A model generated the notes under the pieces. The model made no database searches and was not told the DNA's origin. It saw only the letters and a program-made list of their open reading frames with translations. Both the position numbers and the translations under genes were made by a program. From contig NZ_JHBV01000042.1 of assembly GCF_000724545.1 (NCBI RefSeq), positions 62,001-126,000 on the forward strand: a stretch of DNA of 64,000 bases. Reading direction: 5' to 3'. Position 1 is the first letter of the stretch. Each line of letters begins with the position of its first letter. Shown here one piece after another: positions 1 to 64,000 of the stretch. The DNA is from Aureispira sp. CCB-QB1 (GTDB lineage: Bacteria; Bacteroidota; Bacteroidia; Chitinophagales; Saprospiraceae).

Positions 1-58
1 CTAAAATCAAAACACGTTTATTCCCAAGTTTTTAACACAAAATGAATTTATTTTTATC

Positions 59-481
59 ATGAAATTTTTTGCTACAATTTTGTTTTCTGTAATAATTTCG
101 AGCAGTTTATTTGCCCAAGCAACGGCATCTGCGAATGAAATGATTTCAGCAGCCAATATTGCAACTATTAACCTAGATTTAGATACAGACAATATAGAAA
201 TAAAAGAAACCAAAGGTAGTAGGATCATTATCGAATCTCATATCAAGTTAGCTACTGTGAACAATAGCGCTATGTTGGATTTTTTAGTGAATTCAGGTCG
301 TTATGCTTTAGAAAGCACAACCGATGCTACAACTCAAACTTTGAATATTACTCGTAAGAAGAATATGAATGTATTGTTGGTAAAAGGAGAAGAGTGCAAA
401 GAAATAATAAGTTATATTGTATTGGTACCTGCTAGTGTCAAGGTGGTTAACACAAAGTCACCAACGGCGAGTATTAAATAA
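59..481 (+). CDS. Secreted protein of unknown function
   Basis: 140 residues. The first 20 or so residues form a signal peptide (Lys, then a hydrophobic run ending SLFAQA), so the protein is probably exported to the periplasm or beyond. The mature part starts with short alternating strands (ATINLDLDTDNIEIKETKGSRIIIESHIK) that resemble the beta-rich repeats of DUF4097-type putative adhesins. That resemblance is by eye only. There are no catalytic motifs and one Cys. It stands alone, followed at once by a strong hairpin terminator, and the next gene is on the same strand 150 bases later. Function unknown. Confidence 0.6.
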   Translation: MKFFATILFSVIISSSLFAQATASANEMISAANIATINLDLDTDNIEIKETKGSRIIIESHIKLATVNNSAMLDFLVNSGRYALESTTDATTQTLNITRKKNMNVLLVKGEECKEIISYIVLVPASVKVVNTKSPTASIK

Positions 482-504
482 TAATTTATTAATGTTTCAA
501 TAGA

Positions 505-538
505 AGCCACCTTTGATTTGTCAAGGGTGGCTTTTTTT
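505..538 (+). terminator. Rho-independent terminator
   Basis: A 7-bp stem AGCCACC/GGTGGCT (505-511 and 526-532) is followed by seven T. It sits 24 bases after the stop of the secreted protein gene at 59-481 and separates it from the type I secretion genes. Confidence 0.85.
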
Positions 539-633
539 GATAAAAAAAGCATATTTTACAACAAAAAATAGTTTTCTTTGTTTCATACGTACTATTTAAT
601 AATAGGTTTACTATTTTAAAAATTAGCTTTGCT

Positions 634-2367
634 ATGGATACACTAAAGGGACATCCCTTAAAGCGTTTTTTTCGGTTGTTGCGACTTGATAAAAAAGACA
701 TAATATTTATATATATATATGCTATATTTGAGGGGATCATTAGTTTAACCATTCCTGTAGGGATACAGGCAATTATCAATCTAATTGCTTTAAACCAAGT
801 CTCTTCCTCTTGGATTGTTCTGACGTTTATCGTTGCCTTAGGAACAGGAGTAGCAGGAGCTATGAAATTGATGCAGCATATCATTACGGAGACCATTCAA
901 CAAAGAATTTTTACCCGTGCTGCCTTCGACTTTGCATATAGAATGCCTCGTTTACAGATGGAGTCTATCAAAAATGAATACGCTCCCGAACTAGCAAATC
1001 GCTTTTTTGATACCTTGTCGATTCAAAAAGGAATCCCAAAGATCTTGGTTGATTTGTCCGCTGCATCTTTGCAAATTGTTTTTGGTCTTATTTTACTTTC
1101 CTTATATCATCCTTTCTTTGTCTTCTTCGGATTTATACTATTAATACTAATTGCAATTATTGTTGTTAGTACCTTTTCGCCAGGTTTGTCTTCTAGCTTG
1201 TTGGAGTCAAAATATAAATACAAGGTAGCTTATTGGCTCGAAGAGTTGGGACGAACAATGGGATCATTTAAATTGGCTGGACGAACAAAATATCCATTAG
1301 AGAAAACAGATGATTTAGTAACAGGATACTTGGATTACCGAAAAAAGCATTTCCGTATTGTCAAAGTACAAATGGTTAGTGTTATCATTTTGAAAACTTT
1401 AGCTACCGCAGCATTGTTATCTATTGGTGGTTTGTTGGTAATTAACAATGAGTTGAATATTGGTCAATTTGTAGCTTCAGAAATCGTTATCATTATTATT
1501 CTGAATGCATTGGACAAAATTGTAATGGGAATGGAAACAATCTTTGATTTGTTGACAGCTGTTGAAAAAATTGGTTTGGTAACCGATCTTCCTCTAGAAG
1601 AAGAAACAGGCTTGGATTTCAAAGAAATTTATTGTCCCAATGGAATGTCTATTAATATCAATAATCTAACTTATGAGACAAAGGAGGACAAACAAAAAAT
1701 ATTAGATCATATTTCTCTAGAGATTAAATCGGGGGAAAGGGTTTGTGTTGTTGGAGCTAGTGCCTCTGGAAAGTCAACTTTGCTGAAGGTAATCATGGGT
1801 TTGTATAACAATTTTTCAGGGACAATTTCATACAATGATATCCCCCGAAAAAATATGAATATTGCAAGCTTGCGTTCATACATCGGAGATCATGTTACAG
1901 AAGAACACCTTTTTCATGGCACATTAATCAAAAACATTACAATGGGGCGCTCTAATGTTACCATTCAAGATGTTATTGAAGTTTGCAAAAAGATTAGTTT
2001 ATCTGAGTTTATCAAAAGTCAGCCAGAGGGATTGAATACTATGATTTCATCTGATGGAGAACGTCTGCCTCAGAGCGTTATTAAGAAAATTATTTTGGCA
2101 CGTTGTATTGTTGATATGCCTAAATTGGTGGTAACGGAACCTTTATTATATAGCATGAGTTCCGATGATACCAAGCGCATTATAGAGATTTTAACAAACA
2201 AAGAAAACCCTTGGACATTGATTGCTGTAAGCCGAAGTGCTAAGATGGCAAGAGCTTGTGACCGAGTTGTTGTAATGGATCAAGGGCAAATTATATTTAA
2301 TGGTTCGTACCAAGCCTTAGAGGCACAACCTTATTTTGATCAGTTATTTGATGATGTTTTAAACTAA
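634..2367 (+). CDS. ABC exporter protein with degenerate nucleotide-binding domain
   Basis: 577 residues. The N-terminal half (about 20-315) is an ABC exporter membrane domain with several hydrophobic segments; the C-terminal half (about 335-577) is an ABC ATPase domain. No C39 peptidase domain is present. Walker A is intact (GASASGKST). The other catalytic motifs are altered: the signature reads LPQSV instead of LSGGQ, Walker B reads LVVTEP with Thr for Asp, the Q-loop Gln is Thr (HVTEEHLF), the D-loop reads YSMS, and the switch His is Ser (AVSRSA). The fold is conserved but ATP hydrolysis is doubtful. It is followed 9 bases later by a HlyD gene and then TolC, so it is the inner-membrane part of a type I secretion system. 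The substrate is unknown. Confidence 0.85.
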   Translation: MDTLKGHPLKRFFRLLRLDKKDIIFIYIYAIFEGIISLTIPVGIQAIINLIALNQVSSSWIVLTFIVALGTGVAGAMKLMQHIITETIQQRIFTRAAFDFAYRMPRLQMESIKNEYAPELANRFFDTLSIQKGIPKILVDLSAASLQIVFGLILLSLYHPFFVFFGFILLILIAIIVVSTFSPGLSSSLLESKYKYKVAYWLEELGRTMGSFKLAGRTKYPLEKTDDLVTGYLDYRKKHFRIVKVQMVSVIILKTLATAALLSIGGLLVINNELNIGQFVASEIVIIIILNALDKIVMGMETIFDLLTAVEKIGLVTDLPLEEETGLDFKEIYCPNGMSININNLTYETKEDKQKILDHISLEIKSGERVCVVGASASGKSTLLKVIMGLYNNFSGTISYNDIPRKNMNIASLRSYIGDHVTEEHLFHGTLIKNITMGRSNVTIQDVIEVCKKISLSEFIKSQPEGLNTMISSDGERLPQSVIKKIILARCIVDMPKLVVTEPLLYSMSSDDTKRIIEILTNKENPWTLIAVSRSAKMARACDRVVVMDQGQIIFNGSYQALEAQPYFDQLFDDVLN

Positions 2368-2376
2368 AATGAAAGA

Positions 2377-3753
2377 ATGCTAAATATATCAGAAAATACG
2401 ATAGAGAATAAAGGCTTAGAAAATTATCCTGCATTCGAGAAAGTAACCCAACTGGATACAACACGAAAATTGGCTTATTGGGTGATCGGCTTTTTTGTCA
2501 TGCTTATTATTATAGTCATGTTGCCTTGGACACAGAATATTTCTGCCAAAGGAAAAGTAACTACCCTACGCCCCGAACATCGCCCACAAAGTGTTTATAG
2601 CACGATTGCAGGAAAAATTGAGAAATGGTACGTTCGAGAGGGGGAATCTGTTAAAGCAGGGGATACGTTGGCTTATTTGTCAGAGGTTAAAGCAGATTAT
2701 TTTGATCCTCAATTATTAGAACGAACAAAAAATCAAGTCAACGCCAAACAAGCTGCCCGAACAGCTTACAATCAAAAATCAGAAGCTTTGTCACAACAAT
2801 TGGATGCGATGCAAGATGCTTTGAATTTCAAGTTGGAACAAACAGAAAATAAAGTAAAGCAGTATCGGTTAAAAGCTACTTCAGATAGTATGGCGGTTAA
2901 TGCGGCACAAACAGCTTACCAAATTGCCGTGAAACAGTTTAACCGAACAGATACGCTATACGAACAAGGCATTAAATCAAAAACAGATGTAGAGGATAAA
3001 CGGAATAAAATGCAAGAGACAGAGGCAAAGTTGATTGCAACACAAAATAAATATTTGAGTACAAAAAATGAATTGCTAAATGCACAAATTGAATTGAGTA
3101 GTGTGCGTAGTAATTATGCCGATAAGATGGCAAAGGTGCGTTCTGAACGTTCTAGTGCTTTATCCAGTATTTATGATGCAGAAAGTCAAATTGCCAAGCT
3201 CCAAAATCAATATGCTAACTATGAACGTCGTTCGAATTTGTATCATATTATAGCACCACAAGATGGTTATATTACTAAAATCTATCGTAAAGGTATTGGC
3301 GAATTAGTGAAGGAAACAGATCCAATGCTAGCAATTATGCCAACGGATTATCAACTTGCGGTCGAAACTTATATTCGACCAATGGACTATCCTTTATTGC
3401 AATTGAGCGAAGAGGTTCGTTTTGTTTTTGATGGTTGGCCTGCTTTTGTTTTCTCTGGTTGGCCCAACCAGTCTTATGGTACATTTAGTGGCGAAATTAT
3501 TGCTATTGATAATGTTGCTAATGAAAATGGTTTGTACCGAATTTTAATTTCTCCAAGCAAGGAACCGAATGCCAAACCCTGGCCAGAAGCCTTGCGAGTA
3601 GGAACAGGAGCTAGTACATTGATTATGCTGAATGATGTTCCGTTGTGGTACGAGTTTTGGCGTCAACTGAATGGCTTCCCGCCTGATTTTTATGAGGAAA
3701 CAAAAACCGAAGAAGTAAAATTAAAAGCCCCTATCAAGCATTTAAAGAAGTGA
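2377..3753 (+). CDS. HlyD-family membrane fusion protein
   Basis: 458 residues. It has a cytoplasmic N-terminus, one membrane helix at about 32-52 (WVIGFFVMLIIIVMLPW), and a half-lipoyl segment starting GKVTTLRPEHRPQSVYST. A long coiled coil follows at about 105-280, rich in Gln, Lys and Ala, then a second lipoyl half (IIAPQDGYITKIYRKGIGELV) and a beta-barrel. This is the periplasmic adaptor that joins an inner-membrane exporter to a TolC channel. It starts 9 bases after the ABC gene. Its TGA stop overlaps the ATG of TolC by one base (TGATG), so the three genes are translationally coupled. It is only distantly similar to the two HlyD proteins of the graspetide clusters. Confidence 0.9.
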   Translation: MLNISENTIENKGLENYPAFEKVTQLDTTRKLAYWVIGFFVMLIIIVMLPWTQNISAKGKVTTLRPEHRPQSVYSTIAGKIEKWYVREGESVKAGDTLAYLSEVKADYFDPQLLERTKNQVNAKQAARTAYNQKSEALSQQLDAMQDALNFKLEQTENKVKQYRLKATSDSMAVNAAQTAYQIAVKQFNRTDTLYEQGIKSKTDVEDKRNKMQETEAKLIATQNKYLSTKNELLNAQIELSSVRSNYADKMAKVRSERSSALSSIYDAESQIAKLQNQYANYERRSNLYHIIAPQDGYITKIYRKGIGELVKETDPMLAIMPTDYQLAVETYIRPMDYPLLQLSEEVRFVFDGWPAFVFSGWPNQSYGTFSGEIIAIDNVANENGLYRILISPSKEPNAKPWPEALRVGTGASTLIMLNDVPLWYEFWRQLNGFPPDFYEETKTEEVKLKAPIKHLKK

Positions 3754-5177
3754 TGAAGCATTCTATTACAAAACCTGTTTTAATAGCGTTAGTACTTTTT
3801 TGTAGTACCAATATATTGGTCGGGCAAACGGATTCTTTATTACTAACCTATGAGCAATTTTTACAAGAGATTTATCAAAATCATCCTATTGCAAGACAGA
3901 TTAACTTGCAGCGAGATCAAGCTGCTCAATATTTAAAAAAGGCAAGAGGAGGCTTTGACCCTAAGGTAGGTGCCAACTGGGATTTTAAAAACTTTGACAA
4001 AAAAAATTATTACAATATCCTCAATGCACACTTAAAAGTTCCGATTTGGTCTGATATAGCTCTTGAGGCAGGGTATAATTATGCAAATGGTTATTATCTA
4101 AATCCTGAAAACAAACTTCCAGAAGCAGGGCAAGCTTATTTAGGTATCAAAATTCCTTTGTTAAATGGTTTGTGGACGAGTGAGCGTAGAACTACTTTGC
4201 AGCAAGCTAAGTTAATGTTGGGGGCAAGCGAGGTAGAAATACAAGCTTTGCTCAATGATTTGTTATACAAAGCAGGAAAAACTTATTGGGATTGGGTGAA
4301 AGTGTACAGCGAATTATTGGTTGTCGAAGAATCTTTAAAAAATGCTCAAACGCAATTTGAGGCGACCAAAAGGTCTTTTATAGAGGGGGATAAACCTGCC
4401 GTAGATACCTTAAAGTCCTTTATTCAAATCCAAGAACGAGCCGTATTATTAGCCAATAAACGTATTGAAGTGCAGAATGCTGCTCGTCTGGTCTCTGCGT
4501 ATCTTTGGAGTGACCAACAAGAGCCTCTTGTTTTGCAAGAAGGAATGTATCCTGTGGGGTTGGCACAATTGGCCATGCAACCTTTGGCAGAGAGTTTATT
4601 GGAAAATAGTCTAAGCCAACTTCAACAGCATCCTAATATTTTGATGTACGATTTTAAGTTGCAAAATTTGGATTTAGAACGCAAACTGAAAGTGAATAAA
4701 TTACTACCTAAGTTAGATTTTAAATATAATTTCTTGTCAACAGAGCATGTCGATTTTTTCCCTGTTAGTGCTGCCGCTCCTATCGAAAATTATAAATTAG
4801 GATTGAAATTTAGTATGCCTATTTTTATTCGAAAAGAGCGAGCAGACTTAGAGTTGGTCAAGCTAAAACTCAAAGCAACCAGTTATCAACAAGAAGCAAA
4901 GCGTAGAGATCTACAAATTAAGGTAGAAAACTATTTCAACGAAGTTCAAAATTTTGCTTTGCAAACAACAACCATTGAAAGCATGGTTCAAAATTACGCT
5001 ACGTTGTTGGAGGCAGAAAGAATAAAGTTTTCTATTGGAGAATCTTCTGTGTTTATGGTCAATACACGAGAAAATCAATTGCTAGATGCACAACTTAAAT
5101 TAATCAAACAACAAGTAACTTACCTAAAGTCTAGAACCGCATTTTTCTGGATTACAGCAAATTTAGAACCTAATTAA
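3753..5177 (+). CDS. TolC-family outer membrane efflux protein
   Basis: 474 residues from the ATG at 3753. A GTG one codon earlier is less likely because the ATG gives the usual TGATG overlap. A signal peptide (VLIALVLFCSTNILVGQ) is followed by two outer-membrane-efflux repeats: long helices with paired beta segments at about 75-125 (KVGANWDFKNFD, NLGIKIP-like strands) and about 310-350 (LDFKYNFLSTEHVDFF). It forms the outer-membrane tunnel of the type I secretion set at 634-5177. It is the only TolC gene in the window, so it may also serve the two C39-peptidase exporters lying convergently next to it. The neighbouring stop codon is 10 bases away on the other strand, and no clear terminator is seen between them. 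Confidence 0.9.
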   Translation: MKHSITKPVLIALVLFCSTNILVGQTDSLLLTYEQFLQEIYQNHPIARQINLQRDQAAQYLKKARGGFDPKVGANWDFKNFDKKNYYNILNAHLKVPIWSDIALEAGYNYANGYYLNPENKLPEAGQAYLGIKIPLLNGLWTSERRTTLQQAKLMLGASEVEIQALLNDLLYKAGKTYWDWVKVYSELLVVEESLKNAQTQFEATKRSFIEGDKPAVDTLKSFIQIQERAVLLANKRIEVQNAARLVSAYLWSDQQEPLVLQEGMYPVGLAQLAMQPLAESLLENSLSQLQQHPNILMYDFKLQNLDLERKLKVNKLLPKLDFKYNFLSTEHVDFFPVSAAAPIENYKLGLKFSMPIFIRKERADLELVKLKLKATSYQQEAKRRDLQIKVENYFNEVQNFALQTTTIESMVQNYATLLEAERIKFSIGESSVFMVNTRENQLLDAQLKLIKQQVTYLKSRTAFFWITANLEPN

Positions 5178-5187
5178 ACTGCTGTGC

Positions 5188-6459
5188 CTAATTTTTTAAC
5201 ACGTCCAACAAGCCAGAAAAGATACGCTCCAAAAGTGTGAATTCCTTGGTTTGTATGGCAATATGAGCATTCATTTTTTGTTGTTTAGGGATGGAGACCC
5301 CATAGTTGGTAACCCAACTTTGCGGAAGTTTTAGCAAGACTTCATACTGATTATCGGTTGGGATAGGAGCAATTTCAACAACTTCTGCTGTTAATATCCC
5401 ATATTCAGCAGAGGGGTAATTATTAAAAGAAACAGTAGCCTTTTGACCAACAGCAACTTTACCAATGCCATTGGCATCCATTAGTGCTTTTAAAAATGCT
5501 TGTTTTTGTGCTGTATTGGGCAAGATTGTTAGCACAGGAATGTCGGGAGATATTTGATTTCCTTCTAATGTTATAGAATTAAACTCTAATACACCAGCAA
5601 TAGGAGCATAGAGAATATGTTCTTTTTTCCATTTCCCTATAGCTGTTTTGAGTACTTCGTATTTTTTTGAACGTTCGGTTATCAATTTAAAAAAGAAGTC
5701 ATGCTTTTGTTTTTCAGATTCAGGAATTTGCAGGCTTAATTGTTGGATTTTTATTTGATTAGAAATAAGTGTAGATTCCATTTGATGAAAAGAACGTTTG
5801 CTCTGCCAATAAACATTTTCTTTTTGCTCAAACTCTTGTGGACTAATAACGCCATCTTGTAGTAATATTTTGGAGCGTTCCCAATCTTTTCGGATGTTAT
5901 TTAGCTCTTTTTCGAACACTTCTTTTTGTTTTAATAAGGAGGCATTAAGTGCTTTGTTTTGTTCAATCTCCTTTTTTATAGTTCTTATACGATCAGGTGT
6001 AATATCTGTTGTGTAGGCATCTTTAATTTGTTGTTCTAACAGGACTAGCTCTTGGTATGCTGTATTGAGTGTACCTAAGTTGCTTGCTAATAGATATTTA
6101 GTGTTAATAGGGGTGTTTTTGTTTTTTAATAAAGTGTCTAATGTTAATACGGCTTCCCAAGCAGCAGATGATTCAAAAATAATTAAAGGAGTATTACATT
6201 CAATGGTATCTTTTTCTTGGACTAAAAGTGTGTTGATGGTTTTTGTCTGTTTGGCGAAAACCTCAACTGGTGGACGGTTGATATAAGTCGTAGCTTTTGC
6301 TTGTAAGACATCAGGGTAGCTGATTACGGCTGCAATTCCTAGGACAATACTTAAAAAAAGTGAAAGAACAGTAATCCCCCAATAGGTCAACCATCCTAGA
6401 GGGTTGCCCATCGCTTGCTCTACCAATGTGAATTCCGTAGTTGGTGTGTTATCTGGCAT
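5188..6459 (-). CDS. HlyD-family adaptor of graspetide cluster 1
   Basis: 423 residues. One membrane helix lies near 27-48 (GITVLSLFLSIVLGIAAVI). It is followed by a lipoyl half, a coiled coil at about 140-260, a second lipoyl half (ILYAPIAGVLEF) and a beta-barrel C-terminus. It is the periplasmic adaptor for the C39-peptidase exporter encoded 12 bases upstream, and the last gene of cluster 1. The final 125 codons (5188-5564) are almost identical at DNA level to the same part of the cluster 2 adaptor (5 differences in 377 bases by eye), while the N-terminal two thirds have diverged. This patchy identity points to recent gene conversion. Confidence 0.9.
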   Translation of the reverse strand: MPDNTPTTEFTLVEQAMGNPLGWLTYWGITVLSLFLSIVLGIAAVISYPDVLQAKATTYINRPPVEVFAKQTKTINTLLVQEKDTIECNTPLIIFESSAAWEAVLTLDTLLKNKNTPINTKYLLASNLGTLNTAYQELVLLEQQIKDAYTTDITPDRIRTIKKEIEQNKALNASLLKQKEVFEKELNNIRKDWERSKILLQDGVISPQEFEQKENVYWQSKRSFHQMESTLISNQIKIQQLSLQIPESEKQKHDFFFKLITERSKKYEVLKTAIGKWKKEHILYAPIAGVLEFNSITLEGNQISPDIPVLTILPNTAQKQAFLKALMDANGIGKVAVGQKATVSFNNYPSAEYGILTAEVVEIAPIPTDNQYEVLLKLPQSWVTNYGVSIPKQQKMNAHIAIQTKEFTLLERIFSGLLDVLKN

Positions 6460-6471
6460 TTTATATGTTTT

Positions 6472-8676
6472 TTAATTGGCACCTACTTGTTCCACATCCA
6501 ATTGGTTTTGGACAAGTTGATAATATTTTCCTTTTTGGTTTAATAATGTTTGGTGCGTACCCTGCTCTACAATTTTGCCATTATCCAAGACAATGATTTG
6601 ATCCGCATTCATGACGGTGCTTAGTCGATGTGCTACTACAATAACCGTTTTGGAAGCTAAAAATTGGTTTAGTTTTTCCACAATTTCTCGTTCGTTTGTA
6701 GCATCCAAAGCGTTGGTTGCTTCGTCTAAAAACAATACATCAGGATTTTTATAGACCGCCCTAGCGATAAGAATACGCTGTTTTTGCCCCTGTGATATGC
6801 CACTCCCTTTAGAGCCAATCATTGTATTGTATCCTAACGGAAGCGTAGCAATCAAGTCGCTAATATTGGCAATTTCAATCGCTTGATGTAATTTTTTATA
6901 ATCAATAGAGGTATCGCTTTCGGCAATATTTTGAGCAATGGTATCTGAAAAAATATACCCATCTTGCATTACAGTGCCACAAAGGCTTCGCCAATAGCGT
7001 TTGTCAATAGAGGATAAGGGTGTTTTTGCAACTGATATTTTTCCGTTGATAGGTTCGTAAAATCCTAGTAATAATTTTAGCAAAGTAGTTTTGCCGCTAC
7101 CACTAGCACCAACAATAGCCGTTGTTTTGCCAGCAGGAATAGTTAAGTTTAATTCTTTTAAAACAGGAGAAGCAATAGGCGTATAACTAAAAGACAATTT
7201 TTCTAACTTTAAATCGAATGTTTTGGGCAGTTGTTGTATAGAATGGACTGTTGTTGTATTTTCATCTTTTTCAGCGGTGATTTCATTCATACGTTCCAAG
7301 CTGATTTTGGCATCTTGAGCAGCATAGACAAAGCTTATAAACTGTTGGAAAGGAGTGTTTAATTGCCCCACAATATATTGAACAGCAACCATCATTCCCA
7401 ACGTCATTTCGCCATTAATAACAGCTGATGCAGCAATAAAAGAGATCAATATATCCTTGAGTCTAGAGAAGAGTAGTACTCCAAATTCTTGATATTGTCG
7501 CAAGGCCAATGATTTGGTTTGAACACTGAACAATTTGGCTTGTATCTCTACCCATTGCCAACGTCGTTTTCGCTCACTTCCTTGCAACTTAATTTCTTGA
7601 ACACCATTGATAATTTCATACAATGCTTGTTGATTATCTGAAGCTTGTTGAAACGCCATATAATCTAGCTCTTTGCGCCATTTTAAAAAGCCCCATACCC
7701 AAAGCAAATAAAGAATAGAGAAAAATAAAAAAACAACAAAAATAAGGCTGTTGTATAACAGTAGAATACTTGAAAATACAAAAACAGTAACTATTGAGAA
7801 GAGCATATTGAGTACTGATCCTGTCAAAAAAGATTCTACTCTATGGTTGTCACTAATTCGTTGGTACAAGTCCCCTACATTTTTAGCATCAAAAAAACCT
7901 AAGGGCAAGCGCATCATCTTAGCTAAAAAATCAGCAATCAAATTGACATTTACTCGACGCCCGATATTAAGTACAATCCAAGATTGGATAAAACGAACAA
8001 AAACTTGACTAATGGACAAGACTAGTTGAGCAATTAAGACCAACGAAACAAAGCTAATGTTTTGATTATTGACACCAATATCAATTAATGACTGAGTAAG
8101 AAAAGGGAACATCAATTGAAAAACCAAGCCAGTCATCATTCCCAAGATAAACTGAAAAATTAACCGCTTATATGGTTTGATATATCCGATCAAATACTTC
8201 CAATTAGAAGTATTCTGCATTTCTACATTTTCTGCATAGAAAGCAGGTGTTGTTTCTAAACCCAAAACAATACCCTTTTTATTTTTATTCAACCAACCCT
8301 TTTCGAAGAAGGAGCGCTTTAGTTTTAATTTTCCCTCGGCTGGATCCGAAACCCAAATATGTGTTTTAGTGATTTTGTAGACAACAACAAAGTGTTTTTG
8401 TTGCCAGTAAGCAATGCAAGGTAGCGGAAACTGCATTAAACCAAGTGTGTCTTTTTCTTTTGCATAATGGAGTTGTACAGCAATGGTGCGATAGCCAATA
8501 TTTTCTGCTGCTTCGGCAATACCTAACATAGATACCCCCTCTCTAGTAATGTAACTCTGTTCTCTTAAGTATTGTAAAGGTACCGATTTGCCATGCCATT
8601 GTGCAATCATTTTGAGGCAGGTTGGTCCACAGTCCATGGCATCTAGCTGTTTGTAAAATGGGAATTTTAGAGGCAT
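6472..8676 (-). CDS. C39-peptidase-containing ABC exporter of cluster 1
   Basis: 734 residues. An N-terminal C39 peptidase domain (about 1-130) carries the full catalytic set: Cys16 in DAMDCGPTC, His95 in QKHFVVV and Asp111 in VSDPAEG. Six membrane helices follow at about 160-440, then an ABC ATPase domain with Walker A GASGSGKTTLL, signature ISQGQKQR, Walker B VLFLDEATNALD and switch VAHRLS. Such proteins cut the leader of a peptide after a Gly-Gly site and export the core. The likely substrate is the precursor at 12005-12232, whose leader ends in MGG. The gene lies between gwsS and HlyD. A 438-base patch of the ATPase domain (6703-7140) differs by one base from the cluster 2 exporter. Confidence 0.95.
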   Translation of the reverse strand: MPLKFPFYKQLDAMDCGPTCLKMIAQWHGKSVPLQYLREQSYITREGVSMLGIAEAAENIGYRTIAVQLHYAKEKDTLGLMQFPLPCIAYWQQKHFVVVYKITKTHIWVSDPAEGKLKLKRSFFEKGWLNKNKKGIVLGLETTPAFYAENVEMQNTSNWKYLIGYIKPYKRLIFQFILGMMTGLVFQLMFPFLTQSLIDIGVNNQNISFVSLVLIAQLVLSISQVFVRFIQSWIVLNIGRRVNVNLIADFLAKMMRLPLGFFDAKNVGDLYQRISDNHRVESFLTGSVLNMLFSIVTVFVFSSILLLYNSLIFVVFLFFSILYLLWVWGFLKWRKELDYMAFQQASDNQQALYEIINGVQEIKLQGSERKRRWQWVEIQAKLFSVQTKSLALRQYQEFGVLLFSRLKDILISFIAASAVINGEMTLGMMVAVQYIVGQLNTPFQQFISFVYAAQDAKISLERMNEITAEKDENTTTVHSIQQLPKTFDLKLEKLSFSYTPIASPVLKELNLTIPAGKTTAIVGASGSGKTTLLKLLLGFYEPINGKISVAKTPLSSIDKRYWRSLCGTVMQDGYIFSDTIAQNIAESDTSIDYKKLHQAIEIANISDLIATLPLGYNTMIGSKGSGISQGQKQRILIARAVYKNPDVLFLDEATNALDATNEREIVEKLNQFLASKTVIVVAHRLSTVMNADQIIVLDNGKIVEQGTHQTLLNQKGKYYQLVQNQLDVEQVGAN

Positions 8677-8697
8677 AATTGGGAAAATAAGATTGGG

Positions 8698-9732
8698 TTA
8701 GAGTATCGATTGAAGTTGATAGTATTCGATGGCTTTTTCTTTTAGAGGATTGGTGCTCCATTCCTCCCATTCACAAGTTTCGGGATTATAGCCACATTTT
8801 AAGGGAGCAGCGTATAAATCATCTGGGTTTTCTAAATAAGCTCGACAATCTGTGCATATATGCCGAAACTCACAGGTCTTACATTTATCAATGTCATCTT
8901 TTTTTATGTCCCACATTTTAGTAAATGCTGGGTTTTTAATGACTTCTTCTAAGGTCGTATTGCTAATGTGTCCAAAGGATTGTTGCATCGAGGGGCAGTT
9001 TTTGATGTTGCCATCTGTGTCGATAGATATTTTCCGATTAAGACAGGTGTTGTGGTGTTGGGATTCTGTGAAAACAGAAATGTGTGGTTCAAAATAAAAG
9101 TAATGTACTGCTCCACAATGACCTTGATCGGTTATAACCTGATTAGTATGTTTGACAAACTGGTGCTCTTCTTTTTTAGGGGTAAATTCTAATGGAACGC
9201 TGTGTATAAAAAACCAACGAAATCTTAGATTATTAGCTCGTAACATTTCTAATTTTTTATATGGAAAATGAGTTTCGTAAGGAAGATATACATCTATAGA
9301 TTCTATAGTAGAGTTCTTACTTACTTCACTAATAGAATACAATAATAAAAAATCAAGAACGTCATAAAATCTGATTTCAAGATGAGGACAATTTATCTCT
9401 TTTAGCTGATGAAGAATATTTTTAAAGTTATATGTAGATGTTTCATTATAATCTAAAATAGCATTTGAAATATGATATGGAACATCGAAGTCAAGTGGAA
9501 TCTCAATCATAAAGTTTTTGTCACTTGAATCTATCTCTAAAACAACATCTAAAAGCTCCAGTTTTTGCAATAAATCTACACTTAGTTTACTTAGTTCTGA
9601 ATAATCCTTTTTATACTCAAGAAAGGCTGCAAGTTCTAGTGGGATAAACCAAAATTCTTGGTGCTGAAAATCAGATATACAAGCTCTTTGAAGTCCTTTA
9701 GTTATCTTACAATTAGTGGCTAGTATTTTCAT
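8698..9732 (-). CDS. gwsS: Grasp-with-spasm SPASM-domain peptide maturase, cluster 1
   Basis: 344 residues. The C-terminal 110 residues form a SPASM domain: Cys at CLNRKISIDTDGNIKNC, then CKTCEFRHICTDC and later CGYNPETC. SPASM domains bind auxiliary iron-sulfur clusters in peptide-modifying enzymes. The N-terminal 220 residues show no CxxxCxxC radical-SAM motif, as seen in members of the grasp-with-spasm family, so the chemistry is unclear. The start at 9732 overlaps the end of the small ORF upstream by 20 bases. The context (precursor, ATP-grasp ligase, C39 exporter) supports the family assignment. The role is probably in maturing or binding the precursor for the ATP-grasp ligase. Confidence 0.8.
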   Translation of the reverse strand: MKILATNCKITKGLQRACISDFQHQEFWFIPLELAAFLEYKKDYSELSKLSVDLLQKLELLDVVLEIDSSDKNFMIEIPLDFDVPYHISNAILDYNETSTYNFKNILHQLKEINCPHLEIRFYDVLDFLLLYSISEVSKNSTIESIDVYLPYETHFPYKKLEMLRANNLRFRWFFIHSVPLEFTPKKEEHQFVKHTNQVITDQGHCGAVHYFYFEPHISVFTESQHHNTCLNRKISIDTDGNIKNCPSMQQSFGHISNTTLEEVIKNPAFTKMWDIKKDDIDKCKTCEFRHICTDCRAYLENPDDLYAAPLKCGYNPETCEWEEWSTNPLKEKAIEYYQLQSIL

Positions 9733-9964
9733 CTGTAATTATTTGATTTGGATTTAATATTTTAGAAATATTTTTTTTAGGAACATAAATTTCCTTGCCT
9801 ATGTAATTGTATCTTTGTATTCTTATAGGAGAAATAATTGTAGATTTATGATTTATGTTATCCCTTTTTATATCAAGTGTTTTTGAAAAATAAATATCAG
9901 CAGGGAGTATTGTAGTCTCCAGTTTATTTGCTTTTAATAGCCTCTCTAGTTTGATGTTTTTCAT
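9713..9964 (-). CDS. Small protein between gwsG and gwsS, cluster 1
   Basis: 83 residues, basic and without a signal peptide or membrane segment. It lies 10 bases after gwsG and overlaps gwsS by 20 bases, so it is clearly part of the operon. The C-terminal half (PIRIQRYNYIGKEIYVPKKN) is rich in Arg, Tyr and Lys. It matches no family I know. Cluster 2 has a 64-residue ORF in exactly the same slot (17112-17306) with little visible sequence similarity. It could be an accessory of the maturation complex, a second modification substrate or a recognition adaptor. Confidence 0.6.
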   Translation of the reverse strand: MKNIKLERLLKANKLETTILPADIYFSKTLDIKRDNINHKSTIISPIRIQRYNYIGKEIYVPKKNISKILNPNQIITDENTSH

Positions 9965-9974
9965 TGTAAAAGTT

Positions 9975-10949
9975 CTAATTTATTAATGCTAAAGCAATTT
10001 GTTTTTCAATTTTATAATTATTGATATTTGATAAATAACCGAATTGCCCTATTGGATTTACTTCTAAGAAGTGAAATTTTTTATCTAGCCCATAAATAAG
10101 ATCAATAGAACCTGTGTCGAGCTTTGCTTTTTTCATAAATGCAGAAACTTTTTTCCCAACATCTAGAGGGAGCTGAAAAGGAATCATCCGATTCATTCGT
10201 TCTCTATCATAACATCTATAGTCTACTTGAGTCTTTTTATTTTTTTGAGAAAAAATTGCAAAGCAATATAGTTTTTCCTTTAAATAAAAAACTCTAATCT
10301 CATATTGCTTATTTATTTTTTCTTGAAAGATTGTTAAACCAAATTTAGTTGGTAAACCTTCTATATCTGCTTTTGTAATAATAGCAGTATATTCAAAAAA
10401 ACGTTTTGCATTTCTGGTGTCTTGATACATAAAATTAAGATCCAAACTCTTTGTTATAATCTCATCATGTTCATTGCAGAATGAAAGGGCTTTTTCTTTT
10501 GAATCTGTAAAAATTGTATGGGGTATGTCTAGACCTACTTTTTTAGCAAGGTTAAGCGCTAGCATTTTGTTGTACCTGCCAACTCCATTTTGACCAATAG
10601 TATTTTTCTCAAACAAAAAATGCGTAATAGCTTCTAAATGTGAAATTGAATGTGCGGATAAAAAATACTGTAGACTTGTTTTAAAATTTTCATATTGCCC
10701 AGGATGCTTTACATAGTCTTTTATTCGTATTATTCCCCCACGACAAAACACGGCTTCAATATTTGACAAAGCAAACACTCCATAATTTTTGCTCTCAAAT
10801 AGAACCTCACCTTTATTATAGTCTATATCTTTTATATTAATCCAATCCCGCTCTTTATGAAATACAATTACTTCCTTACCTAAATAATCTAACCATCGTA
10901 TTACTCCACGGGTAGATACGTCTTGTTCATGTGTTAGTATAAGTACCAT
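9975..10949 (-). CDS. gwsG: ATP-grasp peptide ligase of graspetide cluster 1
   Basis: 324 residues with an ATP-grasp fold typical of graspetide ligases. There is a central linker GRYNKMLALNLAKKVGLDIP, an ATP-lysine strand EIITKSL, FQEKINKQYEIRVFYL (acidic and Arg contacts), and the metal/ATP site GSIDLIYGL...FHFLEVNPIGQF with Asp, Glu and Asn. Enzymes of this family use ATP to join side-chain carboxylates of Asp or Glu to Ser/Thr hydroxyls or Lys amines, making lactone or lactam macrocycles. The acidic, Ser/Thr-rich precursor at 12005-12232 fits as substrate. Its ATG overlaps the TAA of the upstream gene (TAATG), so the two are coupled. Confidence 0.88.
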   Translation of the reverse strand: MVLILTHEQDVSTRGVIRWLDYLGKEVIVFHKERDWINIKDIDYNKGEVLFESKNYGVFALSNIEAVFCRGGIIRIKDYVKHPGQYENFKTSLQYFLSAHSISHLEAITHFLFEKNTIGQNGVGRYNKMLALNLAKKVGLDIPHTIFTDSKEKALSFCNEHDEIITKSLDLNFMYQDTRNAKRFFEYTAIITKADIEGLPTKFGLTIFQEKINKQYEIRVFYLKEKLYCFAIFSQKNKKTQVDYRCYDRERMNRMIPFQLPLDVGKKVSAFMKKAKLDTGSIDLIYGLDKKFHFLEVNPIGQFGYLSNINNYKIEKQIALALIN

Positions 10950-11914
10950 TATTTATTTTTTTTCAAAAAAGAATATTTCTCAATGAATTCTTCGTTTACC
11001 CATGGAAGTAATTCATGAGTCCTTATACGAAATCTTGATCCATCAAAAAAAAGACTAATTCCTAACTCTAATCTTCGTTTGATGACTTCATCATAATCTT
11101 CCTCTGTGCATTTTTTCTTTGTATAGAGTAAACTCAGATAACATGGATTATCATTTTTATCTTCAATATATTTCCAATAGAACCGATCAAGCATATATCC
11201 GTAATAAAAGGGCATTAGGTTTCCATTTTTTACTTCTGATAACAAGATATCTAATGAAGAAATAAAACGTTTTTTATCAAAGTGAACAAGTATGATTGTT
11301 ACCAAATCACTTCCTATTAAATTAGAACCAGGAAAACCATATTCTTTGGTTATGGCTAATAATTTTTCTTGTATAATTGAATCCTCTAGATCTATACGCT
11401 CTTTGCATTCTTTGGTAAAACCACTTTTTCTACATTCTTCCCGAATAGCTTGATCTCTTTTGAGTAATTCATCAACTTGTTTTTGTATATTAAGATATAC
11501 TTGTTGGTTTGATTTTTTTGAAGGGTCATCTTCTATTGTTCTTAATTCTTTAATAAAGGCTTTCATATCATTAGAAGAGTTAAAAATTGATTTAAAGTCT
11601 TTTTGCTCTTTCTCCTTTTCTAAATACCAAGAGCAAAAAGAAACATTTGCTTCAGAGCTCTTTTTTAACCAACAAAGAGCTTTCTTTTTTTTGTTTAAAA
11701 AAACGTAAGCCTTTGCTAATAAGTAGGCATCTTTCCACATTGGTTCCTCTAAGCAAAAAGCTTTTTTATACAGGATTTTAGCATTTTTATACTCTTTTTT
11801 GTACATCCAATATTCTGCTTCATTGACTAAATTGTGGTAAGAAATATAATCTTGTGCAAAAAGATTATTCAATAAAATCAGTAAAATAGATAGTATCCAA
11901 TATGTTTTTTTCAT
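10949..11914 (-). CDS. Secreted helical-repeat protein of graspetide cluster 1
   Basis: 321 residues. A signal peptide (WILSILLILLNNLFAQ) is followed by two TPR-like helix pairs at about 30-95 (AEYWMYKKEYKNAKILYKKAF, AYVFLNKKKKALCWLKKS). The rest is helical and charged, with no family I can name (residues 130-320). It is the first gene of the cluster 1 maturation operon, 90 bases after the precursor stop and just past its terminator, and it overlaps gwsG by one base. Cluster 2 has no counterpart. Being periplasmic or secreted, it is more likely to act after export (folding, immunity or binding of the mature peptide) than in cytoplasmic maturation. Confidence 0.75.
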   Translation of the reverse strand: MKKTYWILSILLILLNNLFAQDYISYHNLVNEAEYWMYKKEYKNAKILYKKAFCLEEPMWKDAYLLAKAYVFLNKKKKALCWLKKSSEANVSFCSWYLEKEKEQKDFKSIFNSSNDMKAFIKELRTIEDDPSKKSNQQVYLNIQKQVDELLKRDQAIREECRKSGFTKECKERIDLEDSIIQEKLLAITKEYGFPGSNLIGSDLVTIILVHFDKKRFISSLDILLSEVKNGNLMPFYYGYMLDRFYWKYIEDKNDNPCYLSLLYTKKKCTEEDYDEVIKRRLELGISLFFDGSRFRIRTHELLPWVNEEFIEKYSFLKKNK

Positions 11915-11950
11915 TACTTATTCTTGATTTAATGGTCATGACATTTTTTT

Positions 11951-11986
11951 AGAAAAACACCTAGATTGCAAAATGCAATCTAGGTG
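11951..11986 (-). terminator. Terminator after the cluster 1 precursor
   Basis: A perfect 13-bp stem CACCTAGATTGCA/TGCAATCTAGGTG (11958-11970 and 11974-11986) with a 3-base loop is followed on the minus strand by GTTTTTC. It lies 18 bases after the precursor stop. Partial read-through would make the precursor message more abundant than that of the enzymes downstream. Confidence 0.85.
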
Positions 11987-12004
11987 GGTAGATAAATTCC
12001 CTGT

Positions 12005-12232
12005 TTAATTTCCAGGCTCTAGACCTGTTGGCGTAGAATCTGCACAATCAAACTCTTGATCTCTAAATCTCCCTCCATCATCTTCTACAGTAACAGCAAT
12101 AGAGTCAGAACAAGTATTACTGCCTTCTTCATAAGTACAGACATCTTCAATTTGTTTCCCTCCCATTATGTTTTTAAGGTTGTTGACTTTGAATGCTTCA
12201 AATTGACCGAATTTACTTTCTTGAATTTTCAT
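12005..12232 (-). CDS. Graspetide precursor peptide, cluster 1 (double-glycine leader)
   Basis: 75 residues. The leader (1-25) ends in NIMGG, a double-glycine site for a C39 peptidase, with the FxxxKVNNLKNIMGG pattern usual in Bacteroidota natural-product precursors. The predicted core (26-75) is acidic and rich in Thr/Ser, with Cys32, Cys41 and Cys63, and ends GLEPGN. Many Asp/Glu plus Ser/Thr are what an ATP-grasp ligase needs to form ester or amide links. The three Cys are unusual for this class and could form a disulfide or be modified separately. Its own promoter and terminator lie on either side. The matching enzymes are encoded directly downstream on the same strand. Confidence 0.85.
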   Translation of the reverse strand: MKIQESKFGQFEAFKVNNLKNIMGGKQIEDVCTYEEGSNTCSDSIAVTVEDDGGRFRDQEFDCADSTPTGLEPGN

Positions 12233-12571
12233 AATTAAAATAAAATTTAAAAAAATTTGAGTTATCCCACTTTCCGTAAGTGAGTTGAACGCCTGTGGGG
12301 TTTAATTTTGTATGATCAGGACAAAATGGGGTACAGGTATCCCTTATCTATAACTGACAGTAATAGGCAGAGTAATAGATTAAAAACTATTCTGGGCATT
12401 GCTTACAGAATGCCTTTTAACTATGCGGGTAAAATCTATTTGTAATTGTAGAGTAGCATTTAGGAATAAAAAGGATTTAGTTGATTAAATTGGATTTAGT
12501 TTTAATTTTGCAGACTAAGGGGATGTACAAAATGTAGATCATGAATTAGGAAAAATAGTAGGGGGCTGCTT

Positions 12572-12603
12572 CAAATGTAGAATATAAAATTTATAAATGC
12601 AAA
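12572..12603 (-). promoter_or_regulatory. Promoter of the cluster 1 precursor
   Basis: Read on the minus strand this is TTTG (12603-12600), 20 bases, then TACATTTG (12579-12572), an exact match to the Bacteroidota sigma consensus TTTG-N19/20-TAnnTTTG. Transcription would start near 12565, which leaves an unusually long leader of about 330 bases before the precursor ATG. Weak hairpins lie in that leader (for example GGCATT/AATGCC at 12395-12414). I see no gene in 12233-12888. Confidence 0.65.
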
Positions 12604-12724
12604 TAGTTTTACATTGTTTTAACTTGTTTTACATTGTGTTACGTTTGGATACATTTTGTTTTAAAATTTATTTTGAGAGCATTAAATAATGCAAAAAGTT
12701 ATAAAAGGAAAAATGCATTTGGTC

Positions 12725-12787
12725 TAACGAAGGGAACAGTAGAGCAAACGAAAGTAACATTCGAGTTAACGAAGAAAAAGGAGTAAA
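12725..12787. repeat. Three 21-bp-spaced AACGAA repeats
   Basis: AACGAA occurs at 12726, 12747 and 12768, exactly 21 bases apart (two DNA helix turns). The first two units share the wider form AACGAARgnAACA. They lie about 120 bases upstream of the -33 element of the cluster 1 precursor promoter and 100 bases past the end of the cluster 2 adaptor gene. A regulator binding one face of the helix is the simplest reading; this is inference. Confidence 0.45.
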
Positions 12788-12888
12788 AAAGTACAGAAAG
12801 GTGTTTTTTAAAGAATAGAAAAAGTCTTTGGTAGAAGAAAAAATTAAAGTTTTAGAAGAAAAAATATTAACAATTTTTAACACTAAAT

Positions 12889-14154
12889 CTAATTTTTTAA
12901 CACGTCCAACAAGCCAGAAAAGATACGCTCCAAAAGTGTGAATTCCTTGGTTTGTATGGCAATATGAGCATTCATTTTTTGTTGTTTAGGGATGGAGACC
13001 CCATAGTTGGTAACCCAACTTTGCGGAAGTTTTAGCAAGACTTCATACTGATTATCGGTTGGGATAGGGGCAATTTCAATGACCTCTGCTGTTAATATCC
13101 CATATTCAGCAGAGGGGTAATTATTAAAAGAAATAGTAGCCTTTTGACCAACAGCAACTTTACCAATGCCATTGGCATCCATTAGTGCTTTTAAAAATGC
13201 TTGTTTTTGTGCTGTATTGGGCAAGATTGTTAGCACAGGAATGTCGGGAGATATTTGATTTCCTTTTTGAAGTTTGTGCTTCATCGAGACAATTCCAAAG
13301 GAAGGAGCATAAAGAATGTATTTTTTCTTCCAGTGCTCTACCGCAGTTTTAAGTACTTCCTTTTTTTGTTGAAAATCAACTTCTAAGCGAAAGAAAAAGT
13401 CGTGTTGTTGTTTTTTATATTCAGGGATTTGAATTTCTAATTGTTGTATTTTTATTTTATTGGTAATAATAGAAGATTCCATTTGGTGGAATGTACGCTC
13501 ATTTTGTAGATAAGTATTCTCTTTTTGTTCAAATTCTTGAAGACTAATGACACCATCTTGCAAGAGTTTCTTAGACCGATCCAAATCTTTTTTTATATTC
13601 TTTAATTCTTGTGCAAACACTTCCTTTTGTGCGACCAAAGAATTGTTCAATATGTTGTTTTGTTCGATTTCTTTTTGAAGCGTAGAGATGCGTTGATTGG
13701 TAATATCGTTTTGGCGAGCATCCTCTAATTGTTTAAATAATAAAGCAGCTTCATGGTAAGTAGAGCTCAAATCCCCCAACTCTTTTGACATAAACGTGGT
13801 ATCAAAAATAGATCTATTGGTTTGTAGAAGTGTATCTAAATGCAAAACAGCTAGCCAGTCAGCAGTTGATTCAAGAACAAGGATAGGAGTATTGTGTCGA
13901 ATGGTATCCTTATTTTGAACCAATAAAGTGTGTATTCTACCATTAGTTTGTGTGAATATCTCAATAGGAGGATGATCAATATAAGTAGTAGCTTCTGATT
14001 TTAAGACATCAGGATATTTTATCATGGCAGCAATACCAAAAATAACACAAAAGAAGAGTGCAACCACTGTAATACCCCAATGAGTTAACCAGGAGGGAGG
14101 GTTTCCCATCGCTTGCTCTATTAATGTAAATTCAGTGGATTTTTGATCTGACAT
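12889..14154 (-). CDS. HlyD-family adaptor of graspetide cluster 2
   Basis: 421 residues with the same layout as the cluster 1 adaptor: one membrane helix at about 26-47 (ITVVALFFCVIFGIAAMI), two lipoyl halves around a coiled coil at about 140-260, and a C-terminal beta-barrel. It starts 2 bases after the stop of the C39 exporter and ends the cluster 2 operon. The last 125 codons (12889-13265) are nearly identical to 5188-5564, whereas the N-terminal part is a clearly diverged paralogue. No TolC is encoded in this operon; the nearest is at 3753-5177. Confidence 0.9.
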   Translation of the reverse strand: MSDQKSTEFTLIEQAMGNPPSWLTHWGITVVALFFCVIFGIAAMIKYPDVLKSEATTYIDHPPIEIFTQTNGRIHTLLVQNKDTIRHNTPILVLESTADWLAVLHLDTLLQTNRSIFDTTFMSKELGDLSSTYHEAALLFKQLEDARQNDITNQRISTLQKEIEQNNILNNSLVAQKEVFAQELKNIKKDLDRSKKLLQDGVISLQEFEQKENTYLQNERTFHQMESSIITNKIKIQQLEIQIPEYKKQQHDFFFRLEVDFQQKKEVLKTAVEHWKKKYILYAPSFGIVSMKHKLQKGNQISPDIPVLTILPNTAQKQAFLKALMDANGIGKVAVGQKATISFNNYPSAEYGILTAEVIEIAPIPTDNQYEVLLKLPQSWVTNYGVSIPKQQKMNAHIAIQTKEFTLLERIFSGLLDVLKN

Positions 14155-14156
14155 GT

Positions 14157-16367
14157 TTATTCTATATTTACTCCAACTTGTTCGACATCAAGTTGGTTTT
14201 GAACCAATCTATAATATTTTCCTTTTTGGTTTAAGAGGGTTTGATGGGTTCCCTGCTCAACAATTTTTCCTCCATCCAAGACGACGATTTGGTCTGCATT
14301 CATGACGGTACTTAGTCGATGCGCTACAACAACAACGGTTTTGGAGGTTAAAAACTGGTTTAAATTTTCTACAATTTGACGTTCATTGGAAGTATCCAAA
14401 GCGTTGGTTGCTTCGTCTAAAAACAATACATCAGGATTTTTATAGACCGCCCTAGCAATAAGAATACGCTGTTTTTGCCCCTGTGATATGCCACTCCCTT
14501 TAGAGCCAATCATTGTATTGTATCCTAACGGAAGCGTAGCAATCAAGTCGCTAATATTGGCAATTTCAATCGCTTGATGTAATTTTTTATAATCAATAGA
14601 GGTATCGCTTTCGGCAATATTTTGAGCAATGGTATCTGAAAAAATATACCCATCTTGCATTACAGTGCCACAAAGGCTTCGCCAATAGCGTTTGTCAATA
14701 GAGGATAAGGGTGTTTTTGCAACTGATATTTTTCCGTTGATAGGTTCGTAAAATCCTAGTAATAATTTTAGCAAAGTAGTTTTGCCGCTACCACTAGCAC
14801 CAACAATAGCCGTTGTTTTGCCAGCAGGAATGGTTAAATTGATATTGTTTAGAACAGGTTTGGAGATAGGTGTATAGCCAAAAGATAAATTCTCTAATAC
14901 TAAATCAGCCGATGGAGGAAGCTGTTTAATTAAGGACATGTTGGAAACATTTTCTTCCTTTTCAGAAGTAATTTCCCCCATTCGTTCTAAGCTGATTTTA
15001 GCATCTTGAGCAGTATAGACAAAACTTATAAATTGCTGAAAAGGAGCATTCAGTTGCCCTACAATATATTGAACGGCAACCATCATACCCAAGGTCATTT
15101 CTCCGTTAATGACAGCACTTGCTGCAACAAAAGAAATTAGTATATCCTTGAGTCTTGAAAAAAGTAAAACGCCAAATTCTTGATATTGCCTTAGGGCTAA
15201 GGACTTGGTTTGGACATTAAATAATTTGGCTTGCACTTCTATCCATTTCCAACGTCGTTTTCGCTCACTTCCTTGCAACTTAATTTCTTGAACGCCATTG
15301 ATAATTTCATACAAGGTTTCTTGATTGTTAGAAAACTGCTGAAAAGCCATGTAATCTAATTCTTTGCGCCATTTTAAAAAGCCCCAAATCCAAAGCAGGT
15401 AGAGGATAGAAAAAAAGAAGAAAATAGCAAAAATAACTTTATTATAGACAAATAAAACACCCGAAAAAACAGCAACTGTTACTATAGAAAATAACATGTT
15501 TAGAAGTGAATTGGTCAAAAAGGTTTCTACTCGATGATTGTCGCTGATTCGTTGGTACAAATCACCAATGTTTTTGCTGTCAAAGAAACCTAAAGGCAAT
15601 GCCATCATTTTAGTCAGAAAATCGGCAATTAAATTGACATTTACTCGACGTCCTATATTGAGAGCAATCCAAGATTGGATGAACTGAACAAATACCTGAC
15701 TAACCGATAAAACAAGTTGTGCGATTAAAATCAACCATACAAAACTTATGTTTTGATTGTTAACTCCTACATCTATTAGAGACTGTGTTAAAAAAGGTAG
15801 GGTAAGTTGGAAGATTAATCCAATGGTCATGCCCAATACAAACTGAAAAATCAATCGCTTGTATGGTTTGAGATAACTAAAAAGATACCGCCATTTAGAT
15901 CGGTCTTCTTCTAAATCGTCTTCTTGATAAAAACTAGGAGTTGTTTCGAGCCCCAATACTACCCCTTTTTTTTCGGCAACCAACCAAGAATTTTCAAAGA
16001 CAGAGCGTTTTAATTTTAGCTTTCCTTCTGCTGGATCAGCTATCCAAACATGTGTTTTTGTGATTTTATAAACAACCACAAAATGTCTTTGCCCCCAGTA
16101 AGCAATACAAGGTAAAGGCATTTGTAAGAGCCCAGGAACCGTCCCCTCTTGGTCGTAAGTGAGCTTTAACGCAATGGTACGATAACCAATGCTTTCGGCA
16201 GCTTCCGATATGCCTAGTAGAGATACTCCTTCTCTTGTGATATAACACTTTTCTCTCAAATATTGTAATGGAAACGTTTTTCCATGCCATTGAGTAATCA
16301 TCTTGAGACAGGTCGGGCCGCAGTCCATCGCATCAAGTTGTCTGTAAAATGGAAATTTTAAAGCCAT
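14157..16367 (-). CDS. C39-peptidase-containing ABC exporter of cluster 2
   Basis: 736 residues from the ATG at 16367. An upstream TTG at 16376 in the same frame would add three residues and overlap the preceding gene. The C39 domain has DAMDCGPTC, QRHFVVV and IADPAEG, so the Cys-His-Asp set is complete. Membrane helices lie at about 160-440. The ATPase domain has GASGSGKTTLL, ISQGQKQR and VLFLDEATNALD. It should trim the leader of the cluster 2 precursor (18798-19004) at Gly-Gly and export the core. The 438-base patch 14394-14831 differs by one base from the cluster 1 exporter, while the flanking sequence is much less similar. Confidence 0.95.
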   Translation of the reverse strand: MALKFPFYRQLDAMDCGPTCLKMITQWHGKTFPLQYLREKCYITREGVSLLGISEAAESIGYRTIALKLTYDQEGTVPGLLQMPLPCIAYWGQRHFVVVYKITKTHVWIADPAEGKLKLKRSVFENSWLVAEKKGVVLGLETTPSFYQEDDLEEDRSKWRYLFSYLKPYKRLIFQFVLGMTIGLIFQLTLPFLTQSLIDVGVNNQNISFVWLILIAQLVLSVSQVFVQFIQSWIALNIGRRVNVNLIADFLTKMMALPLGFFDSKNIGDLYQRISDNHRVETFLTNSLLNMLFSIVTVAVFSGVLFVYNKVIFAIFFFFSILYLLWIWGFLKWRKELDYMAFQQFSNNQETLYEIINGVQEIKLQGSERKRRWKWIEVQAKLFNVQTKSLALRQYQEFGVLLFSRLKDILISFVAASAVINGEMTLGMMVAVQYIVGQLNAPFQQFISFVYTAQDAKISLERMGEITSEKEENVSNMSLIKQLPPSADLVLENLSFGYTPISKPVLNNINLTIPAGKTTAIVGASGSGKTTLLKLLLGFYEPINGKISVAKTPLSSIDKRYWRSLCGTVMQDGYIFSDTIAQNIAESDTSIDYKKLHQAIEIANISDLIATLPLGYNTMIGSKGSGISQGQKQRILIARAVYKNPDVLFLDEATNALDTSNERQIVENLNQFLTSKTVVVVAHRLSTVMNADQIVVLDGGKIVEQGTHQTLLNQKGKYYRLVQNQLDVEQVGVNIE

Positions 16368-16372
16368 ACTAA

Positions 16373-17107
16373 TCAATGGTCTAATTCATACAAGCAAGTG
16401 GTATCGTAATGATATTTTCCATCCCTTTGCTGTACTTCTCGTAAATCAAAACAAGTTAATCTAAATGCACAATCTTTGCATCCCTCAATATTAGATTTGG
16501 GAATGTTGAATTGATCGTGATCAATGAATTGCACCTTGTCCTTGTCTAAGAGAAGCGTATCTCTAGAGTAGTGGTACAAATTATTTTTCTGAGAAATAAA
16601 AATAGCGTTAGGACTACCATACAACATTGGTTGGTAGGGGGTATTGTTTGCATTGGAAGACTCTCTATTAAACACTCTATATCTTGCAAAGTACTTATAA
16701 AATTTTTCTAGGGGATAAGCATCCGAAATAAAAATGACAATGCCAAATTGAAAGATATTGTTATTAATCCATGTGACTAGTGTTTGTAGGGAATCTAGGG
16801 CTATTGGATTTTTTTCAGGGCAAAAAATACGCACATTGAAATAAGCTATATCATCGTTGAAATACTGGCTCAGAAAATTAAAATTTTGGCTTTGGGGCAG
16901 TTGTTGAAGCTTGATGTCAAGAATTTCTTTTTGATAGATATCTAGTTGAGGAGGGATATAACGCGCTAAACTAGCCGTTAAATCAGTGTTATCAGCCAAC
17001 TGCTTGAGTTGTGTATTGGCAAGGGTTCTAATCTCTCTAGTTTCTAAATTAATTAAGGCACTTTTAGATTTACCTTTAACGATATAAATGGAATCTTCTG
17101 TTTTCAT
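16373..17107 (-). CDS. gwsS: Grasp-with-spasm SPASM-domain maturase, cluster 2 (short form)
   Basis: 244 residues from the ATG at 17107 (MKTEDSIYIVKG), which sits 4 bases after the previous stop. A longer frame from 17137 would overlap that gene. It is 100 residues shorter than the cluster 1 enzyme. The C-terminus has a reduced SPASM Cys set: CKDCAFRLTC and a final Cys in DTTCLYEL, without the upstream CLNRKI...C pair seen in cluster 1. No CxxxCxxC motif is present. It is assigned mainly by position between the small ORF and the exporter, plus the CxxCxFRxxC motif. It probably acts with the ATP-grasp ligase; its catalytic role is uncertain. Confidence 0.7.
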   Translation of the reverse strand: MKTEDSIYIVKGKSKSALINLETREIRTLANTQLKQLADNTDLTASLARYIPPQLDIYQKEILDIKLQQLPQSQNFNFLSQYFNDDIAYFNVRIFCPEKNPIALDSLQTLVTWINNNIFQFGIVIFISDAYPLEKFYKYFARYRVFNRESSNANNTPYQPMLYGSPNAIFISQKNNLYHYSRDTLLLDKDKVQFIDHDQFNIPKSNIEGCKDCAFRLTCFDLREVQQRDGKYHYDTTCLYELDH

Positions 17108-17111
17108 ATTC

Positions 17112-17306
17112 TTAAGGCAGTAAAGCACGTTCAGCATATTTAATGCATAAAGCTCTGTTGCTAAATTTAGGTGAATAAAATGCTCTTTTGGGTCTCAATT
17201 CGTGGTTGTTTTGAGAATCTTCAAAGTTAATTGCTTTAAACATCAAAGGCAGCTTTCCTTCATTTACTAGATTGGTGTATTTTTCTAAAATTTTTTCTTG
17301 TTTCAT
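17112..17306 (-). CDS. Small protein between gwsG and gwsS, cluster 2
   Basis: 64 residues, no signal or membrane segment. It starts 6 bases after gwsG and stops 4 bases before gwsS, so it is tightly packed in the operon. The sequence has a helical N-terminus (QEKILEKYTNLVNEGKLPLMF) and an Arg/Lys/Ala-rich end (RPKRAFYSPKFSNRALCIKYAERALLP). It holds the same place as the 83-residue ORF of cluster 1. Both contain a short basic stretch with a Pro (RPKRAFYSPKF here, ISPIRIQRYNYIGK there), but clear homology cannot be shown by eye. Function unknown. Confidence 0.6.
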   Translation of the reverse strand: MKQEKILEKYTNLVNEGKLPLMFKAINFEDSQNNHELRPKRAFYSPKFSNRALCIKYAERALLP

Positions 17307-17312
17307 AATTGA

Positions 17313-18341
17313 TTATTGTAAGATGGGAGCTTCCTTTTTTTGTTTGGACTTGGTGAGTAATAATTGAAAAATGCGCTCGTGTATAGGTATGCTCAGGAAC
17401 GAACCGTAGTATTCAACAACTCCATCTTGGTTGATTTCTAAAAAAACATAATTGCCATCAGAACGTTTGATAATATCCATGGTACATAAGTCTAATTTGA
17501 AATAGCGGCACAACTTGATTACCTTATTTTTTACATTCTGATTTAGGTGATATTCTTCGTTGGTGATTTGTTGGTTTCTATAAGCCAACTTAATGTCTGT
17601 GGTAGGGATATCTCCTCCTTTGTAATATTGTTTTACACAATGTAATTCTTCCCCTACCAAAATACACTTAAGTTCATATTTTGATGGAATACGTTCTTGT
17701 ATGAAGGAAGGAAAAATTAAATCTGAGGAGACGTCATTGGTGTCGTTTAAATCAATAGAAGTTGTCTTGATGCTCATAATCTCTTCTTCCTCTGGAAGGT
17801 ATCCTAAACCACCTATTGGTTTGGTAATGGTTGCATCGTGCTGGGAAATAAATTGATTGATGTCTTGTATAGAATTAGACAATAACATGGAGGGACATGT
17901 TAATCCAAATGCGTTTGCTTTGATTGTTTGAAAGGGCTTGTTTTTGCAGGCAGGGTCATAATCGTTAACAATGGGAATTTCTATATTTCGAGCAAAGTTT
18001 AGAATTAAATCCCTTAAGTCATAGACTTCTTTAATCAATTGTTGTAAAGTATAATTGGGAACAATGCCTTTGTAACTGTTGAACAATCTACCTGTTGAAA
18101 GAAAATTGTTGCTAATACGTCGTTTCCAGATCAAAGAAAATTCGCTTAGGTGATGAACTTGTTGGTTGACCTTAAATAAAAGATCGTTTTCTCCAATAGT
18201 TACTTGTATATCATTAATCCCATTGGGTAACAAATCTTCGAGATTGATTCGAACAACTTCAATGCCATGTTGAATACAATACAATTGTGTTTTTTCAATG
18301 AGTGTTTCCGAAAAATGAGTACTTAAAAATAAAAATTTCAA
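17313..18341 (-). CDS. gwsG: ATP-grasp peptide ligase of graspetide cluster 2
   Basis: 342 residues, ATP-grasp fold of the graspetide ligase type. It has a nucleotide-binding strand ATITKPIGG, FIQERIPSKYELKCILV, and the metal/ATP site LDLCTMDIIKRSDGNYVFLEINQDG. Where the cluster 1 enzyme has YEIRVFY, this one has YELKCIL, replacing a conserved Arg by Lys. It should form ester or amide crosslinks between Asp carboxylates and Ser or other side chains of the repeat precursor at 18798-19004. It is first in a five-gene operon and is preceded by its own promoter rather than being fused to the precursor message. Confidence 0.85.
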   Translation of the reverse strand: MKFLFLSTHFSETLIEKTQLYCIQHGIEVVRINLEDLLPNGINDIQVTIGENDLLFKVNQQVHHLSEFSLIWKRRISNNFLSTGRLFNSYKGIVPNYTLQQLIKEVYDLRDLILNFARNIEIPIVNDYDPACKNKPFQTIKANAFGLTCPSMLLSNSIQDINQFISQHDATITKPIGGLGYLPEEEEIMSIKTTSIDLNDTNDVSSDLIFPSFIQERIPSKYELKCILVGEELHCVKQYYKGGDIPTTDIKLAYRNQQITNEEYHLNQNVKNKVIKLCRYFKLDLCTMDIIKRSDGNYVFLEINQDGVVEYYGSFLSIPIHERIFQLLLTKSKQKKEAPILQ

Positions 18342-18605
18342 ACTAATGCTTTTGAATATAAAAAAAATAAATATATGGTCTATATGTAAAAAAGAAATGT
18401 GCTAGTTATGGTCTAGCTTTAGCTAATTAATAATTTTGAAGCCAAGTAAATACTTGCTTTCGGCAATTGATTTATAGTAAAAGCGAATCTTGAGCATCTC
18501 TACTGTCATGATGGAAAAGGCTAAGAAGTATTCTTGGTGCCAAGAGAAATCAGATCACAAAAATTATTTAGGTTTGTATGTGATTTTATGTGTTAACTTT
18601 TTGGT

Positions 18606-18636
18606 CAAAGGTAGACTCATTGTAACCAACTAGCAA
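18606..18636 (-). promoter_or_regulatory. Promoter of the cluster 2 maturation operon
   Basis: On the minus strand: TTG (18636-18634), 20 bases, TACCTTTG (18613-18606). This matches the Bacteroidota promoter form. Transcription would begin near 18600, giving a leader of about 260 bases before gwsG. The region 18342-18797 holds no gene that I can see. Confidence 0.5.
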
Positions 18637-18725
18637 GTACCAATTGACAGGTGTGCAGGTTGAACTAGCAAGCGTGTCAAATAAATGGATTGTTGTGCAT
18701 GGTGATTAAGAGTAGTTATTATTAA

Positions 18726-18763
18726 AACTTGAGGCAGATGAAACATAAAAACTACCTCAAGTT
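18726..18763 (-). terminator. Hairpin after the cluster 2 precursor
   Basis: A 12-bp inverted repeat with one mismatch (AACTTGAGGCAG at 18726-18737 and CTACCTCAAGTT at 18752-18763) lies 34 bases after the precursor stop. The minus-strand tail is TTTAATAAT, only moderately T-rich. As in cluster 1, it separates the precursor from the enzyme operon. Confidence 0.65.
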
Positions 18764-18797
18764 ATTCGGTTCTTTTAGGTTTTAAAAAAGCCTGCGA

Positions 18798-19004
18798 TTA
18801 ACCATTGTCAGAGTGATCAGAACTTCCATTGTCTGCATAGTCCGAATTTCCGTTGTCGTGATGATCTGAATTCCCATTGTCGTGATGATCCGAATCACCG
18901 TTGTCGTAAGAGTCAGAAGCGAATTTCATGTTTCCTCCAGTAATTGCGTTCATTTGATCTGATTTGATAACTTCAGCATTTTTGAACAAATCTACTTTTT
19001 TCAT
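18798..19004 (-). CDS. Graspetide precursor peptide, cluster 2, with octapeptide repeats
   Basis: 68 residues from the ATG at 19004; an in-frame ATG at 19055 would add 17 residues but gives an atypical leader. The leader is MKKVDLFKNAEVIKSDQMN plus AITGG, with the double-glycine cut after residue 24. The core of 44 residues has five repeats of SDxxDNGx (SDSYDNGD, SDHHDNGN twice, SDYADNGS, SDHSDNG), so each repeat offers two Asp and one Ser. The regular acidic and hydroxyl residues suit an ATP-grasp ligase making one ring per repeat. His, Asp and Asn richness also suggests metal binding. It belongs with the enzymes at 12889-18341. Confidence 0.88.
   Translation of the reverse strand: MKKVDLFKNAEVIKSDQMNAITGGNMKFASDSYDNGDSDHHDNGNSDHHDNGNSDYADNGSSDHSDNG
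18801..18917 (-). repeat. 24-bp tandem repeats in the precursor core
   Basis: Five 24-base units with wobble differences encode the SDxxDNGx octapeptides. The units around 18841-18890 are nearly identical at DNA level (CCGTTGTCGTGATGATC-type), so repeat number could change by slippage. Confidence 0.8.
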
Positions 19005-19069
19005 TGTAATAAGTTTTTGTAAGATAAATGAATTAGAAATCCGTAAAGATTTCATGAATTAAATTGGAA

Positions 19070-19101
19070 CAAAGTTATAGTCCTGTGATTTTGGATTCAA
19101 A
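19070..19101 (-). promoter_or_regulatory. Promoter of the cluster 2 precursor
   Basis: On the minus strand: TTTG (19101-19098), 20 bases, TAACTTTG (19077-19070), a full Bacteroidota consensus with the same 20-base spacing as the cluster 1 precursor promoter. The start would be near 19063, leaving about 60 bases of leader. The rest of 19102-19358 shows nothing recognisable. Confidence 0.75.
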
Positions 19102-19358
19102 CCTAAAAAAGAGAGCTTTTAAGATTGTCAGTATGTATTAGTGTGTTATACTATGTTCGTATTTAGTTTATTAGTAATTTGTTTTTAGATATGTTTAAAG
19201 CCGTTTAGTAATCAAATGGACTCATGGAGCTTTATTCCTCATTTTCAATTCAACAGTAAATAATGTATCTTATGCTTTTTTATAAGATTGTATAAGTATT
19301 TTTTTGATGAGAAGAAGTAAACGCATCAATTTATATTACTTTTTAAGTACAAAATTAA

Positions 19359-20213
19359 ATGACCAAAATAGCCATTATGAGTGATTTTAAAATAACAGAA
19401 GAAGATCTTAGAAGACTAAATACAAAGGATGGATACAAGAAGTTGTTGAGCTCCAAAGATGTTAATGTTAAAAAGATTTTGAAAACCTTGAAGTATGAAG
19501 AGGAGTTAAATGACCTTCAAATTGAGCTGCTCAAAATGCAAGGCTGGGCTGCTGCCAATAATAAACGCATTGCAATTTTATTTGAGGGGCGTGATGCTGC
19601 TGGCAAAGGAGGAACCATTCGTCGTTTTGTAGAACATTTGAATCCACGTTCGATTCGCATTGTTGCTTTGCCCAAACCGACTGAAGAAGAACGAGGGCAG
19701 TGGTATTTTAGAAGATATATCAACCAATTGCCCAATCCTGGTGAGTTGGTGTTCTTTGATAGAAGTTGGTACAACAGAGCCGTGGTAGAACCTGTGAATG
19801 GGTTTTGTACGCCAGAGGAATATGCTTTATTTATGAAACAGGTAATTAGCTATGAACGAATGCTGCAAGAATCAGGAGTTATTTTAATTAAGTTTTGGTT
19901 GGATACTAGCAAAGACGAACAAGCGAAGCGTTTTGAAGCAAGAAAAAAAAGTCCTCTCAAACAATGGAAATTCAGTCCAATAGATGAAAGAGCACAAGAG
20001 TTGTGGGAAGTATATACGCAGTACAGGGATGCTATGTTTGAGAAAACACATACAGAAGATTGCCCGTGGGTGATTGTACAGGCAGATGACAAAAAAACAG
20101 CACGATTGGCTGCTATTCGTTATGTATTAAACAGCTTAGATTATGAAGGGAAATCAGATGAGAATGTTCGCTTAAAACCTGATTCAAAAGCTGTTAAAAA
20201 GTATAAGAAGTAA
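19359..20213 (+). CDS. ppk2: Polyphosphate kinase 2
   Basis: 284 residues, normal for single-domain PPK2 enzymes. They transfer phosphate between polyphosphate and nucleotides, usually phosphorylating GDP or ADP from polyphosphate. Diagnostic motifs are Walker A FEGRDAAGKGGTIRR, the lid region ALPKPTEEERGQWYFRRY, and Walker B-like VFFDRSWYNRAVVEPV. FSPIDERAQELWEVYTQYRDAMF follows and VIVQADDKKTARLAAIRYVL closes the fold. An ATG at 19377 is a possible alternative start. The TAA stop shares a base with the ATG of the next gene. Cytoplasmic. Confidence 0.93.
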   Translation: MTKIAIMSDFKITEEDLRRLNTKDGYKKLLSSKDVNVKKILKTLKYEEELNDLQIELLKMQGWAAANNKRIAILFEGRDAAGKGGTIRRFVEHLNPRSIRIVALPKPTEEERGQWYFRRYINQLPNPGELVFFDRSWYNRAVVEPVNGFCTPEEYALFMKQVISYERMLQESGVILIKFWLDTSKDEQAKRFEARKKSPLKQWKFSPIDERAQELWEVYTQYRDAMFEKTHTEDCPWVIVQADDKKTARLAAIRYVLNSLDYEGKSDENVRLKPDSKAVKKYKK

Positions 20214-20734
20214 TGATGTTTGTACCAAAAAAAACGACAAGTTTTAAAATGCGCTTGTTTGCATTGGTCATGAATTTATTTCCAACCTATCGACGTACTG
20301 GTGGAAGGGCAACATTTATAGCTGCTGATTTTTCAGATGTACACATTCGGTTGAAATTGGGTTGGGGAACGAGAAATTATGTAGGAACAATGTTTGGAGG
20401 AAGCATGGCTTCTGCGGCAGACCCTATTTATATGATTCAGTTGATGAGGATGTTGGGGAGCGATTATGTTGTTTGGGATAAATCAGCAAATATTCGATTT
20501 AGGCGACCTGGCGACCGTACCTTGTACATTCGTTTTTTGATTACCGATGAATTACTACAACGTATCAAAACACGTATTTTAACAGAACAAGAGTTCGACA
20601 TCGAATTGAGTGCGGATTGGGTAGACAAAGAGGGGACGGTCTATGCAACTGTCGGCAAAGTTTTATACATTGCTAGTAAAGCATTTTACAAAGAAAAACA
20701 ACGCAATCGAAAAAAAATAAAAGAAAAAAGTTAA
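20213..20734 (+). CDS. DUF4442 hotdog-fold protein
   Basis: 173 residues, related to DUF4442/YiiD-like hotdog thioesterase proteins. The stretch YRRTGGRATFIAADFSDVHIRLKLGWGTRNYVGTMFGGSMASAADP contains the conserved NYVGTxFGGSM segment, and WDKSANIRFRRPGDRTLY is the second strand set. The substrate is unknown; relatives act on acyl-CoA or acyl-carrier compounds. The start overlaps the ppk2 stop (TAATG), so the two are translationally coupled. The C-terminus is a Lys-rich tail. A shared terminator with the convergent OmpA gene follows. Confidence 0.8.
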   Translation: MMFVPKKTTSFKMRLFALVMNLFPTYRRTGGRATFIAADFSDVHIRLKLGWGTRNYVGTMFGGSMASAADPIYMIQLMRMLGSDYVVWDKSANIRFRRPGDRTLYIRFLITDELLQRIKTRILTEQEFDIELSADWVDKEGTVYATVGKVLYIASKAFYKEKQRNRKKIKEKS

Positions 20735-20812
20735 TTTTTTTTTAGGCTAGTGGACGTTTTAAAATTTGTTACGTTCTATAAACATAGACATCTAATGTTG
20801 TTAAAGTTACGT

Positions 20813-20873
20813 TATAGTTATTGTTCGGCATACTAAATGTATATTTCATTCGTGTCGAACGATAATGACTATA
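20813..20873. repeat. Imperfect inverted repeat after the ppk2 operon
   Basis: Arms TATAGTTATTGTTCG and CGAACGATAATGACTATA are complementary apart from a 3-base gap and one mismatch. GTTCTATA at 20773 and TATAGAAC at 20872 extend the symmetry. Its role is unknown; it may be a 3' UTR structure or an old palindromic element. Confidence 0.4.
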
Positions 20874-20934
20874 TAGAACAAAGATTTAATATAAAATATA
20901 AAGAAACATTGCTTTTTGGGTCGTAATGTGTTTT

Positions 20935-20976
20935 GAGAGACTATCCTGCTACGATAGTCTCTCTATCTTTTTGAGT
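20935..20976. terminator. Bidirectional terminator between ppk2 operon and OmpA gene
   Basis: An 11-bp perfect stem GAGAGACTATC/GATAGTCTCTC (20935-20945 and 20953-20963) has ATCTTTTTG after it on the plus strand and CAAAACACATT on the minus strand. It separates two convergent transcription units. Confidence 0.8.
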
Positions 20977-20989
20977 AAGATTGAATTCA

Positions 20990-23470
20990 TCAATCTATTT
21001 TGGGAGGGACTTTTATCATGCCCGTGGGAGTGTCTTCAGAGTTAGTACCCAATACTTTCATTTCTACTCGCTGATTGCGTTGTCTTCCTGCAAGCGTTTT
21101 ATTGGTAGCAATTGGTTGACGTTTGCCATAACCTTTGTAAGTAACTTGTTGGGGAGGAATCCCTTGATCAATTAAATATTGAGCAACATTTTTGGCACGT
21201 TCCATAGACAGTCGATCACAATAGTCGTGTTCAGGCAAGCCATTGGTATGACCACCTATTTCGATAACAATAGATGGATTGTTGCTTAGAAACTTCTGCA
21301 AACGAGATAGTTCTTTGGCGGCATGTTTGGTAATATAAGAAGAGTCCGCAGGGAAAAAAGTGTTGTTTAAGCGAAAAATTTGACCCTTTTTTAAATCTTT
21401 AGGGTTTAAGTTTTCTTCAAAATTACCACGACGCTGTACCGTTTTGTCGTATCCCACTAATGAAATAATGGAGAAATTATTAACATCGGTATCATTTTTA
21501 GCGGTAATAATTCGTTTGTATGCCACTCCTTTCTCTACCAAATAAGTCTTTATTTTATCGGCTTTATCCTTCGTTGGACTACTCAACTTGATGGTCATTT
21601 CAGGGTATTTCTCCATAAAAATAACCAAGCGATCTAGTTCAGGTTCTGCTTCAATGGATAAATCAGCTGTGTTGCCTAGAAAGAAAATATTATTGAGCGG
21701 AATTGTTTCACCAACTTCAATAGGATGTAGGTACAAGGTGATATACATTTCCGTATAAGCATCAATTTTTCCAATATCAATGCTTTTGCTTACAGGGTAG
21801 TACCCTCCTTTAAAAGCTAAAAAGTTGTATTGGTTTTCTGGAGGCAAAACAGCTTGGTATTTACCATCTTTGCTACTTGACAACGCATTTCCTTTTTCCT
21901 CATTGGTTTTCCAATCATAATAAATGATTTTTGCTCGAATAGGCTCTTTGGTAACCGCATTAAATACTTTTCCTTTGACCAATAATACAGGTTCTGGGCG
22001 AGATTCAATGGGAGGAATAACTTCATAAACATCTTCTGCACCAATGTGTTTTTCTCCTTTGTTAGAAACGAAATAAGCTTTGGTTCCAGATGCGGCAATG
22101 CTATAATGCGCTTCCCATTTATTTGAGTTAATTTCAGGACCTAAATTTTGTGGTGTCGACCAATTTTTCCAAGTATCATCCAAGCGTTTAGAGACAAAAA
22201 TATCCATAGAGCCATATCCGCCATGACCAGAAGAAGCAAAATAAAGTGTTTTGCCATCAGCTGCTAAAAATGGTGTTCCATCTTCATAGGCTGTATTAAT
22301 CGTTGGGCCTAAGTTTTTGGGTTGAGAAAAATGACCATTAGGTTGCAAAAACGATACGTATAAATCCAAATGGCCATAGGAATCATTGCGTTCAATAGAA
22401 AGTAGTAGCAACTGCTTGCTCGCTGCTAAATGGATGCTGTGGATAGGGTTTTGATTGTAATAATTATCAATGATAACATCTTGGGGAACTTCCCACGTAC
22501 CGTCCTCTTTGCGATGAGAAATAGAAACTCCTTTTCCTTTGGAGGTGCCACTCTGGTTATATGTGTTGCCCAACAATAATGTATTATTATCAGGCGATAC
22601 CGAAATAACTTGATTGTGATTGTTGTTATTAATTGGAGCTTTCATATGTTCTAGAGGACTCCAAGAGCCATCTTTTTGTTTGTAAGAGACCCAAGCATCG
22701 TCTCGTTTGTCCAAGCCCTTGTTTTGGGGGTGCCCTTTTCTAGTAACATATAGACTCTGCCCATCGTGCGCAATGAGCGGGTGTAGTTCTGCATAAGCAG
22801 AATTAATATTAGCCCCTAAATTTTTACGTTCATTACCTTGAACCGCATTCTCTACTAGGTTAATGGCTCTATCTTGCTGAATTTTTAAATAATCAATTTT
22901 GGCCGAGGTTTTACCCGAAATGACAAAGCCCAACAAATCACCGTAAAATGGAAGAATTTGAGTCGTGAAAGCAACTCTTCCATCCAAATAAAAGCGCATT
23001 TTGCCATTGTTCTTGCGAATAGAAATAGTGTGCACTTGATTGTTTTGATAATTGCCCGTCAACGTCCAATCTACAACACGGGTAAATTTACCTTTGTTGC
23101 AGGTAACAACCGAAGTCTTTCCTTGATTGCTAATTAAAAAAGCATTGTAATTATTTAAGTCTTTTACGCCCCAAATAATACCATACACACTTTGAGTGGT
23201 TTTTAGAAAAGGGGTAATTTTGCTTTCGATATAAAAAGAAGTATCAGGATGTACGGGGATAGATTGCCAGAAATACCAAGCTCCCTGATTTTGTTTGTAT
23301 TCAATTTTGTATAACCCATCCTCTACAACGGCACTATATTCGGAGGAGCTGCCATGCATCCATTGCAAAAAATTGTTGTCAAACTGTTCTTCAAAAATTA
23401 AATTTTTTTGAGCGGAACAAACTGAAACAAATGCCAAACAGAACAGGATCAATATAAGGCGAGTATTCAT
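20990..23470 (-). CDS. PD40-repeat / OmpA-family outer membrane protein
   Basis: 826 residues from the ATG at 23470 (MNTRLILILFCLAFVSVCSAQ signal peptide); a start 10 codons earlier would spoil the signal. Order of domains: a laminin/concanavalin-like N-terminal domain (about 20-205), then PD40/WD40-like repeats (about 220-490: AHDGQSLYVTRKG, VSPDNNTLLLGNT, AADGKTLYFASSGHGG, AASGTKAYFVSNKG). Next are a carboxypeptidase-like beta domain (about 500-590), a degenerate OmpA-like unit (about 595-680) and a true OmpA peptidoglycan-binding domain at the end (IEIGGHTNGLPEHDYCDRLSMERAKNV...). It anchors an envelope complex to peptidoglycan. Similar proteins occur near T9SS genes, but none are adjacent here. 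Confidence 0.88.
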   Translation of the reverse strand: MNTRLILILFCLAFVSVCSAQKNLIFEEQFDNNFLQWMHGSSSEYSAVVEDGLYKIEYKQNQGAWYFWQSIPVHPDTSFYIESKITPFLKTTQSVYGIIWGVKDLNNYNAFLISNQGKTSVVTCNKGKFTRVVDWTLTGNYQNNQVHTISIRKNNGKMRFYLDGRVAFTTQILPFYGDLLGFVISGKTSAKIDYLKIQQDRAINLVENAVQGNERKNLGANINSAYAELHPLIAHDGQSLYVTRKGHPQNKGLDKRDDAWVSYKQKDGSWSPLEHMKAPINNNNHNQVISVSPDNNTLLLGNTYNQSGTSKGKGVSISHRKEDGTWEVPQDVIIDNYYNQNPIHSIHLAASKQLLLLSIERNDSYGHLDLYVSFLQPNGHFSQPKNLGPTINTAYEDGTPFLAADGKTLYFASSGHGGYGSMDIFVSKRLDDTWKNWSTPQNLGPEINSNKWEAHYSIAASGTKAYFVSNKGEKHIGAEDVYEVIPPIESRPEPVLLVKGKVFNAVTKEPIRAKIIYYDWKTNEEKGNALSSSKDGKYQAVLPPENQYNFLAFKGGYYPVSKSIDIGKIDAYTEMYITLYLHPIEVGETIPLNNIFFLGNTADLSIEAEPELDRLVIFMEKYPEMTIKLSSPTKDKADKIKTYLVEKGVAYKRIITAKNDTDVNNFSIISLVGYDKTVQRRGNFEENLNPKDLKKGQIFRLNNTFFPADSSYITKHAAKELSRLQKFLSNNPSIVIEIGGHTNGLPEHDYCDRLSMERAKNVAQYLIDQGIPPQQVTYKGYGKRQPIATNKTLAGRQRNQRVEMKVLGTNSEDTPTGMIKVPPKID

Positions 23471-23501
23471 ACGATTTTTAATTAATTTGATATTTGTCAA
23501 T

Positions 23502-23639
23502 AATACTTCGTGGCTTTTCTCATTTTTACAAAAAATAAAAAAAAACTAACATTTATTTGATTATCAGTGTTTTAGGGTTTGAGTGGTAGAGTTTTGTCTT
23601 ATTTGATAATCAAAATAATGCGATTCTTTACGAAGTAAT
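23502..23639 (-). repeat. Dispersed palindromic repeat, copy a
   Basis: Outer arms AATACTTCGT (23502-23511) and ACGAAGTAAT (23630-23639) enclose inner arms TTTGATTATCA and TTTGATAATCAAA. Read on the minus strand, the CTAAAACACTGATAATCAAA segment matches copy b (48423-48587). It lies in the 614-base gap upstream of the OmpA gene. The remainder of that gap holds only a short hairpin near 23819 (ATGGTTA/TTAACCAT). Confidence 0.65.
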
Positions 23640-24084
23640 GTGTCAACTTAATCTAGGTTTATTACGATGGACTACGTAGCATTTTTTTGCTAAACTAAAC
23701 AAACGAGCAGTTTTTAGTTGAAGAGTGGTAAACGTAAAAAGAGATAGATTAAATTGTGCGAAATAGCATACAAGATCGTCTTATTTATCTACTTAATACA
23801 ATACTTTATGATTAATTCATGGTTAGTTTCTAACATTTTTAACCATAAAAACTGTATTTTTATTGTCTGTCAGGAAGGCAAAGGTACGAATATAATTCAG
23901 AATAATTTTCTTTGATTTTTATCTTTTTACTAAAAAATAGAAAAAAAATATAGATAGTTGAATCATTATCAACAAATAAAATAATAGTAAAAGATTGCTC
24001 TTGTATAAGGACGATGAAGCCGTATACTTGTGGCATTTGTAACCTACAGCAACCCAATGCTTAATTAATACCCAAACATTAAAG

Positions 24085-24993
24085 GTGGAAGATATAGGTA
24101 AGTTTAGACGGTTTTATAATGATCATATGCACAGCAAGTTGATAGTTTTTGAACGTCAACGAAAACAATTATTAGCTCTGATGTTTTTAGGAGTGATCTT
24201 GATGATTTTATTGAGTATCTTTGTGTTAAGTTTGGATATGTTTGCCTTGTCCATTTTTCTATTTGTGCCTTGGTTTTTGTTGTTTCGGGTATATCAACAT
24301 CGTTCCGATGTCTTTAGGGCTGGTTTTAAGCCTATTGTGGTGCAATCTATTTTAGAATTTATGGATTCAAGGTTGACCTATTATCACAAGGACTATATTA
24401 GTAAAGATACGTTTCTGCGCAGTCGTATATTTCCGATGAACCCTGAGTTATATTACGGGGAAGATTATATTATGGGAAAAATCGGTGAAATCTTTTTTGA
24501 GATGTGTGAATTGGAATTGTACCACACTGATAAAGTGAAGGGGAAATTAGAAAAATGGTTTGAGGGCATCTTTTTTCATGCCAATTTCAATACGGCATTT
24601 AAAGGGCGAATTGTTATGATTCCTCGATCGGATTGGCAACTATTTATTCCTATCATGAAAGAGTACACCAAATATGGAGGCTATGAATTAACGGATACAG
24701 GCAATGCTGCATTTGATGAAGAATTTATAGTTTATTTGGATAGAGATATTCATTACAAAGAAATTTTGACCCCTGAACTAATTATTGCCATCAATCAATA
24801 TCACATAAATAGCGGCAAGAAGGTCTATGCTTCTTTTTATAACAGTCATTTTTATATGGCAATTAACGAGCCTCAAGACTTATTAGAAGCAAGTGTTTGG
24901 CATTCCAATTTGAACTTTGAATTGATTGCGGCTTATTATAGAGAGTTATCGCTGTTTACGCAGATTGTTAAAGACTTTGATATCACACATTAA
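24085..24993 (+). CDS. DUF3137-like membrane protein
   Basis: 302 residues from a GTG start at 24085; the next in-frame ATG (24127) would lose 14 residues. Two adjacent membrane helices lie at about 30-70 (LLALMFLGVILMILLSIFVLSL, FALSIFLFVPWFLLF). A large cytoplasmic domain follows, with YYGEDYIMGKIGEIFFEMCELELYH and IVMIPRSDW. This layout matches the DUF3137 (galanin-like) family, whose function is unknown. It is monocistronic, with no clear partner. Confidence 0.7.
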   Translation: MEDIGKFRRFYNDHMHSKLIVFERQRKQLLALMFLGVILMILLSIFVLSLDMFALSIFLFVPWFLLFRVYQHRSDVFRAGFKPIVVQSILEFMDSRLTYYHKDYISKDTFLRSRIFPMNPELYYGEDYIMGKIGEIFFEMCELELYHTDKVKGKLEKWFEGIFFHANFNTAFKGRIVMIPRSDWQLFIPIMKEYTKYGGYELTDTGNAAFDEEFIVYLDRDIHYKEILTPELIIAINQYHINSGKKVYASFYNSHFYMAINEPQDLLEASVWHSNLNFELIAAYYRELSLFTQIVKDFDITH

Positions 24994-25145
24994 ACGTTTT
25001 TTTTGATGGTTTTGCTTAAAAGCAATTGAATCTTTGGAGGATGTGCCAGAAGAGCTGCTAGCCCCTATGCATGGGTAATTTGAAAATGAACCAATACATC
25101 ATTGTTCACTTTCAAATCCCCAAGAATGCTTTTTTAGGTATTTCA

Positions 25146-25517
25146 CTAGACATGCTGATCAATTAAAATCACATTGCCGTCAGGGTCTGTAACGGCAAAA
25201 CTAGCTGGACCAGTTCCATTTTCATCGGCTTCGTTCTGTATGGCAATTCCTTGTTTTTTTAGATGTTGTTGAATTTCTCGAACATCGTCAAATTGCTCTA
25301 AAATATTAGCATCATTATCCCACCCAGGATTAAAGGTAAGAATATTGTTTTCAAACATACCTTGAAATAAACCAATCAAAGATTGTTCGTTTTTCATAAT
25401 GAGATAATTTCGTTCTATTTTTCCTGCAAAAACCTTGAAGCCAAGCGATTCGTAAAATGCTTGAGAAGCTTTGAGGTCTTTAACACTGAGACTAATAGAG
25501 AAGGCACCTAGTTTCAT
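25146..25517 (-). CDS. VOC (glyoxalase/dioxygenase superfamily) protein
   Basis: 123 residues, two beta-alpha-beta-beta-beta units: SISLSVKDLKASQAFYESLGFKVFAG and FAVTDPDGNVILIDQHV. The C-terminal DPDGNxIxxxQ motif is typical of glyoxalase-like and fosfomycin-resistance-like proteins. The metal-ligand positions are not all evident, so an enzyme activity cannot be assigned. Cytoplasmic; a single gene on the minus strand. Confidence 0.85.
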   Translation of the reverse strand: MKLGAFSISLSVKDLKASQAFYESLGFKVFAGKIERNYLIMKNEQSLIGLFQGMFENNILTFNPGWDNDANILEQFDDVREIQQHLKKQGIAIQNEADENGTGPASFAVTDPDGNVILIDQHV

Positions 25518-25591
25518 AATTATTCTTTTAGTAGTTTTTCATTTTTTGATGAACGATTGTTCTATCTAAAATACTCATTTTTTCTGAATCA

Positions 25592-26344
25592 TTACTTAAA
25601 ATGAATGTTATAACTAAATGTCAATTGGATGATATGATTCCCTTCATATAAGTCAGCATTCCGTTGCAAGACTTGGTGCATGTATCCTAATTCTACTTTT
25701 CCATTTGTATTAAAGGCATAACCTACCCCTACATACAGCCAATTTTGATTGAACAATTTAGCCGATAAGTTATTGGAATTCAATCCTAGAAAAATTTCAT
25801 CAAAAGCCTTGACAAAGAGTTTGGATTTTGTGGACTCAAAGACTTTGACGGTATAACTAGCCGTAAGTCGATACCGAAATCGCTGTACAAACTTAAAGCC
25901 ATCTATATGGTGTTGTTCCTTAGAGTCTTGTATCACTCGATTCACAAAACGATGTTCCAAGCGATAGCGATGGTTAAAACGTAGAGCATTAATCTTGTGT
26001 TTTAATTCAAATTGTTCCCAAATATTATGCTCTTTAGTGGGTAGAGGACTTGGAAATTCTCCATAGGGATCGTTCAGTATAAAAGAATAACCAACTGAGC
26101 CGATGACAAAATTGGCTATTTTATAATTTAAAGACGGACGTTCTATCATTTGTTGAGGCGCCAATATCCAATTGGAACGCCGCCAATGAAATTCATTAGC
26201 CAAGTAGAAGCGGTTGGTGATGAATAGCTTATTGGTCAATGATGTCCATACCGAATGTGTATGAGTAGTCGTAGGCTGATGTTGAGCCCAAGTCGTATGT
26301 TGATATAGAATTGTGAATGCTATATAAATGAAGATGCGTTTCAT
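25592..26344 (-). CDS. DUF2490 outer membrane beta-barrel protein
   Basis: 250 residues. A signal peptide ending TTWAQ is followed by amphipathic strands with Tyr/Trp/Arg pairs (FYLANEFHWRRSNW, ALRFNHRYRLEHRFVNRV, FVQRFRYRLTASYTV, NWLYVGVGYAFNTNGKVELGYMHQV) ending in a terminal strand IIQLTFSYNIHFK. This is the pattern of DUF2490, small outer-membrane barrels with no assigned substrate. It lies 53 bases after nhaD in the same direction and may be co-transcribed with it. Confidence 0.8.
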   Translation of the reverse strand: MKRIFIYIAFTILYQHTTWAQHQPTTTHTHSVWTSLTNKLFITNRFYLANEFHWRRSNWILAPQQMIERPSLNYKIANFVIGSVGYSFILNDPYGEFPSPLPTKEHNIWEQFELKHKINALRFNHRYRLEHRFVNRVIQDSKEQHHIDGFKFVQRFRYRLTASYTVKVFESTKSKLFVKAFDEIFLGLNSNNLSAKLFNQNWLYVGVGYAFNTNGKVELGYMHQVLQRNADLYEGNHIIQLTFSYNIHFK

Positions 26345-26397
26345 ATTTTTGTTTTTTTTGTCTTAAAAGAGAGCTAAATAGGTACTTAAGAGCAGCT

Positions 26398-27717
26398 TTA
26401 ATGAAACAATTGAGCTTGAAGGTAAAAGGTGAGTACGCCAGAGAAATAACCAACAATAGCAAGCCAAGCGATTCGCTTCATGTACCAAATGAAATCAATT
26501 TTTAGAATTCCCATGATGGCCACACCCGCAGCGGAACCAATAATTAAGGCGCTTCCTCCCGTTCCAGCACAGTATGCCAACAATTCCCAGAAGGAATGAT
26601 CCATTGGGTAGACATCTAGAGAGTACATACCCATTGCACCTGCAACTAGAGGGACATTATCAACAATAGAAGAAAGTAAGCCAATAAAAATGTTAATCAG
26701 GTATATGTTTCCAAAACTAGCATCTAGCAGATGGGCTAATTGTGCTAAGTGTCCTGCGGTTTGCAAGGCAGCAACCGCCAATAGAATGCCCAAGAAAAAT
26801 AAAACACTAGGGACATCTATTTTGGTTAGAACATTGACGATAGAAATTTTTTCTTTTGTTTGGTCTACTTTTTTGTGATTGAGTATCTCTGTAACCATCC
26901 AAAGAACTCCTAAGCCAAATAAAATTCCCATAAATGGAGGCAAATGAGTTAAGGTTTTAAAGATCGGTACAAAGAGCAATAGACTAATACCCAAAAAGAA
27001 AATTAACTGTTTTTCAAAATTATTGACGGGGATTGAATGGTGCTTGCCTTCTACTTGTGCTGGTCGAGTAATATGTCCTTTTAGTGTAAAAGAGACAATT
27101 GCAAGTGGTGCCAATAAAGCCACTAAACTTGGTAAAAATAATTTTAAGACGATATTCTGAGCAGATACTTGCCCTCCAATCCAAAGCATAATTGTCGTAA
27201 CATCTCCAATGGGAGACCATGCACCACCTGCATTGGCAGCAATGACAATAATGCCTGCAAAAAACCATAAGTCTTTTCGATCAGCAATTAGTTTTCGAAG
27301 CAAAGCAGCCATTACAATAGAAGTTGTTAAATTATCTAATGCAGCAGACAAAAAGAAGGTGAGTATTGACAAAATCCAAATGAGTTTGACTTTTTGTGTT
27401 GTTTGGATTTTATCGGTGATAATACTAAACCCTCCGTAACTATCGATCAACTCTACAATGGTCATTGCACCCAATAAAAAAAACAAGATGCTTGAAATTT
27501 CGCTGAGATGTTCTGCAAGTTGATGGTTGATATAATGTCCTAATGCTGCATGATTACCAACTTGGTCTATTAAAATGGTATCTGCCCCCAGTACCAAAAA
27601 TGTCCAACAAAGTACACCAATTAATAGAGCAGGAGCAGATTTGTCAATATGGATATTGTGTTCTAAAGCGATAGCTAGGTAGCCCAAAATGAAAATAATG
27701 GCTATTAATAGATACAT
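26398..27717 (-). CDS. nhaD: NhaD-type sodium:proton antiporter
   Basis: 439 residues with about 12 membrane helices. Recognised by FLSAALDNLTTSIVMAALL, IIVIAANAGGAWSPIGDVTTIMLWIGGQ and LLSSIVDNVPLVAGAMGMY, the paired DNLTT/DNVPL half-repeats of the ion transporter superfamily that carry the ion-binding Asp-Asn. It exports Na+ (or Li+) in exchange for H+, as expected in a marine or alkaline habitat. It lies 107 bases after a SulP transporter, whose bacterial relatives can depend on sodium, so the two may work together in ion or pH balance. Confidence 0.93.
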   Translation of the reverse strand: MYLLIAIIFILGYLAIALEHNIHIDKSAPALLIGVLCWTFLVLGADTILIDQVGNHAALGHYINHQLAEHLSEISSILFFLLGAMTIVELIDSYGGFSIITDKIQTTQKVKLIWILSILTFFLSAALDNLTTSIVMAALLRKLIADRKDLWFFAGIIVIAANAGGAWSPIGDVTTIMLWIGGQVSAQNIVLKLFLPSLVALLAPLAIVSFTLKGHITRPAQVEGKHHSIPVNNFEKQLIFFLGISLLLFVPIFKTLTHLPPFMGILFGLGVLWMVTEILNHKKVDQTKEKISIVNVLTKIDVPSVLFFLGILLAVAALQTAGHLAQLAHLLDASFGNIYLINIFIGLLSSIVDNVPLVAGAMGMYSLDVYPMDHSFWELLAYCAGTGGSALIIGSAAGVAIMGILKIDFIWYMKRIAWLAIVGYFSGVLTFYLQAQLFH

Positions 27718-27824
27718 AGGCTATTTTTTGATAAGTGAAAGAGAACAAAGGGCATAGGCTGTCTGGCATTTTTCTGTGAATAATTGAAAAATGCAATCAA
27801 CTGTTAGGTAGCCCAATCAACGAA

Positions 27825-29591
27825 TTATTGATGAATCAAGTGCATAGGTAGGCTAGGGTTAGTTTCTGGCGGAGTATTTCTATTTTTGAGTGCCGCCTCA
27901 AACAAACCATCAATTTCGCCTGTCACATGTTTACAATTGTATTGTTTGGCTAGATAAACCATACATTCATCTAAGTTTTTGAAGATTTCTTCTTCGTGGA
28001 TGTATTGGGGAATAATACCAACAATACGAAGTCGTTCTTCCACCTTGTCTTGAAGCCCTGTCAAGTAAACTTCAATACCTTTGTTTTCTAATAATAAAAT
28101 AGCTTCTTCCAAGACTAGTAGCCCCGTTTCATCCATAAAAGGAACATGATCTAAGCGCATGACAACTACTTCTACTGCATTTATTTGCTCTATTCGAGCC
28201 TTAAAGTCATCGGCAAAACCAAAAAACAAAGGACCTTCCAAGTGCTTAATGTAAACATTTTTGGCTAGAGCTTCAGGAAGCCCTTTCTCTTGCAAAATGT
28301 CCCCTAACAATCCCGCTTGATTAGATTTTAGAGTAGCATCGGACATATTTTTCATGAACATAATAAAGGAAATCATCGTGCCGATAGCTACGGCATCCAA
28401 TAAGTTGTCAAAAACTGTTACCAAGAGCGTGACAATAAGAATGATCGCATCGGATTTAGGGACTTTGGGTAATAATTGCAAGCCTTTTAAATCGATAATT
28501 CCAATTCCAATAGTTACTAAAATTCCAGCTAAAACAGCCATGGGGATGAATTGAACGTAATGCCCCAATCCTAAAACAATAACCAATAAAGCAAGACCTT
28601 TAAAGATGCCCGAAAGATTGGTTCTTCCTCCTGCACGAATATTGGTCACGGTGCCCATTGTAGCGCCTGCACCAGGTATTCCTCCAAATAAAGCAACAAT
28701 TAAATTCCCCAATCCTTGTCCTTTTAACTCTTTGTTGCCATTATGTTTTGTTTTGGTCAAGCTATCTGCAACAGTTGATGTAAGTAGCGTGTCGATTGTA
28801 CCTAATGCTGCTAGAGTAATAGCAGGAACCAAAACCAAACTCCAGTGCTGCATTTCTAAGCTAAGGAGTGTGCCAATTTGAAGTGGAGGAACGCCTGAAG
28901 GAATGGTGCCTATTCTAGGAACATCCATTGGGAAAATTAACGAAACGGCTGTCATGCCAATCAACGCAATTAAAATACTAGGTATTTTTTTGTTGATAAG
29001 TGGAAGGGCATAAATAGCTGCAATTGTTCCTGATCCTAATAATAGAGCAGAAGTATTTAAGTCTGCCAAAGGCGTTCCCAAATTGCTTAATATATTGATC
29101 ATACCTTTAGGAGAAGCATGTCCCAATAAAGGGAATAATTGAAGGATGATTATTATAATACCAATACCGCCCATAAATCCCGAAATAACAGGATAAGGCA
29201 TAAATTTTACAAGCTTGGCAATACCTAAAAAACCAAAAATAATTTGAAATATTCCTGCTAAAACAAAGGTTGCCATAATAATAGGCATGGCTAAGGTTAA
29301 ATCATCGTTTGTCGCAACCAAAGCCCCTGAAACGATTGTCGCTGCTACGACGGTCATTGGACCTGTAGGATCACTGAGAAGTGTTTTGGTTCCTCCGACA
29401 AATGCGGCAATAACAGCTAAAACAATAGCCGTATACAGCCCTGCTTCTGCCCCTAAACCTGATTGTATGCCAAATGCTAAGCCCATGGGCAATGCAATAA
29501 TGGCACCTGTTAAACCGCCTAAAAAATCTCCTTTTATATTGCTAAAATCAAAGTAACCTAAGATCGTTTTTTGTGTTTTATATTGACTCAT
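27825..29591 (-). CDS. SulP-family anion transporter with STAS domain
   Basis: 588 residues. The N-terminal membrane part (about 15-430) has the SulP signature FLGGLTGAIIALPMGLAFGIQSGLGAEAGLYTA and LSDPTGPMTVV, then GLGNLIVALFGGIPGAGATMGTVTN. A cytoplasmic STAS domain (about 440-560) contains VVVMRLDHVPFMDETGLLVLEEA. It imports an anion such as sulfate or bicarbonate. Neither sulfate-assimilation genes nor a carbonic anhydrase are adjacent, so the substrate stays open. The neighbouring NhaD antiporter would favour a sodium-coupled role. The gap 29592-29773 contains only a small hairpin. Confidence 0.9.
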   Translation of the reverse strand: MSQYKTQKTILGYFDFSNIKGDFLGGLTGAIIALPMGLAFGIQSGLGAEAGLYTAIVLAVIAAFVGGTKTLLSDPTGPMTVVAATIVSGALVATNDDLTLAMPIIMATFVLAGIFQIIFGFLGIAKLVKFMPYPVISGFMGGIGIIIIILQLFPLLGHASPKGMINILSNLGTPLADLNTSALLLGSGTIAAIYALPLINKKIPSILIALIGMTAVSLIFPMDVPRIGTIPSGVPPLQIGTLLSLEMQHWSLVLVPAITLAALGTIDTLLTSTVADSLTKTKHNGNKELKGQGLGNLIVALFGGIPGAGATMGTVTNIRAGGRTNLSGIFKGLALLVIVLGLGHYVQFIPMAVLAGILVTIGIGIIDLKGLQLLPKVPKSDAIILIVTLLVTVFDNLLDAVAIGTMISFIMFMKNMSDATLKSNQAGLLGDILQEKGLPEALAKNVYIKHLEGPLFFGFADDFKARIEQINAVEVVVMRLDHVPFMDETGLLVLEEAILLLENKGIEVYLTGLQDKVEERLRIVGIIPQYIHEEEIFKNLDECMVYLAKQYNCKHVTGEIDGLFEAALKNRNTPPETNPSLPMHLIHQ

Positions 29592-29773
29592 TTTATTGAT
29601 TGTTATAAATAGCTCGCTGACAATAGAAACCCTGTACTCTATTGTTTAGAGTATGAGCTACAAGTGTAAATAAAAATACTATAGAAGTATAAACTCCAAT
29701 CCTCAGGAAGGTTGGTGAGTATCAATGTTTTGTTGTGCTGTTGAGCACCGCTTATTGATAAAAAATAGAGAGG

Positions 29774-30181
29774 CTAACAATCAATTTTAAGGCAAGCAAA
29801 TAAGATGTATAAAGGAAGGTGTTTGGGAAAGTTGTTCGTATGTTGGGAAGCGACATCATTTCTACTGTAAATGTTGTGAACAAGGCATTGTTTCCCAAAA
29901 CAATTGAAAAAAGAAGCTAAAAGAGGAGGATATTCTGAAACCTCTTCCTCTATTTCTGCATCTTCGGAAGTATCTTCTTCTTGATTTTCCTCTTTTTCGT
30001 TTTCTTCTTCTTTACGAAACTGCTTTTCTTCGGTATCTTTTGGGCTTTTAGAGTGATTGTTATTTGCTACATAGTGCCCTTCAAGTTGTATGATAACTTG
30101 ATCTTTAATCTCTTGAGAAGAGAAACTTAGGAGCCCAATTAAGCAACAATAAAACCAAAGAAAATGAAAACGTGGTTTCAT
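29774..30181 (-). CDS. Secreted acidic protein of unknown function
   Basis: 135 residues. A signal-like N-terminus (FLWFYCCLIGLLSFSS) is followed by a strongly acidic middle (about 50-85, Glu and Asp with Lys, ending EIEEEVSEYPP). The C-terminal part has three Cys, in NCFGKQC and the last two residues DC. No family recognised. It may be a small periplasmic or lipoprotein-like product. It is divergent from the Crp-family gene at 30338, with a 156-base A/T-rich spacer. Confidence 0.5.
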   Translation of the reverse strand: MKPRFHFLWFYCCLIGLLSFSSQEIKDQVIIQLEGHYVANNNHSKSPKDTEEKQFRKEEENEKEENQEEDTSEDAEIEEEVSEYPPLLASFFNCFGKQCLVHNIYSRNDVASQHTNNFPKHLPLYILFACLKIDC

Positions 30182-30337
30182 AATTAAGTGAAAAAAAGTG
30201 AAGGGGAATAGTGGATTATATTCTAATCTTTTTCAAAAGTAGAGGAAGTCTCTGAAGAAAAGAACAGTAAAAGTTATATAAAAATGTGATTTTTGTTACA
30301 TTTAAATCATTGTTATCCTTTAAATTGATTTAATGCT

Positions 30338-31027
30338 TTGAATATTAAGAATTTAAATTTTGAGAGTGATAAAATTTTATCTTCCTTGTCCAAAAAAGAC
30401 CAAGCTTATTTTTTAAGTTTTTCTCAGCCTTTGTTTTTTAAAAAGGGAAAATTAATTTTTTATCAAGATGGAATGCCAACAGGTGTGTTTCTTATAAAAA
30501 GTGGGAAGGCAAAAATATACAAAACAGGTACTTATGGAAAAGATCAAATTTTTTACATTTATAAAAAAGGAGACTTATTTGGCTACCATGCCTTGCTTTG
30601 TAATGAGAATTATGAAGAATCGTGTGAGGCTATAGAAGACTGCGAGGTGTTGTTTGTTAATAAATATGATTTTAGATTATTGTTAGCAAAAATTCCCCAG
30701 ATTCAAACATTAATCATTCAAAATATCAGCCACGAATTTGGAGTATTGGTCAATACAATTGCTATTCTTGCGCAAAAAAATTTAAGAGAACGACTAGCCC
30801 TTTACCTAGTCGTCTTAAATGAACGTTATCAAAATGAAAATCAGAAACGTACTCAAATTGTGCTTCCAAGAGAGGATTTGGCAAATGTTATAGGAACAAC
30901 GAGAGAAAGTTTGGGGCGTTTATTAAAAGAGTTTAGAGAGGATAAGTTGATTAAAATTAATAAACGAGCAATAGAGATACTCAATCTAAAGAAAGTACAA
31001 GAGATTGCAAATGTAGACCCAGAGTAG
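30338..31027 (+). CDS. Crp/Fnr-family transcription regulator
   Basis: 229 residues from a TTG start at 30338; the nearest ATG (30333) is out of frame, and the next in-frame Met is at residue 45, inside the ligand domain. The cyclic-nucleotide-binding-like domain spans about 20-135 (FFKKGKLIFYQDGMPTGVFLIKSGKAKIY, GDLFGYHALL). A dimer helix follows, then a winged helix-turn-helix (REDLANVIGTTRESLGRLLKEFREDKLIKI). No Cys cluster for an Fnr iron-sulfur centre is seen, and effector binding is unknown. It ends one base before a convergent gene. Confidence 0.88.
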   Translation: MNIKNLNFESDKILSSLSKKDQAYFLSFSQPLFFKKGKLIFYQDGMPTGVFLIKSGKAKIYKTGTYGKDQIFYIYKKGDLFGYHALLCNENYEESCEAIEDCEVLFVNKYDFRLLLAKIPQIQTLIIQNISHEFGVLVNTIAILAQKNLRERLALYLVVLNERYQNENQKRTQIVLPREDLANVIGTTRESLGRLLKEFREDKLIKINKRAIEILNLKKVQEIANVDPE

Positions 31028-31028
31028 G

Positions 31029-31568
31029 CTATTTGGGGGCTTGTTGTAAAATTTTGATTACTTTTTTTGCTTTGACTTTAAAGGCAATAGAGTTTTTATC
31101 CAATTGATCATCAATAACAATGAGCAACTCTTCTTTTAGGTCGGGATATTTTAAAACCATACTAAGAAGAACTTCTAAACTGTAGACTTTTACAGCAACT
31201 TTTACCTTAGGATCTAAGACCCACTGAAATAGTTCATCCACAACCAAACCTTCTATTTCTTCAGGAACTCCAGCCAGCCATAACATCTTAGCAATGCTTC
31301 GTTTAATACCTGGGAACGTCCACTGATTGCGATGCGTAAAACAGTAAGTGACAATAGGGCGTACTTGAGTTGGTGCTTCTGCCAATAGATGCCCCAACAA
31401 CCAAGTAAAACGCATACCAATAGGATGTTCGGCATCTAGTATTTCCGTCAACTGAGTTAATTCTATTTGTTCTTTAATCAAATATGCGGTCCATTTTTGT
31501 CGGTTAGCATCAGAGCGATCATTAGCAAGGGAGGTTGTTAGGTCTTGTATAAGTTTGGGGTACATCAT
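31029..31568 (-). CDS. HEAT-like helical protein of unknown function
   Basis: 179 residues (ATG at 31568, with a second ATG at 31565), all-helical, with repeated Leu/Ile patterns that look like HEAT repeats (about 40-170: IGMRFTWLLGHLLAEAPTQVRPIVTYCF, KRSIAKMLWLAGVPEE, VKVAVKVYSLEVLLSMVLKYPDLKEELLIVI). No catalytic motif and no signal peptide. It is probably a cytoplasmic protein-binding scaffold. It is convergent with the Crp-family gene, one base apart. Confidence 0.65.
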   Translation of the reverse strand: MMYPKLIQDLTTSLANDRSDANRQKWTAYLIKEQIELTQLTEILDAEHPIGMRFTWLLGHLLAEAPTQVRPIVTYCFTHRNQWTFPGIKRSIAKMLWLAGVPEEIEGLVVDELFQWVLDPKVKVAVKVYSLEVLLSMVLKYPDLKEELLIVIDDQLDKNSIAFKVKAKKVIKILQQAPK

Positions 31569-31652
31569 TTATAACTTTAGAAGTAGATCTGTTTTGATAC
31601 TAATAAAAAATAAAAAACAAGATACATAATTTTAAACAATCCAAATATCCGA

Positions 31653-31683
31653 TTGATTTACTATTGAAGAATTCTTATCTTTG
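31653..31683 (+). promoter_or_regulatory. Promoter of the lipoprotein gene at 31700
   Basis: TTG (31653-31655), 20 bases, TATCTTTG (31676-31683). This is a match to the Bacteroidota promoter form. The start would be near 31688, leaving only about a dozen bases before the ATG. Confidence 0.6.
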
Positions 31684-31699
31684 TGGTAAAAAATAGCAT

Positions 31700-32545
31700 A
31701 TGAAAATTAGTTTATACGCAGTAGTTGCATGGCTACTATACATCGTTCTATTGGGGACAAGTTCTTGCAACTCTAGTAAAAATGTTGTTAAAACGAAATG
31801 GTATTCAGTAGACTCGACCATTGTGGTAGATGGTAAGATAGATGAATGGGAACGCCCTTTGATAGAATCCAATGCCTATACGGGAGTCCAATACAGTACT
31901 GGAAATGATGCCCAAAATTTTTACCTCTGTATTCGTATTAACGACAAAACAATTCAGCGTAGAATCATGGGATTAGGCATGTCTGTGTATTTGGACACCC
32001 TTGCCAAAAGAAAGGAAAAAATTGGCATTGGTTATCCACTTGCTCTGACACAGGAACAGCTAGAAACGATTTCTTTTCAAGCAGCCAAAGGAAATTTTAA
32101 AGTGGATGATCGAGCATTAGATGAAGCATACGCTACTGTTTGCCAAGAATTTGAATTGATTGGGTTTGTTGAAGAAGATCCAGAAGAGCGAATTCGAGTT
32201 AGTAACTTGGCATCTAAAGAATTAAAAACAGCAATAGGGTTTGATCATGTGGGGGCTATGTTGTGTGAATTTAAAATTCCACTCAATCAATTGTATTCAG
32301 GAAAAATGCAATACAATGAAATTCTTAGTATAGGAATAAAAGTCAATCAGCCAGCCCCTGATGCGGCAGACGATCCAGGGCTTTTTGGTGATCCATCAAG
32401 TAATAGCATTACAGGCAACAATCAATTGCAAAACCCATTGTTGCAAGGTGCGAACCCAGGAGGAGGGATGCAACAACCAAGACGAAGCTCCAATTCGAAC
32501 ATTGCGGGTATTTGGGCAAAGGTACAATTGAGTCAACCGAGGTAA
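31700..32545 (+). CDS. Lipoprotein with carbohydrate-binding-like (CBM9/DOMON) fold
   Basis: 281 residues. A lipoprotein signal ends LLGTSSC with the lipid Cys at 23. The mature start KWYSVDSTIVVDGKIDEWERPLIESNAYTGVQYSTGNDAQNFYLCIRINDK is the usual opening of CBM9-like domains (DGxxDEW, then a strand with NDAxNFYLCI). A Gly/Asn/Pro/Gln-rich stretch at about 225-265 is probably a disordered linker, before a closing strand GIWAKVQLSQPR. The ligand is unknown. It stands 130 bases upstream of the isocitrate dehydrogenase gene but is probably transcribed separately. Confidence 0.75.
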   Translation: MKISLYAVVAWLLYIVLLGTSSCNSSKNVVKTKWYSVDSTIVVDGKIDEWERPLIESNAYTGVQYSTGNDAQNFYLCIRINDKTIQRRIMGLGMSVYLDTLAKRKEKIGIGYPLALTQEQLETISFQAAKGNFKVDDRALDEAYATVCQEFELIGFVEEDPEERIRVSNLASKELKTAIGFDHVGAMLCEFKIPLNQLYSGKMQYNEILSIGIKVNQPAPDAADDPGLFGDPSSNSITGNNQLQNPLLQGANPGGGMQQPRRSSNSNIAGIWAKVQLSQPR

Positions 32546-32676
32546 GTTTTGGGATTTCTAATATTTTGAATAGCGATTCGTTTTTTCGACAAAAAATTGT
32601 AACTTCGCACGGGCTAATAAGCACCAAAAAATCAACAGTTAAATTGCAGTTATTTCGTAAGTAAAAACTCGCTTAA

Positions 32677-34929
<2,253 letters not shown>

Positions 34930-34971
34930 GTAGAAGTTTATAATAACATATATACTTAAATTAATAATAAA

Positions 34972-35010
34972 AGAAGCCATCCCAAATTTTGGGATGGCTT
35001 CTGTGTTTTG
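34972..35010 (+). terminator. Terminator after icd
   Basis: A long perfect inverted repeat AGAAGCCATCCCAAA/TTTGGGATGGCTTCT (34972-35002) is followed by GTGTTTTG. The 307-base gap to the next gene holds a -10-like TATTTTTG at 35179 but no matching -33 element. Confidence 0.85.
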
Positions 35011-35236
35011 TGACGAGGTTGAATCATAGACTGTTATTTTAAAAGGTTGATTTTTTGAATAAAATAAATTATCTTTTGACTAATTGCTTTTTATATATGA
35101 TTGAAAATCAAATGTGTTAAAGTGGGGATTTAACAATTAACTAATATTAAAGCAAGATTTTTTTACGTTTAAAAAGTGTATTTTTGTGCGCTTAAATGAT
35201 CGCCCTCATCCTTTTTACTGAAAATCATTATATAAA

Positions 35237-38200
35237 ATGAAAACAAAATTACAAGACCTAGCCCTATGTTTGTGCTTAGCCGTTACAGCATTGAGTTTGC
35301 AGGCACAAATTGCTTACCATGGATTTGAACAAAATGCTTCTGATACTTGGGGAGCTACTTTCTCAACCCCCGCTTGTACCAATGGTGGAGATATCTGGGA
35401 TTATTCTACGAACCTAAGCGGAATTGTTCCCTCTGCTGGCACCCAATTTTGGGGAGTACAAGACTTAGATGGTAACTGTGGTAGCTCTGCAGGAGAGACC
35501 ATTACTTTTGCAGATGTTAATGTTAGTAGTTTTACTGGTGTGACTATTAATTTTGATTACAATATTGTCGGTTATGATGGAGGAGATGATGTGTTTTATA
35601 CCGTTGTTCTCGATGGTACTCCGCAAACTCAAGTGCAACTAGTTACAGGAGCAACAGGAGGTTTTTCTACAGGTGGATATGTTACGGAAACCATTAATAT
35701 TCCCAACGGTACCAATACAGTTGGTCTAATTTTATTAGTAGACCAAAATGGTGGAAGCGACCGTGCTGGTTTTGATAACTTTATCCTAGATGGAACGGCA
35801 GTTGTTGCCTGTCCACATACTATTACGGGAGTAGCACCAAATTCTGGACCTGTCGGAACAGAAGTAACCATCACAGGAACAGGATTTACAGCTGGTTCAA
35901 CAGTAACTTTTAATGGAATAGCTGCTAGTGCTGTGCAATTTATAGATGCAACGACTATAATAGCTACTGTTCCCACTGGTTCAACAACAGGAGCTATTGT
36001 GGTAAGAGAAGCAGCTTGCAATGTAACGGCTGCGACTAGTTACACTCTTTTAAACCAAAGTGGTGCTTGTAGCTCAGTTTTTAGTGATATTATCATTAGT
36101 GAGGTATTTGATAATAATGGTGGCTCTTTGGGGTATGTTGAAATTTATAATGGAACAGGAGCAACGGTAGACTTAACAAATTATCAAATTGACCGTTATG
36201 GTGATTTGGCTTCAGGAACCGTTACACATTCGTACAACTTTCCAGCGACAGGAGTAGGATCTTCTATTGCTGATGGACAGGTTTTAGTTGGGCGTATTAA
36301 TAGTGGCGGCTCTGGGATCGAAGATTTTGATTTTGGAACAACAACAGCAGGTTTTAACGCTAATGATCGTCTAGAATTGATGTTTACCCCTACGAATACT
36401 TTAGTCGATGACTTCCACGATGCAGTAATTGGCGGAATCGGTTATGTATACAGAAGAAACAATACGATTACTGGTCCCAATCCTACATTTACAGCATCGG
36501 AATGGACTACCGCTACGACTGGCGATGAATCAGACTTAGGTGTTTTTAATGTAGCGGGGGGAACACCAACCATAACAACTCAACCTACTGATATTAGTGG
36601 TTGTGGCATTACTTTTTCTGTTAATGCAACAGCAGGTAATGGAGGTGCATTGACCTATCAATGGTTTTTTAATGAAAACGATGGGAGTGCCGTTAATTGG
36701 ACTGCTGTGAGTGGAGCTGCTTTTCCTGGTACAACTGTAGCGGGCGAAACGAGTAGTACACTATCAATCACAGGAAGTTTGACCAACTATGATGGTTATC
36801 AATTTTATTGTCAAGTAACAGAGAATGGAACTTGTAATGTTTTAACAGAGGCTGTACAGTTTACCTTAGCTGCACAGCGCTTTTTCCGTACCGTAGCGAA
36901 TGGAGATTGGACGAATACTAATACTTGGGAAATGGCTACCTCCGCAGCAGGACCGTGGTCACCAACTTGTGTTTATCCTTTATTTGACAATAGTGACTAT
37001 ATTCATATTTTAAATGGACATACCGTTAATATTGACCAAGATGTCGTTGTGGATGAAGTGGTGATTGAAGCAGGAGGAACGGTTTCTATTAATAACAACC
37101 GTTTATTTGCCTTTAATAATGGAACAGGAGTTGATTTGGAGGTGCAAGGAACTTTAATTGATAATGGTAATGGTGGTGGTGATGGTATGGATATGACAAC
37201 CAATAACGCTACTTGGTTATTAGGTGCAAATGGAGAGTTGATAAAAACGGGTTCTAGTGCCATTGCACAGTATAGAGATAACTATGAAGGCGGTATTGCC
37301 ACCATTCCTGCCACAGCAACATGGCGTTTCCGTCATAGTGGAAATAGTGGAACAATACCTGTTATTACTGTTGGTATGTTTTATCCTAATTTATATTTAG
37401 AGTCTACTAGTGGTAGCCATAGTTTTAATACAGCTGCCGAAGTATTTCAAGGAACGACAGGATTTATGACTGTAAAAGGAAATATGTATATCGGAAACAG
37501 TGGAACAGGTGCCGTAGACGTTTTTAATACCAATACCAGTACTACTCTAATGCAAATTTTAGGAGATTTAGTTATTGGAGGAAATGGTAGTACGGGGACT
37601 TCAAAAATTGAAAATAACCAAGGAGGAATTATTGGTACAGGTATAGAAGTATATGGAAACCTTCTAATCAATACAAATGGTCAATTGGACTTAGAAGATG
37701 GGACAGCCGCAGCAGATGGAATCGTAAGATTGCATGGAAATTGGACGGATTTGAACCCAGGCAATGGTTTTGAAGAAGGAGAAAGTACGATTGAGTTTGT
37801 TGGTACCACGAACCAAACAATTAATAAAGCTACCATCAGTGAAAACTTTTATAATGTAATCGTTAACAAGACTAATGGAACACTTCAGAACAATGCTAGT
37901 GACATGGTTATTGAAAATGATATGACCTTTACCAACGGTATTGTACTAACAACGGCAGCTTCTTATATTTTATTTGAAACAGCTGCAACAGCAACCAGTG
38001 CTTCTACTTTCAGTCATGTCGATGGTCCAGTTATAAAAGAAACAAGTGCGAGTGCTTTGACAACGTTTACTTATCCAACTGGCGATAATGGCGTTTATGG
38101 TGCGATAGGCATCGAAACAAGATTTAATACAGGAGAATTGTACATTGCAGAATATTTTTCTGTGGGATATGGTACTTATAATGTTAATACAACGGAATTA

Positions 38201-39031
38201 GATCATGTAAGTTCATTGGAGTATTGGACATTAGATGAGTTTGTAGGAGGAACGGGTGAAAACTTACGTGTTACATTACACTGGGGACCGCATAGTAACG
38301 TAATTTCTCCATCAAGTATTCGAGTGGGGCATTTCTTTACGCAAGCTCCAAGTGTTGTTGATCAATGGGAACGTGAAGGCGCTAGCCCCGTAATTACAGG
38401 GACAGCTGCTTCAGGAACAGTTACTTCTGATTATGTAACTTCTTTCAGTCCATTTACATTGGCAGATATAATTGCCCAGACTTCTTTGCCGCTAGAAATG
38501 TTGCGTTTTGAAGCAACAAAAGTAGAGCGTACAGCAGTATTAGAGTGGGAAGTTGCCAACGAAAAATCAGGAGATCGTTATTGCCTAGAACGTAGTGCTG
38601 ATGCTCAAAATTTTGAAACACTAGTTTGTTTTGATGCGACTAGCGACCAAGCAACAGCTTTGTATAGTTATATAGACGAAACGCCATTCACAGGGTACAA
38701 CTACTACAGAATACATCAAGTTGATTATACAGGAGTGTCGAATTATAGTATTACAAAGGCGTTGCAGTTCAATAAAGATAACATGGGGGTATGGATATAT
38801 CCTAACCCTGCGAGCGAGCAATTGACAATTGAGTTACCTATCTTAATGAAAGGTACTTATGCAGTTCAAGTAATTGATGCATTGGGACGTACTTTAATTG
38901 AATCTAAGATTGCAGAGGGAAATGCTATGAAGGTATTAAATACCGAGATTTTGGCATCAGGGGCTTATGTGTTAAGAATAGAAGCGCCTAATGGAAGTGT
39001 TCATACTCGTAAAATCACAATACGACATTAG
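35237..39031 (+). CDS. Giant secreted protein with T9SS sorting domain
   Basis: 1264 residues. A signal peptide (LCLAVTALSLQAQ) is followed by a beta-sandwich region (about 25-190), an IPT/TIG domain (about 195-275: ITGVAPNSGPVGTEVTITGTGF) and a lamin-tail-like domain (about 285-420: DIIISEVFDNNGGSLGYVEIYNGTGATVDLTNYQ). An Ig-like unit (about 445-545) and a large repeat-rich beta region with parallel-beta character (about 550-1000) come next. The last 80 residues are a type IX secretion C-terminal domain (VWIYPNPASEQLTIEL...YVLRIEAPNG...RKITIRH). It is carried across the outer membrane and anchored or released at the surface. Likely roles are adhesion or binding of outside polymers. No enzyme motif seen. 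Confidence 0.88.
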   Translation: MKTKLQDLALCLCLAVTALSLQAQIAYHGFEQNASDTWGATFSTPACTNGGDIWDYSTNLSGIVPSAGTQFWGVQDLDGNCGSSAGETITFADVNVSSFTGVTINFDYNIVGYDGGDDVFYTVVLDGTPQTQVQLVTGATGGFSTGGYVTETINIPNGTNTVGLILLVDQNGGSDRAGFDNFILDGTAVVACPHTITGVAPNSGPVGTEVTITGTGFTAGSTVTFNGIAASAVQFIDATTIIATVPTGSTTGAIVVREAACNVTAATSYTLLNQSGACSSVFSDIIISEVFDNNGGSLGYVEIYNGTGATVDLTNYQIDRYGDLASGTVTHSYNFPATGVGSSIADGQVLVGRINSGGSGIEDFDFGTTTAGFNANDRLELMFTPTNTLVDDFHDAVIGGIGYVYRRNNTITGPNPTFTASEWTTATTGDESDLGVFNVAGGTPTITTQPTDISGCGITFSVNATAGNGGALTYQWFFNENDGSAVNWTAVSGAAFPGTTVAGETSSTLSITGSLTNYDGYQFYCQVTENGTCNVLTEAVQFTLAAQRFFRTVANGDWTNTNTWEMATSAAGPWSPTCVYPLFDNSDYIHILNGHTVNIDQDVVVDEVVIEAGGTVSINNNRLFAFNNGTGVDLEVQGTLIDNGNGGGDGMDMTTNNATWLLGANGELIKTGSSAIAQYRDNYEGGIATIPATATWRFRHSGNSGTIPVITVGMFYPNLYLESTSGSHSFNTAAEVFQGTTGFMTVKGNMYIGNSGTGAVDVFNTNTSTTLMQILGDLVIGGNGSTGTSKIENNQGGIIGTGIEVYGNLLINTNGQLDLEDGTAAADGIVRLHGNWTDLNPGNGFEEGESTIEFVGTTNQTINKATISENFYNVIVNKTNGTLQNNASDMVIENDMTFTNGIVLTTAASYILFETAATATSASTFSHVDGPVIKETSASALTTFTYPTGDNGVYGAIGIETRFNTGELYIAEYFSVGYGTYNVNTTELDHVSSLEYWTLDEFVGGTGENLRVTLHWGPHSNVISPSSIRVGHFFTQAPSVVDQWEREGASPVITGTAASGTVTSDYVTSFSPFTLADIIAQTSLPLEMLRFEATKVERTAVLEWEVANEKSGDRYCLERSADAQNFETLVCFDATSDQATALYSYIDETPFTGYNYYRIHQVDYTGVSNYSITKALQFNKDNMGVWIYPNPASEQLTIELPILMKGTYAVQVIDALGRTLIESKIAEGNAMKVLNTEILASGAYVLRIEAPNGSVHTRKITIRH

Positions 39032-39067
39032 AAACTTCTGGAAATAACCAGTAGATATAATTTTGCG

Positions 39068-39107
39068 AGAGCCATTGGTTGAAATCAACAACCAATGGCT
39101 CTTTTAT
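39068..39107 (+). terminator. Terminator after the T9SS cargo gene
   Basis: A 14-bp stem AGAGCCATTGGTTG/CAACCAATGGCTCT (39068-39081 and 39089-39102) is followed by TTTTATATTTT. Confidence 0.9.
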
Positions 39108-39142
39108 ATTTTAGGAATACAGGACGATAAAGATATTGTAGC

Positions 39143-39529
39143 TTACGACGCATTTCGCTTGGACATAGAACTTAGTAGTAGTCCTAAGCCTCCACAAAGT
39201 AAGACTAGAATCACAATTAAATCAAAGGCAGACATGTATTGTAGACTAAAATGAGTGTTTGCTATCACGCCAAAAATTAGAGCAGCGAGTGAGCCAACTG
39301 TAACAATCCAAGCTAATGGGTTTCGAGCATTAAAAAATAACATTCCAACACCTAACATAAAGACCAGCATAATAGAACCTGAAGTAACGCCAATTCCTCC
39401 CACATTAAATAAAGAATAACGACCATGAAACATTGTTCCGATATCGACACGAATAGAATTTAACATCAGATACAAACCTCCAATGAACATAATGAATCCC
39501 ATAAAAAAACGACCAATATTAGTACCCAT
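39143..39529 (-). CDS. Small four-helix membrane protein
   Basis: 128 residues with four hydrophobic segments (about 9-25, 45-65, 70-90 and 100-118), Gly-rich, ending in a short basic tail SKRNAS. No family recognised and no catalytic motif. An inner-membrane location is likely. It is convergent with the T9SS gene, whose terminator separates them, and divergent from acetyl-CoA synthetase across a 339-base spacer. Confidence 0.65.
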   Translation of the reverse strand: MGTNIGRFFMGFIMFIGGLYLMLNSIRVDIGTMFHGRYSLFNVGGIGVTSGSIMLVFMLGVGMLFFNARNPLAWIVTVGSLAALIFGVIANTHFSLQYMSAFDLIVILVLLCGGLGLLLSSMSKRNAS

Positions 39530-39663
39530 AAGTTTTAGTTGTAATAATAATTATAAAATGAATTGTTCAGAGTCATTCTATAATTGCAATAATTTATAAA
39601 AAATGATATTGTCTGATAATCAGGTGCTTGTTTTTTTAGTGCTTGAGATTTAGGGCACTAATG

Positions 39664-39721
39664 ACCAATTGTACAATATGATAAGTAGCACAATTTGATG
39701 TTATCATAACCAATCGTACAA
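39664..39721. promoter_or_regulatory. Pair of 13-bp direct repeats upstream of acs
   Basis: ACCAATTGTACAA at 39664-39676 and ACCAATCGTACAA at 39709-39721 differ by one base and are 45 bases apart. They lie in the 339-base spacer between the membrane protein gene and acs. They may bind a regulator of either gene. Nothing else is recognised in the spacer. Confidence 0.4.
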
Positions 39722-39868
39722 CAATACAAGTATACTAAAAAATTCCTAGACCCTAATTTTTTTAAGATATTCAATTCTTTATTATCTTGTATAGATCAGA
39801 CAAATGAAAGCAAGCATTGATGCAAGAAAAACACCTTCTTTGACAAATCTCAATTTAATTCAAAAAAT

Positions 39869-41770
39869 ATGACCACACAAATAAAATCATTTGAACATTA
39901 TCAAGAAGTCTATCAGAAAAGTATTGACGCCCCCGAAGCTTTTTGGGAAGAACAAGCTCAATCGTTTACTTGGCGCAAAAAGTGGAAGCAGGTTCTAGAT
40001 TGGGATTTTAAGAAACCTTCTGTTAAATGGTTTGTTGGTGGCAAGTTAAATATTACAGAGAACTGCCTTGATCGTCATTTGGAAACTAAAGGAAATCAAA
40101 CAGCGATTATTTGGGAACCCAATGAGCCAGGCGAGGCAACAGTAACCTATACTTATAAAGAACTACATGCAGAAGTATGTCGGTTTGCTAATGTGTTAAA
40201 AGCAAATGGGATTACAAAGGGAGATAGAATTTGTTTTTACATGCCTATGGTCGCAGAACTAGCCATAGCAGTGTTGGCTTGTGCTCGAATTGGAGCTGTT
40301 CATTCTGTTGTATTTGCAGGGTTTTCGGCTAAGGCATTGGCAGATAGAGTAAAAGATGCGGAAGCAAAAATGATTATTACTTCTGATGGTAATTATCGAG
40401 GTGCTAAAAGTATTCCCGTAAAGGCTGTTGTTGATGCGGCATTAGAGCAAGATTGCCATTCTGTAGAACGTGTTATTGTGTATCAACGCACGCATACTGC
40501 TGTGGAAATGAAGGAAGGTAGAGACCTATGGTGGCATGAGGAAATGCGTCAACAAGATGCTGTTTGTGAAGCAGTAGAAATGGATGCGGAAGATATGCTA
40601 TTTATTCTGTATACTTCAGGGTCTACAGGAAAACCCAAAGGGGTGGTGCATACTTGTGGAGGGTATATGTTGTATACAGAATACTCCTTTAGAAATGTTT
40701 TTCAGTACCAAGATGGGGATGTTTACTGGTGTACAGCCGATATTGGATGGATTACAGGTCATTCATATATTGTATATGGTCCTCTGTTGGCTGGAGCGAC
40801 AACAGTCATGTTTGAAGGAGTGCCAACGTATCCTGATGCGGGGCGATTTTGGCAAATTTGTGAAAAGCACCAAGTCAATCAATTTTATACAGCACCAACT
40901 GCTATTAGAGCATTGCAGGCAATGGGGGACGAGTATGTTACCAATAGTGATTTGAGTAGTTTGAAAGTATTGGGAACCGTAGGAGAACCCATTAATGATG
41001 AAGCATGGCATTGGTATAATGACGTAGTAGGGAAGCAAGCTTGTCCCATTGTGGATACGTGGTGGCAAACAGAAACTGGTGGAATTATGATTTCTGCCTT
41101 GGCAGGGCACACGCCCCTAAAACCTTGTTATGCTAGCCTGCCTTTGCCTGGGATTCAGCCTTGTTTGGTAGATCCTAATGGAAAGGAGATCGAGGAGAAT
41201 GAAGTAGAAGGACTATTGTGTGTAAAGTTTCCTTGGCCTTCTATGATTCGAACGACGTATGGTGACCATGAGCGTTGTCGTCAAGTTTACTTCTCGGCAT
41301 TTGAAGATAAATATTTTACTGGAGATGGGGCAAGGCGCGATGCCAATGGGTTTTATAGAATTATTGGGCGAGTAGATGATGTGATTAATGTATCTGGACA
41401 TCGTTTTGGAACCGCAGAAATAGAAGATGCTATTAATGGTCATCTAAATATTGTTGAGTCCGCAGTAGTGGGATATCCGCATGATATCAAAGGGCAAGGA
41501 ATTTATGCTTATGTCGTTGCCAAAGACCCTATTCAAGATATGGAAGCCTTTAGACAAGAGGTTTTGTTTATTGTTACTAAAGAAATAGGGCCTATTGCCA
41601 AGCCAGATAAAATACAAATTGTAGAAGGGCTTCCTAAAACTCGTTCGGGTAAAATTATGCGCCGAATTTTGCGGAAAATAGCTAGTGGCGATACTTCTAA
41701 TTTGGGCGATACCTCTACCTTATTGAACCCAGATATTGTTCAAACAATTATGGATGGGGCACTGGTCTAG
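39869..41770 (+). CDS. acs: Acetyl-CoA synthetase
   Basis: 633 residues. It makes acetyl-CoA from acetate, ATP and CoA through acetyl-AMP. Motifs of the adenylate-forming family: ILYTSGSTGKPKGVVHT (P-loop), YWCTADIGWITGHSYIVYGPL (acetate pocket Trp), VDTWWQTETGGIMIS, YFTGDGARRDANGFYRIIGRVDDVINVSGHRFGTAEIE (hinge), and the C-terminal KTRSGKIMRRIL whose Lys is the acetylation-controlled site in known Acs. A single gene with its own terminator. Confidence 0.96.
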   Translation: MTTQIKSFEHYQEVYQKSIDAPEAFWEEQAQSFTWRKKWKQVLDWDFKKPSVKWFVGGKLNITENCLDRHLETKGNQTAIIWEPNEPGEATVTYTYKELHAEVCRFANVLKANGITKGDRICFYMPMVAELAIAVLACARIGAVHSVVFAGFSAKALADRVKDAEAKMIITSDGNYRGAKSIPVKAVVDAALEQDCHSVERVIVYQRTHTAVEMKEGRDLWWHEEMRQQDAVCEAVEMDAEDMLFILYTSGSTGKPKGVVHTCGGYMLYTEYSFRNVFQYQDGDVYWCTADIGWITGHSYIVYGPLLAGATTVMFEGVPTYPDAGRFWQICEKHQVNQFYTAPTAIRALQAMGDEYVTNSDLSSLKVLGTVGEPINDEAWHWYNDVVGKQACPIVDTWWQTETGGIMISALAGHTPLKPCYASLPLPGIQPCLVDPNGKEIEENEVEGLLCVKFPWPSMIRTTYGDHERCRQVYFSAFEDKYFTGDGARRDANGFYRIIGRVDDVINVSGHRFGTAEIEDAINGHLNIVESAVVGYPHDIKGQGIYAYVVAKDPIQDMEAFRQEVLFIVTKEIGPIAKPDKIQIVEGLPKTRSGKIMRRILRKIASGDTSNLGDTSTLLNPDIVQTIMDGALV

Positions 41771-41800
41771 AGTCCAATATTGACTAGGTTATGGCGAGTT

Positions 41801-41845
41801 GTCTTTCTTTTTGGGGCGGGATAAGTTCTGTCCCAAAAAGAAGAC
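41801..41845. terminator. Bidirectional terminator between acs and the MocR gene
   Basis: Inverted repeat GTCTTTCTTTTTGGG (41801-41815) against CCCAAAAAGAAGAC (41832-41845), with one bulged base. T-runs are inside the arms, so it could work on both strands. Confidence 0.65.
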
Positions 41846-41852
41846 ATCAAAA

Positions 41853-43262
41853 CTATATCAATAACTTGCTTAGTTTGATAATAGCCATTTCTAAATATTC
41901 GTTTTCGATACTGCCATAACCCAAGCGCAAACCATTGACAGTATAATCAGGATTGTATTTAGAAATATCTGCAATTCGAATACCTTGTTGTTCCAATTGA
42001 GCAAGAAGCAGCGACAAGTCAACATCTTGAATAGGACGAATCCAAAATGCTAATCCTCCCGTTGGTAAATCATAAGTAACTTTATTGTGTAAATGCTTGA
42101 CAAGTAGCTTCTCTACGTATTGTCGTTTATTTTTATAATACCGAATCGCTCTTTTGGTATGTCGTTTAATAGCCCCATCCTTAATTAATTCTACAATTGC
42201 TTGTTCCATGATGGTATCATTTTGTATGTCAATGATTTCTCGCAACGAACTTATCTCTTTAATTAAATCAGTATGTCCAACTAGATACCCAATTCTCAAC
42301 GCAGGAGCTACAATTTTACTGAATGTACCAATGTAAATATAATGGTTGGTATTGGTATAGCTAGCAATGGGTAAAATTGGGCGGTTGCCAAAATGAAATT
42401 CATGATCGTAATCATCTTCAATAATTTTGAAATGATATTTTTGAGCCAACTCAATTAGTTGTAACCTTCTTTTTAGGCTTAGTGTAACCGTAGTGGGGTA
42501 TTGATGGTGCGGCGTCACATAAATAGCTTTGATGTTGGAATATCTTTGGAGTATCTGCTCTATTTCTTGTATGAGAACCCCTTCTTTGTCTACATTAACA
42601 GGGAGTACTTGGGCACCTGCTTGTTCAAATGTTCTCCACGCAGGACGATAACCTGGATGCTCTACTAGGACATAATCGTTTGGAGTTAGCAAGCACTGGG
42701 CTAATAAATATAAGGCCATTTGGCTGCCTCTAGTAATACAGGTTTCTTCTAATTTAACTTGCATTCCTCGTTTGTGATTAAGCATCTGAACAACCAAAGC
42801 TCTAAGTTTAGGATTGCCTTGGCTATCCGTATAGCCCAATAGAGTATGTTTAGATTTTAAACTAAATACTCGTCGATAAGCACTCGCCAATTCCTTTATA
42901 GGAGCTATTTTAGTATTGGGAACACCATCGTCAAGAGTGATTATAGGCTTGGTATGGTTGGACGGTACAACCAAAGGAGCCTGTTTAGGGGCTTCTAAAT
43001 CCATAGAAATATCAGCAACAAAAATCCCAACTCTATCCTTAGAGACCAACCAACCTTCTATAATTAAAATATCAAGTGCTTTTATCAACGTATTTCGATT
43101 GACACCAATTATTTGAGCCAATTGTCTAGTACTTGGCAGAATTTCTTGTGGCTTCAATCGACGGTTCTTGATTGCTGCAATAATCGCATCTGCAATTTGC
43201 ATATAAACAGCTTTGGGAGTTGTTGTTGTCACTTCAATATTAAAATCCCATAATCGCTTCAT
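41853..43262 (-). CDS. MocR/PdxR-family regulator with aminotransferase domain
   Basis: 469 residues from the ATG at 43262 (MKRLWDFNIEV). A frame opening at 43406 would overlap the divergent gene and adds a non-conserved segment. An N-terminal GntR-type winged helix (about 15-85: PKAVYMQIADAIIAAIKNRRLKPQEILPSTRQLAQIIGVNRNTLIKALDIL) is fused to a fold-type I aminotransferase domain (about 115-469). The PLP Lys is in IYIGTFSKIVAPALRIGYLVG and the Asp in IIEDDYDHEF. MocR proteins sense PLP or an amino compound and usually control the adjacent divergent gene, here the cupin and DHDPS-family pair. Confidence 0.9.
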   Translation of the reverse strand: MKRLWDFNIEVTTTTPKAVYMQIADAIIAAIKNRRLKPQEILPSTRQLAQIIGVNRNTLIKALDILIIEGWLVSKDRVGIFVADISMDLEAPKQAPLVVPSNHTKPIITLDDGVPNTKIAPIKELASAYRRVFSLKSKHTLLGYTDSQGNPKLRALVVQMLNHKRGMQVKLEETCITRGSQMALYLLAQCLLTPNDYVLVEHPGYRPAWRTFEQAGAQVLPVNVDKEGVLIQEIEQILQRYSNIKAIYVTPHHQYPTTVTLSLKRRLQLIELAQKYHFKIIEDDYDHEFHFGNRPILPIASYTNTNHYIYIGTFSKIVAPALRIGYLVGHTDLIKEISSLREIIDIQNDTIMEQAIVELIKDGAIKRHTKRAIRYYKNKRQYVEKLLVKHLHNKVTYDLPTGGLAFWIRPIQDVDLSLLLAQLEQQGIRIADISKYNPDYTVNGLRLGYGSIENEYLEMAIIKLSKLLI

Positions 43263-43324
43263 TGGTCTACTATTTTTTGTGAAAACTGTATCACTAATAT
43301 AGACCAAAGGTACACTATCTTTGG
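43262..43324. promoter_or_regulatory. Divergent control region with back-to-back -7 elements
   Basis: Two promoter -7 elements face away from each other inside one palindrome: TACCTTTG on the minus strand (43312-43305) and TATCTTTG on the plus strand (43316-43323). No -33 TTTG lies at the right distance for either. An inverted pair TTGGTCTA (43262-43269) and TAGACCAA (43300-43307) flanks them. This suggests activation or autorepression by the MocR regulator; inferred from layout. Confidence 0.5.
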
Positions 43325-43352
43325 CAGGTATTAATAACAAAAACACAAAATT

Positions 43353-43826
43353 ATGAATGAAAGTAAAAAGTTTAGTTCCAAGGATTTTCACCAAACGTAT
43401 GCTCAATTAAAAACAGTTATCCCTGAAAAATTGATTCATAGAGCGGTAGAAAAAGCAGGAGTACACAACCAATTTTCGGAGGAGAGAAAACATCCTGTAT
43501 TTTTTGTTGACTTGCCAAGTAAGAATATAAGTATTACGATTGGAGGGCTGCTAGGTGATCAAGTGACGAACCTACATCGTCATACTTATGAAACCATGCT
43601 GTATGTCGTAGAAGGGGCAGGGTGGACTGAAATTGAAGGTGAAAAAATAGAGTGGAAAGCGGGCGATGCCGTTTATATTCCTTCTTGGGCTTGGCACCGA
43701 CACGGTAACTTGAGTAGTGAGGTAGCAGCAAAATACATTGCTTGTGAAAATGCTCCGCAGCTTCAAAATTTAGGCTTGGCACTTAGAGAAGAGGAAGGAA
43801 GAGATTTTTTTAAAATTCAAAAATAA
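43353..43826 (+). CDS. Cupin-domain protein
   Basis: 157 residues, single conserved cupin barrel: HRHTYETMLYVVEGAGWTEIEGEKIEWKAGDAVYIPSWAWHRHGN contains both cupin motifs, with metal-ligand His and Glu (HRHxxET, then WHRH). The N-terminal 55 residues are helical. It could be a small dioxygenase, isomerase or sensor; the substrate is unknown. It is 5 bases upstream of the DHDPS-family gene and divergent from the MocR regulator, so the three form a small inducible catabolic or biosynthetic unit. Confidence 0.85.
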   Translation: MNESKKFSSKDFHQTYAQLKTVIPEKLIHRAVEKAGVHNQFSEERKHPVFFVDLPSKNISITIGGLLGDQVTNLHRHTYETMLYVVEGAGWTEIEGEKIEWKAGDAVYIPSWAWHRHGNLSSEVAAKYIACENAPQLQNLGLALREEEGRDFFKIQK

Positions 43827-43831
43827 AAATA

Positions 43832-44719
43832 ATGACAAAGAAAGCGTTTAAAGGGATTATTGCTTATCCGATTACACCTTTTACAGAAAATGAAACCGTT
43901 GATATCTCGCTTTTTAAAGAGCAGGTAGAACAACTAATTATTAATAACGCAGATGCAATTGCGCCTCTAGGAAGTACTGGTGTGCTACCTTATTTGGATC
44001 GTACAGAAAAACAGTTGATTGTAAAGGCAACTATAGAACAAGTAGCAGGAAGAGTACCTGTGTTGGTTGGTGTTTCTAACTTAACGACCAAAGAGACAAT
44101 AGAAGATGCGATTTATGCAGAATCTGCGGGAGCACAAGCTGTTATGATTATTCCTATGAGTTATTGGAAGTTGACAGATGATGAAATATATGACCATTAT
44201 AAAAAAGTGGCTGATCAGGTCAATATACCTATTATGGCATATAATAACCCTGCAACAGGAGGTGTTGATATGTCGCCCCAATTGCTCAAACGTTTATTGG
44301 GAATACCAAATGTTACGATGATTAAAGAGAGTACAGGAGATATACAGCGGATGCATTACCTTAAGAAAGAACTAGGAGATCAAGTTGATTTTTTTAATGG
44401 TTCTAACCCTTTGGCATTGGGGGCATTTGTTGCAGGGGCAACAGGGTGGTGTACTGCGGCACATAATCTAATTCCTAAATTAAATGTTGCACTATATCAG
44501 GCAATACAAAACAATGATTTAAAACAAGCACAAGTTTTGTTTTATAAGCAAGTTGATGTTCTAAAATTTATTGTAGAAAAAGGACTTCCTAGATCTATAC
44601 AAGCTGGTTTGGAAATATTAGGCAAAAAGGGTGGTCATTTAAGGAGTCCTCTTAATGTATTATCCAATGAGGATAAAGAACAATTGAAGGTATTACTTGA
44701 GCATGCTACGATAGAATAG
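43832..44719 (+). CDS. DHDPS/NAL-family aldolase
   Basis: 295 residues, TIM-barrel of the dihydrodipicolinate synthase / N-acetylneuraminate lyase family. The phosphate-like pocket is APLGSTGVLPYL, the conserved Tyr is in MAYNNPATGG, and the Schiff-base Lys is in VTMIKESTGD. Members condense or cleave pyruvate with an aldehyde. Pairing with a cupin and a MocR regulator, away from lysine genes, suggests a catabolic aldolase/dehydratase (for example for a hydroxyproline- or sugar-acid-like compound) rather than lysine synthesis; this is inference. Confidence 0.88.
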   Translation: MTKKAFKGIIAYPITPFTENETVDISLFKEQVEQLIINNADAIAPLGSTGVLPYLDRTEKQLIVKATIEQVAGRVPVLVGVSNLTTKETIEDAIYAESAGAQAVMIIPMSYWKLTDDEIYDHYKKVADQVNIPIMAYNNPATGGVDMSPQLLKRLLGIPNVTMIKESTGDIQRMHYLKKELGDQVDFFNGSNPLALGAFVAGATGWCTAAHNLIPKLNVALYQAIQNNDLKQAQVLFYKQVDVLKFIVEKGLPRSIQAGLEILGKKGGHLRSPLNVLSNEDKEQLKVLLEHATIE

Positions 44720-44741
44720 ATATTTGTTGAAAGGGTCTAAT

Positions 44742-44795
44742 TAGGAATCTCTAAGTTTTGTAATTACTTAATTTTTAAGAGATTCCTATTTTTAT
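44742..44795 (+). terminator. Terminator after the DHDPS-family gene
   Basis: An 11-bp stem TAGGAATCTCT/AGAGATTCCTA (44742-44752 and 44778-44788) is followed by TTTTTATTT. The rest of the gap to 45009 shows nothing recognisable. Confidence 0.8.
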
Positions 44796-45008
44796 TTGTA
44801 AGGAAAATGGATTGAATTATTGGGTAACTGTTACTCACAGTTAATTTGTCTGTTATGTTTTATTAGGAAATTCAACGCTTCAGCCGAGGTAAAGTAAACG
44901 ACAAAGGTTGGTGAAGGGAGCAACTAAGTGTGAATTCTTTCGTATGTAAAACAGTTATTTATCATTAGATGATTGTATTGGTGCAGTATAAAGACTTTAA
45001 AATTTAAA

Positions 45009-45494
45009 ATGACAAAACTTTTCAAACTAGTATTTTTAGCTACGTTTGTATTGGTGGTAAATTATCTCATTACCTTATGGAGTATTGTTACCAATAGTAA
45101 GATTATTATGTTGAGTAGGGAGGGTACAAGTACAGAGGCTTGTTGTCATTACTTATTGACACAAATAGGTCTATCAATAGCTTGTTTTGTATTAGTAATT
45201 GTTGGTAACCCTAATATCTTGCCTATAAGGCATCACAATACAACGATAAGGGGAGATGGAGAACTGATTTTAGATGATTTAGAACAGCCGAGAAGGGATA
45301 CATTGACGAAAGCTGAAAGACAGAATATTCAATTTTTGAGAGGAATCAATTTTATTAATATCCTTACTAGCCTTATTTTCTTCTTTTTGCTTTGGTTATG
45401 GCAAGATGATACACTTATTATTGTATTAACAATACCTTGGGCAATCGTTCAAGGGGTGTTTAGCTTTATAATATTATTTGTTGTAGCTCGCTAA
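45009..45494 (+). CDS. Four-helix membrane protein of unknown function
   Basis: 161 residues from the ATG at 45009 (MTKLFKLVFLATF); a start 12 codons earlier is not needed. Hydrophobic segments lie at about 5-25, 50-70, 115-132 and 138-158, with a charged loop (about 78-110) holding RHHNTTIRGDGELILDDLEQPRRD. No family recognised. It is followed 120 bases later by another small membrane protein, and the two may be functionally linked. Confidence 0.6.
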   Translation: MTKLFKLVFLATFVLVVNYLITLWSIVTNSKIIMLSREGTSTEACCHYLLTQIGLSIACFVLVIVGNPNILPIRHHNTTIRGDGELILDDLEQPRRDTLTKAERQNIQFLRGINFINILTSLIFFFLLWLWQDDTLIIVLTIPWAIVQGVFSFIILFVVAR

Positions 45495-45614
45495 TTTGAA
45501 ATGTAACAAAAGTTTTTGATTGTTATGATGGCTTATAGAGGAGATTCATATTGAGGGCAATTTATAACAGAACAATAGCAGCGAAGCTAATTTGATTAAT
45601 AAACAAAGTACATC

Positions 45615-46070
45615 ATGAAAGACAATCAAACACTGAAGTGGCTATTAGGGGGGATGGCTATTTTTTCTATCCTCTACATCTTATTAGCATTTATTATATT
45701 AGCACAAGGACATTCTTGGAAGTGGTATGCCCAACTAGTACGAGTCTGTTATGGCATTATTTTGTTTTTGTTAGGAATACGCCTATTGCTTTGTTTTGTC
45801 TTTTGGAGTGATTGGGATAAATGGAAGGGGCAATTCAGTGATTGGGAGGCAGGGATGCTTTTGGATGAAAATTGGAAAAAAGAGAATCGAGATAACACTC
45901 CGTATGCAGGGCGAAAACTAGATATTTGGATTAGTAGTCTGCATTTGTGTATGGCCTTGTTTTTAATACTTGGTGAGTGGGGGATAGGAGTGGGTTTTGC
46001 TAATATTATGGTCATAGGAATCGTTTATGCAGCATTTTTAGCTATCCTAGGATTAGCTCAATTTTCTTAA
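45615..46070 (+). CDS. Four-helix membrane protein of unknown function
   Basis: 151 residues, hydrophobic at about 10-30, 42-65, 110-125 and 130-150. A Trp-rich cytoplasmic or periplasmic loop (FWSDWDKWKGQFSDWEAGMLLDENWKKE) lies in the middle. No family recognised. It is in the same direction as the preceding membrane protein gene. Confidence 0.6.
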   Translation: MKDNQTLKWLLGGMAIFSILYILLAFIILAQGHSWKWYAQLVRVCYGIILFLLGIRLLLCFVFWSDWDKWKGQFSDWEAGMLLDENWKKENRDNTPYAGRKLDIWISSLHLCMALFLILGEWGIGVGFANIMVIGIVYAAFLAILGLAQFS

Positions 46071-46221
46071 AAAAAGCGAATATTTGTTAAAATAATAGAA
46101 TTCTCTTGTTTTTATTTGTAATTAGTCTAAATAGGTATTATGTTTGCAAACGTTTCTATGTAGTTCATTTTTTTAATTGATTTTTAAAGAACTACAAAAT
46201 CAAATAACAATAAAAAATAGG

Positions 46222-46365
46222 ATGATGAATCCATTAGAAATGAACAATGTTCCCACGACTGTAATACCAAGTTTTGATTGTAAAAACTGCAAAAAGAAAT
46301 GTTGCAAAAAGTACAAAAAAGGCAAAAAACAATGTAAGCGTTGTCCTAAGTTACCTCAATTGTAA
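46222..46365 (+). CDS. Cys/Lys-rich small peptide
   Basis: 47 residues from the ATG at 46222 (a second ATG follows at 46225; a TTG at 46177 is unlikely). Residues 1-18 are neutral. The rest is CKNCKKKCCKK with a Lys run and CKRCPK: six Cys at 20, 23, 27, 28, 38 and 41 and about 15 Lys. Paired CxxC motifs could bind zinc or another metal; the charge suggests a DNA- or membrane-active peptide. No signal peptide and no double-glycine leader. It ends 13 bases before the end of a convergent gene. A chance ORF cannot be fully excluded. Confidence 0.5.
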   Translation: MMNPLEMNNVPTTVIPSFDCKNCKKKCCKKYKKGKKQCKRCPKLPQL

Positions 46366-46378
46366 GCACATCGTTGCT

Positions 46379-47143
46379 TTATTGGGACGTTATTCGTTGG
46401 TATAGCCTGTCGCTAAAAAGGAATTTACTATAAAAAGAAATGGCTTTATTGTGCCCATAAATTTTGTTAAATGCCTGTGGGGATTCGGTTAGATTGTTGC
46501 GAATGGTTCCTTCCAGTATTTGTGTTTCGAACTCTCCTAATAACTGTACCTGTCTTTTGGTTAGTTTTATTAAATGTTTTCCTGTCGTCCTTGCTTGGGT
46601 TGGAATAGGATTATGTTGATAATAATCGCATCTTTTATAAGCCATGTAGTAACCGTCCCCTTTTTTGATAATACTAGTTTGGCTGGCAGGTATGCGCATC
46701 TCTTCATGCGTGTTCCCATAATAAGAAGAATAAAAAATCAAGGTGTCCGTACTCTTCATTCGCTCTAAAAATGAAGGATAATTTCTATTAAAAAAGAAAC
46801 AAGTTAGATCAATGTCTGGCATATTAGTATAGGTATAAAAATAGTATACATTAGAAGCCAAGATGCTGTCAAGAGGCGTAAAAATTATTTTATAATGTCC
46901 TTGAGATAGGTTTAACGTTTGTGTTGCAACATAGTCCAATTGCTTGACTAAAGTATCCATTGTTGCCGAGGAGTAGGGAGTAACCGAAACCATTTCATAC
47001 AATTCAAACTTTCCTTCCATTTTGAGTTGGCTACTAGATATGCAAGATATATCTATCGTCAAATTGATAGAAACTTGTCCCTTTGTATTGTAGCTTGATA
47101 AGCCTAGACCTAAAGTCAGCAATAGAATAAACCTTGTTTTCAT
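46379..47143 (-). CDS. Secreted protein of unknown function
   Basis: 254 residues. A signal peptide (FILLLTLGLGLSSYNTKGQ) is followed by a beta-rich region (about 22-110) with paired Tyr strands (YYFYTYTNMPDIDLTCFFF, DTLIFYSSYYGNTHEEM). The C-terminal part (about 180-254) is more helical and basic. No family recognised. The 503-base spacer upstream (47144-47646) contains no convincing gene, only a GTCTAGT/ACTAGAC inverted repeat near 47571-47605. Confidence 0.6.
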   Translation of the reverse strand: MKTRFILLLTLGLGLSSYNTKGQVSINLTIDISCISSSQLKMEGKFELYEMVSVTPYSSATMDTLVKQLDYVATQTLNLSQGHYKIIFTPLDSILASNVYYFYTYTNMPDIDLTCFFFNRNYPSFLERMKSTDTLIFYSSYYGNTHEEMRIPASQTSIIKKGDGYYMAYKRCDYYQHNPIPTQARTTGKHLIKLTKRQVQLLGEFETQILEGTIRNNLTESPQAFNKIYGHNKAISFYSKFLFSDRLYQRITSQ

Positions 47144-47646
47144 TTGTTGAGAATGTGCTTTCTGTTAAAATAAATCTTTCCCAAAATAGTCCTCCATTTT
47201 TATAGATGCCAGTAAGATCTGTTTCGGTGTACCGCAACTACTAGCCATAGTTTTATAATAACATCCGTTGTTGAAATAGTTCTCTATTATCTCACTGAAA
47301 TTGGTATTTCTAATTTTCTGATATAGCAAGATTTTGATGCTATTTTTTTAGGTTAAAATAGGTGTTGTTTTTTAATTATTTGATTTTTAATATTTTATAA
47401 TGGTGGAGGTGTGTGTTGTAGTAGTTTTGTAGTACCTCTATGTAGGGCTTTTGTATAAGGTATAAAATAGGAAAACCTCCAAGTTCGGTCGTTATTTGTA
47501 GCAAGAAATGATTGGTAGGCATTAGGCACGACATCATTTTACAATGCTTACAATACCTATTCGAATAGTTGTCTAGTGTTGACAAAATAATCTCTAACTA
47601 GACATTTAAAGCATTTAATTATTCAATTACCTTTTAAATTCAAATT

Positions 47647-48396
47647 ATGAAATCATTAAAGATTAATTTCTTATTCGTGAGCTTATTCACAGCTACATTA
47701 CTATCTATTTTTGTTATTTCTTGTGAAAAAGATTTGCCAGCTCCTGTACAAGATGAAGCGGTTCAAACTATAGAACCTCACATCGAATCGACCATTGTTA
47801 CATTAGAAAAAGACGACCCGATTCTCAAGTCGTTGCAAGCATCACAAGATGTTCAAAATTACAATACTACAGCAGGACGATTGTTGTGGGAGCAAGCCGC
47901 AATGATTACCTACAATAGCGAAGAAACGCTTCCGTTGCTATTAGTACCGATTGACAATGGTGTAGAAGGCGCTTTGTCTATGTTTGTAGCAGCTTACAAT
48001 GAGACAAAAGGAGAGTTTCATGCTTTTATCAATAATTTTGATTTGCCTTCTAGTACTTCTGTCGAAGAGGGCTATACTGGAACGATAGAGTATAAAACAG
48101 TACAGAATGTAATGGCTATGAAAGCAGATTATGAAAAAGGGAAACTAGTCAAAGAGTATCAACCTGATTTGAGTCATGCCAATTATAGAGGGGTGAATAT
48201 AGATTGCTTTTTGACGTGTATTCGCTTGGCGGGAGCTGCCTCCATCTTGTCAGGTGTACCTGTTGTTTGTGCTTCTTCAGCTTCTTGTTGCTTGGCTGCC
48301 CCCGCGCCCGTTAACCCATGTTGTGTGGTATTTGCAGGCTGTATTTTATACCAAGGAGGCGTAGCAGGTGCTTGTGCGTGGAATTGTTGGGAATAG
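47647..48396 (+). CDS. Lipoprotein with a ten-Cys C-terminal domain
   Basis: 249 residues. A lipoprotein signal ends FVISC with the lipid Cys at 26. A propeptide-like helical/beta region (about 27-175) is followed by a compact hydrophobic C-terminal domain of about 70 residues. That domain starts near IDCFLTCIRLAGA, runs through ASCCLAAPAPVNPCCVVF, and ends CAWNCWE, with ten Cys in all. The Cys count, small size and Gly/Ala-rich helices resemble halocin-C8-like bacteriocin domains, though the spacing differs; this is by eye. Related to the next lipoprotein over the first 30 residues only. Confidence 0.7.
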   Translation: MKSLKINFLFVSLFTATLLSIFVISCEKDLPAPVQDEAVQTIEPHIESTIVTLEKDDPILKSLQASQDVQNYNTTAGRLLWEQAAMITYNSEETLPLLLVPIDNGVEGALSMFVAAYNETKGEFHAFINNFDLPSSTSVEEGYTGTIEYKTVQNVMAMKADYEKGKLVKEYQPDLSHANYRGVNIDCFLTCIRLAGAASILSGVPVVCASSASCCLAAPAPVNPCCVVFAGCILYQGGVAGACAWNCWE

Positions 48397-48422
48397 ATTT
48401 TTCTGACCACTTACTTATGACT

Positions 48423-48587
48423 AATACTCCGTTGATTTTTTAGTTTTCCTACGAACCCGTAGGCTCACGAAGTAAAAACGTAAAAAAGCATCTTGCATTA
48501 GTTTGATTATCAGTCTTTTAGTGTAAAGGTTAATAGAAATGCATTTTGCTGGTAATCAAACTAATACGATTTTTCAACGGAGTAATG
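48423..48587 (-). repeat. Dispersed palindromic repeat, copy b
   Basis: Terminal arms ACTCCGTTGA (48426-48435) and TCAACGGAGT (48574-48583) are perfect complements. Inner arms TTAGTTTGATTATCA and GGTAATCAAACTAAT are complementary with one mismatch. Read on the minus strand, it has the same plan as copies c and d, including GATGCTTTTTTA. It sits between the two Cys-rich lipoprotein genes. Confidence 0.75.
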
Positions 48588-48661
48588 TATGACTGGAACA
48601 GATAGGTAAATCTAAACTTGCATTGTTTTTTTATATTTTAACTCTTTTAAAACTTTTAAGT

Positions 48662-49258
48662 ATGAAATCACTGAGCATTAATTTTTGGTGCATGAATCTA
48701 TTTATAATTGTTATAGTATCTTTTTTTACTATTTCTTGTGAAAAAGACATCCCTACAGATCCTCAAGTTGTAACAGAGGCTGCCTCTGCTGACCCTGTTA
48801 CTAATCGTTATTTGATGCCTAAGGGCTTTGGCGAAAAATCAGAAGCAGAACAAGCAACTATTATAGAAAAACTAAGCATTGAGGAGGTAGCGGAATTGAA
48901 AGAAAACCTTAAGGTAGCTTTGTATCTAAAAGAAATTGGAAAGTATGAAGCAATCTATCAAGATTTAAAGGAAGGACAAACGTTTCTAGAGCTAGAATTG
49001 GGAGATAATTTGTCTAAAAGAGAAATGAGTGAATTAACCATTTTTACACCATCTTTGACGTCTTTGGATCAAATGTTTAAAGGTAGAATTTGTACTACTT
49101 GGTGGCATTACTACACTTGGATGGGATCAGGCTCTGATTGCTTAAACTTAGCTTGTTGCGCTTGTTGTGAGTGGAAGGCTAGATGGAGAAGTTGTTGGAC
49201 TATATTGGATGGTTCTTATGTAGAAGAAAACAGAAAGTACTGGAATATGTGTTGGTAA
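48662..49258 (+). CDS. Lipoprotein with a Cys/Trp-rich C-terminal tail
   Basis: 198 residues from the ATG at 48662 (MKSLSINFW). The lipid Cys is at 26 in FFTISCEKD, nearly the same start as the lipoprotein at 47647. The middle (about 60-135) is helical and charged. The last 60 residues form a tail with eight Cys and eight Trp (CTTWWHYYTWMGSG, CLNLACCACCEWK, ending NMCW). The tail is unrelated to the ten-Cys domain of the other protein. Function unknown. The gene is bracketed by copies b and c of a palindromic repeat in opposite orientation. Confidence 0.7.
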   Translation: MKSLSINFWCMNLFIIVIVSFFTISCEKDIPTDPQVVTEAASADPVTNRYLMPKGFGEKSEAEQATIIEKLSIEEVAELKENLKVALYLKEIGKYEAIYQDLKEGQTFLELELGDNLSKREMSELTIFTPSLTSLDQMFKGRICTTWWHYYTWMGSGSDCLNLACCACCEWKARWRSCWTILDGSYVEENRKYWNMCW

Positions 49259-49269
49259 CTTTTAACAAC

Positions 49270-49441
49270 AGTTCGTTGAAAAACTTTATTAGCTTGATAA
49301 TTAACAAGTTATAATTTCACTGTGTTTCATGTTAAGAATTTGATTATCAAGCTAATATAAATGTGCTTTTTTATCTTTTTGGTGAAAAAGTAAAAAACTA
49401 AGCTTGCGCCCTCATGAGCATAGCGAACTAATCAACGAACT
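49270..49441 (+). repeat. Dispersed palindromic repeat, copy c
   Basis: Terminal arms AGTTCGTTGA (49270-49279) and TCAACGAACT (49432-49441) are perfect complements. Inner arms ATTAGCTTGATAAT and ATTATCAAGCTAAT are also perfect. Over 49 bases (TGCTTTTTTATCTTTTTGGT and what follows up to CTAAGCTTGC) it is identical to copy d at 60.6 kb. Confidence 0.8.
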
Positions 49442-49498
49442 ACTATTTTAATAGAGAACTTTTAAATAGTAGGTATAACAAGACTAGTATAGCAGTCT

Positions 49499-49541
49499 AA
49501 AAAAATGAGTCATCCTAGTGTAGAGGATGACTCATCTTTTT
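49499..49541. terminator. Bidirectional terminator
   Basis: A 12-bp perfect stem ATGAGTCATCCT/AGGATGACTCAT (49505-49516 and 49524-49535) has CTTTTTT on the plus side and a T-run (TTTTTTTAGA) on the minus side. It serves the DUF4199-like gene on the minus strand and closes the lipoprotein region. Confidence 0.85.
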
Positions 49542-49580
49542 TATTTTATGATACTTTTTTGTCTATGTAATTGTATCGTA

Positions 49581-50075
49581 TTAGGCTGTTCTAGCAAAGT
49601 CTTTTTGATAGACTAAGACTCCAAAACTCGTAATCATGCTCATTACAAACACCTCTAAAAACAACATAGAAGCAGCTACTAGCGGAATATAAGTAATCCC
49701 TGTTTGGCTACTGATTGTTGTCATATTTGTTGTAATAGTTGCCAAACTAAATCCGCTAATTGGTTGTGTAATAAAATAGGCAATTAACATGACAACAGCA
49801 GCTGTAATGGAAGCTATAGCTGAAAAAAGAATTCCTTTTTGGAAGAATCTATATTTATTTGTGACGTGATTTTTTAGTTTGGATAGCCCAATAGCTAATG
49901 GAAATGCTAAAATAAAGTATTTCAAAAACTTAAAAGCAATTGTATTTGCTGGGTTAAATAGTTCAACTATAATCAAAAAGCCAATCATGGTAACTGCTCC
50001 AAAAAGACCTGTATACATGGCTGTTTTTGAAATGTTTATTGTTGACTTTTCTTTGACGGTTATATCGTTATTCAT
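49581..50075 (-). CDS. DUF4199-like membrane protein
   Basis: 164 residues with four membrane helices (about 20-42, 46-66, 80-100 and 130-155). The pattern of a short N-terminal cytoplasmic stretch, an LFGAVTMIGFLI helix and a basic loop (KLKNHVTNKYRFFQKGILF) agrees with DUF4199 proteins of Bacteroidota, whose role is unknown. A single gene with a terminator behind it. Confidence 0.65.
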   Translation of the reverse strand: MNNDITVKEKSTINISKTAMYTGLFGAVTMIGFLIIVELFNPANTIAFKFLKYFILAFPLAIGLSKLKNHVTNKYRFFQKGILFSAIASITAAVVMLIAYFITQPISGFSLATITTNMTTISSQTGITYIPLVAASMLFLEVFVMSMITSFGVLVYQKDFARTA

Positions 50076-50250
50076 AATTTTATGTATTTTTTGTTAAAAA
50101 TATAGCCAAACACGAAAAAGGGGACGTGAGAGTTTTAGAGTTTTTTGAAATTTGTGACGTGTTTGTATTAGTATAAACAAGTAAAAAGATAAATTGTTTA
50201 TAAAGGGTTGATTGTCCTTAAGGATGCATATTCTTTTAAATCTTGAAAAA

Positions 50251-50326
50251 GGTAACTAAGTGATAGCCGAATAAACCTGTGCTAGTAGGACAAAGGAGTT
50301 GCTCATGGAATAATCAACAGAGTATT
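50251..50326 (+). repeat. Partial palindromic repeat, copy e
   Basis: GGTAACTAAG, GTGCTAGTAGGACAAA, CTCATG and GGAATAATCAACAGAGTATT match the right-hand half of copy d in order. No matching left arm is seen upstream, so this looks like a decayed half-copy. Confidence 0.45.
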
Positions 50327-50452
50327 AAAATTTATTAGCTATCTTTTTCTAGATAAGTAGAAGGACTTTCTATTTTTGCAAAAAGCATTGATGAAAAGAT
50401 GAACCTAATGATTTTGGTATTGTTTTAAGTGGTAAATAAGAAAAGTAGAAAA

Positions 50453-51379
50453 ATGGAAATACGATTGCTAAAGCGGGAAGAAATAGAAGCCCCAAAATGG
50501 AATGGCTGTGTGCATTACGCTGCTAATAGTAAAATTTATGGTTATACTTGGTACCTTGATAATGTAACCAATGATTGGATGGGCTTGGTAGAAGGAGATT
50601 ATCAATCTGTTTTTCCTTTGGTCTGGAACGATAAGTTGTTTAAAATAAAACAGCTCTACCAACCTTTTTTGTGCCAGCAATTGGGTCTGTTTACGGTTAA
50701 TATACGTTCCAAAGAGCGCATTCAGAAGTTTTTGGAAGCAATTCCAGAAGACTTTAAGTATTGGGATTTGAGCTTAAACGATGGCAATAGTAATATCTTG
50801 AAATTAAAAGAGTACGAGACGATTCAAAAAAAGAATTATCACCTTGATCTTAGCAAGCCATACGATGACTTGTACCAAGCTTATTCCAAAAACGTAAAAC
50901 GAAATCTCAAAAAGGCATTGAATGAAGGTTTATATTTGACTAGTAATTTAAAACCAGAGACCTTTGTTGCGGAGGTTAAAAAAGCGCAAGAAGCAAAGGG
51001 CGTACAACATCCAGAAGCATTGTATCATACTGCTCATCGAATTATTTGGAATTGTTTGCACCGAGGAAAAGGAGTGATTACAGCTGCTTTCAACACCAAT
51101 AAAGAATTGTGTGCGGCTATTTTTTTTATGTTTGATGGACGTGCTATTATTAATTTGTTAAATGTCAGTACAGCTATTGGTAAAGAAGTGGGTGCAATGG
51201 CTTATTTATTGGATGCGACAATTAAGCGAGAAGCAGAAAGTGTTAAGTATATTGATTTTGAAGGCTCCTCTGTTCCTGGAATTGCTCGTTTTTATGAAAG
51301 CTTTGGGGCAGAAAATGTCCCTTATTATCAATTGAAAATAAATAAATTGCCTTGGTGGCTAAAGTGGAGGAAGAAATAA
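50453..51379 (+). CDS. FemAB/GNAT-like acyltransferase
   Basis: 308 residues from the ATG at 50453; a GTG eight codons earlier is an alternative. Two GNAT-like halves: the N-terminal half has LVEGDYQSVFPLVWN, and the C-terminal half has QAYSKNVKRNLKKALNEGL (the basic NVKRN/KRxxKKA segment of FemAB and lipid II aminoacyltransferase relatives). ITAAFNTNKELCAAIFFMFDGRAIINLLNVSTAIGKEVGAMAYLLDATIKREA follows, then DFEGSSVPGIARFYESFGAENVPYYQL. It may transfer an amino acid or acyl group to a cell-wall or cell-surface component. A -7 element TATTTTTG lies at 50371. Confidence 0.75.
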   Translation: MEIRLLKREEIEAPKWNGCVHYAANSKIYGYTWYLDNVTNDWMGLVEGDYQSVFPLVWNDKLFKIKQLYQPFLCQQLGLFTVNIRSKERIQKFLEAIPEDFKYWDLSLNDGNSNILKLKEYETIQKKNYHLDLSKPYDDLYQAYSKNVKRNLKKALNEGLYLTSNLKPETFVAEVKKAQEAKGVQHPEALYHTAHRIIWNCLHRGKGVITAAFNTNKELCAAIFFMFDGRAIINLLNVSTAIGKEVGAMAYLLDATIKREAESVKYIDFEGSSVPGIARFYESFGAENVPYYQLKINKLPWWLKWRKK

Positions 51380-51578
51380 CGGTTGCGATTTGCTAGTAGA
51401 AATCTATAAAATCTACTTGTTTTCTTCAGTTTTTATGACTAAATTGTAGATTAAGAAGGAGTAAATATTTTTAGAGGTATCTTTAAACCTATTTTCACTA
51501 TTTTTGACAGCATATGCTGGTGCGCTGTAACTATTCTTAGAGAATTACTTTACAATGTGCTAGGCTAAAAAACATACA

Positions 51579-52484
51579 ATGGCAAAGGATTTGGATGATA
51601 TATTAGATGGAGATGATGACTTGGCATCGTTCTTTAAAGAGGATGAAAATGACGAGGACGATTTAGCCTCTTTGTTTGCAAATGATGAAGACGAAGATGA
51701 TTTGGCTTCTTTTTTTGAAAACGAAGAAGAGGATGATGATTTAGCCTCTTTTTTTGATGACAATGAAGGAGAGGAGGATGACTTAGCATCGTTCTTTGAG
51801 GACGAACCTGAAACGACCAATAGCGAAGATGATTTAGATTTGGCTTCCTTTTTTGATAATGATGAAGAGGATGATGAGGAAGATGACGGAACAGGACTTT
51901 TTGGAGAGATCTTAGGAGCTTTATCAAGTAAGCCAGATCCCATTCTTCCATATAAAAAAGAAAAAAGAAAAGCTAAGTTGGATATTACCAAGAACTCAAA
52001 AGAGGATCATCGTGATATCAAGCGGTATACTAAGAGTGAATTGCAAGAGCAGTTGAAACGAGACTATAAGTACATGCTTGGCAAGCCCTATATGGTTATT
52101 CAACCGGTAACAATATTGGCAGATTACCCTTACAAAAAGAAAAAGAGTAACTCAGACGCTATCAATGATCATAATGTAGAATACGACTATGTGTTGGTGA
52201 TTGGAAAACTACTAAAATGGCGATCAACAGAAGAATTTAGAGGCAAAGCCTATAAACTAGGCGAAATTATGTACATGAAACGTGGGGTGTATTGGGTTAA
52301 TGGAAAACAGGTGCGTATGGAACCTCATTTTGCGATTGTGCTACACCGATCTTATAAGAGAATTAAGTCTAAACGGATTCGAGATTTGTTGGCGCCATTA
52401 AAGCAACGCCTGCGTGCAGGCAAACCTTTTAGTATTTATAAAGAGTTTCCTATTATTGTAGAAAGAACGGGTGTATTTAGTTAA
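51579..52484 (+). CDS. Protein with acidic DDLASFF tandem motif and a basic C-terminal domain
   Basis: 301 residues in two parts. Residues 1-105 are almost all Asp/Glu with six copies of D(D)LASFF (LAS at 15, 29, 42, 55, 69 and 88; one copy reads LASLF), spaced 13-19 residues. Residues 125-301 are a basic folded domain with KRYTKSELQEQLKRDYKYMLGKPYMV and IMYMKRGVYWVNGKQVRMEPHFAIVL. No family recognised, no signal. The motif repeats look like short binding sites for a protein partner, perhaps in a scaffold or co-chaperone role. Confidence 0.7.
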   Translation: MAKDLDDILDGDDDLASFFKEDENDEDDLASLFANDEDEDDLASFFENEEEDDDLASFFDDNEGEEDDLASFFEDEPETTNSEDDLDLASFFDNDEEDDEEDDGTGLFGEILGALSSKPDPILPYKKEKRKAKLDITKNSKEDHRDIKRYTKSELQEQLKRDYKYMLGKPYMVIQPVTILADYPYKKKKSNSDAINDHNVEYDYVLVIGKLLKWRSTEEFRGKAYKLGEIMYMKRGVYWVNGKQVRMEPHFAIVLHRSYKRIKSKRIRDLLAPLKQRLRAGKPFSIYKEFPIIVERTGVFS

Positions 52485-52598
52485 AAAGTCCTTTTAACAT
52501 TCCATTAAACGACACTAATGTTGATCAAAGAGCTTATTTGCCAACTTGAAAATGGTTGTGTAGAGTGGCTGTTTTGTAAATCTCAAAAAATATCCCTT

Positions 52599-53168
52599 AT
52601 GAATTATTTTACATTTATTGCTGCTGTTTTATGTGCCCTAAGCTGCTCCAAGCAGCAATTGCCAGAAGGGCATTGGCAGGCAAGCCCTTCCGAAAAATCT
52701 GAGGCTAAAAATACTAGAATACTGAATGTAAACAGTGCTTCATGGACACATATCTCTAAAGACATTGTTTTATTTGATGGATTGGAACGACTCAATTTTC
52801 AAAATAATACATTGGAAGAATTGCCTGAATACATCGATAAGTTGAGCAACCTAAAGCGTTTAAATCTTGCTAGTAATAATTTGGAAGAATTGCCAGCGAC
52901 ACTCAAAAAATTAAATCATTTGGAGCGACTTAATATTAGTGATAATAAATTCTCCAATTTGCCGAAGGCCATTCTAGGTTTATCGAATTTGGAGGTATTG
53001 GATCTTAGAAACAACAACTTGAGTGAGTTGCCAAAGGACTTAACAAAGTTAGAAAAGTTAAATGCAATCTATATTGGTGGCAATAATTTCACAGAAGAAC
53101 AACGAAAAATCTTTAGAAAGTGGCTACCTTACACCAAAATTATATTACGCTCAGAAAAACGAAAGTAA
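52599..53168 (+). CDS. Leucine-rich-repeat lipoprotein
   Basis: 189 residues from the ATG at 52599, which gives a lipoprotein signal (MNYFTFIAAVLCALSC, lipid Cys 16). The longer frame from 52518 lacks a sensible signal. Five leucine-rich repeats of the 23-residue bacterial type (LERLNFQNNTLEELPEYIDKL, then LKRLNLASNNLEELPATLKKL and so on) cover about 55-165. A surface-attached protein-binding scaffold is the likely role; the partner is unknown. Confidence 0.85.
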   Translation: MNYFTFIAAVLCALSCSKQQLPEGHWQASPSEKSEAKNTRILNVNSASWTHISKDIVLFDGLERLNFQNNTLEELPEYIDKLSNLKRLNLASNNLEELPATLKKLNHLERLNISDNKFSNLPKAILGLSNLEVLDLRNNNLSELPKDLTKLEKLNAIYIGGNNFTEEQRKIFRKWLPYTKIILRSEKRK

Positions 53169-53278
53169 ATCATATCGCTGTAAGTTTTTGACCACTTATG
53201 TGTACATCTTTCCGACAAAGAAAGACTATCAACTGTAAAGGTGTATGGTTTGCTTGTGTTTCTAACTAACGAATCATC

Positions 53279-54280
53279 ATGAAAGCTTTAACACTTCAAG
53301 CACCTAAAACACCGATCACTTGTCAAGAAATGCCTCAACCAACTCCTACAAAGGGGCAAGTACTGGTAAAAATAAAAGCAGCAGCCATCAATCATCGAGA
53401 TGTTTACATTACACAGGGGTTGTATCCTGGTGTTGTCACACCAATTATACTAGGTTCAGATGGAGCAGGAGAAGTGATTGAAGTTGGAGAGGATGTTTCT
53501 TCTTCTTGGTTGAATCAATCCGTGGTTTTGAATCCAAGTATTGGCTGGGATAGTGCTCCCAATGTACAACCCAACAATTATCGTATCTTAGGAATGCCTG
53601 ACAATGGATGTTTTGCAGAGTATATAGCTGTTGATGTCGATCAAATTAGAAAAGCACCTAGTCATTTGTCTTTTGAACAAGCTGCGGCTTTGCCTTTAGC
53701 TGGCTTGACGGCTTATAGAGCTTTGTTTTCTCGTGCTCAATTGCAAAAAGGAGAACGTGTTCTAATCTCTGGAGTAGGTGGAGGAGTGGCTTTGTTTGCT
53801 TGTCAATTTGCCATTGCGGCAGGCGCAGAAGTCTATGTGACCTCTGGATCTAAGGAAAAGATTGAAGCAGCCATTGCCTTGGGAGCAAAAGGAGGTGTTT
53901 CTTACAAAGAAGAAAATTGGCACAAACTATTGCAAGAAAAAGCAAAAGGAGGCTTTGATGTGATTGTAGATAGTGCAGGAGGAGACGGATTTAAATATTT
54001 CTTGGATGTAGCCAATATGGGAGGACGGATTGTATTTTATGGAGGCACAAGAGGTAGTTTTAAAGTGAATCCTCAAAAGGTATTTTGGAAGCAATTGTCT
54101 CTTTTGGGGTCTACCATGGGAAACACAAAGGAGTTTGAACAAATGTTAACATTTGTTGCAACCACTCAATTGATTCCAGTGGTAGATAGCACATGGAAAT
54201 TAGAAGAAGGGGCTAAAGCATTTGATTATATGGATCAAGGAAAACAATTTGGAAAAATTGTTTTCTCAATGGAGGATTAG
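53279..54280 (+). CDS. NADPH:quinone oxidoreductase-like medium-chain dehydrogenase
   Basis: 333 residues. The N-terminal GroES-like part has GQVLVKIKAAAINHRDVYITQGLYPGVVTPIILGSDGAGEVIEVGEDV. The cofactor domain has QLQKGERVLISGVGGGVALFACQFAIAAGAEVYVTSGSKEKIEAAIALGAKG and the typical YGGTRGS. Zinc-ligand Cys residues are absent, so it is of the quinone-oxidoreductase/zeta-crystallin branch. It would reduce a quinone or an activated carbonyl with NAD(P)H in the cytoplasm. A single gene. Confidence 0.9.
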   Translation: MKALTLQAPKTPITCQEMPQPTPTKGQVLVKIKAAAINHRDVYITQGLYPGVVTPIILGSDGAGEVIEVGEDVSSSWLNQSVVLNPSIGWDSAPNVQPNNYRILGMPDNGCFAEYIAVDVDQIRKAPSHLSFEQAAALPLAGLTAYRALFSRAQLQKGERVLISGVGGGVALFACQFAIAAGAEVYVTSGSKEKIEAAIALGAKGGVSYKEENWHKLLQEKAKGGFDVIVDSAGGDGFKYFLDVANMGGRIVFYGGTRGSFKVNPQKVFWKQLSLLGSTMGNTKEFEQMLTFVATTQLIPVVDSTWKLEEGAKAFDYMDQGKQFGKIVFSMED

Positions 54281-54420
54281 GAACTAAAATTGCTATTAGA
54301 TGTCATCGAGAAAAAAAGGCTTATCTTTCTTTCAATTATTTGCCTCAATAGTTAGCAGCACAAAAAATTACTAATAAGGTGGCTACTATGTGGAGTAATA
54401 TGATTCATAATACAAAAGCA

Positions 54421-55704
54421 ATGTTTAAAAAACTTTACCTCTTATTGGGATATTTATGTGTATTAATGCCAACTATATGGGGGCAAGGACTCCAAAGTTA
54501 TACATTTGATCCACCTACCTATGAGCAGAAATGCATTCAATATTTTAATGATACAGCAAGTGGTGTCAATAATGTGAATGCCTTTATTCTTGCTAAGATG
54601 ACAGAGTTGATGTATTTGGAGCGCTTGGATTATCAAATGCGTTATTTAGCCAATGGTTGTGAACCGATTGACACACTACAATCAACCGATTGGTTTCGTT
54701 CGCATTGTGCGGTCAAAGATACGAACTTTCAAGAGGTCTATGCAGAGCGGTTTAAGCATTATTTTAATAATCCATTAGAAATAGAGGCACTAGAAGAGTC
54801 ACAGCGTTTGGATAAACGGTATGATCGGCATACTCGTTTTAAGTTTATTCATAAAATTCATACGCAGAGTGCTCGGTTTATGGGGATTTTTAAGTATAAA
54901 TCAGGGCTAGATCCTGAATTGATGGTTATTTCAACACCTGAAACGATTTTTATTTTGTTTCGAGGAACAGATGATGTCGGAAAGAATAAATGGGCAGAAT
55001 GGTTTGGAACTGATTTGAGAATTAATCAAACTCCAGCAGGCGGAGCTCTGGCAGGAACACGAATTCATACTGGGTTTTGGCTAAGTTTTGATTTGATTCG
55101 AGATGAATTAATTGCGACGTTGGCACAGTTTAATGCCAAGGATAAAAAAATATGGGTCGCAGGGCATAGTTTGGGAGGGGCGCTTTCTGTGATAACGGGT
55201 ACGTATTTAAAATCGTATGGTTTGAATGTACAAAATGTGTATGCGTATGCTTGTCCTCGTACAATAGGAAACAAAGCTTTTATTAAAAAAGCCAATGAAT
55301 TGCTACCCAATAGAATTCAACGATTTGAATATTTTAAAGATCCTATTACGCTGCTTTGGGCGCCTGGGTACAAGTATCATTATGTTGGACAACGCAATTG
55401 GTACGATGAAGAAAAATTAGGAAAATTTAAATTGTACAAAAAAGCAAAAGAAAGAGTCGTGGTGACAGGAGGATTTAAAAGATATCCTTATATAGATACC
55501 AAAGATAGGAAAAATGCGCGCAGGATTCGACGAAATCAACTGAGTGGAACAATTTGTATTGGAATGGGAATTCTGCATTATCACAATCCTCAATGGTATG
55601 TAAAGGCTGCTTATGAACAACTAACAGAAGAAGAAAAAGCTCATTTGCCCCAAATAGATGATAGTTATCCTTATCTTTACTACGGAAGAAAAGATTGTAA
55701 ATAA
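54421..55704 (+). CDS. Class 3 lipase (secreted)
   Basis: 427 residues from the ATG at 54421 (MFKKLYLLLGYLCVLMPTIWGQ signal peptide); earlier in-frame starts at 54400, 54388 and a GTG at 54379 exist. The alpha/beta hydrolase core has FRGTDD, then the nucleophile elbow VAGHSLGGALSVI (Ser in GHSLG) and YACPRTIGN. Asp is expected in EYFKDPITLL, and His in a later histidine. It acts on lipid esters in the periplasm or outside. It lies 9 bases upstream of the NdpA-like gene, on the same strand, with no clear functional link. Confidence 0.85.
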   Translation: MFKKLYLLLGYLCVLMPTIWGQGLQSYTFDPPTYEQKCIQYFNDTASGVNNVNAFILAKMTELMYLERLDYQMRYLANGCEPIDTLQSTDWFRSHCAVKDTNFQEVYAERFKHYFNNPLEIEALEESQRLDKRYDRHTRFKFIHKIHTQSARFMGIFKYKSGLDPELMVISTPETIFILFRGTDDVGKNKWAEWFGTDLRINQTPAGGALAGTRIHTGFWLSFDLIRDELIATLAQFNAKDKKIWVAGHSLGGALSVITGTYLKSYGLNVQNVYAYACPRTIGNKAFIKKANELLPNRIQRFEYFKDPITLLWAPGYKYHYVGQRNWYDEEKLGKFKLYKKAKERVVVTGGFKRYPYIDTKDRKNARRIRRNQLSGTICIGMGILHYHNPQWYVKAAYEQLTEEEKAHLPQIDDSYPYLYYGRKDCK

Positions 55705-55713
55705 ATTATTATA

Positions 55714-56778
55714 ATGGAACAGAATATACATATAGATGAAGTAACCATGACTAAATTGGTGCTTCACAAGGTTGGCAACAAATCTCAAGACGAGGGCATC
55801 CGTATTGCCAAAAAATTATTTAATCTAACGGATGAATTGTTGGATGTGTTGATGTCTTATTTCCTTAGTGGGTTTAAGTTAGAAGAAAATTATGAATTTA
55901 ACCATGAGGTAGATTTGAGTATGAACGAAATTTATAATTATTGTTCGTACATTTTTGATGATGTTGAGGCTAATTTTTATGAACAGTCGATTAATATTCT
56001 AAAGCATCTATACGATAAGTCGAATCATGTAAAAGTGAAAGGGGGAGAACTCTATATTGCATATTTTCAAGATTGTATTGTCAACGATGAAATGGTAGAT
56101 GCGATTGGGATTTTTAAAGCCGAAAACAAAGATACCTACCTGAAACTTAAGTTGGACGAAGAGGAGGAATGGACCTTAGATTTTGAAGAAGGGACAGATA
56201 TTTCTAAACTGGATAAAGGTTGCTTAGTATTTAATACAAGCAAAGAAACAGGTTATCGAGTTGTTTCTATTGACTTAAAAAGTGCCGATGCTAAATATTG
56301 GAAAGATGAATTTTTGATGATAACAGAAGTTCAAGACAGTCGCTTTCATACCAAATCTTATCTAGAGATGTGTAAGGAGTTTGGCAAAAAGGCTTTTAAG
56401 GAAGAAGATAAACACGAGCGTGTGGATTTTCTAAATCGCTCCAAAGATTATTTTGAGCACTATAAGGAGTTTGATGAAGCGGAGTTTAAAGAAATGATTT
56501 TTGAAGATAATTATGAGAAAATAGATGCCTTTGAAGCACACAAACAGGATTTTCAAGAAAAATTAGGAATTGAAGATACAGCCGAAGAACCGTTCTATAT
56601 TGATAAGCCTGTTGTTAAAAAAGCGAAACGAGGTTTCAAAAACAATATTCAATTGGACACGCAAATGGAAATTAAAATTTTATCTTCTCAAGCGCAAGCC
56701 GATGGCTTTTTGGAGCGAGGGTACGATGAAGAAAAGGAAATGAAGTATTATAAGATTTATTTTAATAATGAAAAGTAA
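55714..56778 (+). CDS. Nucleoid-associated protein, NdpA/YejK family
   Basis: 354 residues. The family start LVLHKVGNKSQDEGIRIAKKLFNL is followed by a central domain with GGELYIAYFQDCIVNDEMVDAIGIFKAENK and later FLMITEVQDSRFHTKSYLEMCKEFGKK. Known members bind DNA and are abundant in the nucleoid. It is strongly acidic overall, with many Lys-Glu stretches, which is common in this family. The gene begins 9 bases after the lipase stop. Confidence 0.85.
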   Translation: MEQNIHIDEVTMTKLVLHKVGNKSQDEGIRIAKKLFNLTDELLDVLMSYFLSGFKLEENYEFNHEVDLSMNEIYNYCSYIFDDVEANFYEQSINILKHLYDKSNHVKVKGGELYIAYFQDCIVNDEMVDAIGIFKAENKDTYLKLKLDEEEEWTLDFEEGTDISKLDKGCLVFNTSKETGYRVVSIDLKSADAKYWKDEFLMITEVQDSRFHTKSYLEMCKEFGKKAFKEEDKHERVDFLNRSKDYFEHYKEFDEAEFKEMIFEDNYEKIDAFEAHKQDFQEKLGIEDTAEEPFYIDKPVVKKAKRGFKNNIQLDTQMEIKILSSQAQADGFLERGYDEEKEMKYYKIYFNNEK

Positions 56779-56975
56779 CCTTTTGGAAAGGCAAGTACAT
56801 AATTATGATAGCCTACTAATTTTATTAGTGGGCTATTGTATTTCTAAGAATAGGTATGATGCTCTAAGCAGGTCAATAGGTATTCACCAATTAATAACTT
56901 GATTGTTGTCATTTTTTTGCGTATAATTGAAGCCGTATTGTAAGAATATGCTACCTTAAAATAAAAAAAGAACCA

Positions 56976-58352
56976 ATGGCAAAAGTTCAAAAAGTATTTG
57001 CGTGTACAAGTTGTGGAACTACTTATTCTAAATGGACAGGGCAGTGCAATGCTTGTGAGGAATGGAATACCATCCAAGAAGAAATTGTAGTTAAAGAAAG
57101 TGCTAAACAAGAGGCTAAAAATATATGGCGGAAAGGCACCAAAAAAGAAAAACCTAGACCCAAAAAATTAGCACAGATTGAAACAGGTACCACGCAACGC
57201 CGAGAGACACATGATGGTGAACTCAACCGTGTGTTAGGGGGAGGTATTGTTGATGGGTCGATGGTGCTAATAGGCGGTGAGCCAGGAATCGGTAAATCTA
57301 CATTGATGCTGCAATTGGCGCTCTCTTTGGAAGCAAAAATATTGTACATTTCTGGAGAAGAAAGCGAAGAACAAATTAAGATGCGCGCAAACCGCTTGGG
57401 GAAAACACCTGAGAATTGCTACATTATGTCAGATACTAGTCTGTCTAATGTGTTGATGCAAGCACAATTGTTGGAACCTGATATTTTAATTATAGATTCT
57501 ATTCAAACCATTACATCGGCACACATCGAGTCGGCACCAGGAAGCATTTCGCAAGTACGAGAATGTGCTACGGAGTTTCAGCGTTATGCCAAAGAAAGCG
57601 GTGTGCCAGTATTTATCATTGGGCACATCACAAAAGAAGGAGCTATTGCAGGACCCAAAGTGTTGGAACACATTGTAGATGTTGTGCTGCAATTTGAAGG
57701 CGATCGAAACTACACACATCGCATTTTGCGTACCATTAAGAATCGTTTTGGTTCTACTTCGGAATTAGGAATTTATGAGATGCAAGGGATTGGTTTGAGA
57801 GAAGTTTCTAATCCATCAGAATTATTATTATCACAAAAAGAAGAAGACTTAAGCGGTTCGGCTATTGCAGCTACCCTAGAAGGAATTCGACCGATGTTGA
57901 TAGAAACCCAAGCACTGGTAAGTACGGCTGTTTATAGTTCTCCTCAACGTTCTGCGACAGGCTTTGATTTGCGTCGATTGGGAATGTTGTTGGCTGTATT
58001 GGAAAAACGTTGCGGGTTTCAGTTTGTGAGCAATGATATATTCCTCAATATTGCAGGAGGCATCAAAGTGAATGATCCAGCGATAGATTTGGCGATTGTT
58101 TGCGCTCTAATTTCCTCTCTAGAGGATGTTTCTTTGCCTAGTAATATTTGTTTTGCAGGAGAAATTGGTTTGTCGGGCGAAATTCGTTCTGTACAACGAG
58201 CAGAGCAACGGATTCAGGAAGCCAATCGCCTTGGGTTTGAACAGATATTTGTACCTAGGTTTAATATGAAAGGAATTGATCAAAAGAATTATGATATTGA
58301 AATTATACCTGTAGGAAAAGTAGAAGAACTGTATAATATCTTATTTGCATAG
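56976..58352 (+). CDS. radA: DNA repair protein RadA
   Basis: 458 residues, the usual length. An N-terminal zinc finger has Cys10, Cys13, Cys24 and Cys27 (CTSCGTTYSKWTGQCNAC). The RecA-like ATPase has Walker A GGEPGIGKSTLMLQ and Walker B ILIIDSIQT. The RadA-specific KNRFGS motif is in TIKNRFGSTSELGIYEM. A Lon-protease-like C-terminal domain has the SATGFDLRRLGMLLAVLEK and AGEIGLSGEIRSVQRAEQRIQEA blocks. It drives branch migration of recombination intermediates. The next gene follows 3 bases later. Confidence 0.97.
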   Translation: MAKVQKVFACTSCGTTYSKWTGQCNACEEWNTIQEEIVVKESAKQEAKNIWRKGTKKEKPRPKKLAQIETGTTQRRETHDGELNRVLGGGIVDGSMVLIGGEPGIGKSTLMLQLALSLEAKILYISGEESEEQIKMRANRLGKTPENCYIMSDTSLSNVLMQAQLLEPDILIIDSIQTITSAHIESAPGSISQVRECATEFQRYAKESGVPVFIIGHITKEGAIAGPKVLEHIVDVVLQFEGDRNYTHRILRTIKNRFGSTSELGIYEMQGIGLREVSNPSELLLSQKEEDLSGSAIAATLEGIRPMLIETQALVSTAVYSSPQRSATGFDLRRLGMLLAVLEKRCGFQFVSNDIFLNIAGGIKVNDPAIDLAIVCALISSLEDVSLPSNICFAGEIGLSGEIRSVQRAEQRIQEANRLGFEQIFVPRFNMKGIDQKNYDIEIIPVGKVEELYNILFA

Positions 58353-58355
58353 AAA

Positions 58356-59159
58356 ATGGAAGAGCTCGTTCAGCGTTTTCGGTTTGTTGTTCCTCAGTCA
58401 AAAACAATTCCACAAATGGGAGTAAATGCTTTCTTTGTCGATGGTTTATTAATTGATACAGGACATCGAAATGCACAAAAACAGGTCATGAAGGCGTTTG
58501 GTGATTTGCCAATAGAGCAAATTATTTTAACACACCACCACGAAGATCATACAGGCAACCTAGCAGCTTTAAAACAGAAGATAAATGTTCCTATGTATGC
58601 ACATGCCTATTGTGCCAAGCTGATGGAATCCCCTCCGCCTGTTTGTTTTATAGAGCGAAAAACATGGGGGGCTAATACGGCTGTATCGGGCATTCAACCT
58701 GTTGATAAAACCATAGAAACCAATCGATACAAATTTCATATCGTGCATACGCCTGGTCATTCGGAAGATCATATTTGCTTGTATGAACCGAATCAAGGCT
58801 GGCTGTTTTCGGGAGATTTGTATGTTCACCATTACATTCGTTATTTTATGGCAACGGAAAGTGTGATAGAGCAAATAGAGTCGCTGAAAAAAGTATTAAA
58901 ATTAGATGTTCATCGGTATTTTTGTAGCCACAGTTTTAAAGAAGATTCCTTTGTAGAGCGATTTACAAAGAAATTACAGTTTTTGGAAAACTTTTATGGA
59001 ATAGTAGTTGAGTTGCATCAGAAAGGGTTTAGTCCTTCAAGCATTATGAAAGAAATTAAGATGAAGGAACAGTGGTTGATTCGATTGCTATCTGGGGGCT
59101 GGCTGTCTGGTATTAATATGGTACGTTCTGCGATTAGAGATGCTGAAAGAAATAGTTAG
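58356..59159 (+). CDS. Metallo-beta-lactamase-fold hydrolase
   Basis: 267 residues. The metal-binding motif is LTHHHEDHTGN (HxHxDH type), followed by VHTPGHSEDHICL (His), LFSGDLYVHH (Asp) and CSHSFKED (final His). The fold is that of glyoxalase II-like hydrolases; the substrate cannot be read. Placed 3 bases after radA, so co-transcribed with it. The 3' end overlaps the convergent 93-residue gene by 4 bases. Confidence 0.88.
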   Translation: MEELVQRFRFVVPQSKTIPQMGVNAFFVDGLLIDTGHRNAQKQVMKAFGDLPIEQIILTHHHEDHTGNLAALKQKINVPMYAHAYCAKLMESPPPVCFIERKTWGANTAVSGIQPVDKTIETNRYKFHIVHTPGHSEDHICLYEPNQGWLFSGDLYVHHYIRYFMATESVIEQIESLKKVLKLDVHRYFCSHSFKEDSFVERFTKKLQFLENFYGIVVELHQKGFSPSSIMKEIKMKEQWLIRLLSGGWLSGINMVRSAIRDAERNS

Positions 59160-59437
59160 GATTGGTGTATCAATTGAGTTAAAAGTTCTATATGTTCCTC
59201 AACAGGTGTCTCTATTCGAGCTCGGATACTAGTATTGCCTTCAATTCCTTTTAGGTTTAATTTTCCGTCTATTCTAAGTTTAAAAAACGGTCTAGCAAAA
59301 TGGGGATAATATTGTAGCTTCCCTTCTTTTCCTAAGTTTTTAATATGGTTGGCATCAAGTGGTCGAGATAAAATAATTTCTTTGATCATGGATCCATCCA
59401 AACAATCCTCTACATGGTGCATTTCAAGTATCTTCAT
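59156..59437 (-). CDS. Small conserved-looking protein, partner of the desulfurase-like gene
   Basis: 93 residues, no signal or membrane segment, mixed alpha/beta (KILEMHHVEDCLDGSMIKEIILSRPLD, then ARPFFKLRIDGKLNLKGIEGNTSIRARI). No family recognised. It follows the cysteine-desulfurase-like gene by 17 bases on the same strand and so is probably in its operon. It might be a carrier or accessory to that enzyme; the two Met/His/Cys residues near the start (MHHVEDC) could bind a metal. Inference only. Confidence 0.6.
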   Translation of the reverse strand: MKILEMHHVEDCLDGSMIKEIILSRPLDANHIKNLGKEGKLQYYPHFARPFFKLRIDGKLNLKGIEGNTSIRARIETPVEEHIELLTQLIHQS

Positions 59438-59454
59438 AAGTGTAAATATAATTT

Positions 59455-60606
59455 TTAGTGGTTGTTTGTCATTAAAAGAATTTCTTGAATTGCTTTAATA
59501 AAATATTCAATTTCGGCATTGGTTGTAAAGAAAGAGGGACTAACACGGACCGTTCCGTCTTTAGGAGCATTGATAGGCGCATTAACAAGAGGAGCACAGT
59601 GCAAACCTGTACGAACGATTATTTGATAGTTTTGTTCTAGCAAATAGCCAATATCAGCTGTTTCTATACCATCTATGGTAAAGGATAGAATGGTTGTTTG
59701 TTGTTCGAGAGGAGCGTATATTCGAATTAGAGGATAAGTGGAAAAGGAATCTTTTATAATTTGAATTTGTTTCTGAATTTTTTGACGAATAATATCAAGA
59801 CCTATTGTTTGAATAAACTGAAGGCCTGCATCAAGAGCAGCAATACCTACTATATTACTAGTGCCTGCCTCGTAGTAAGTTGGACGGTGTGTGGGCTGAT
59901 ATAGGAAATCACTCTGAGCGCCAGTACCACCAACTTTCAACGGTGCTAATGCAATATTTTGTCGAATATAAATGCCACCAATGCCAGAAGTTCCATAAAG
60001 TGCTTTGTGTCCAGTGAACGTTAAAATATCAATAAACATATCTTGAACATCAATAGGATAAAGCCCTGCACTTTGAGCAGCATCTACCACAAAAGAGATG
60101 TGTTTTGATTTTAAGAAACGCCCAATTGTTTTTAAGTCATTTAAAGTCCCCATTACGTTAGAACAGTGATTAAGGACTAGAGCAACGGTATCTGGTTGTA
60201 TGTGTTTTTCTATAGAATTGAGCGTAATCCTACCGTACCGATCACTATTGATAATCGTCAAACGAATTTGTTGTTCCCGTTCCATGGTCTTTAAAACTCT
60301 CAAGACAGAGTTGTGCTCAAGACTTGTTGTCAATACGTGTTTTCCCGTCCAGTTACTTCCTTTCAGTGCAAGATTAAGGGACTCTGTCGCACTAGAAGTA
60401 AAGACAATATCAGAGGGAGAGGGAGCATTAAATAAGGTGGCAAGAGCCTTTCTACAGTTTTGTTGTATAGCCTGTTTGGATTGCGAGAGGTTATTTCTAG
60501 AATTATGTAGAGGTGGTTGGATCAATATCTTCGTAACAGCATCGACTACCGAAGGTGGTTTAGGAAAGCTGGTAGCGGCATTATTCAAGTAGACATACTC
60601 TTCCAT
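59455..60606 (-). CDS. Class V aminotransferase, cysteine-desulfurase-like
   Basis: 383 residues from the ATG at 60606 (MEEYVYLNNAATSFPKPP). An alternative ATG at 60621 falls inside the arm of a palindromic repeat and is less likely. PLP-enzyme features: NNAATSFPKPP start, ALVLNHCSNVMG, SFVVDAAQSAGLYPIDV (Asp), TFTGHKALYGTSGIGGIYI (PLP Lys), and a C-terminal VRTGLHCAPL whose Cys is at the active-site position of desulfurases. It could take sulfur from cysteine for a cofactor or act on another amino compound. It is followed by a 93-residue gene. Confidence 0.85.
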   Translation of the reverse strand: MEEYVYLNNAATSFPKPPSVVDAVTKILIQPPLHNSRNNLSQSKQAIQQNCRKALATLFNAPSPSDIVFTSSATESLNLALKGSNWTGKHVLTTSLEHNSVLRVLKTMEREQQIRLTIINSDRYGRITLNSIEKHIQPDTVALVLNHCSNVMGTLNDLKTIGRFLKSKHISFVVDAAQSAGLYPIDVQDMFIDILTFTGHKALYGTSGIGGIYIRQNIALAPLKVGGTGAQSDFLYQPTHRPTYYEAGTSNIVGIAALDAGLQFIQTIGLDIIRQKIQKQIQIIKDSFSTYPLIRIYAPLEQQTTILSFTIDGIETADIGYLLEQNYQIIVRTGLHCAPLVNAPINAPKDGTVRVSPSFFTTNAEIEYFIKAIQEILLMTNNH

Positions 60607-60614
60607 ATTGCAAT

Positions 60615-60873
60615 AGTTCATTGAGGAACTTTATTTGATTGATAATTAATGATTTATGAATTTACTGCATTTTGTGTTAAAATTTTAATTATCAAACTAA
60701 TATAAATATGCTTTTTTATCTTTTTGGTGAAAAAGTAAAAAACTAAGCTTGCCGAGTAGGCTTGTGCTAGTAGCACAAAAGCCCAAGGTCATGAGCGTAG
60801 CGAGCTACCACGAAGTAGCACCGTAGGTAACTAAGCTTGCGACCTCATGACCGCAGGGAATAATCAACGAACT
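60615..60873 (+). repeat. Dispersed palindromic repeat, copy d (long form)
   Basis: Terminal arms AGTTCATTGA (60615-60624) and TCAACGAACT (60864-60873) are complementary with one mismatch. Inner arms TTGATTGATAATTAA and TTAATTATCAAACTAA are less perfect. It is about 87 bases longer than copy c because of an extra segment with GCTTGTGCTAGTAGCACAAAAGC hairpin and a second ACTAAGCTTGCG. It fills the gap upstream of the desulfurase-like gene and overlaps an alternative start codon of it. Confidence 0.8.
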
Positions 60874-60998
60874 ACTAATATTGTAGACGTATACTTAAAT
60901 ACTCTGTCTGCTAATCGCCTGCATCCGTTTAAATAAAACAGAGAAAAACCATTAAAACAATAAAATGTAGCAGACAGCGTACTCAAGCAGACCTGTTT

Positions 60999-61610
60999 TT
61001 AAGATTCTTTAGCTTTGGTGACGATGAATTCACCGTAAGCATCACCACACTCAATACCTTTGACTTGTTCACACTCATAGGTTCCAATTGGTTTGCCTTT
61101 AGGATCGTAATCACCAGCATAAGCCAATTCCATAAAAGCAGCGCAAACGCCTCTAACCATGTAAGCACTCATCTTAGAGGAATGGCCATAATCTACAATA
61201 TCAGCTTCATAATAATCATAGGCTCTTACAACCATCTTCTCGTTTGGAATTAGCTCTACAATTTCTGTATTTGCCCAACCCCAAGCGGTGAATACAGCAA
61301 AAGCACCATGTAGAATATCTTCTGGAATTTTTTCTAACATTGGTCCAACAACAGCATTCCATTCATCTGAGGTAATAATACCATAACCTGTATGATACCC
61401 ACATTCATGAGCAGCGTTGTATAATAAATACTCTTTATAGAAACGCATTTCGGGAGATGATTTGGACGATAAGCGTTCGGCAAACGCATTCCAAAAATCA
61501 GTAGGAAGTTGGTTGACGGTTACATTAAAACCTTCTATAATACCATTTTCATCTGGCAACATGTCTATTTGAGACATTTGTTGAATGATCTTTTTTCTAT
61601 CTATAGCCAT
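60999..61610 (-). CDS. Conserved protein of unknown function, possible V4R-like
   Basis: 203 residues, no signal peptide. It has a helical N-terminus (MSQIDMLPDENGIIEGFNVTVN), an invariant-looking segment YNAAHECGYHTGYGIITSDEW, FAVFTAWGWANTEIVEL, and a Cys-bearing C-terminus (YECEQVKGIECGDAYGEFIV). The order of a helix with His-Cys and strands with paired Cys resembles V4R (4-vinyl-reductase/hydrocarbon-binding) domains; I cannot confirm this. It is the third gene of a compact operon with 61611-62141 and 62151-62342. Confidence 0.6.
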   Translation of the reverse strand: MAIDRKKIIQQMSQIDMLPDENGIIEGFNVTVNQLPTDFWNAFAERLSSKSSPEMRFYKEYLLYNAAHECGYHTGYGIITSDEWNAVVGPMLEKIPEDILHGAFAVFTAWGWANTEIVELIPNEKMVVRAYDYYEADIVDYGHSSKMSAYMVRGVCAAFMELAYAGDYDPKGKPIGTYECEQVKGIECGDAYGEFIVTKAKES

Positions 61611-62141
61611 TTATCTTCGAGTTACTTTAAAAAAAGAGGTGGGGGCACCCATAACAATACTTTGTTCTTCTACTGCTTGAAAGGAATTGGGAGACATGTC
61701 TAGGCAAACGGCAAATAATGCCTCAATAAATCCGCCAGAAATGTAATTAATCGGTTTGTCATAAACCCCCCATTTTTTTACCCAACCGCTATCGGTATGA
61801 GAGAAGGGAAGTTCGACAGCACCACTAAATTTTCCAATGAATTTGACGTTCATTTTTCCTAATCCCAACAAGGAATAATATTGACTGGCAATAGTGACTT
61901 TTTCTTTAATGGTAGAGTGTTCTGGATGTTTGGAAAAGTACTGGATTAATAAGTCTCGAAAACTTTCTCTTGCACATTCTTTTAATAAATCTGTTTCACC
62001 AGCATCTAAAGCCAATTGAGTGTATAAGCAAGTATAGTGATGACAGTGCAAAACCGACAAGATACCATTTATATAATGTCTATTGGTTTTTTCATCAAAC
62101 TGATGATTGTATTGTATGTTATCTTTTATTACAATAGCCAT
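61611..62141 (-). CDS. Conserved protein of unknown function, partner of 60999-61610
   Basis: 176 residues. It starts IKDNIQYNHQF and has a striking ILSVLHCHHYTCLYTQLALDAG motif with Cys-His-His and two Cys, then a helical part and a C-terminal half similar in layout to the 203-residue neighbour (GAVELPFSHTDSGWVKKWGVYDKPINYISGGFIEALFAVCLDMSP). Its TAA stop is followed directly by the ATG of the next gene. The His/Cys content suggests a metal or heme site. Function unknown. Confidence 0.6.
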   Translation of the reverse strand: MAIVIKDNIQYNHQFDEKTNRHYINGILSVLHCHHYTCLYTQLALDAGETDLLKECARESFRDLLIQYFSKHPEHSTIKEKVTIASQYYSLLGLGKMNVKFIGKFSGAVELPFSHTDSGWVKKWGVYDKPINYISGGFIEALFAVCLDMSPNSFQAVEEQSIVMGAPTSFFKVTRR

Positions 62142-62150
62142 AGTTGTTCT

Positions 62151-62342
62151 TTATTTAAATTCCTTTTTTATTTCTTCCATAGCATCTTGGAAAGTACCAA
62201 TAAGTTCTTGGGTATCTTCAATTTCTGCGGCTTTGACACTAGGGGTTCGAGTAATAACTGCAAGTCTGATTTTTGCTTTTAGCCCGCCTAATTTTTGCGC
62301 TTCATCATAAAACTGAGTTAATCGTTCTGCCATATAATTCAT
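62151..62342 (-). CDS. Small helical protein, first gene of the three-gene operon
   Basis: 63 residues (ATG at 62342; another ATG three codons later at 62333). Helical, charged, no Cys: AERLTQFYDEAQKLGGLKAKIRLAVITRTPS, then IEDTQELIGTFQDAMEEIKKEF. It may be a partner or subunit of the two larger proteins 9 bases downstream. The 504-base gap upstream (62343-62846) has an inverted repeat but no convincing gene. Confidence 0.55.
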   Translation of the reverse strand: MNYMAERLTQFYDEAQKLGGLKAKIRLAVITRTPSVKAAEIEDTQELIGTFQDAMEEIKKEFK

Positions 62343-62480
62343 TTCATTTTGTATCTTAATAAGATGCTTTTAGGTATTGTATTGTGAGAGGAATAGGGAT
62401 CGTTCAAATACTTGCTAAAGCATATAAGAGATGACTTTAATTAAGATAGATGTTAGAAATAATAAATTGTATCGGATATC

Positions 62481-62525
62481 TAGAATTGTCATACCAATGA
62501 AAGAATGGGGGGAATGACAATTCTA
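62481..62525. repeat. 12-bp perfect inverted repeat
   Basis: TAGAATTGTCAT (62481-62492) and ATGACAATTCTA (62514-62525) are perfect complements separated by 21 bases. It lies upstream of the three-gene operon at 60999-62342. It could be an operator or a terminator; T-runs are absent. Confidence 0.5.
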
Positions 62526-62846
62526 ATTATAGTGTAAACATATAAATCTTTCTTCAAAAATTGCACCATATAGGCTGTTATTTATTTATTAAGCAGCGCT
62601 TAAACCAGAGGCTATATAGAGTTGGATGATAAATATATCGCTATGTTGTGGTGTAGGAACTGTTATTACACAAATAAGTCCCTGTTTTGTTAGTTCAAAA
62701 ATAGCGAATTATGGACTAACAATTGATGCTTAATGTTGGTAGTATACACATTTTCATAGATAAAAAAATAGAATGCAATTTCATTTTGAATGAAAAACTA
62801 TAAGAATGAAGTTTTGACAACAAGGTGCTGTGCAAAATAATAGAAC

Positions 62847-63344
62847 TTAACGTTGTAAATACAATTGAGCACAGCCCTCTGCATCCGAAAGTGCATGATG
62901 ATGATTGAGCTCAATTCCTTTTCGGGCACAACAAGCACTCAATTTAGCAGGTTTATAGCCTTTAGATCGGTAGATTTTGCAGGTGCATTCCCAACGATAG
63001 CCAAGGTCATAATCATCGTAATTCAAACCATAATAAGCCATAGAATTTTTTAGAACACTTCTGTCAAAAGATTCATTATGAGCAACCAACGTTTGACTTT
63101 CTATTCGTTTGATAATATCGGGAAACAAATCTAGGAAGTTCGCTTGACCCGCTGTTTCGTGAGGCTGAATGCCATGTACTTGAATTGTTTGCCAAGTGTA
63201 TAAATTGCCAGGTGGTTGAATGAGAGAGTAATATTTATCGGTAATAATACCATTTTCTACCGTTACAAGTCCGATAGCACAAGCGCTGTATCTGTGATAG
63301 GTCGCCGTTTCAAAATCAATAGCTACAAAATTCATAGGATTCAT
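62847..63344 (-). CDS. DnaQ-like 3'-5' exonuclease
   Basis: 165 residues, a single DEDDh exonuclease domain: Asp10 and Glu12 in FVAIDFETA, Asp in LVAHNESFDRSVL, and the final HHALSDAEGCAQL with the catalytic His and Asp. It trims DNA or RNA 3' ends. No polymerase or helicase domain is attached. It is a stand-alone enzyme of repair or RNA turnover. Confidence 0.88.
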   Translation of the reverse strand: MNPMNFVAIDFETATYHRYSACAIGLVTVENGIITDKYYSLIQPPGNLYTWQTIQVHGIQPHETAGQANFLDLFPDIIKRIESQTLVAHNESFDRSVLKNSMAYYGLNYDDYDLGYRWECTCKIYRSKGYKPAKLSACCARKGIELNHHHALSDAEGCAQLYLQR

Positions 63345-63413
63345 TTTATACAGTTAATAGAGTCATTCACTAATTTTTGTGAATGATTGTTAATAGGGAA
63401 ATTAGAATGGGGG

Positions 63414-64000
63414 TTAAGCTTCAAAAATAAATGTACAATCGGGCAAAGCTGTCTCTAGTTCTTGTCTTTCTATATTGGTAAACGCATAAGGTTTGATATG
63501 TTTAAAGGTAAACTCTTTTAACCAAGTCATTTCTTTGAGCCATTCCCAGCCATAAATTTGAATTCTAGAAACTCCATCAGGGATCCCTTTGTCATCAATG
63601 TCAAAAAGAGATTCATATCCTTCAACAGTAGTAAATTTCGCATCATAAGAAAGGTAACTCAAATCTAAGTAGGTAAGTTTTTTTAAATTTTTGATCGTAT
63701 TAGGAATGCTAACAGCTGGTTCAATAACCAAGCATTCAAGGGATTGCATTTTGTCAATGTCTTCAGGAATATCAACAGAATAGGCATTGATTTGCAAGAG
63801 CTCTAAGTTTGATAATTGCGTAAAGGTTTTAGGAATTTTTAGATAGGGATTGCTTCCCATACCACTAAATAGCGTTAAATACTTTAATTGACGCAGCTCG
63901 TGAAGCCATTCGGGAATTTCTGTAACAATCACATCTCCCAAGTCCAAATGCTCCAGTTGTTTCATTTGGCGAATGCAGGAAGGAAAATCATAGGCATAAG
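63414..64000 (-). CDS. Leucine-rich-repeat protein (partial at window edge)
   Basis: The frame stays open from the Met codon at 63965 through to the window end at 64000, reading FPSCIRQMKQLEHLDLGD, which is itself repeat sequence, so the start lies beyond the window. Visible repeats include LEHLDLGD, LKYLTLFSG, LELLQINAYSVDIPEDIDKMQSLECLVIEP and LTYLDLSY. The C-terminal 60 residues (GYESLFDIDDKGIPDGVSRIQIYGWEWLKEM) depart from the repeat. Probably a binding scaffold; the full length and any signal peptide cannot be seen. Confidence 0.75.
   Translation of the reverse strand, partial: YAYDFPSCIRQMKQLEHLDLGDVIVTEIPEWLHELRQLKYLTLFSGMGSNPYLKIPKTFTQLSNLELLQINAYSVDIPEDIDKMQSLECLVIEPAVSIPNTIKNLKKLTYLDLSYLSYDAKFTTVEGYESLFDIDDKGIPDGVSRIQIYGWEWLKEMTWLKEFTFKHIKPYAFTNIERQELETALPDCTFIFEA

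Follow-up and report, generated by a model that had tools for sequence, protein, structure and literature searches.

Two peptide-modification clusters lying side by side in one bacterial genome raise the question whether they are copies of each other or separate systems, and what they make. The window analysed here (64,000 nucleotides of Aureispira sp. CCB-QB1, contig NZ_JHBV01000042.1, positions 62,001 to 126,000 of the forward strand) contains such a pair, which the initial annotation had explained by an ancestral local duplication of a grasp-with-spasm locus. Our analysis bears out two RiPP clusters with ATP-grasp ligase, SPASM protein and C39 exporter, different cores and presumably two products; the duplication did not stand up to phylogenetic testing.

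Two clusters in one island

All genes of both clusters are present on the minus strand, in an island (block 5178-19358) bounded by tolC on the left and ppk2 on the right (Table 1). The order ligase, small ORF, SPASM protein, C39 exporter and HlyD was confirmed in both clusters, and the precursors are as described initially, acidic with three Cys in A and built of five repeats in B. The earlier gene list is correct as well, except that it lacked the TPR-like protein of cluster A.

Table 1. Features of the island and its flanks (positions in the window)
Feature	Position	Strand	Remark
tolC, left flank	3750..5177	+	
HlyD adaptor, cluster A	5188..6459	-	
Gene-conversion tracts, 3' end of HlyD A	5188..5564	-	versus B 12889-13265
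C39 peptidase/ABC exporter, cluster A	6472..8676	-	
Gene-conversion tract, A exporter	6703..7140	-	437/438 nt identical to B 14394-14831
SPASM protein (TIGR04193), cluster A	8698..9732	-	
Small ORF in LPL position, cluster A	9713..9964	-	
ATP-grasp ligase (TIGR04192), cluster A	9975..10949	-	
TPR-like protein, 321 aa, cluster A	10949..11914	-	
Precursor, 75 aa, cluster A	12005..12232	-	
Conserved leader element directly 5' of precursor A	12233..12372	-	predicted hairpins
HlyD adaptor, cluster B	12889..14154	-	
C39 peptidase/ABC exporter, cluster B	14157..16376	-	
Reduced SPASM-like protein, 254 aa, cluster B	16373..17137	-	
LPL-type small protein, cluster B	17112..17306	-	KLPLMF
Divergent ATP-grasp ligase, cluster B	17313..18341	-	
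Precursor, 68 aa from internal ATG, cluster B	18798..19004	-	longest ORF to 19055
Five S-x3-D-x-G-x repeats, B core	18801..18917	-	
ppk2, right flank	19359..20213	+	

Both exporters carry a C39 domain (PF03412; 117.6 bits in A and 114.6 bits in B, cut-off 22) fused to ABC domains, and the leaders of both precursors end in GG. Between A and B, the ABC exporters are 84% and the HlyD proteins 69% identical, the ligases and the SPASM proteins 24% each, and the small ORFs align no better than shuffled sequences (Z 0.5). The exporter genes, 80.4% identical over their whole length, share one tract with a single mismatch, and the 3' ends of hlyD share two more (180/181 and 180/180 nt; 74.9% for the region overall). 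These near-identical tracts indicate that the high similarity of the two exporters is, as judged from the sequences, partly due to gene conversion.

Cluster A

Cluster A represents a typical grasp-with-spasm locus. In profile searches, its ligase matches TIGR04192 with 238.5 bits (cut-off 230) and its SPASM protein TIGR04193 with 279.9 bits (cut-off 175). The leader of the precursor ends in IMGG and is almost identical to that of the G322_X precursor; the core holds three Cys and 13 Asp or Glu residues. Directly upstream of the SPASM gene, the small ORF has ILPADIYF in the LPL position, and the strict LPL motif is absent. The TPR-like protein has TPR matches under the curated cut-offs and, by eye, a signal-like N-terminus; we had presumed a resemblance to DUF6624/cluster 23, an assignment that was dropped since there was no such Pfam match. 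The leader element 5' of the precursor is common to cassettes with different genes and was not seen before B; folding of the A leader alone is not notable (z -0.87), and an Rfam search of positions 5000-20000 returned nothing at E<=0.1.

The initial statement that products with such cores are not known is fair for B; the core type of A is that of an established group (branch 5 of PMC8939145) and, given the co-occurring SPASM protein, probably of group 14 of PMC13097080.

Cluster B

By its sequence profiles, cluster B is a divergent relative of grasp-with-spasm loci. Its ligase remains below the cut-off of TIGR04192 (87.3 bits against 230; E 1.2e-24) and below the curated cut-off of TIGR04184 (E 3.5e-25), and reaches 22.1 bits with RimK (PF08443, cut-off 21), while its SPASM protein matches TIGR04193 over residues 209-250 only (20.2 bits, cut-off 175). 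Because both proteins of B fall short of the families in which those of A are placed, the designation as two grasp-with-spasm clusters is strictly true for A only. The B ligase keeps the ATP-grasp residues K174, D289, E302 and N304 as well as Q215; two Arg residues found in 43/43 and 38/43 of the other ligases are Lys here, and for this reason the chemistry of B may differ. Close relatives of this ligase occurred only within this genus among the genomes sampled, and its ORF is intact in G003. The small ORF that immediately precedes the SPASM gene is assigned by a motif match only (KLPLMF); in a scan of 33 loci, the strict LPL motif was found at 12, at one of them (L029) via a spurious-looking ORF. 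No oxygenase family is among the family matches of cluster B.

The leader of precursor B ends in AITGG, and the Cys-free core of 44 aa contains the units SDSYDNGD, SDHHDNGN, SDHHDNGN, SDYADNGS and SDHSDNG. They have a 24-bp period (3.8 copies by TRF), and the period-8 score for S..D was reached by 0/20000 shuffles of the core. The S-x3-D-x-G-x repeat recurs in three relatives of the precursor, and Ser1 and Asp5 are invariant in 22/22 units (17/17 of three precursors and 5/5 of strain G322, whose differences are confined to unit positions 2 and 8 and the stretch before the repeats). His is not constant, as positions 3 and 4 vary, and the units carry Ser and no Lys. This peptide of eight-residue Ser-Asp repeats resembles none of the described products that we found.

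The SPASM protein

The SPASM protein had been annotated as a maturase. The SPASM pattern is indeed present in A, which matches PF13186 with 27.7 bits (cut-off 21.5) and has a complete CX2CX5CX2C; for the B protein there was no Pfam match at E<=1, and its cysteines form CX2CX5C...C only. It is doubtful whether maturase can here mean a radical enzyme, as the rSAM motif CX3CX2C is missing in 34/34 relatives including A and B (42 ORFs, all without the motif, minus fragments and duplicates). The motif is present in 15/15 rSAM/SPASM control loci (10/12 with ORFs taken from the first start codon and 12/12 read from stop to stop, together with three further loci unmatched by phmmer). The GGE motif occurs in 1/34 relatives versus 14/15 controls, TIGR04150, a pseudo-rSAM family that presumably corresponds to IPR026418, is matched by 3/32 relatives, and neither cluster showed an rSAM enzyme. 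On these sequence features, the SPASM protein is probably not a radical-SAM enzyme. CX2CX5CX2C is complete in 21 of the 34 relatives, suggesting a continuing role of iron-sulfur clusters in most of these proteins; eight have CX2CX5C only, and five have neither, although their genes likewise lie downstream of a ligase gene. A link between the Cys of substrate and SPASM protein was not upheld in an ORF scan that also gave plainly spurious ORFs, with too little upstream DNA at many loci.

The model of the A protein (pLDDT 85, pTM 0.82) predicts a winged-helix-like N-terminus and a barrel without rSAM motif. It aligns best with rSAM-SPASM enzymes, namely PqqE (Z 13.0; 217 residues, 5.3 Å), TigE (Z 12.3; model residues 1-315), SuiB (Z 12.2) and CteB (Z 11.6; model residues 6-315), the N-terminal part, with predicted strands and then helices at residues 8-60, being barely covered by the structural comparison. 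The model of the B protein is weak (pLDDT 73.6, pTM 0.62; best Z 7.7). With neither model did Foldseek find a PDB entry at E<=0.001, and a SPASM sequence profile retrieved five PDB chains at E<=10, the best a designed barrel (0.002). The PqqD family (PF05402) has no member in this genome at E<=0.001. Among 60 relatives, the B SPASM protein has matches in three (its own genome, G003 with 54% and, weakly over 40 residues, G008), and a contig search gave one named relative, a Chryseobacterium grasp-with-spasm protein, over 29 residues.

Proposed route and alternatives

We propose that two independent graspetide-type cassettes lie between tolC and ppk2, with their own exporters, a non-radical SPASM docking partner and exchangeable fronts, and see an even chance that this explanation holds as a whole. 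What the sequence shows directly is gene content, motif losses, synteny, trees, conversion tracts and the cassette difference at a second site (see below); the ester chemistry, the docking role, the recombination mechanism, the use of TolC and the function of the product are inferred. The ATP-grasp ligase would bind the precursor and join Ser/Thr side chains to Asp/Glu. In B, it is predicted to form one Ser1-to-Asp5 omega-ester per eight-residue repeat, which would yield five small rings in a row and a core of 4646.66 Da instead of 4736.71 Da for the linear form (five losses of 18 Da). The SPASM protein, a putative degenerate relative of radical-SAM enzymes without the SAM-cluster motif, is most likely a leader-binding docking partner of the ligase, a role in which it would work together with the LPL protein rather than perform radical chemistry. 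The C39 domain would cut after GG during export, the neighbouring TolC may serve as outer channel, and the product is probably a secreted antagonistic or inhibitory peptide.

It has been proposed for this branch that thioethers are formed (PMC8939145), and the SPASM protein might accordingly be catalytic, a redox maturase working through its auxiliary iron-sulfur clusters, for instance on Cys. The three Cys of precursor A and the CX2CX5CX2C retained in 21/34 relatives agree with this idea. We consider it unlikely, however, as CX3CX2C is missing throughout, the five relatives devoid of CX2CX5C keep their place downstream of a ligase, precursor B has no Cys, and Cys-free precursor-like ORFs stand beside full-pattern SPASM proteins (at L025 and L027 none has Cys, at L036 three of four lack it). 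For B, the Asp-rich repeats with His, the two Arg-to-Lys changes of the ligase and the reduced SPASM protein could also point to an uncyclised secreted peptide that binds metal or calcium through Asp/His repeats, the ligase being inactive or otherwise employed. Yet it is His that varies and never Ser1 or Asp5, and the ligase retains its ATP-grasp residues and, in G003, an intact ORF, which makes such a peptide quite unlikely. If the core is cyclised, a period of eight places four residues on either side of Asp5, and the ester could run to Ser1 of the next unit; this arrangement, in which the first Ser1 and the last Asp5 would stay unpaired, appears doubtful to us, and the ester within the unit is the one that we prefer.

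Comparison with known systems

Plesiocin-type graspetides differ from B in spacing and ligase, and we know of no SPASM protein in these systems. They and other multi-repeat graspetides, as mentioned in PMC13097080, resemble the product predicted for B in having several ring-bearing repeats per precursor. Corallotide, likened here by its description in that source only, shares with B five repeats with donor and Asp four residues apart, KxxxD versus SxxxD; in this Corallococcus peptide a Lys isopeptide is combined with hydroxylation by a 2OG oxygenase, whereas the B units have no Lys. According to PMC13097080, the rosaritide synthetase needs a partner protein, MirC, as we propose for the SPASM protein, although MirC comes from a PPIase-associated cluster and the likeness is that of the partner role only. 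The pseudo-rSAM proteins of Bacteroidales RiPP loci (IPR026418), as described in PMC10352776, are rSAM-like, lack the radical motif and lie in RiPP clusters as here, but they accompany a true rSAM enzyme, whereas the pseudo-enzyme described here accompanies an ATP-grasp ligase.

Grasp-with-spasm systems (TIGR04192/TIGR04193; branch 5 of PMC8939145, which also describes the LPL family of small proteins; group 14 of PMC13097080, where SPASM is named once, for this group) share with our clusters the ATP-grasp ligase, the small LPL-type ORF, SPASM, C39 exporter and HlyD in Bacteroidota, and have GG precursors in which Cys is frequent. Apart from the strict LPL motif, cluster A agrees with them in the points tested; B departs from them by lying below both cut-offs and by its 254-aa SPASM protein and Cys-free repeat precursor. 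The SxxxD repeats of B provide a simple, testable substrate of a ligase type with close relatives found only in one genus, and the assumption of a radical SPASM enzyme at these loci is called into question.

Origin and proposed exchange of the cassettes

Tandem duplication in place, followed by divergence, would account for the similar gene order, for the 84% and 69% identity of exporter and HlyD, and for the near-identical exporter tracts. However, AU tests reject A and B as one clade for the ligases (p=0.0076) and for the exporters (p=0.0102; 1.3e-4 for the first 480 aa), with some doubt left by the long branch of B and the unsettled ligase bootstrap. Moreover, B occurs without A in G003, at another site, and the A ligase groups with that of a cassette located elsewhere in the same species. 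A local duplication is thus highly improbable; from their sequences, A and B look like two separate cassettes before related exporters.

A second site has shared flanks and exporter in two strains of a single species, which differ there in their precursor-ligase cassettes, and the cassette joint falls inside the SPASM gene. C140 3587-9958 aligns with G322 9590-16001 at 96.7%, extending beyond hlyD, whereas the sequence upstream of 3587 has no counterpart. The other flank lies on C165 (99.3%) and is followed there by a different precursor; C165 and C140 are linked solely by mapping of both to G322 (G000 is a draft of 184 contigs); contigs C167 and C140 have no exact end overlap of 15 bases or more. 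Comparison of six congeneric SPASM proteins shows the greater similarity in the SPASM part for 15/15 pairs, which may partly reflect ordinary constraint.

An exchangeable cassette would comprise the precursor, the ligase, the LPL protein and the N-terminal SPASM part, and its shared ends would be the conserved leader element and the SPASM/exporter block. As a possible, if tentative, reading, the loci would form a polymorphic peptide system with a fixed exporter/SPASM-domain end, in which front cassettes (precursor, ligase, LPL, SPASM N-terminus) are exchanged by recombination between the leader element and the joint in the SPASM gene; the SPASM protein would be an inactive radical-SAM scaffold linking leader recognition, specific to each cassette, with the common export end, and B a graspetide type of its own with SxxxD rings in a chain. 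Such a system would be an example of complete peptide-modification modules swapped at strain level behind a single exporter; this hints at competition between close relatives and at the way in which these pathways recombine. At the site of the island, tolC adjoins ppk2 in three congeners (G001, G002 and G003), and a fourth congener, G006, has another cluster beside tolC.

Gene content and family standing

The initial annotation had described two adjacent grasp-with-spasm clusters. The gene order that it gave for both was confirmed, with all genes on the minus strand, and a TPR-like protein that it had not listed was added to cluster A. A C39 peptidase domain is present in both exporters. The family assignment held for one of the clusters: A lies above the NCBIfam cut-offs of both the ligase and the SPASM-protein profile (TIGR04192 and TIGR04193), B below both. 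A is an ordinary grasp-with-spasm cluster, and B is not. A fits branch 5 as the accessible part of PMC8939145 outlines it: Bacteroidota, a SPASM protein, a small LPL-type ORF directly upstream, and varied GG precursors, often with Cys.

Coordinates of cluster genes and leader elements
Feature	Sequence	Position	Strand
A HlyD	window	5188-6459	minus
A C39-ABC	window	6472-8676	minus
A SPASM protein	window	8698-9732	minus
A small ORF	window	9713-9964	minus
A ligase	window	9975-10949	minus
A TPR-like protein	window	10949-11914	minus
A precursor	window	12005-12232	minus
Leader element	window	12233-12372	minus
B HlyD	window	12889-14154	minus
B C39-ABC	window	14157-16376	minus
B SPASM-like protein	window	16373-17137	minus
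B small ORF	window	17112-17306	minus
B ligase	window	17313-18341	minus
B precursor	window	18798-19004	minus
Leader element	L050	6230-6374	
Leader element	L110	2765-2909	
Leader element	L016	166-320	
Leader element	L014	4410-4556	

The B ligase keeps K174, Q215, E223, D249, D289, E302, N304 and G307; its position 225 is Lys as against Arg in 43/43 other ligases, and position 251, which would belong to a 'DxR' core-binding motif described in the literature, is Lys as against Arg in 38/43. Searches with TIGR04192 found six ligase places in the own genome (A, B and four others) and B ligases in three of the nine genomes of the genus: the own genome, the same-species strain G322 and the congener G003. 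A precursor search returned four B-type precursors in the same 3/9 genomes. The B ligase as query matched 34 of the 298 genomes sampled in the order at E<=0.001 (a search whose listing does not include G003), at 20-31% identity throughout except for the B gene itself; at E<=1e-20 one of 395 sampled genomes of the phylum was matched, the own genome. Another grasp-with-spasm locus on contig C30 of this genome (L017 4804-11803) has several small paralogous precursors with a common LLGQVLGDCHD.

Origin of the two clusters

An ancestral duplication had been proposed for A and B, and both ligases and exporters reject this grouping. In a ligase tree of 45 rows, A stands with the second-site cluster of G322 and B with its G003 relative on a long branch, the bootstrap not being settled; a tree constrained to unite these four is worse by 15.5 log units (AU p=0.0076). 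For the exporters (nine rows), forcing A and B together costs 26.6 units (p=0.0102), and with the first 480 residues p is 1.3e-4. Protein identity between A and B is 24.0% for the ligases, 24.1% for the SPASM proteins and 25.9% for the small ORFs (Z 0.5 versus shuffles); it is 83.8% for ABC and 69.4% for HlyD. The exporter genes contain tracts with 437/438, 180/181 and 180/180 identical nucleotides, as against 80% and 75% overall. Judged from these comparisons, A and B are most likely not a local duplication, and the near-identical tracts indicate gene conversion.

The flanking genes tolC and ppk2 adjoin in G001, G002 and G003 (gaps of ~146, 69 and 245 bases between matches) and are parted by the A+B block in the own genome and G322; the B cluster of G003 lies at another site (L041). 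G006 carries another grasp-with-spasm cluster beside tolC, oriented as A. At the thresholds used, ppk2 of G006 and one or both genes of G004, G005 and G007 were not found. The resident type I secretion operon at window 634-5177 (ABC-HlyD-TolC) runs right up to the A+B block, and the peptide exporters may use its TolC.

Cassette differences at a second site

Own contig C140 (3587-9958) corresponds to the second-site locus of G322 (L050 9590-16001) at 96.7%; the match spans exporter, HlyD and ~2.5 kb of flank, and its upstream end lies inside the SPASM gene. Ligase, LPL protein and precursor differ between the two. The other flank is on own contig C165: 1059-2764 equals L050 3093-4798 at 99.3%, and 2755-2916 equals L050 6220-6381 at 97.5%, after which a different precursor starts. 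In G322, flank and cassette are separated by a DDE transposase gene. Since its second-site cassette is of the A type, this strain has A-type cassettes at two sites. When six SPASM proteins of the genus are compared with one another, 15/15 pairs agree better over the SPASM part than over the N-terminal part. In the open-access literature, judged from titles and abstract openings and with subscription papers mostly outside this scope, we saw no cassette exchange at such loci. Where A has its TPR-like protein, the C140 cassette encodes a protein of 392 aa (L015 418-1596), flanked by precursor and ligase. A grasp-with-spasm cassette on own contig C167 (L016 502-1840), with a SPASM gene split over two frames and a short exporter ORF, is apparently a decaying copy or a draft-assembly error.

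An element ahead of the precursor is common to A, the second-site cluster of G322, C165, C167 and C139; it occurs at four places in the own genome and two in G322, and is absent from the seven other genus genomes searched. The precursors behind it differ from copy to copy. In its predicted hairpins, the CCUGU..ACAGG pairs are kept in 5/5 copies, and two pairs show compensatory changes; Rfam gave no match for the window copy. The element may be a leader RNA with a regulatory role, or an end at which recombination takes place.

The SPASM protein

Relatives were gathered by profile and phmmer; leaving out fragments and duplicates among 42 ORFs gave 34 distinct rows, i.e. the 32 of the SPASM-protein alignment, all matched by TIGR04193 at E<=0.001, plus B and its G003 relative. 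CX3CX2C occurs in 0/34 and GGE in 1/34, as against 15/15 and 14/15 in the controls, loci L067-L081, which were weak partial-profile matches from the TIGR04193 search. The full CX2CX5CX2C is found in 21/34, CX2CX5C only in 8/34, B and its G003 relative among them, and neither pattern in 5/34, which have 0 to 3 Cys in the last 150 residues. The model of the A protein (pLDDT 85.2, pTM 0.82) has N-terminal strands, then helices, an alpha/beta part and the SPASM part. In VIA-align, rSAM-SPASM enzymes rank highest (PqqE Z 13.0, BtrN 12.5, TigE 12.3, SuiB 12.2, anSME 12.0, CteB 11.6). By model and motifs together, the protein has a radical-enzyme fold but no radical centre. Foldseek with the same model gave no match at E<=0.001. 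The B model is weaker, and its top alignments (CteB 7.7, SuiB 6.5) are below the tool's safe level. We infer that the SPASM protein is a docking partner of the ligase, because it is encoded alongside a ligase, some relatives lack CX2CX5C and a partner-dependent graspetide ligase is described in the accessible part of PMC13097080. In the parts accessible, PMC8939145 regards this protein as a radical SAM enzyme, and PMC10352776 describes pseudo-rSAM proteins from RiPP loci of another kind in Bacteroidales. The missing rSAM motif of TIGR04193 may well be known already to the family's authors.

The repeat core of precursor B

In the eight-residue units of the window precursor and two of G003, Ser1 and Asp5 are present in 17/17 and Gly7 in 16/17, positions 2, 3, 4, 6 and 8 being variable. 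The precursor of G322 has five units, with Ser1 and Asp5 in 5/5; relative to that of the window, its changes fall on positions 2 and 8 of the units and directly ahead of the repeats. Since only some units have Asp at position 2, Asp5 is the sole constant carboxylate and Ser1 the sole constant donor, and we therefore predict one omega-ester per unit. The nearest analogue in layout is corallotide, for which the accessible part of PMC13097080 gives five cross-linked KxxxD motifs, of the same spacing as SxxxD here. In the open-access literature, as far as titles and abstract openings tell and with subscription papers mostly outside this scope, no SxxxD repeat graspetide was seen. At locus L065, a Cys-free, Ser/Asp/Tyr-rich precursor-like ORF (GGSISYDDSLQNDSSTSYDTSNYVDHSNDHDS) lies upstream of a ligase (2568-3542, minus strand), and the SPASM protein there is without CX2CX5C; this ORF is perhaps a parallel to B.
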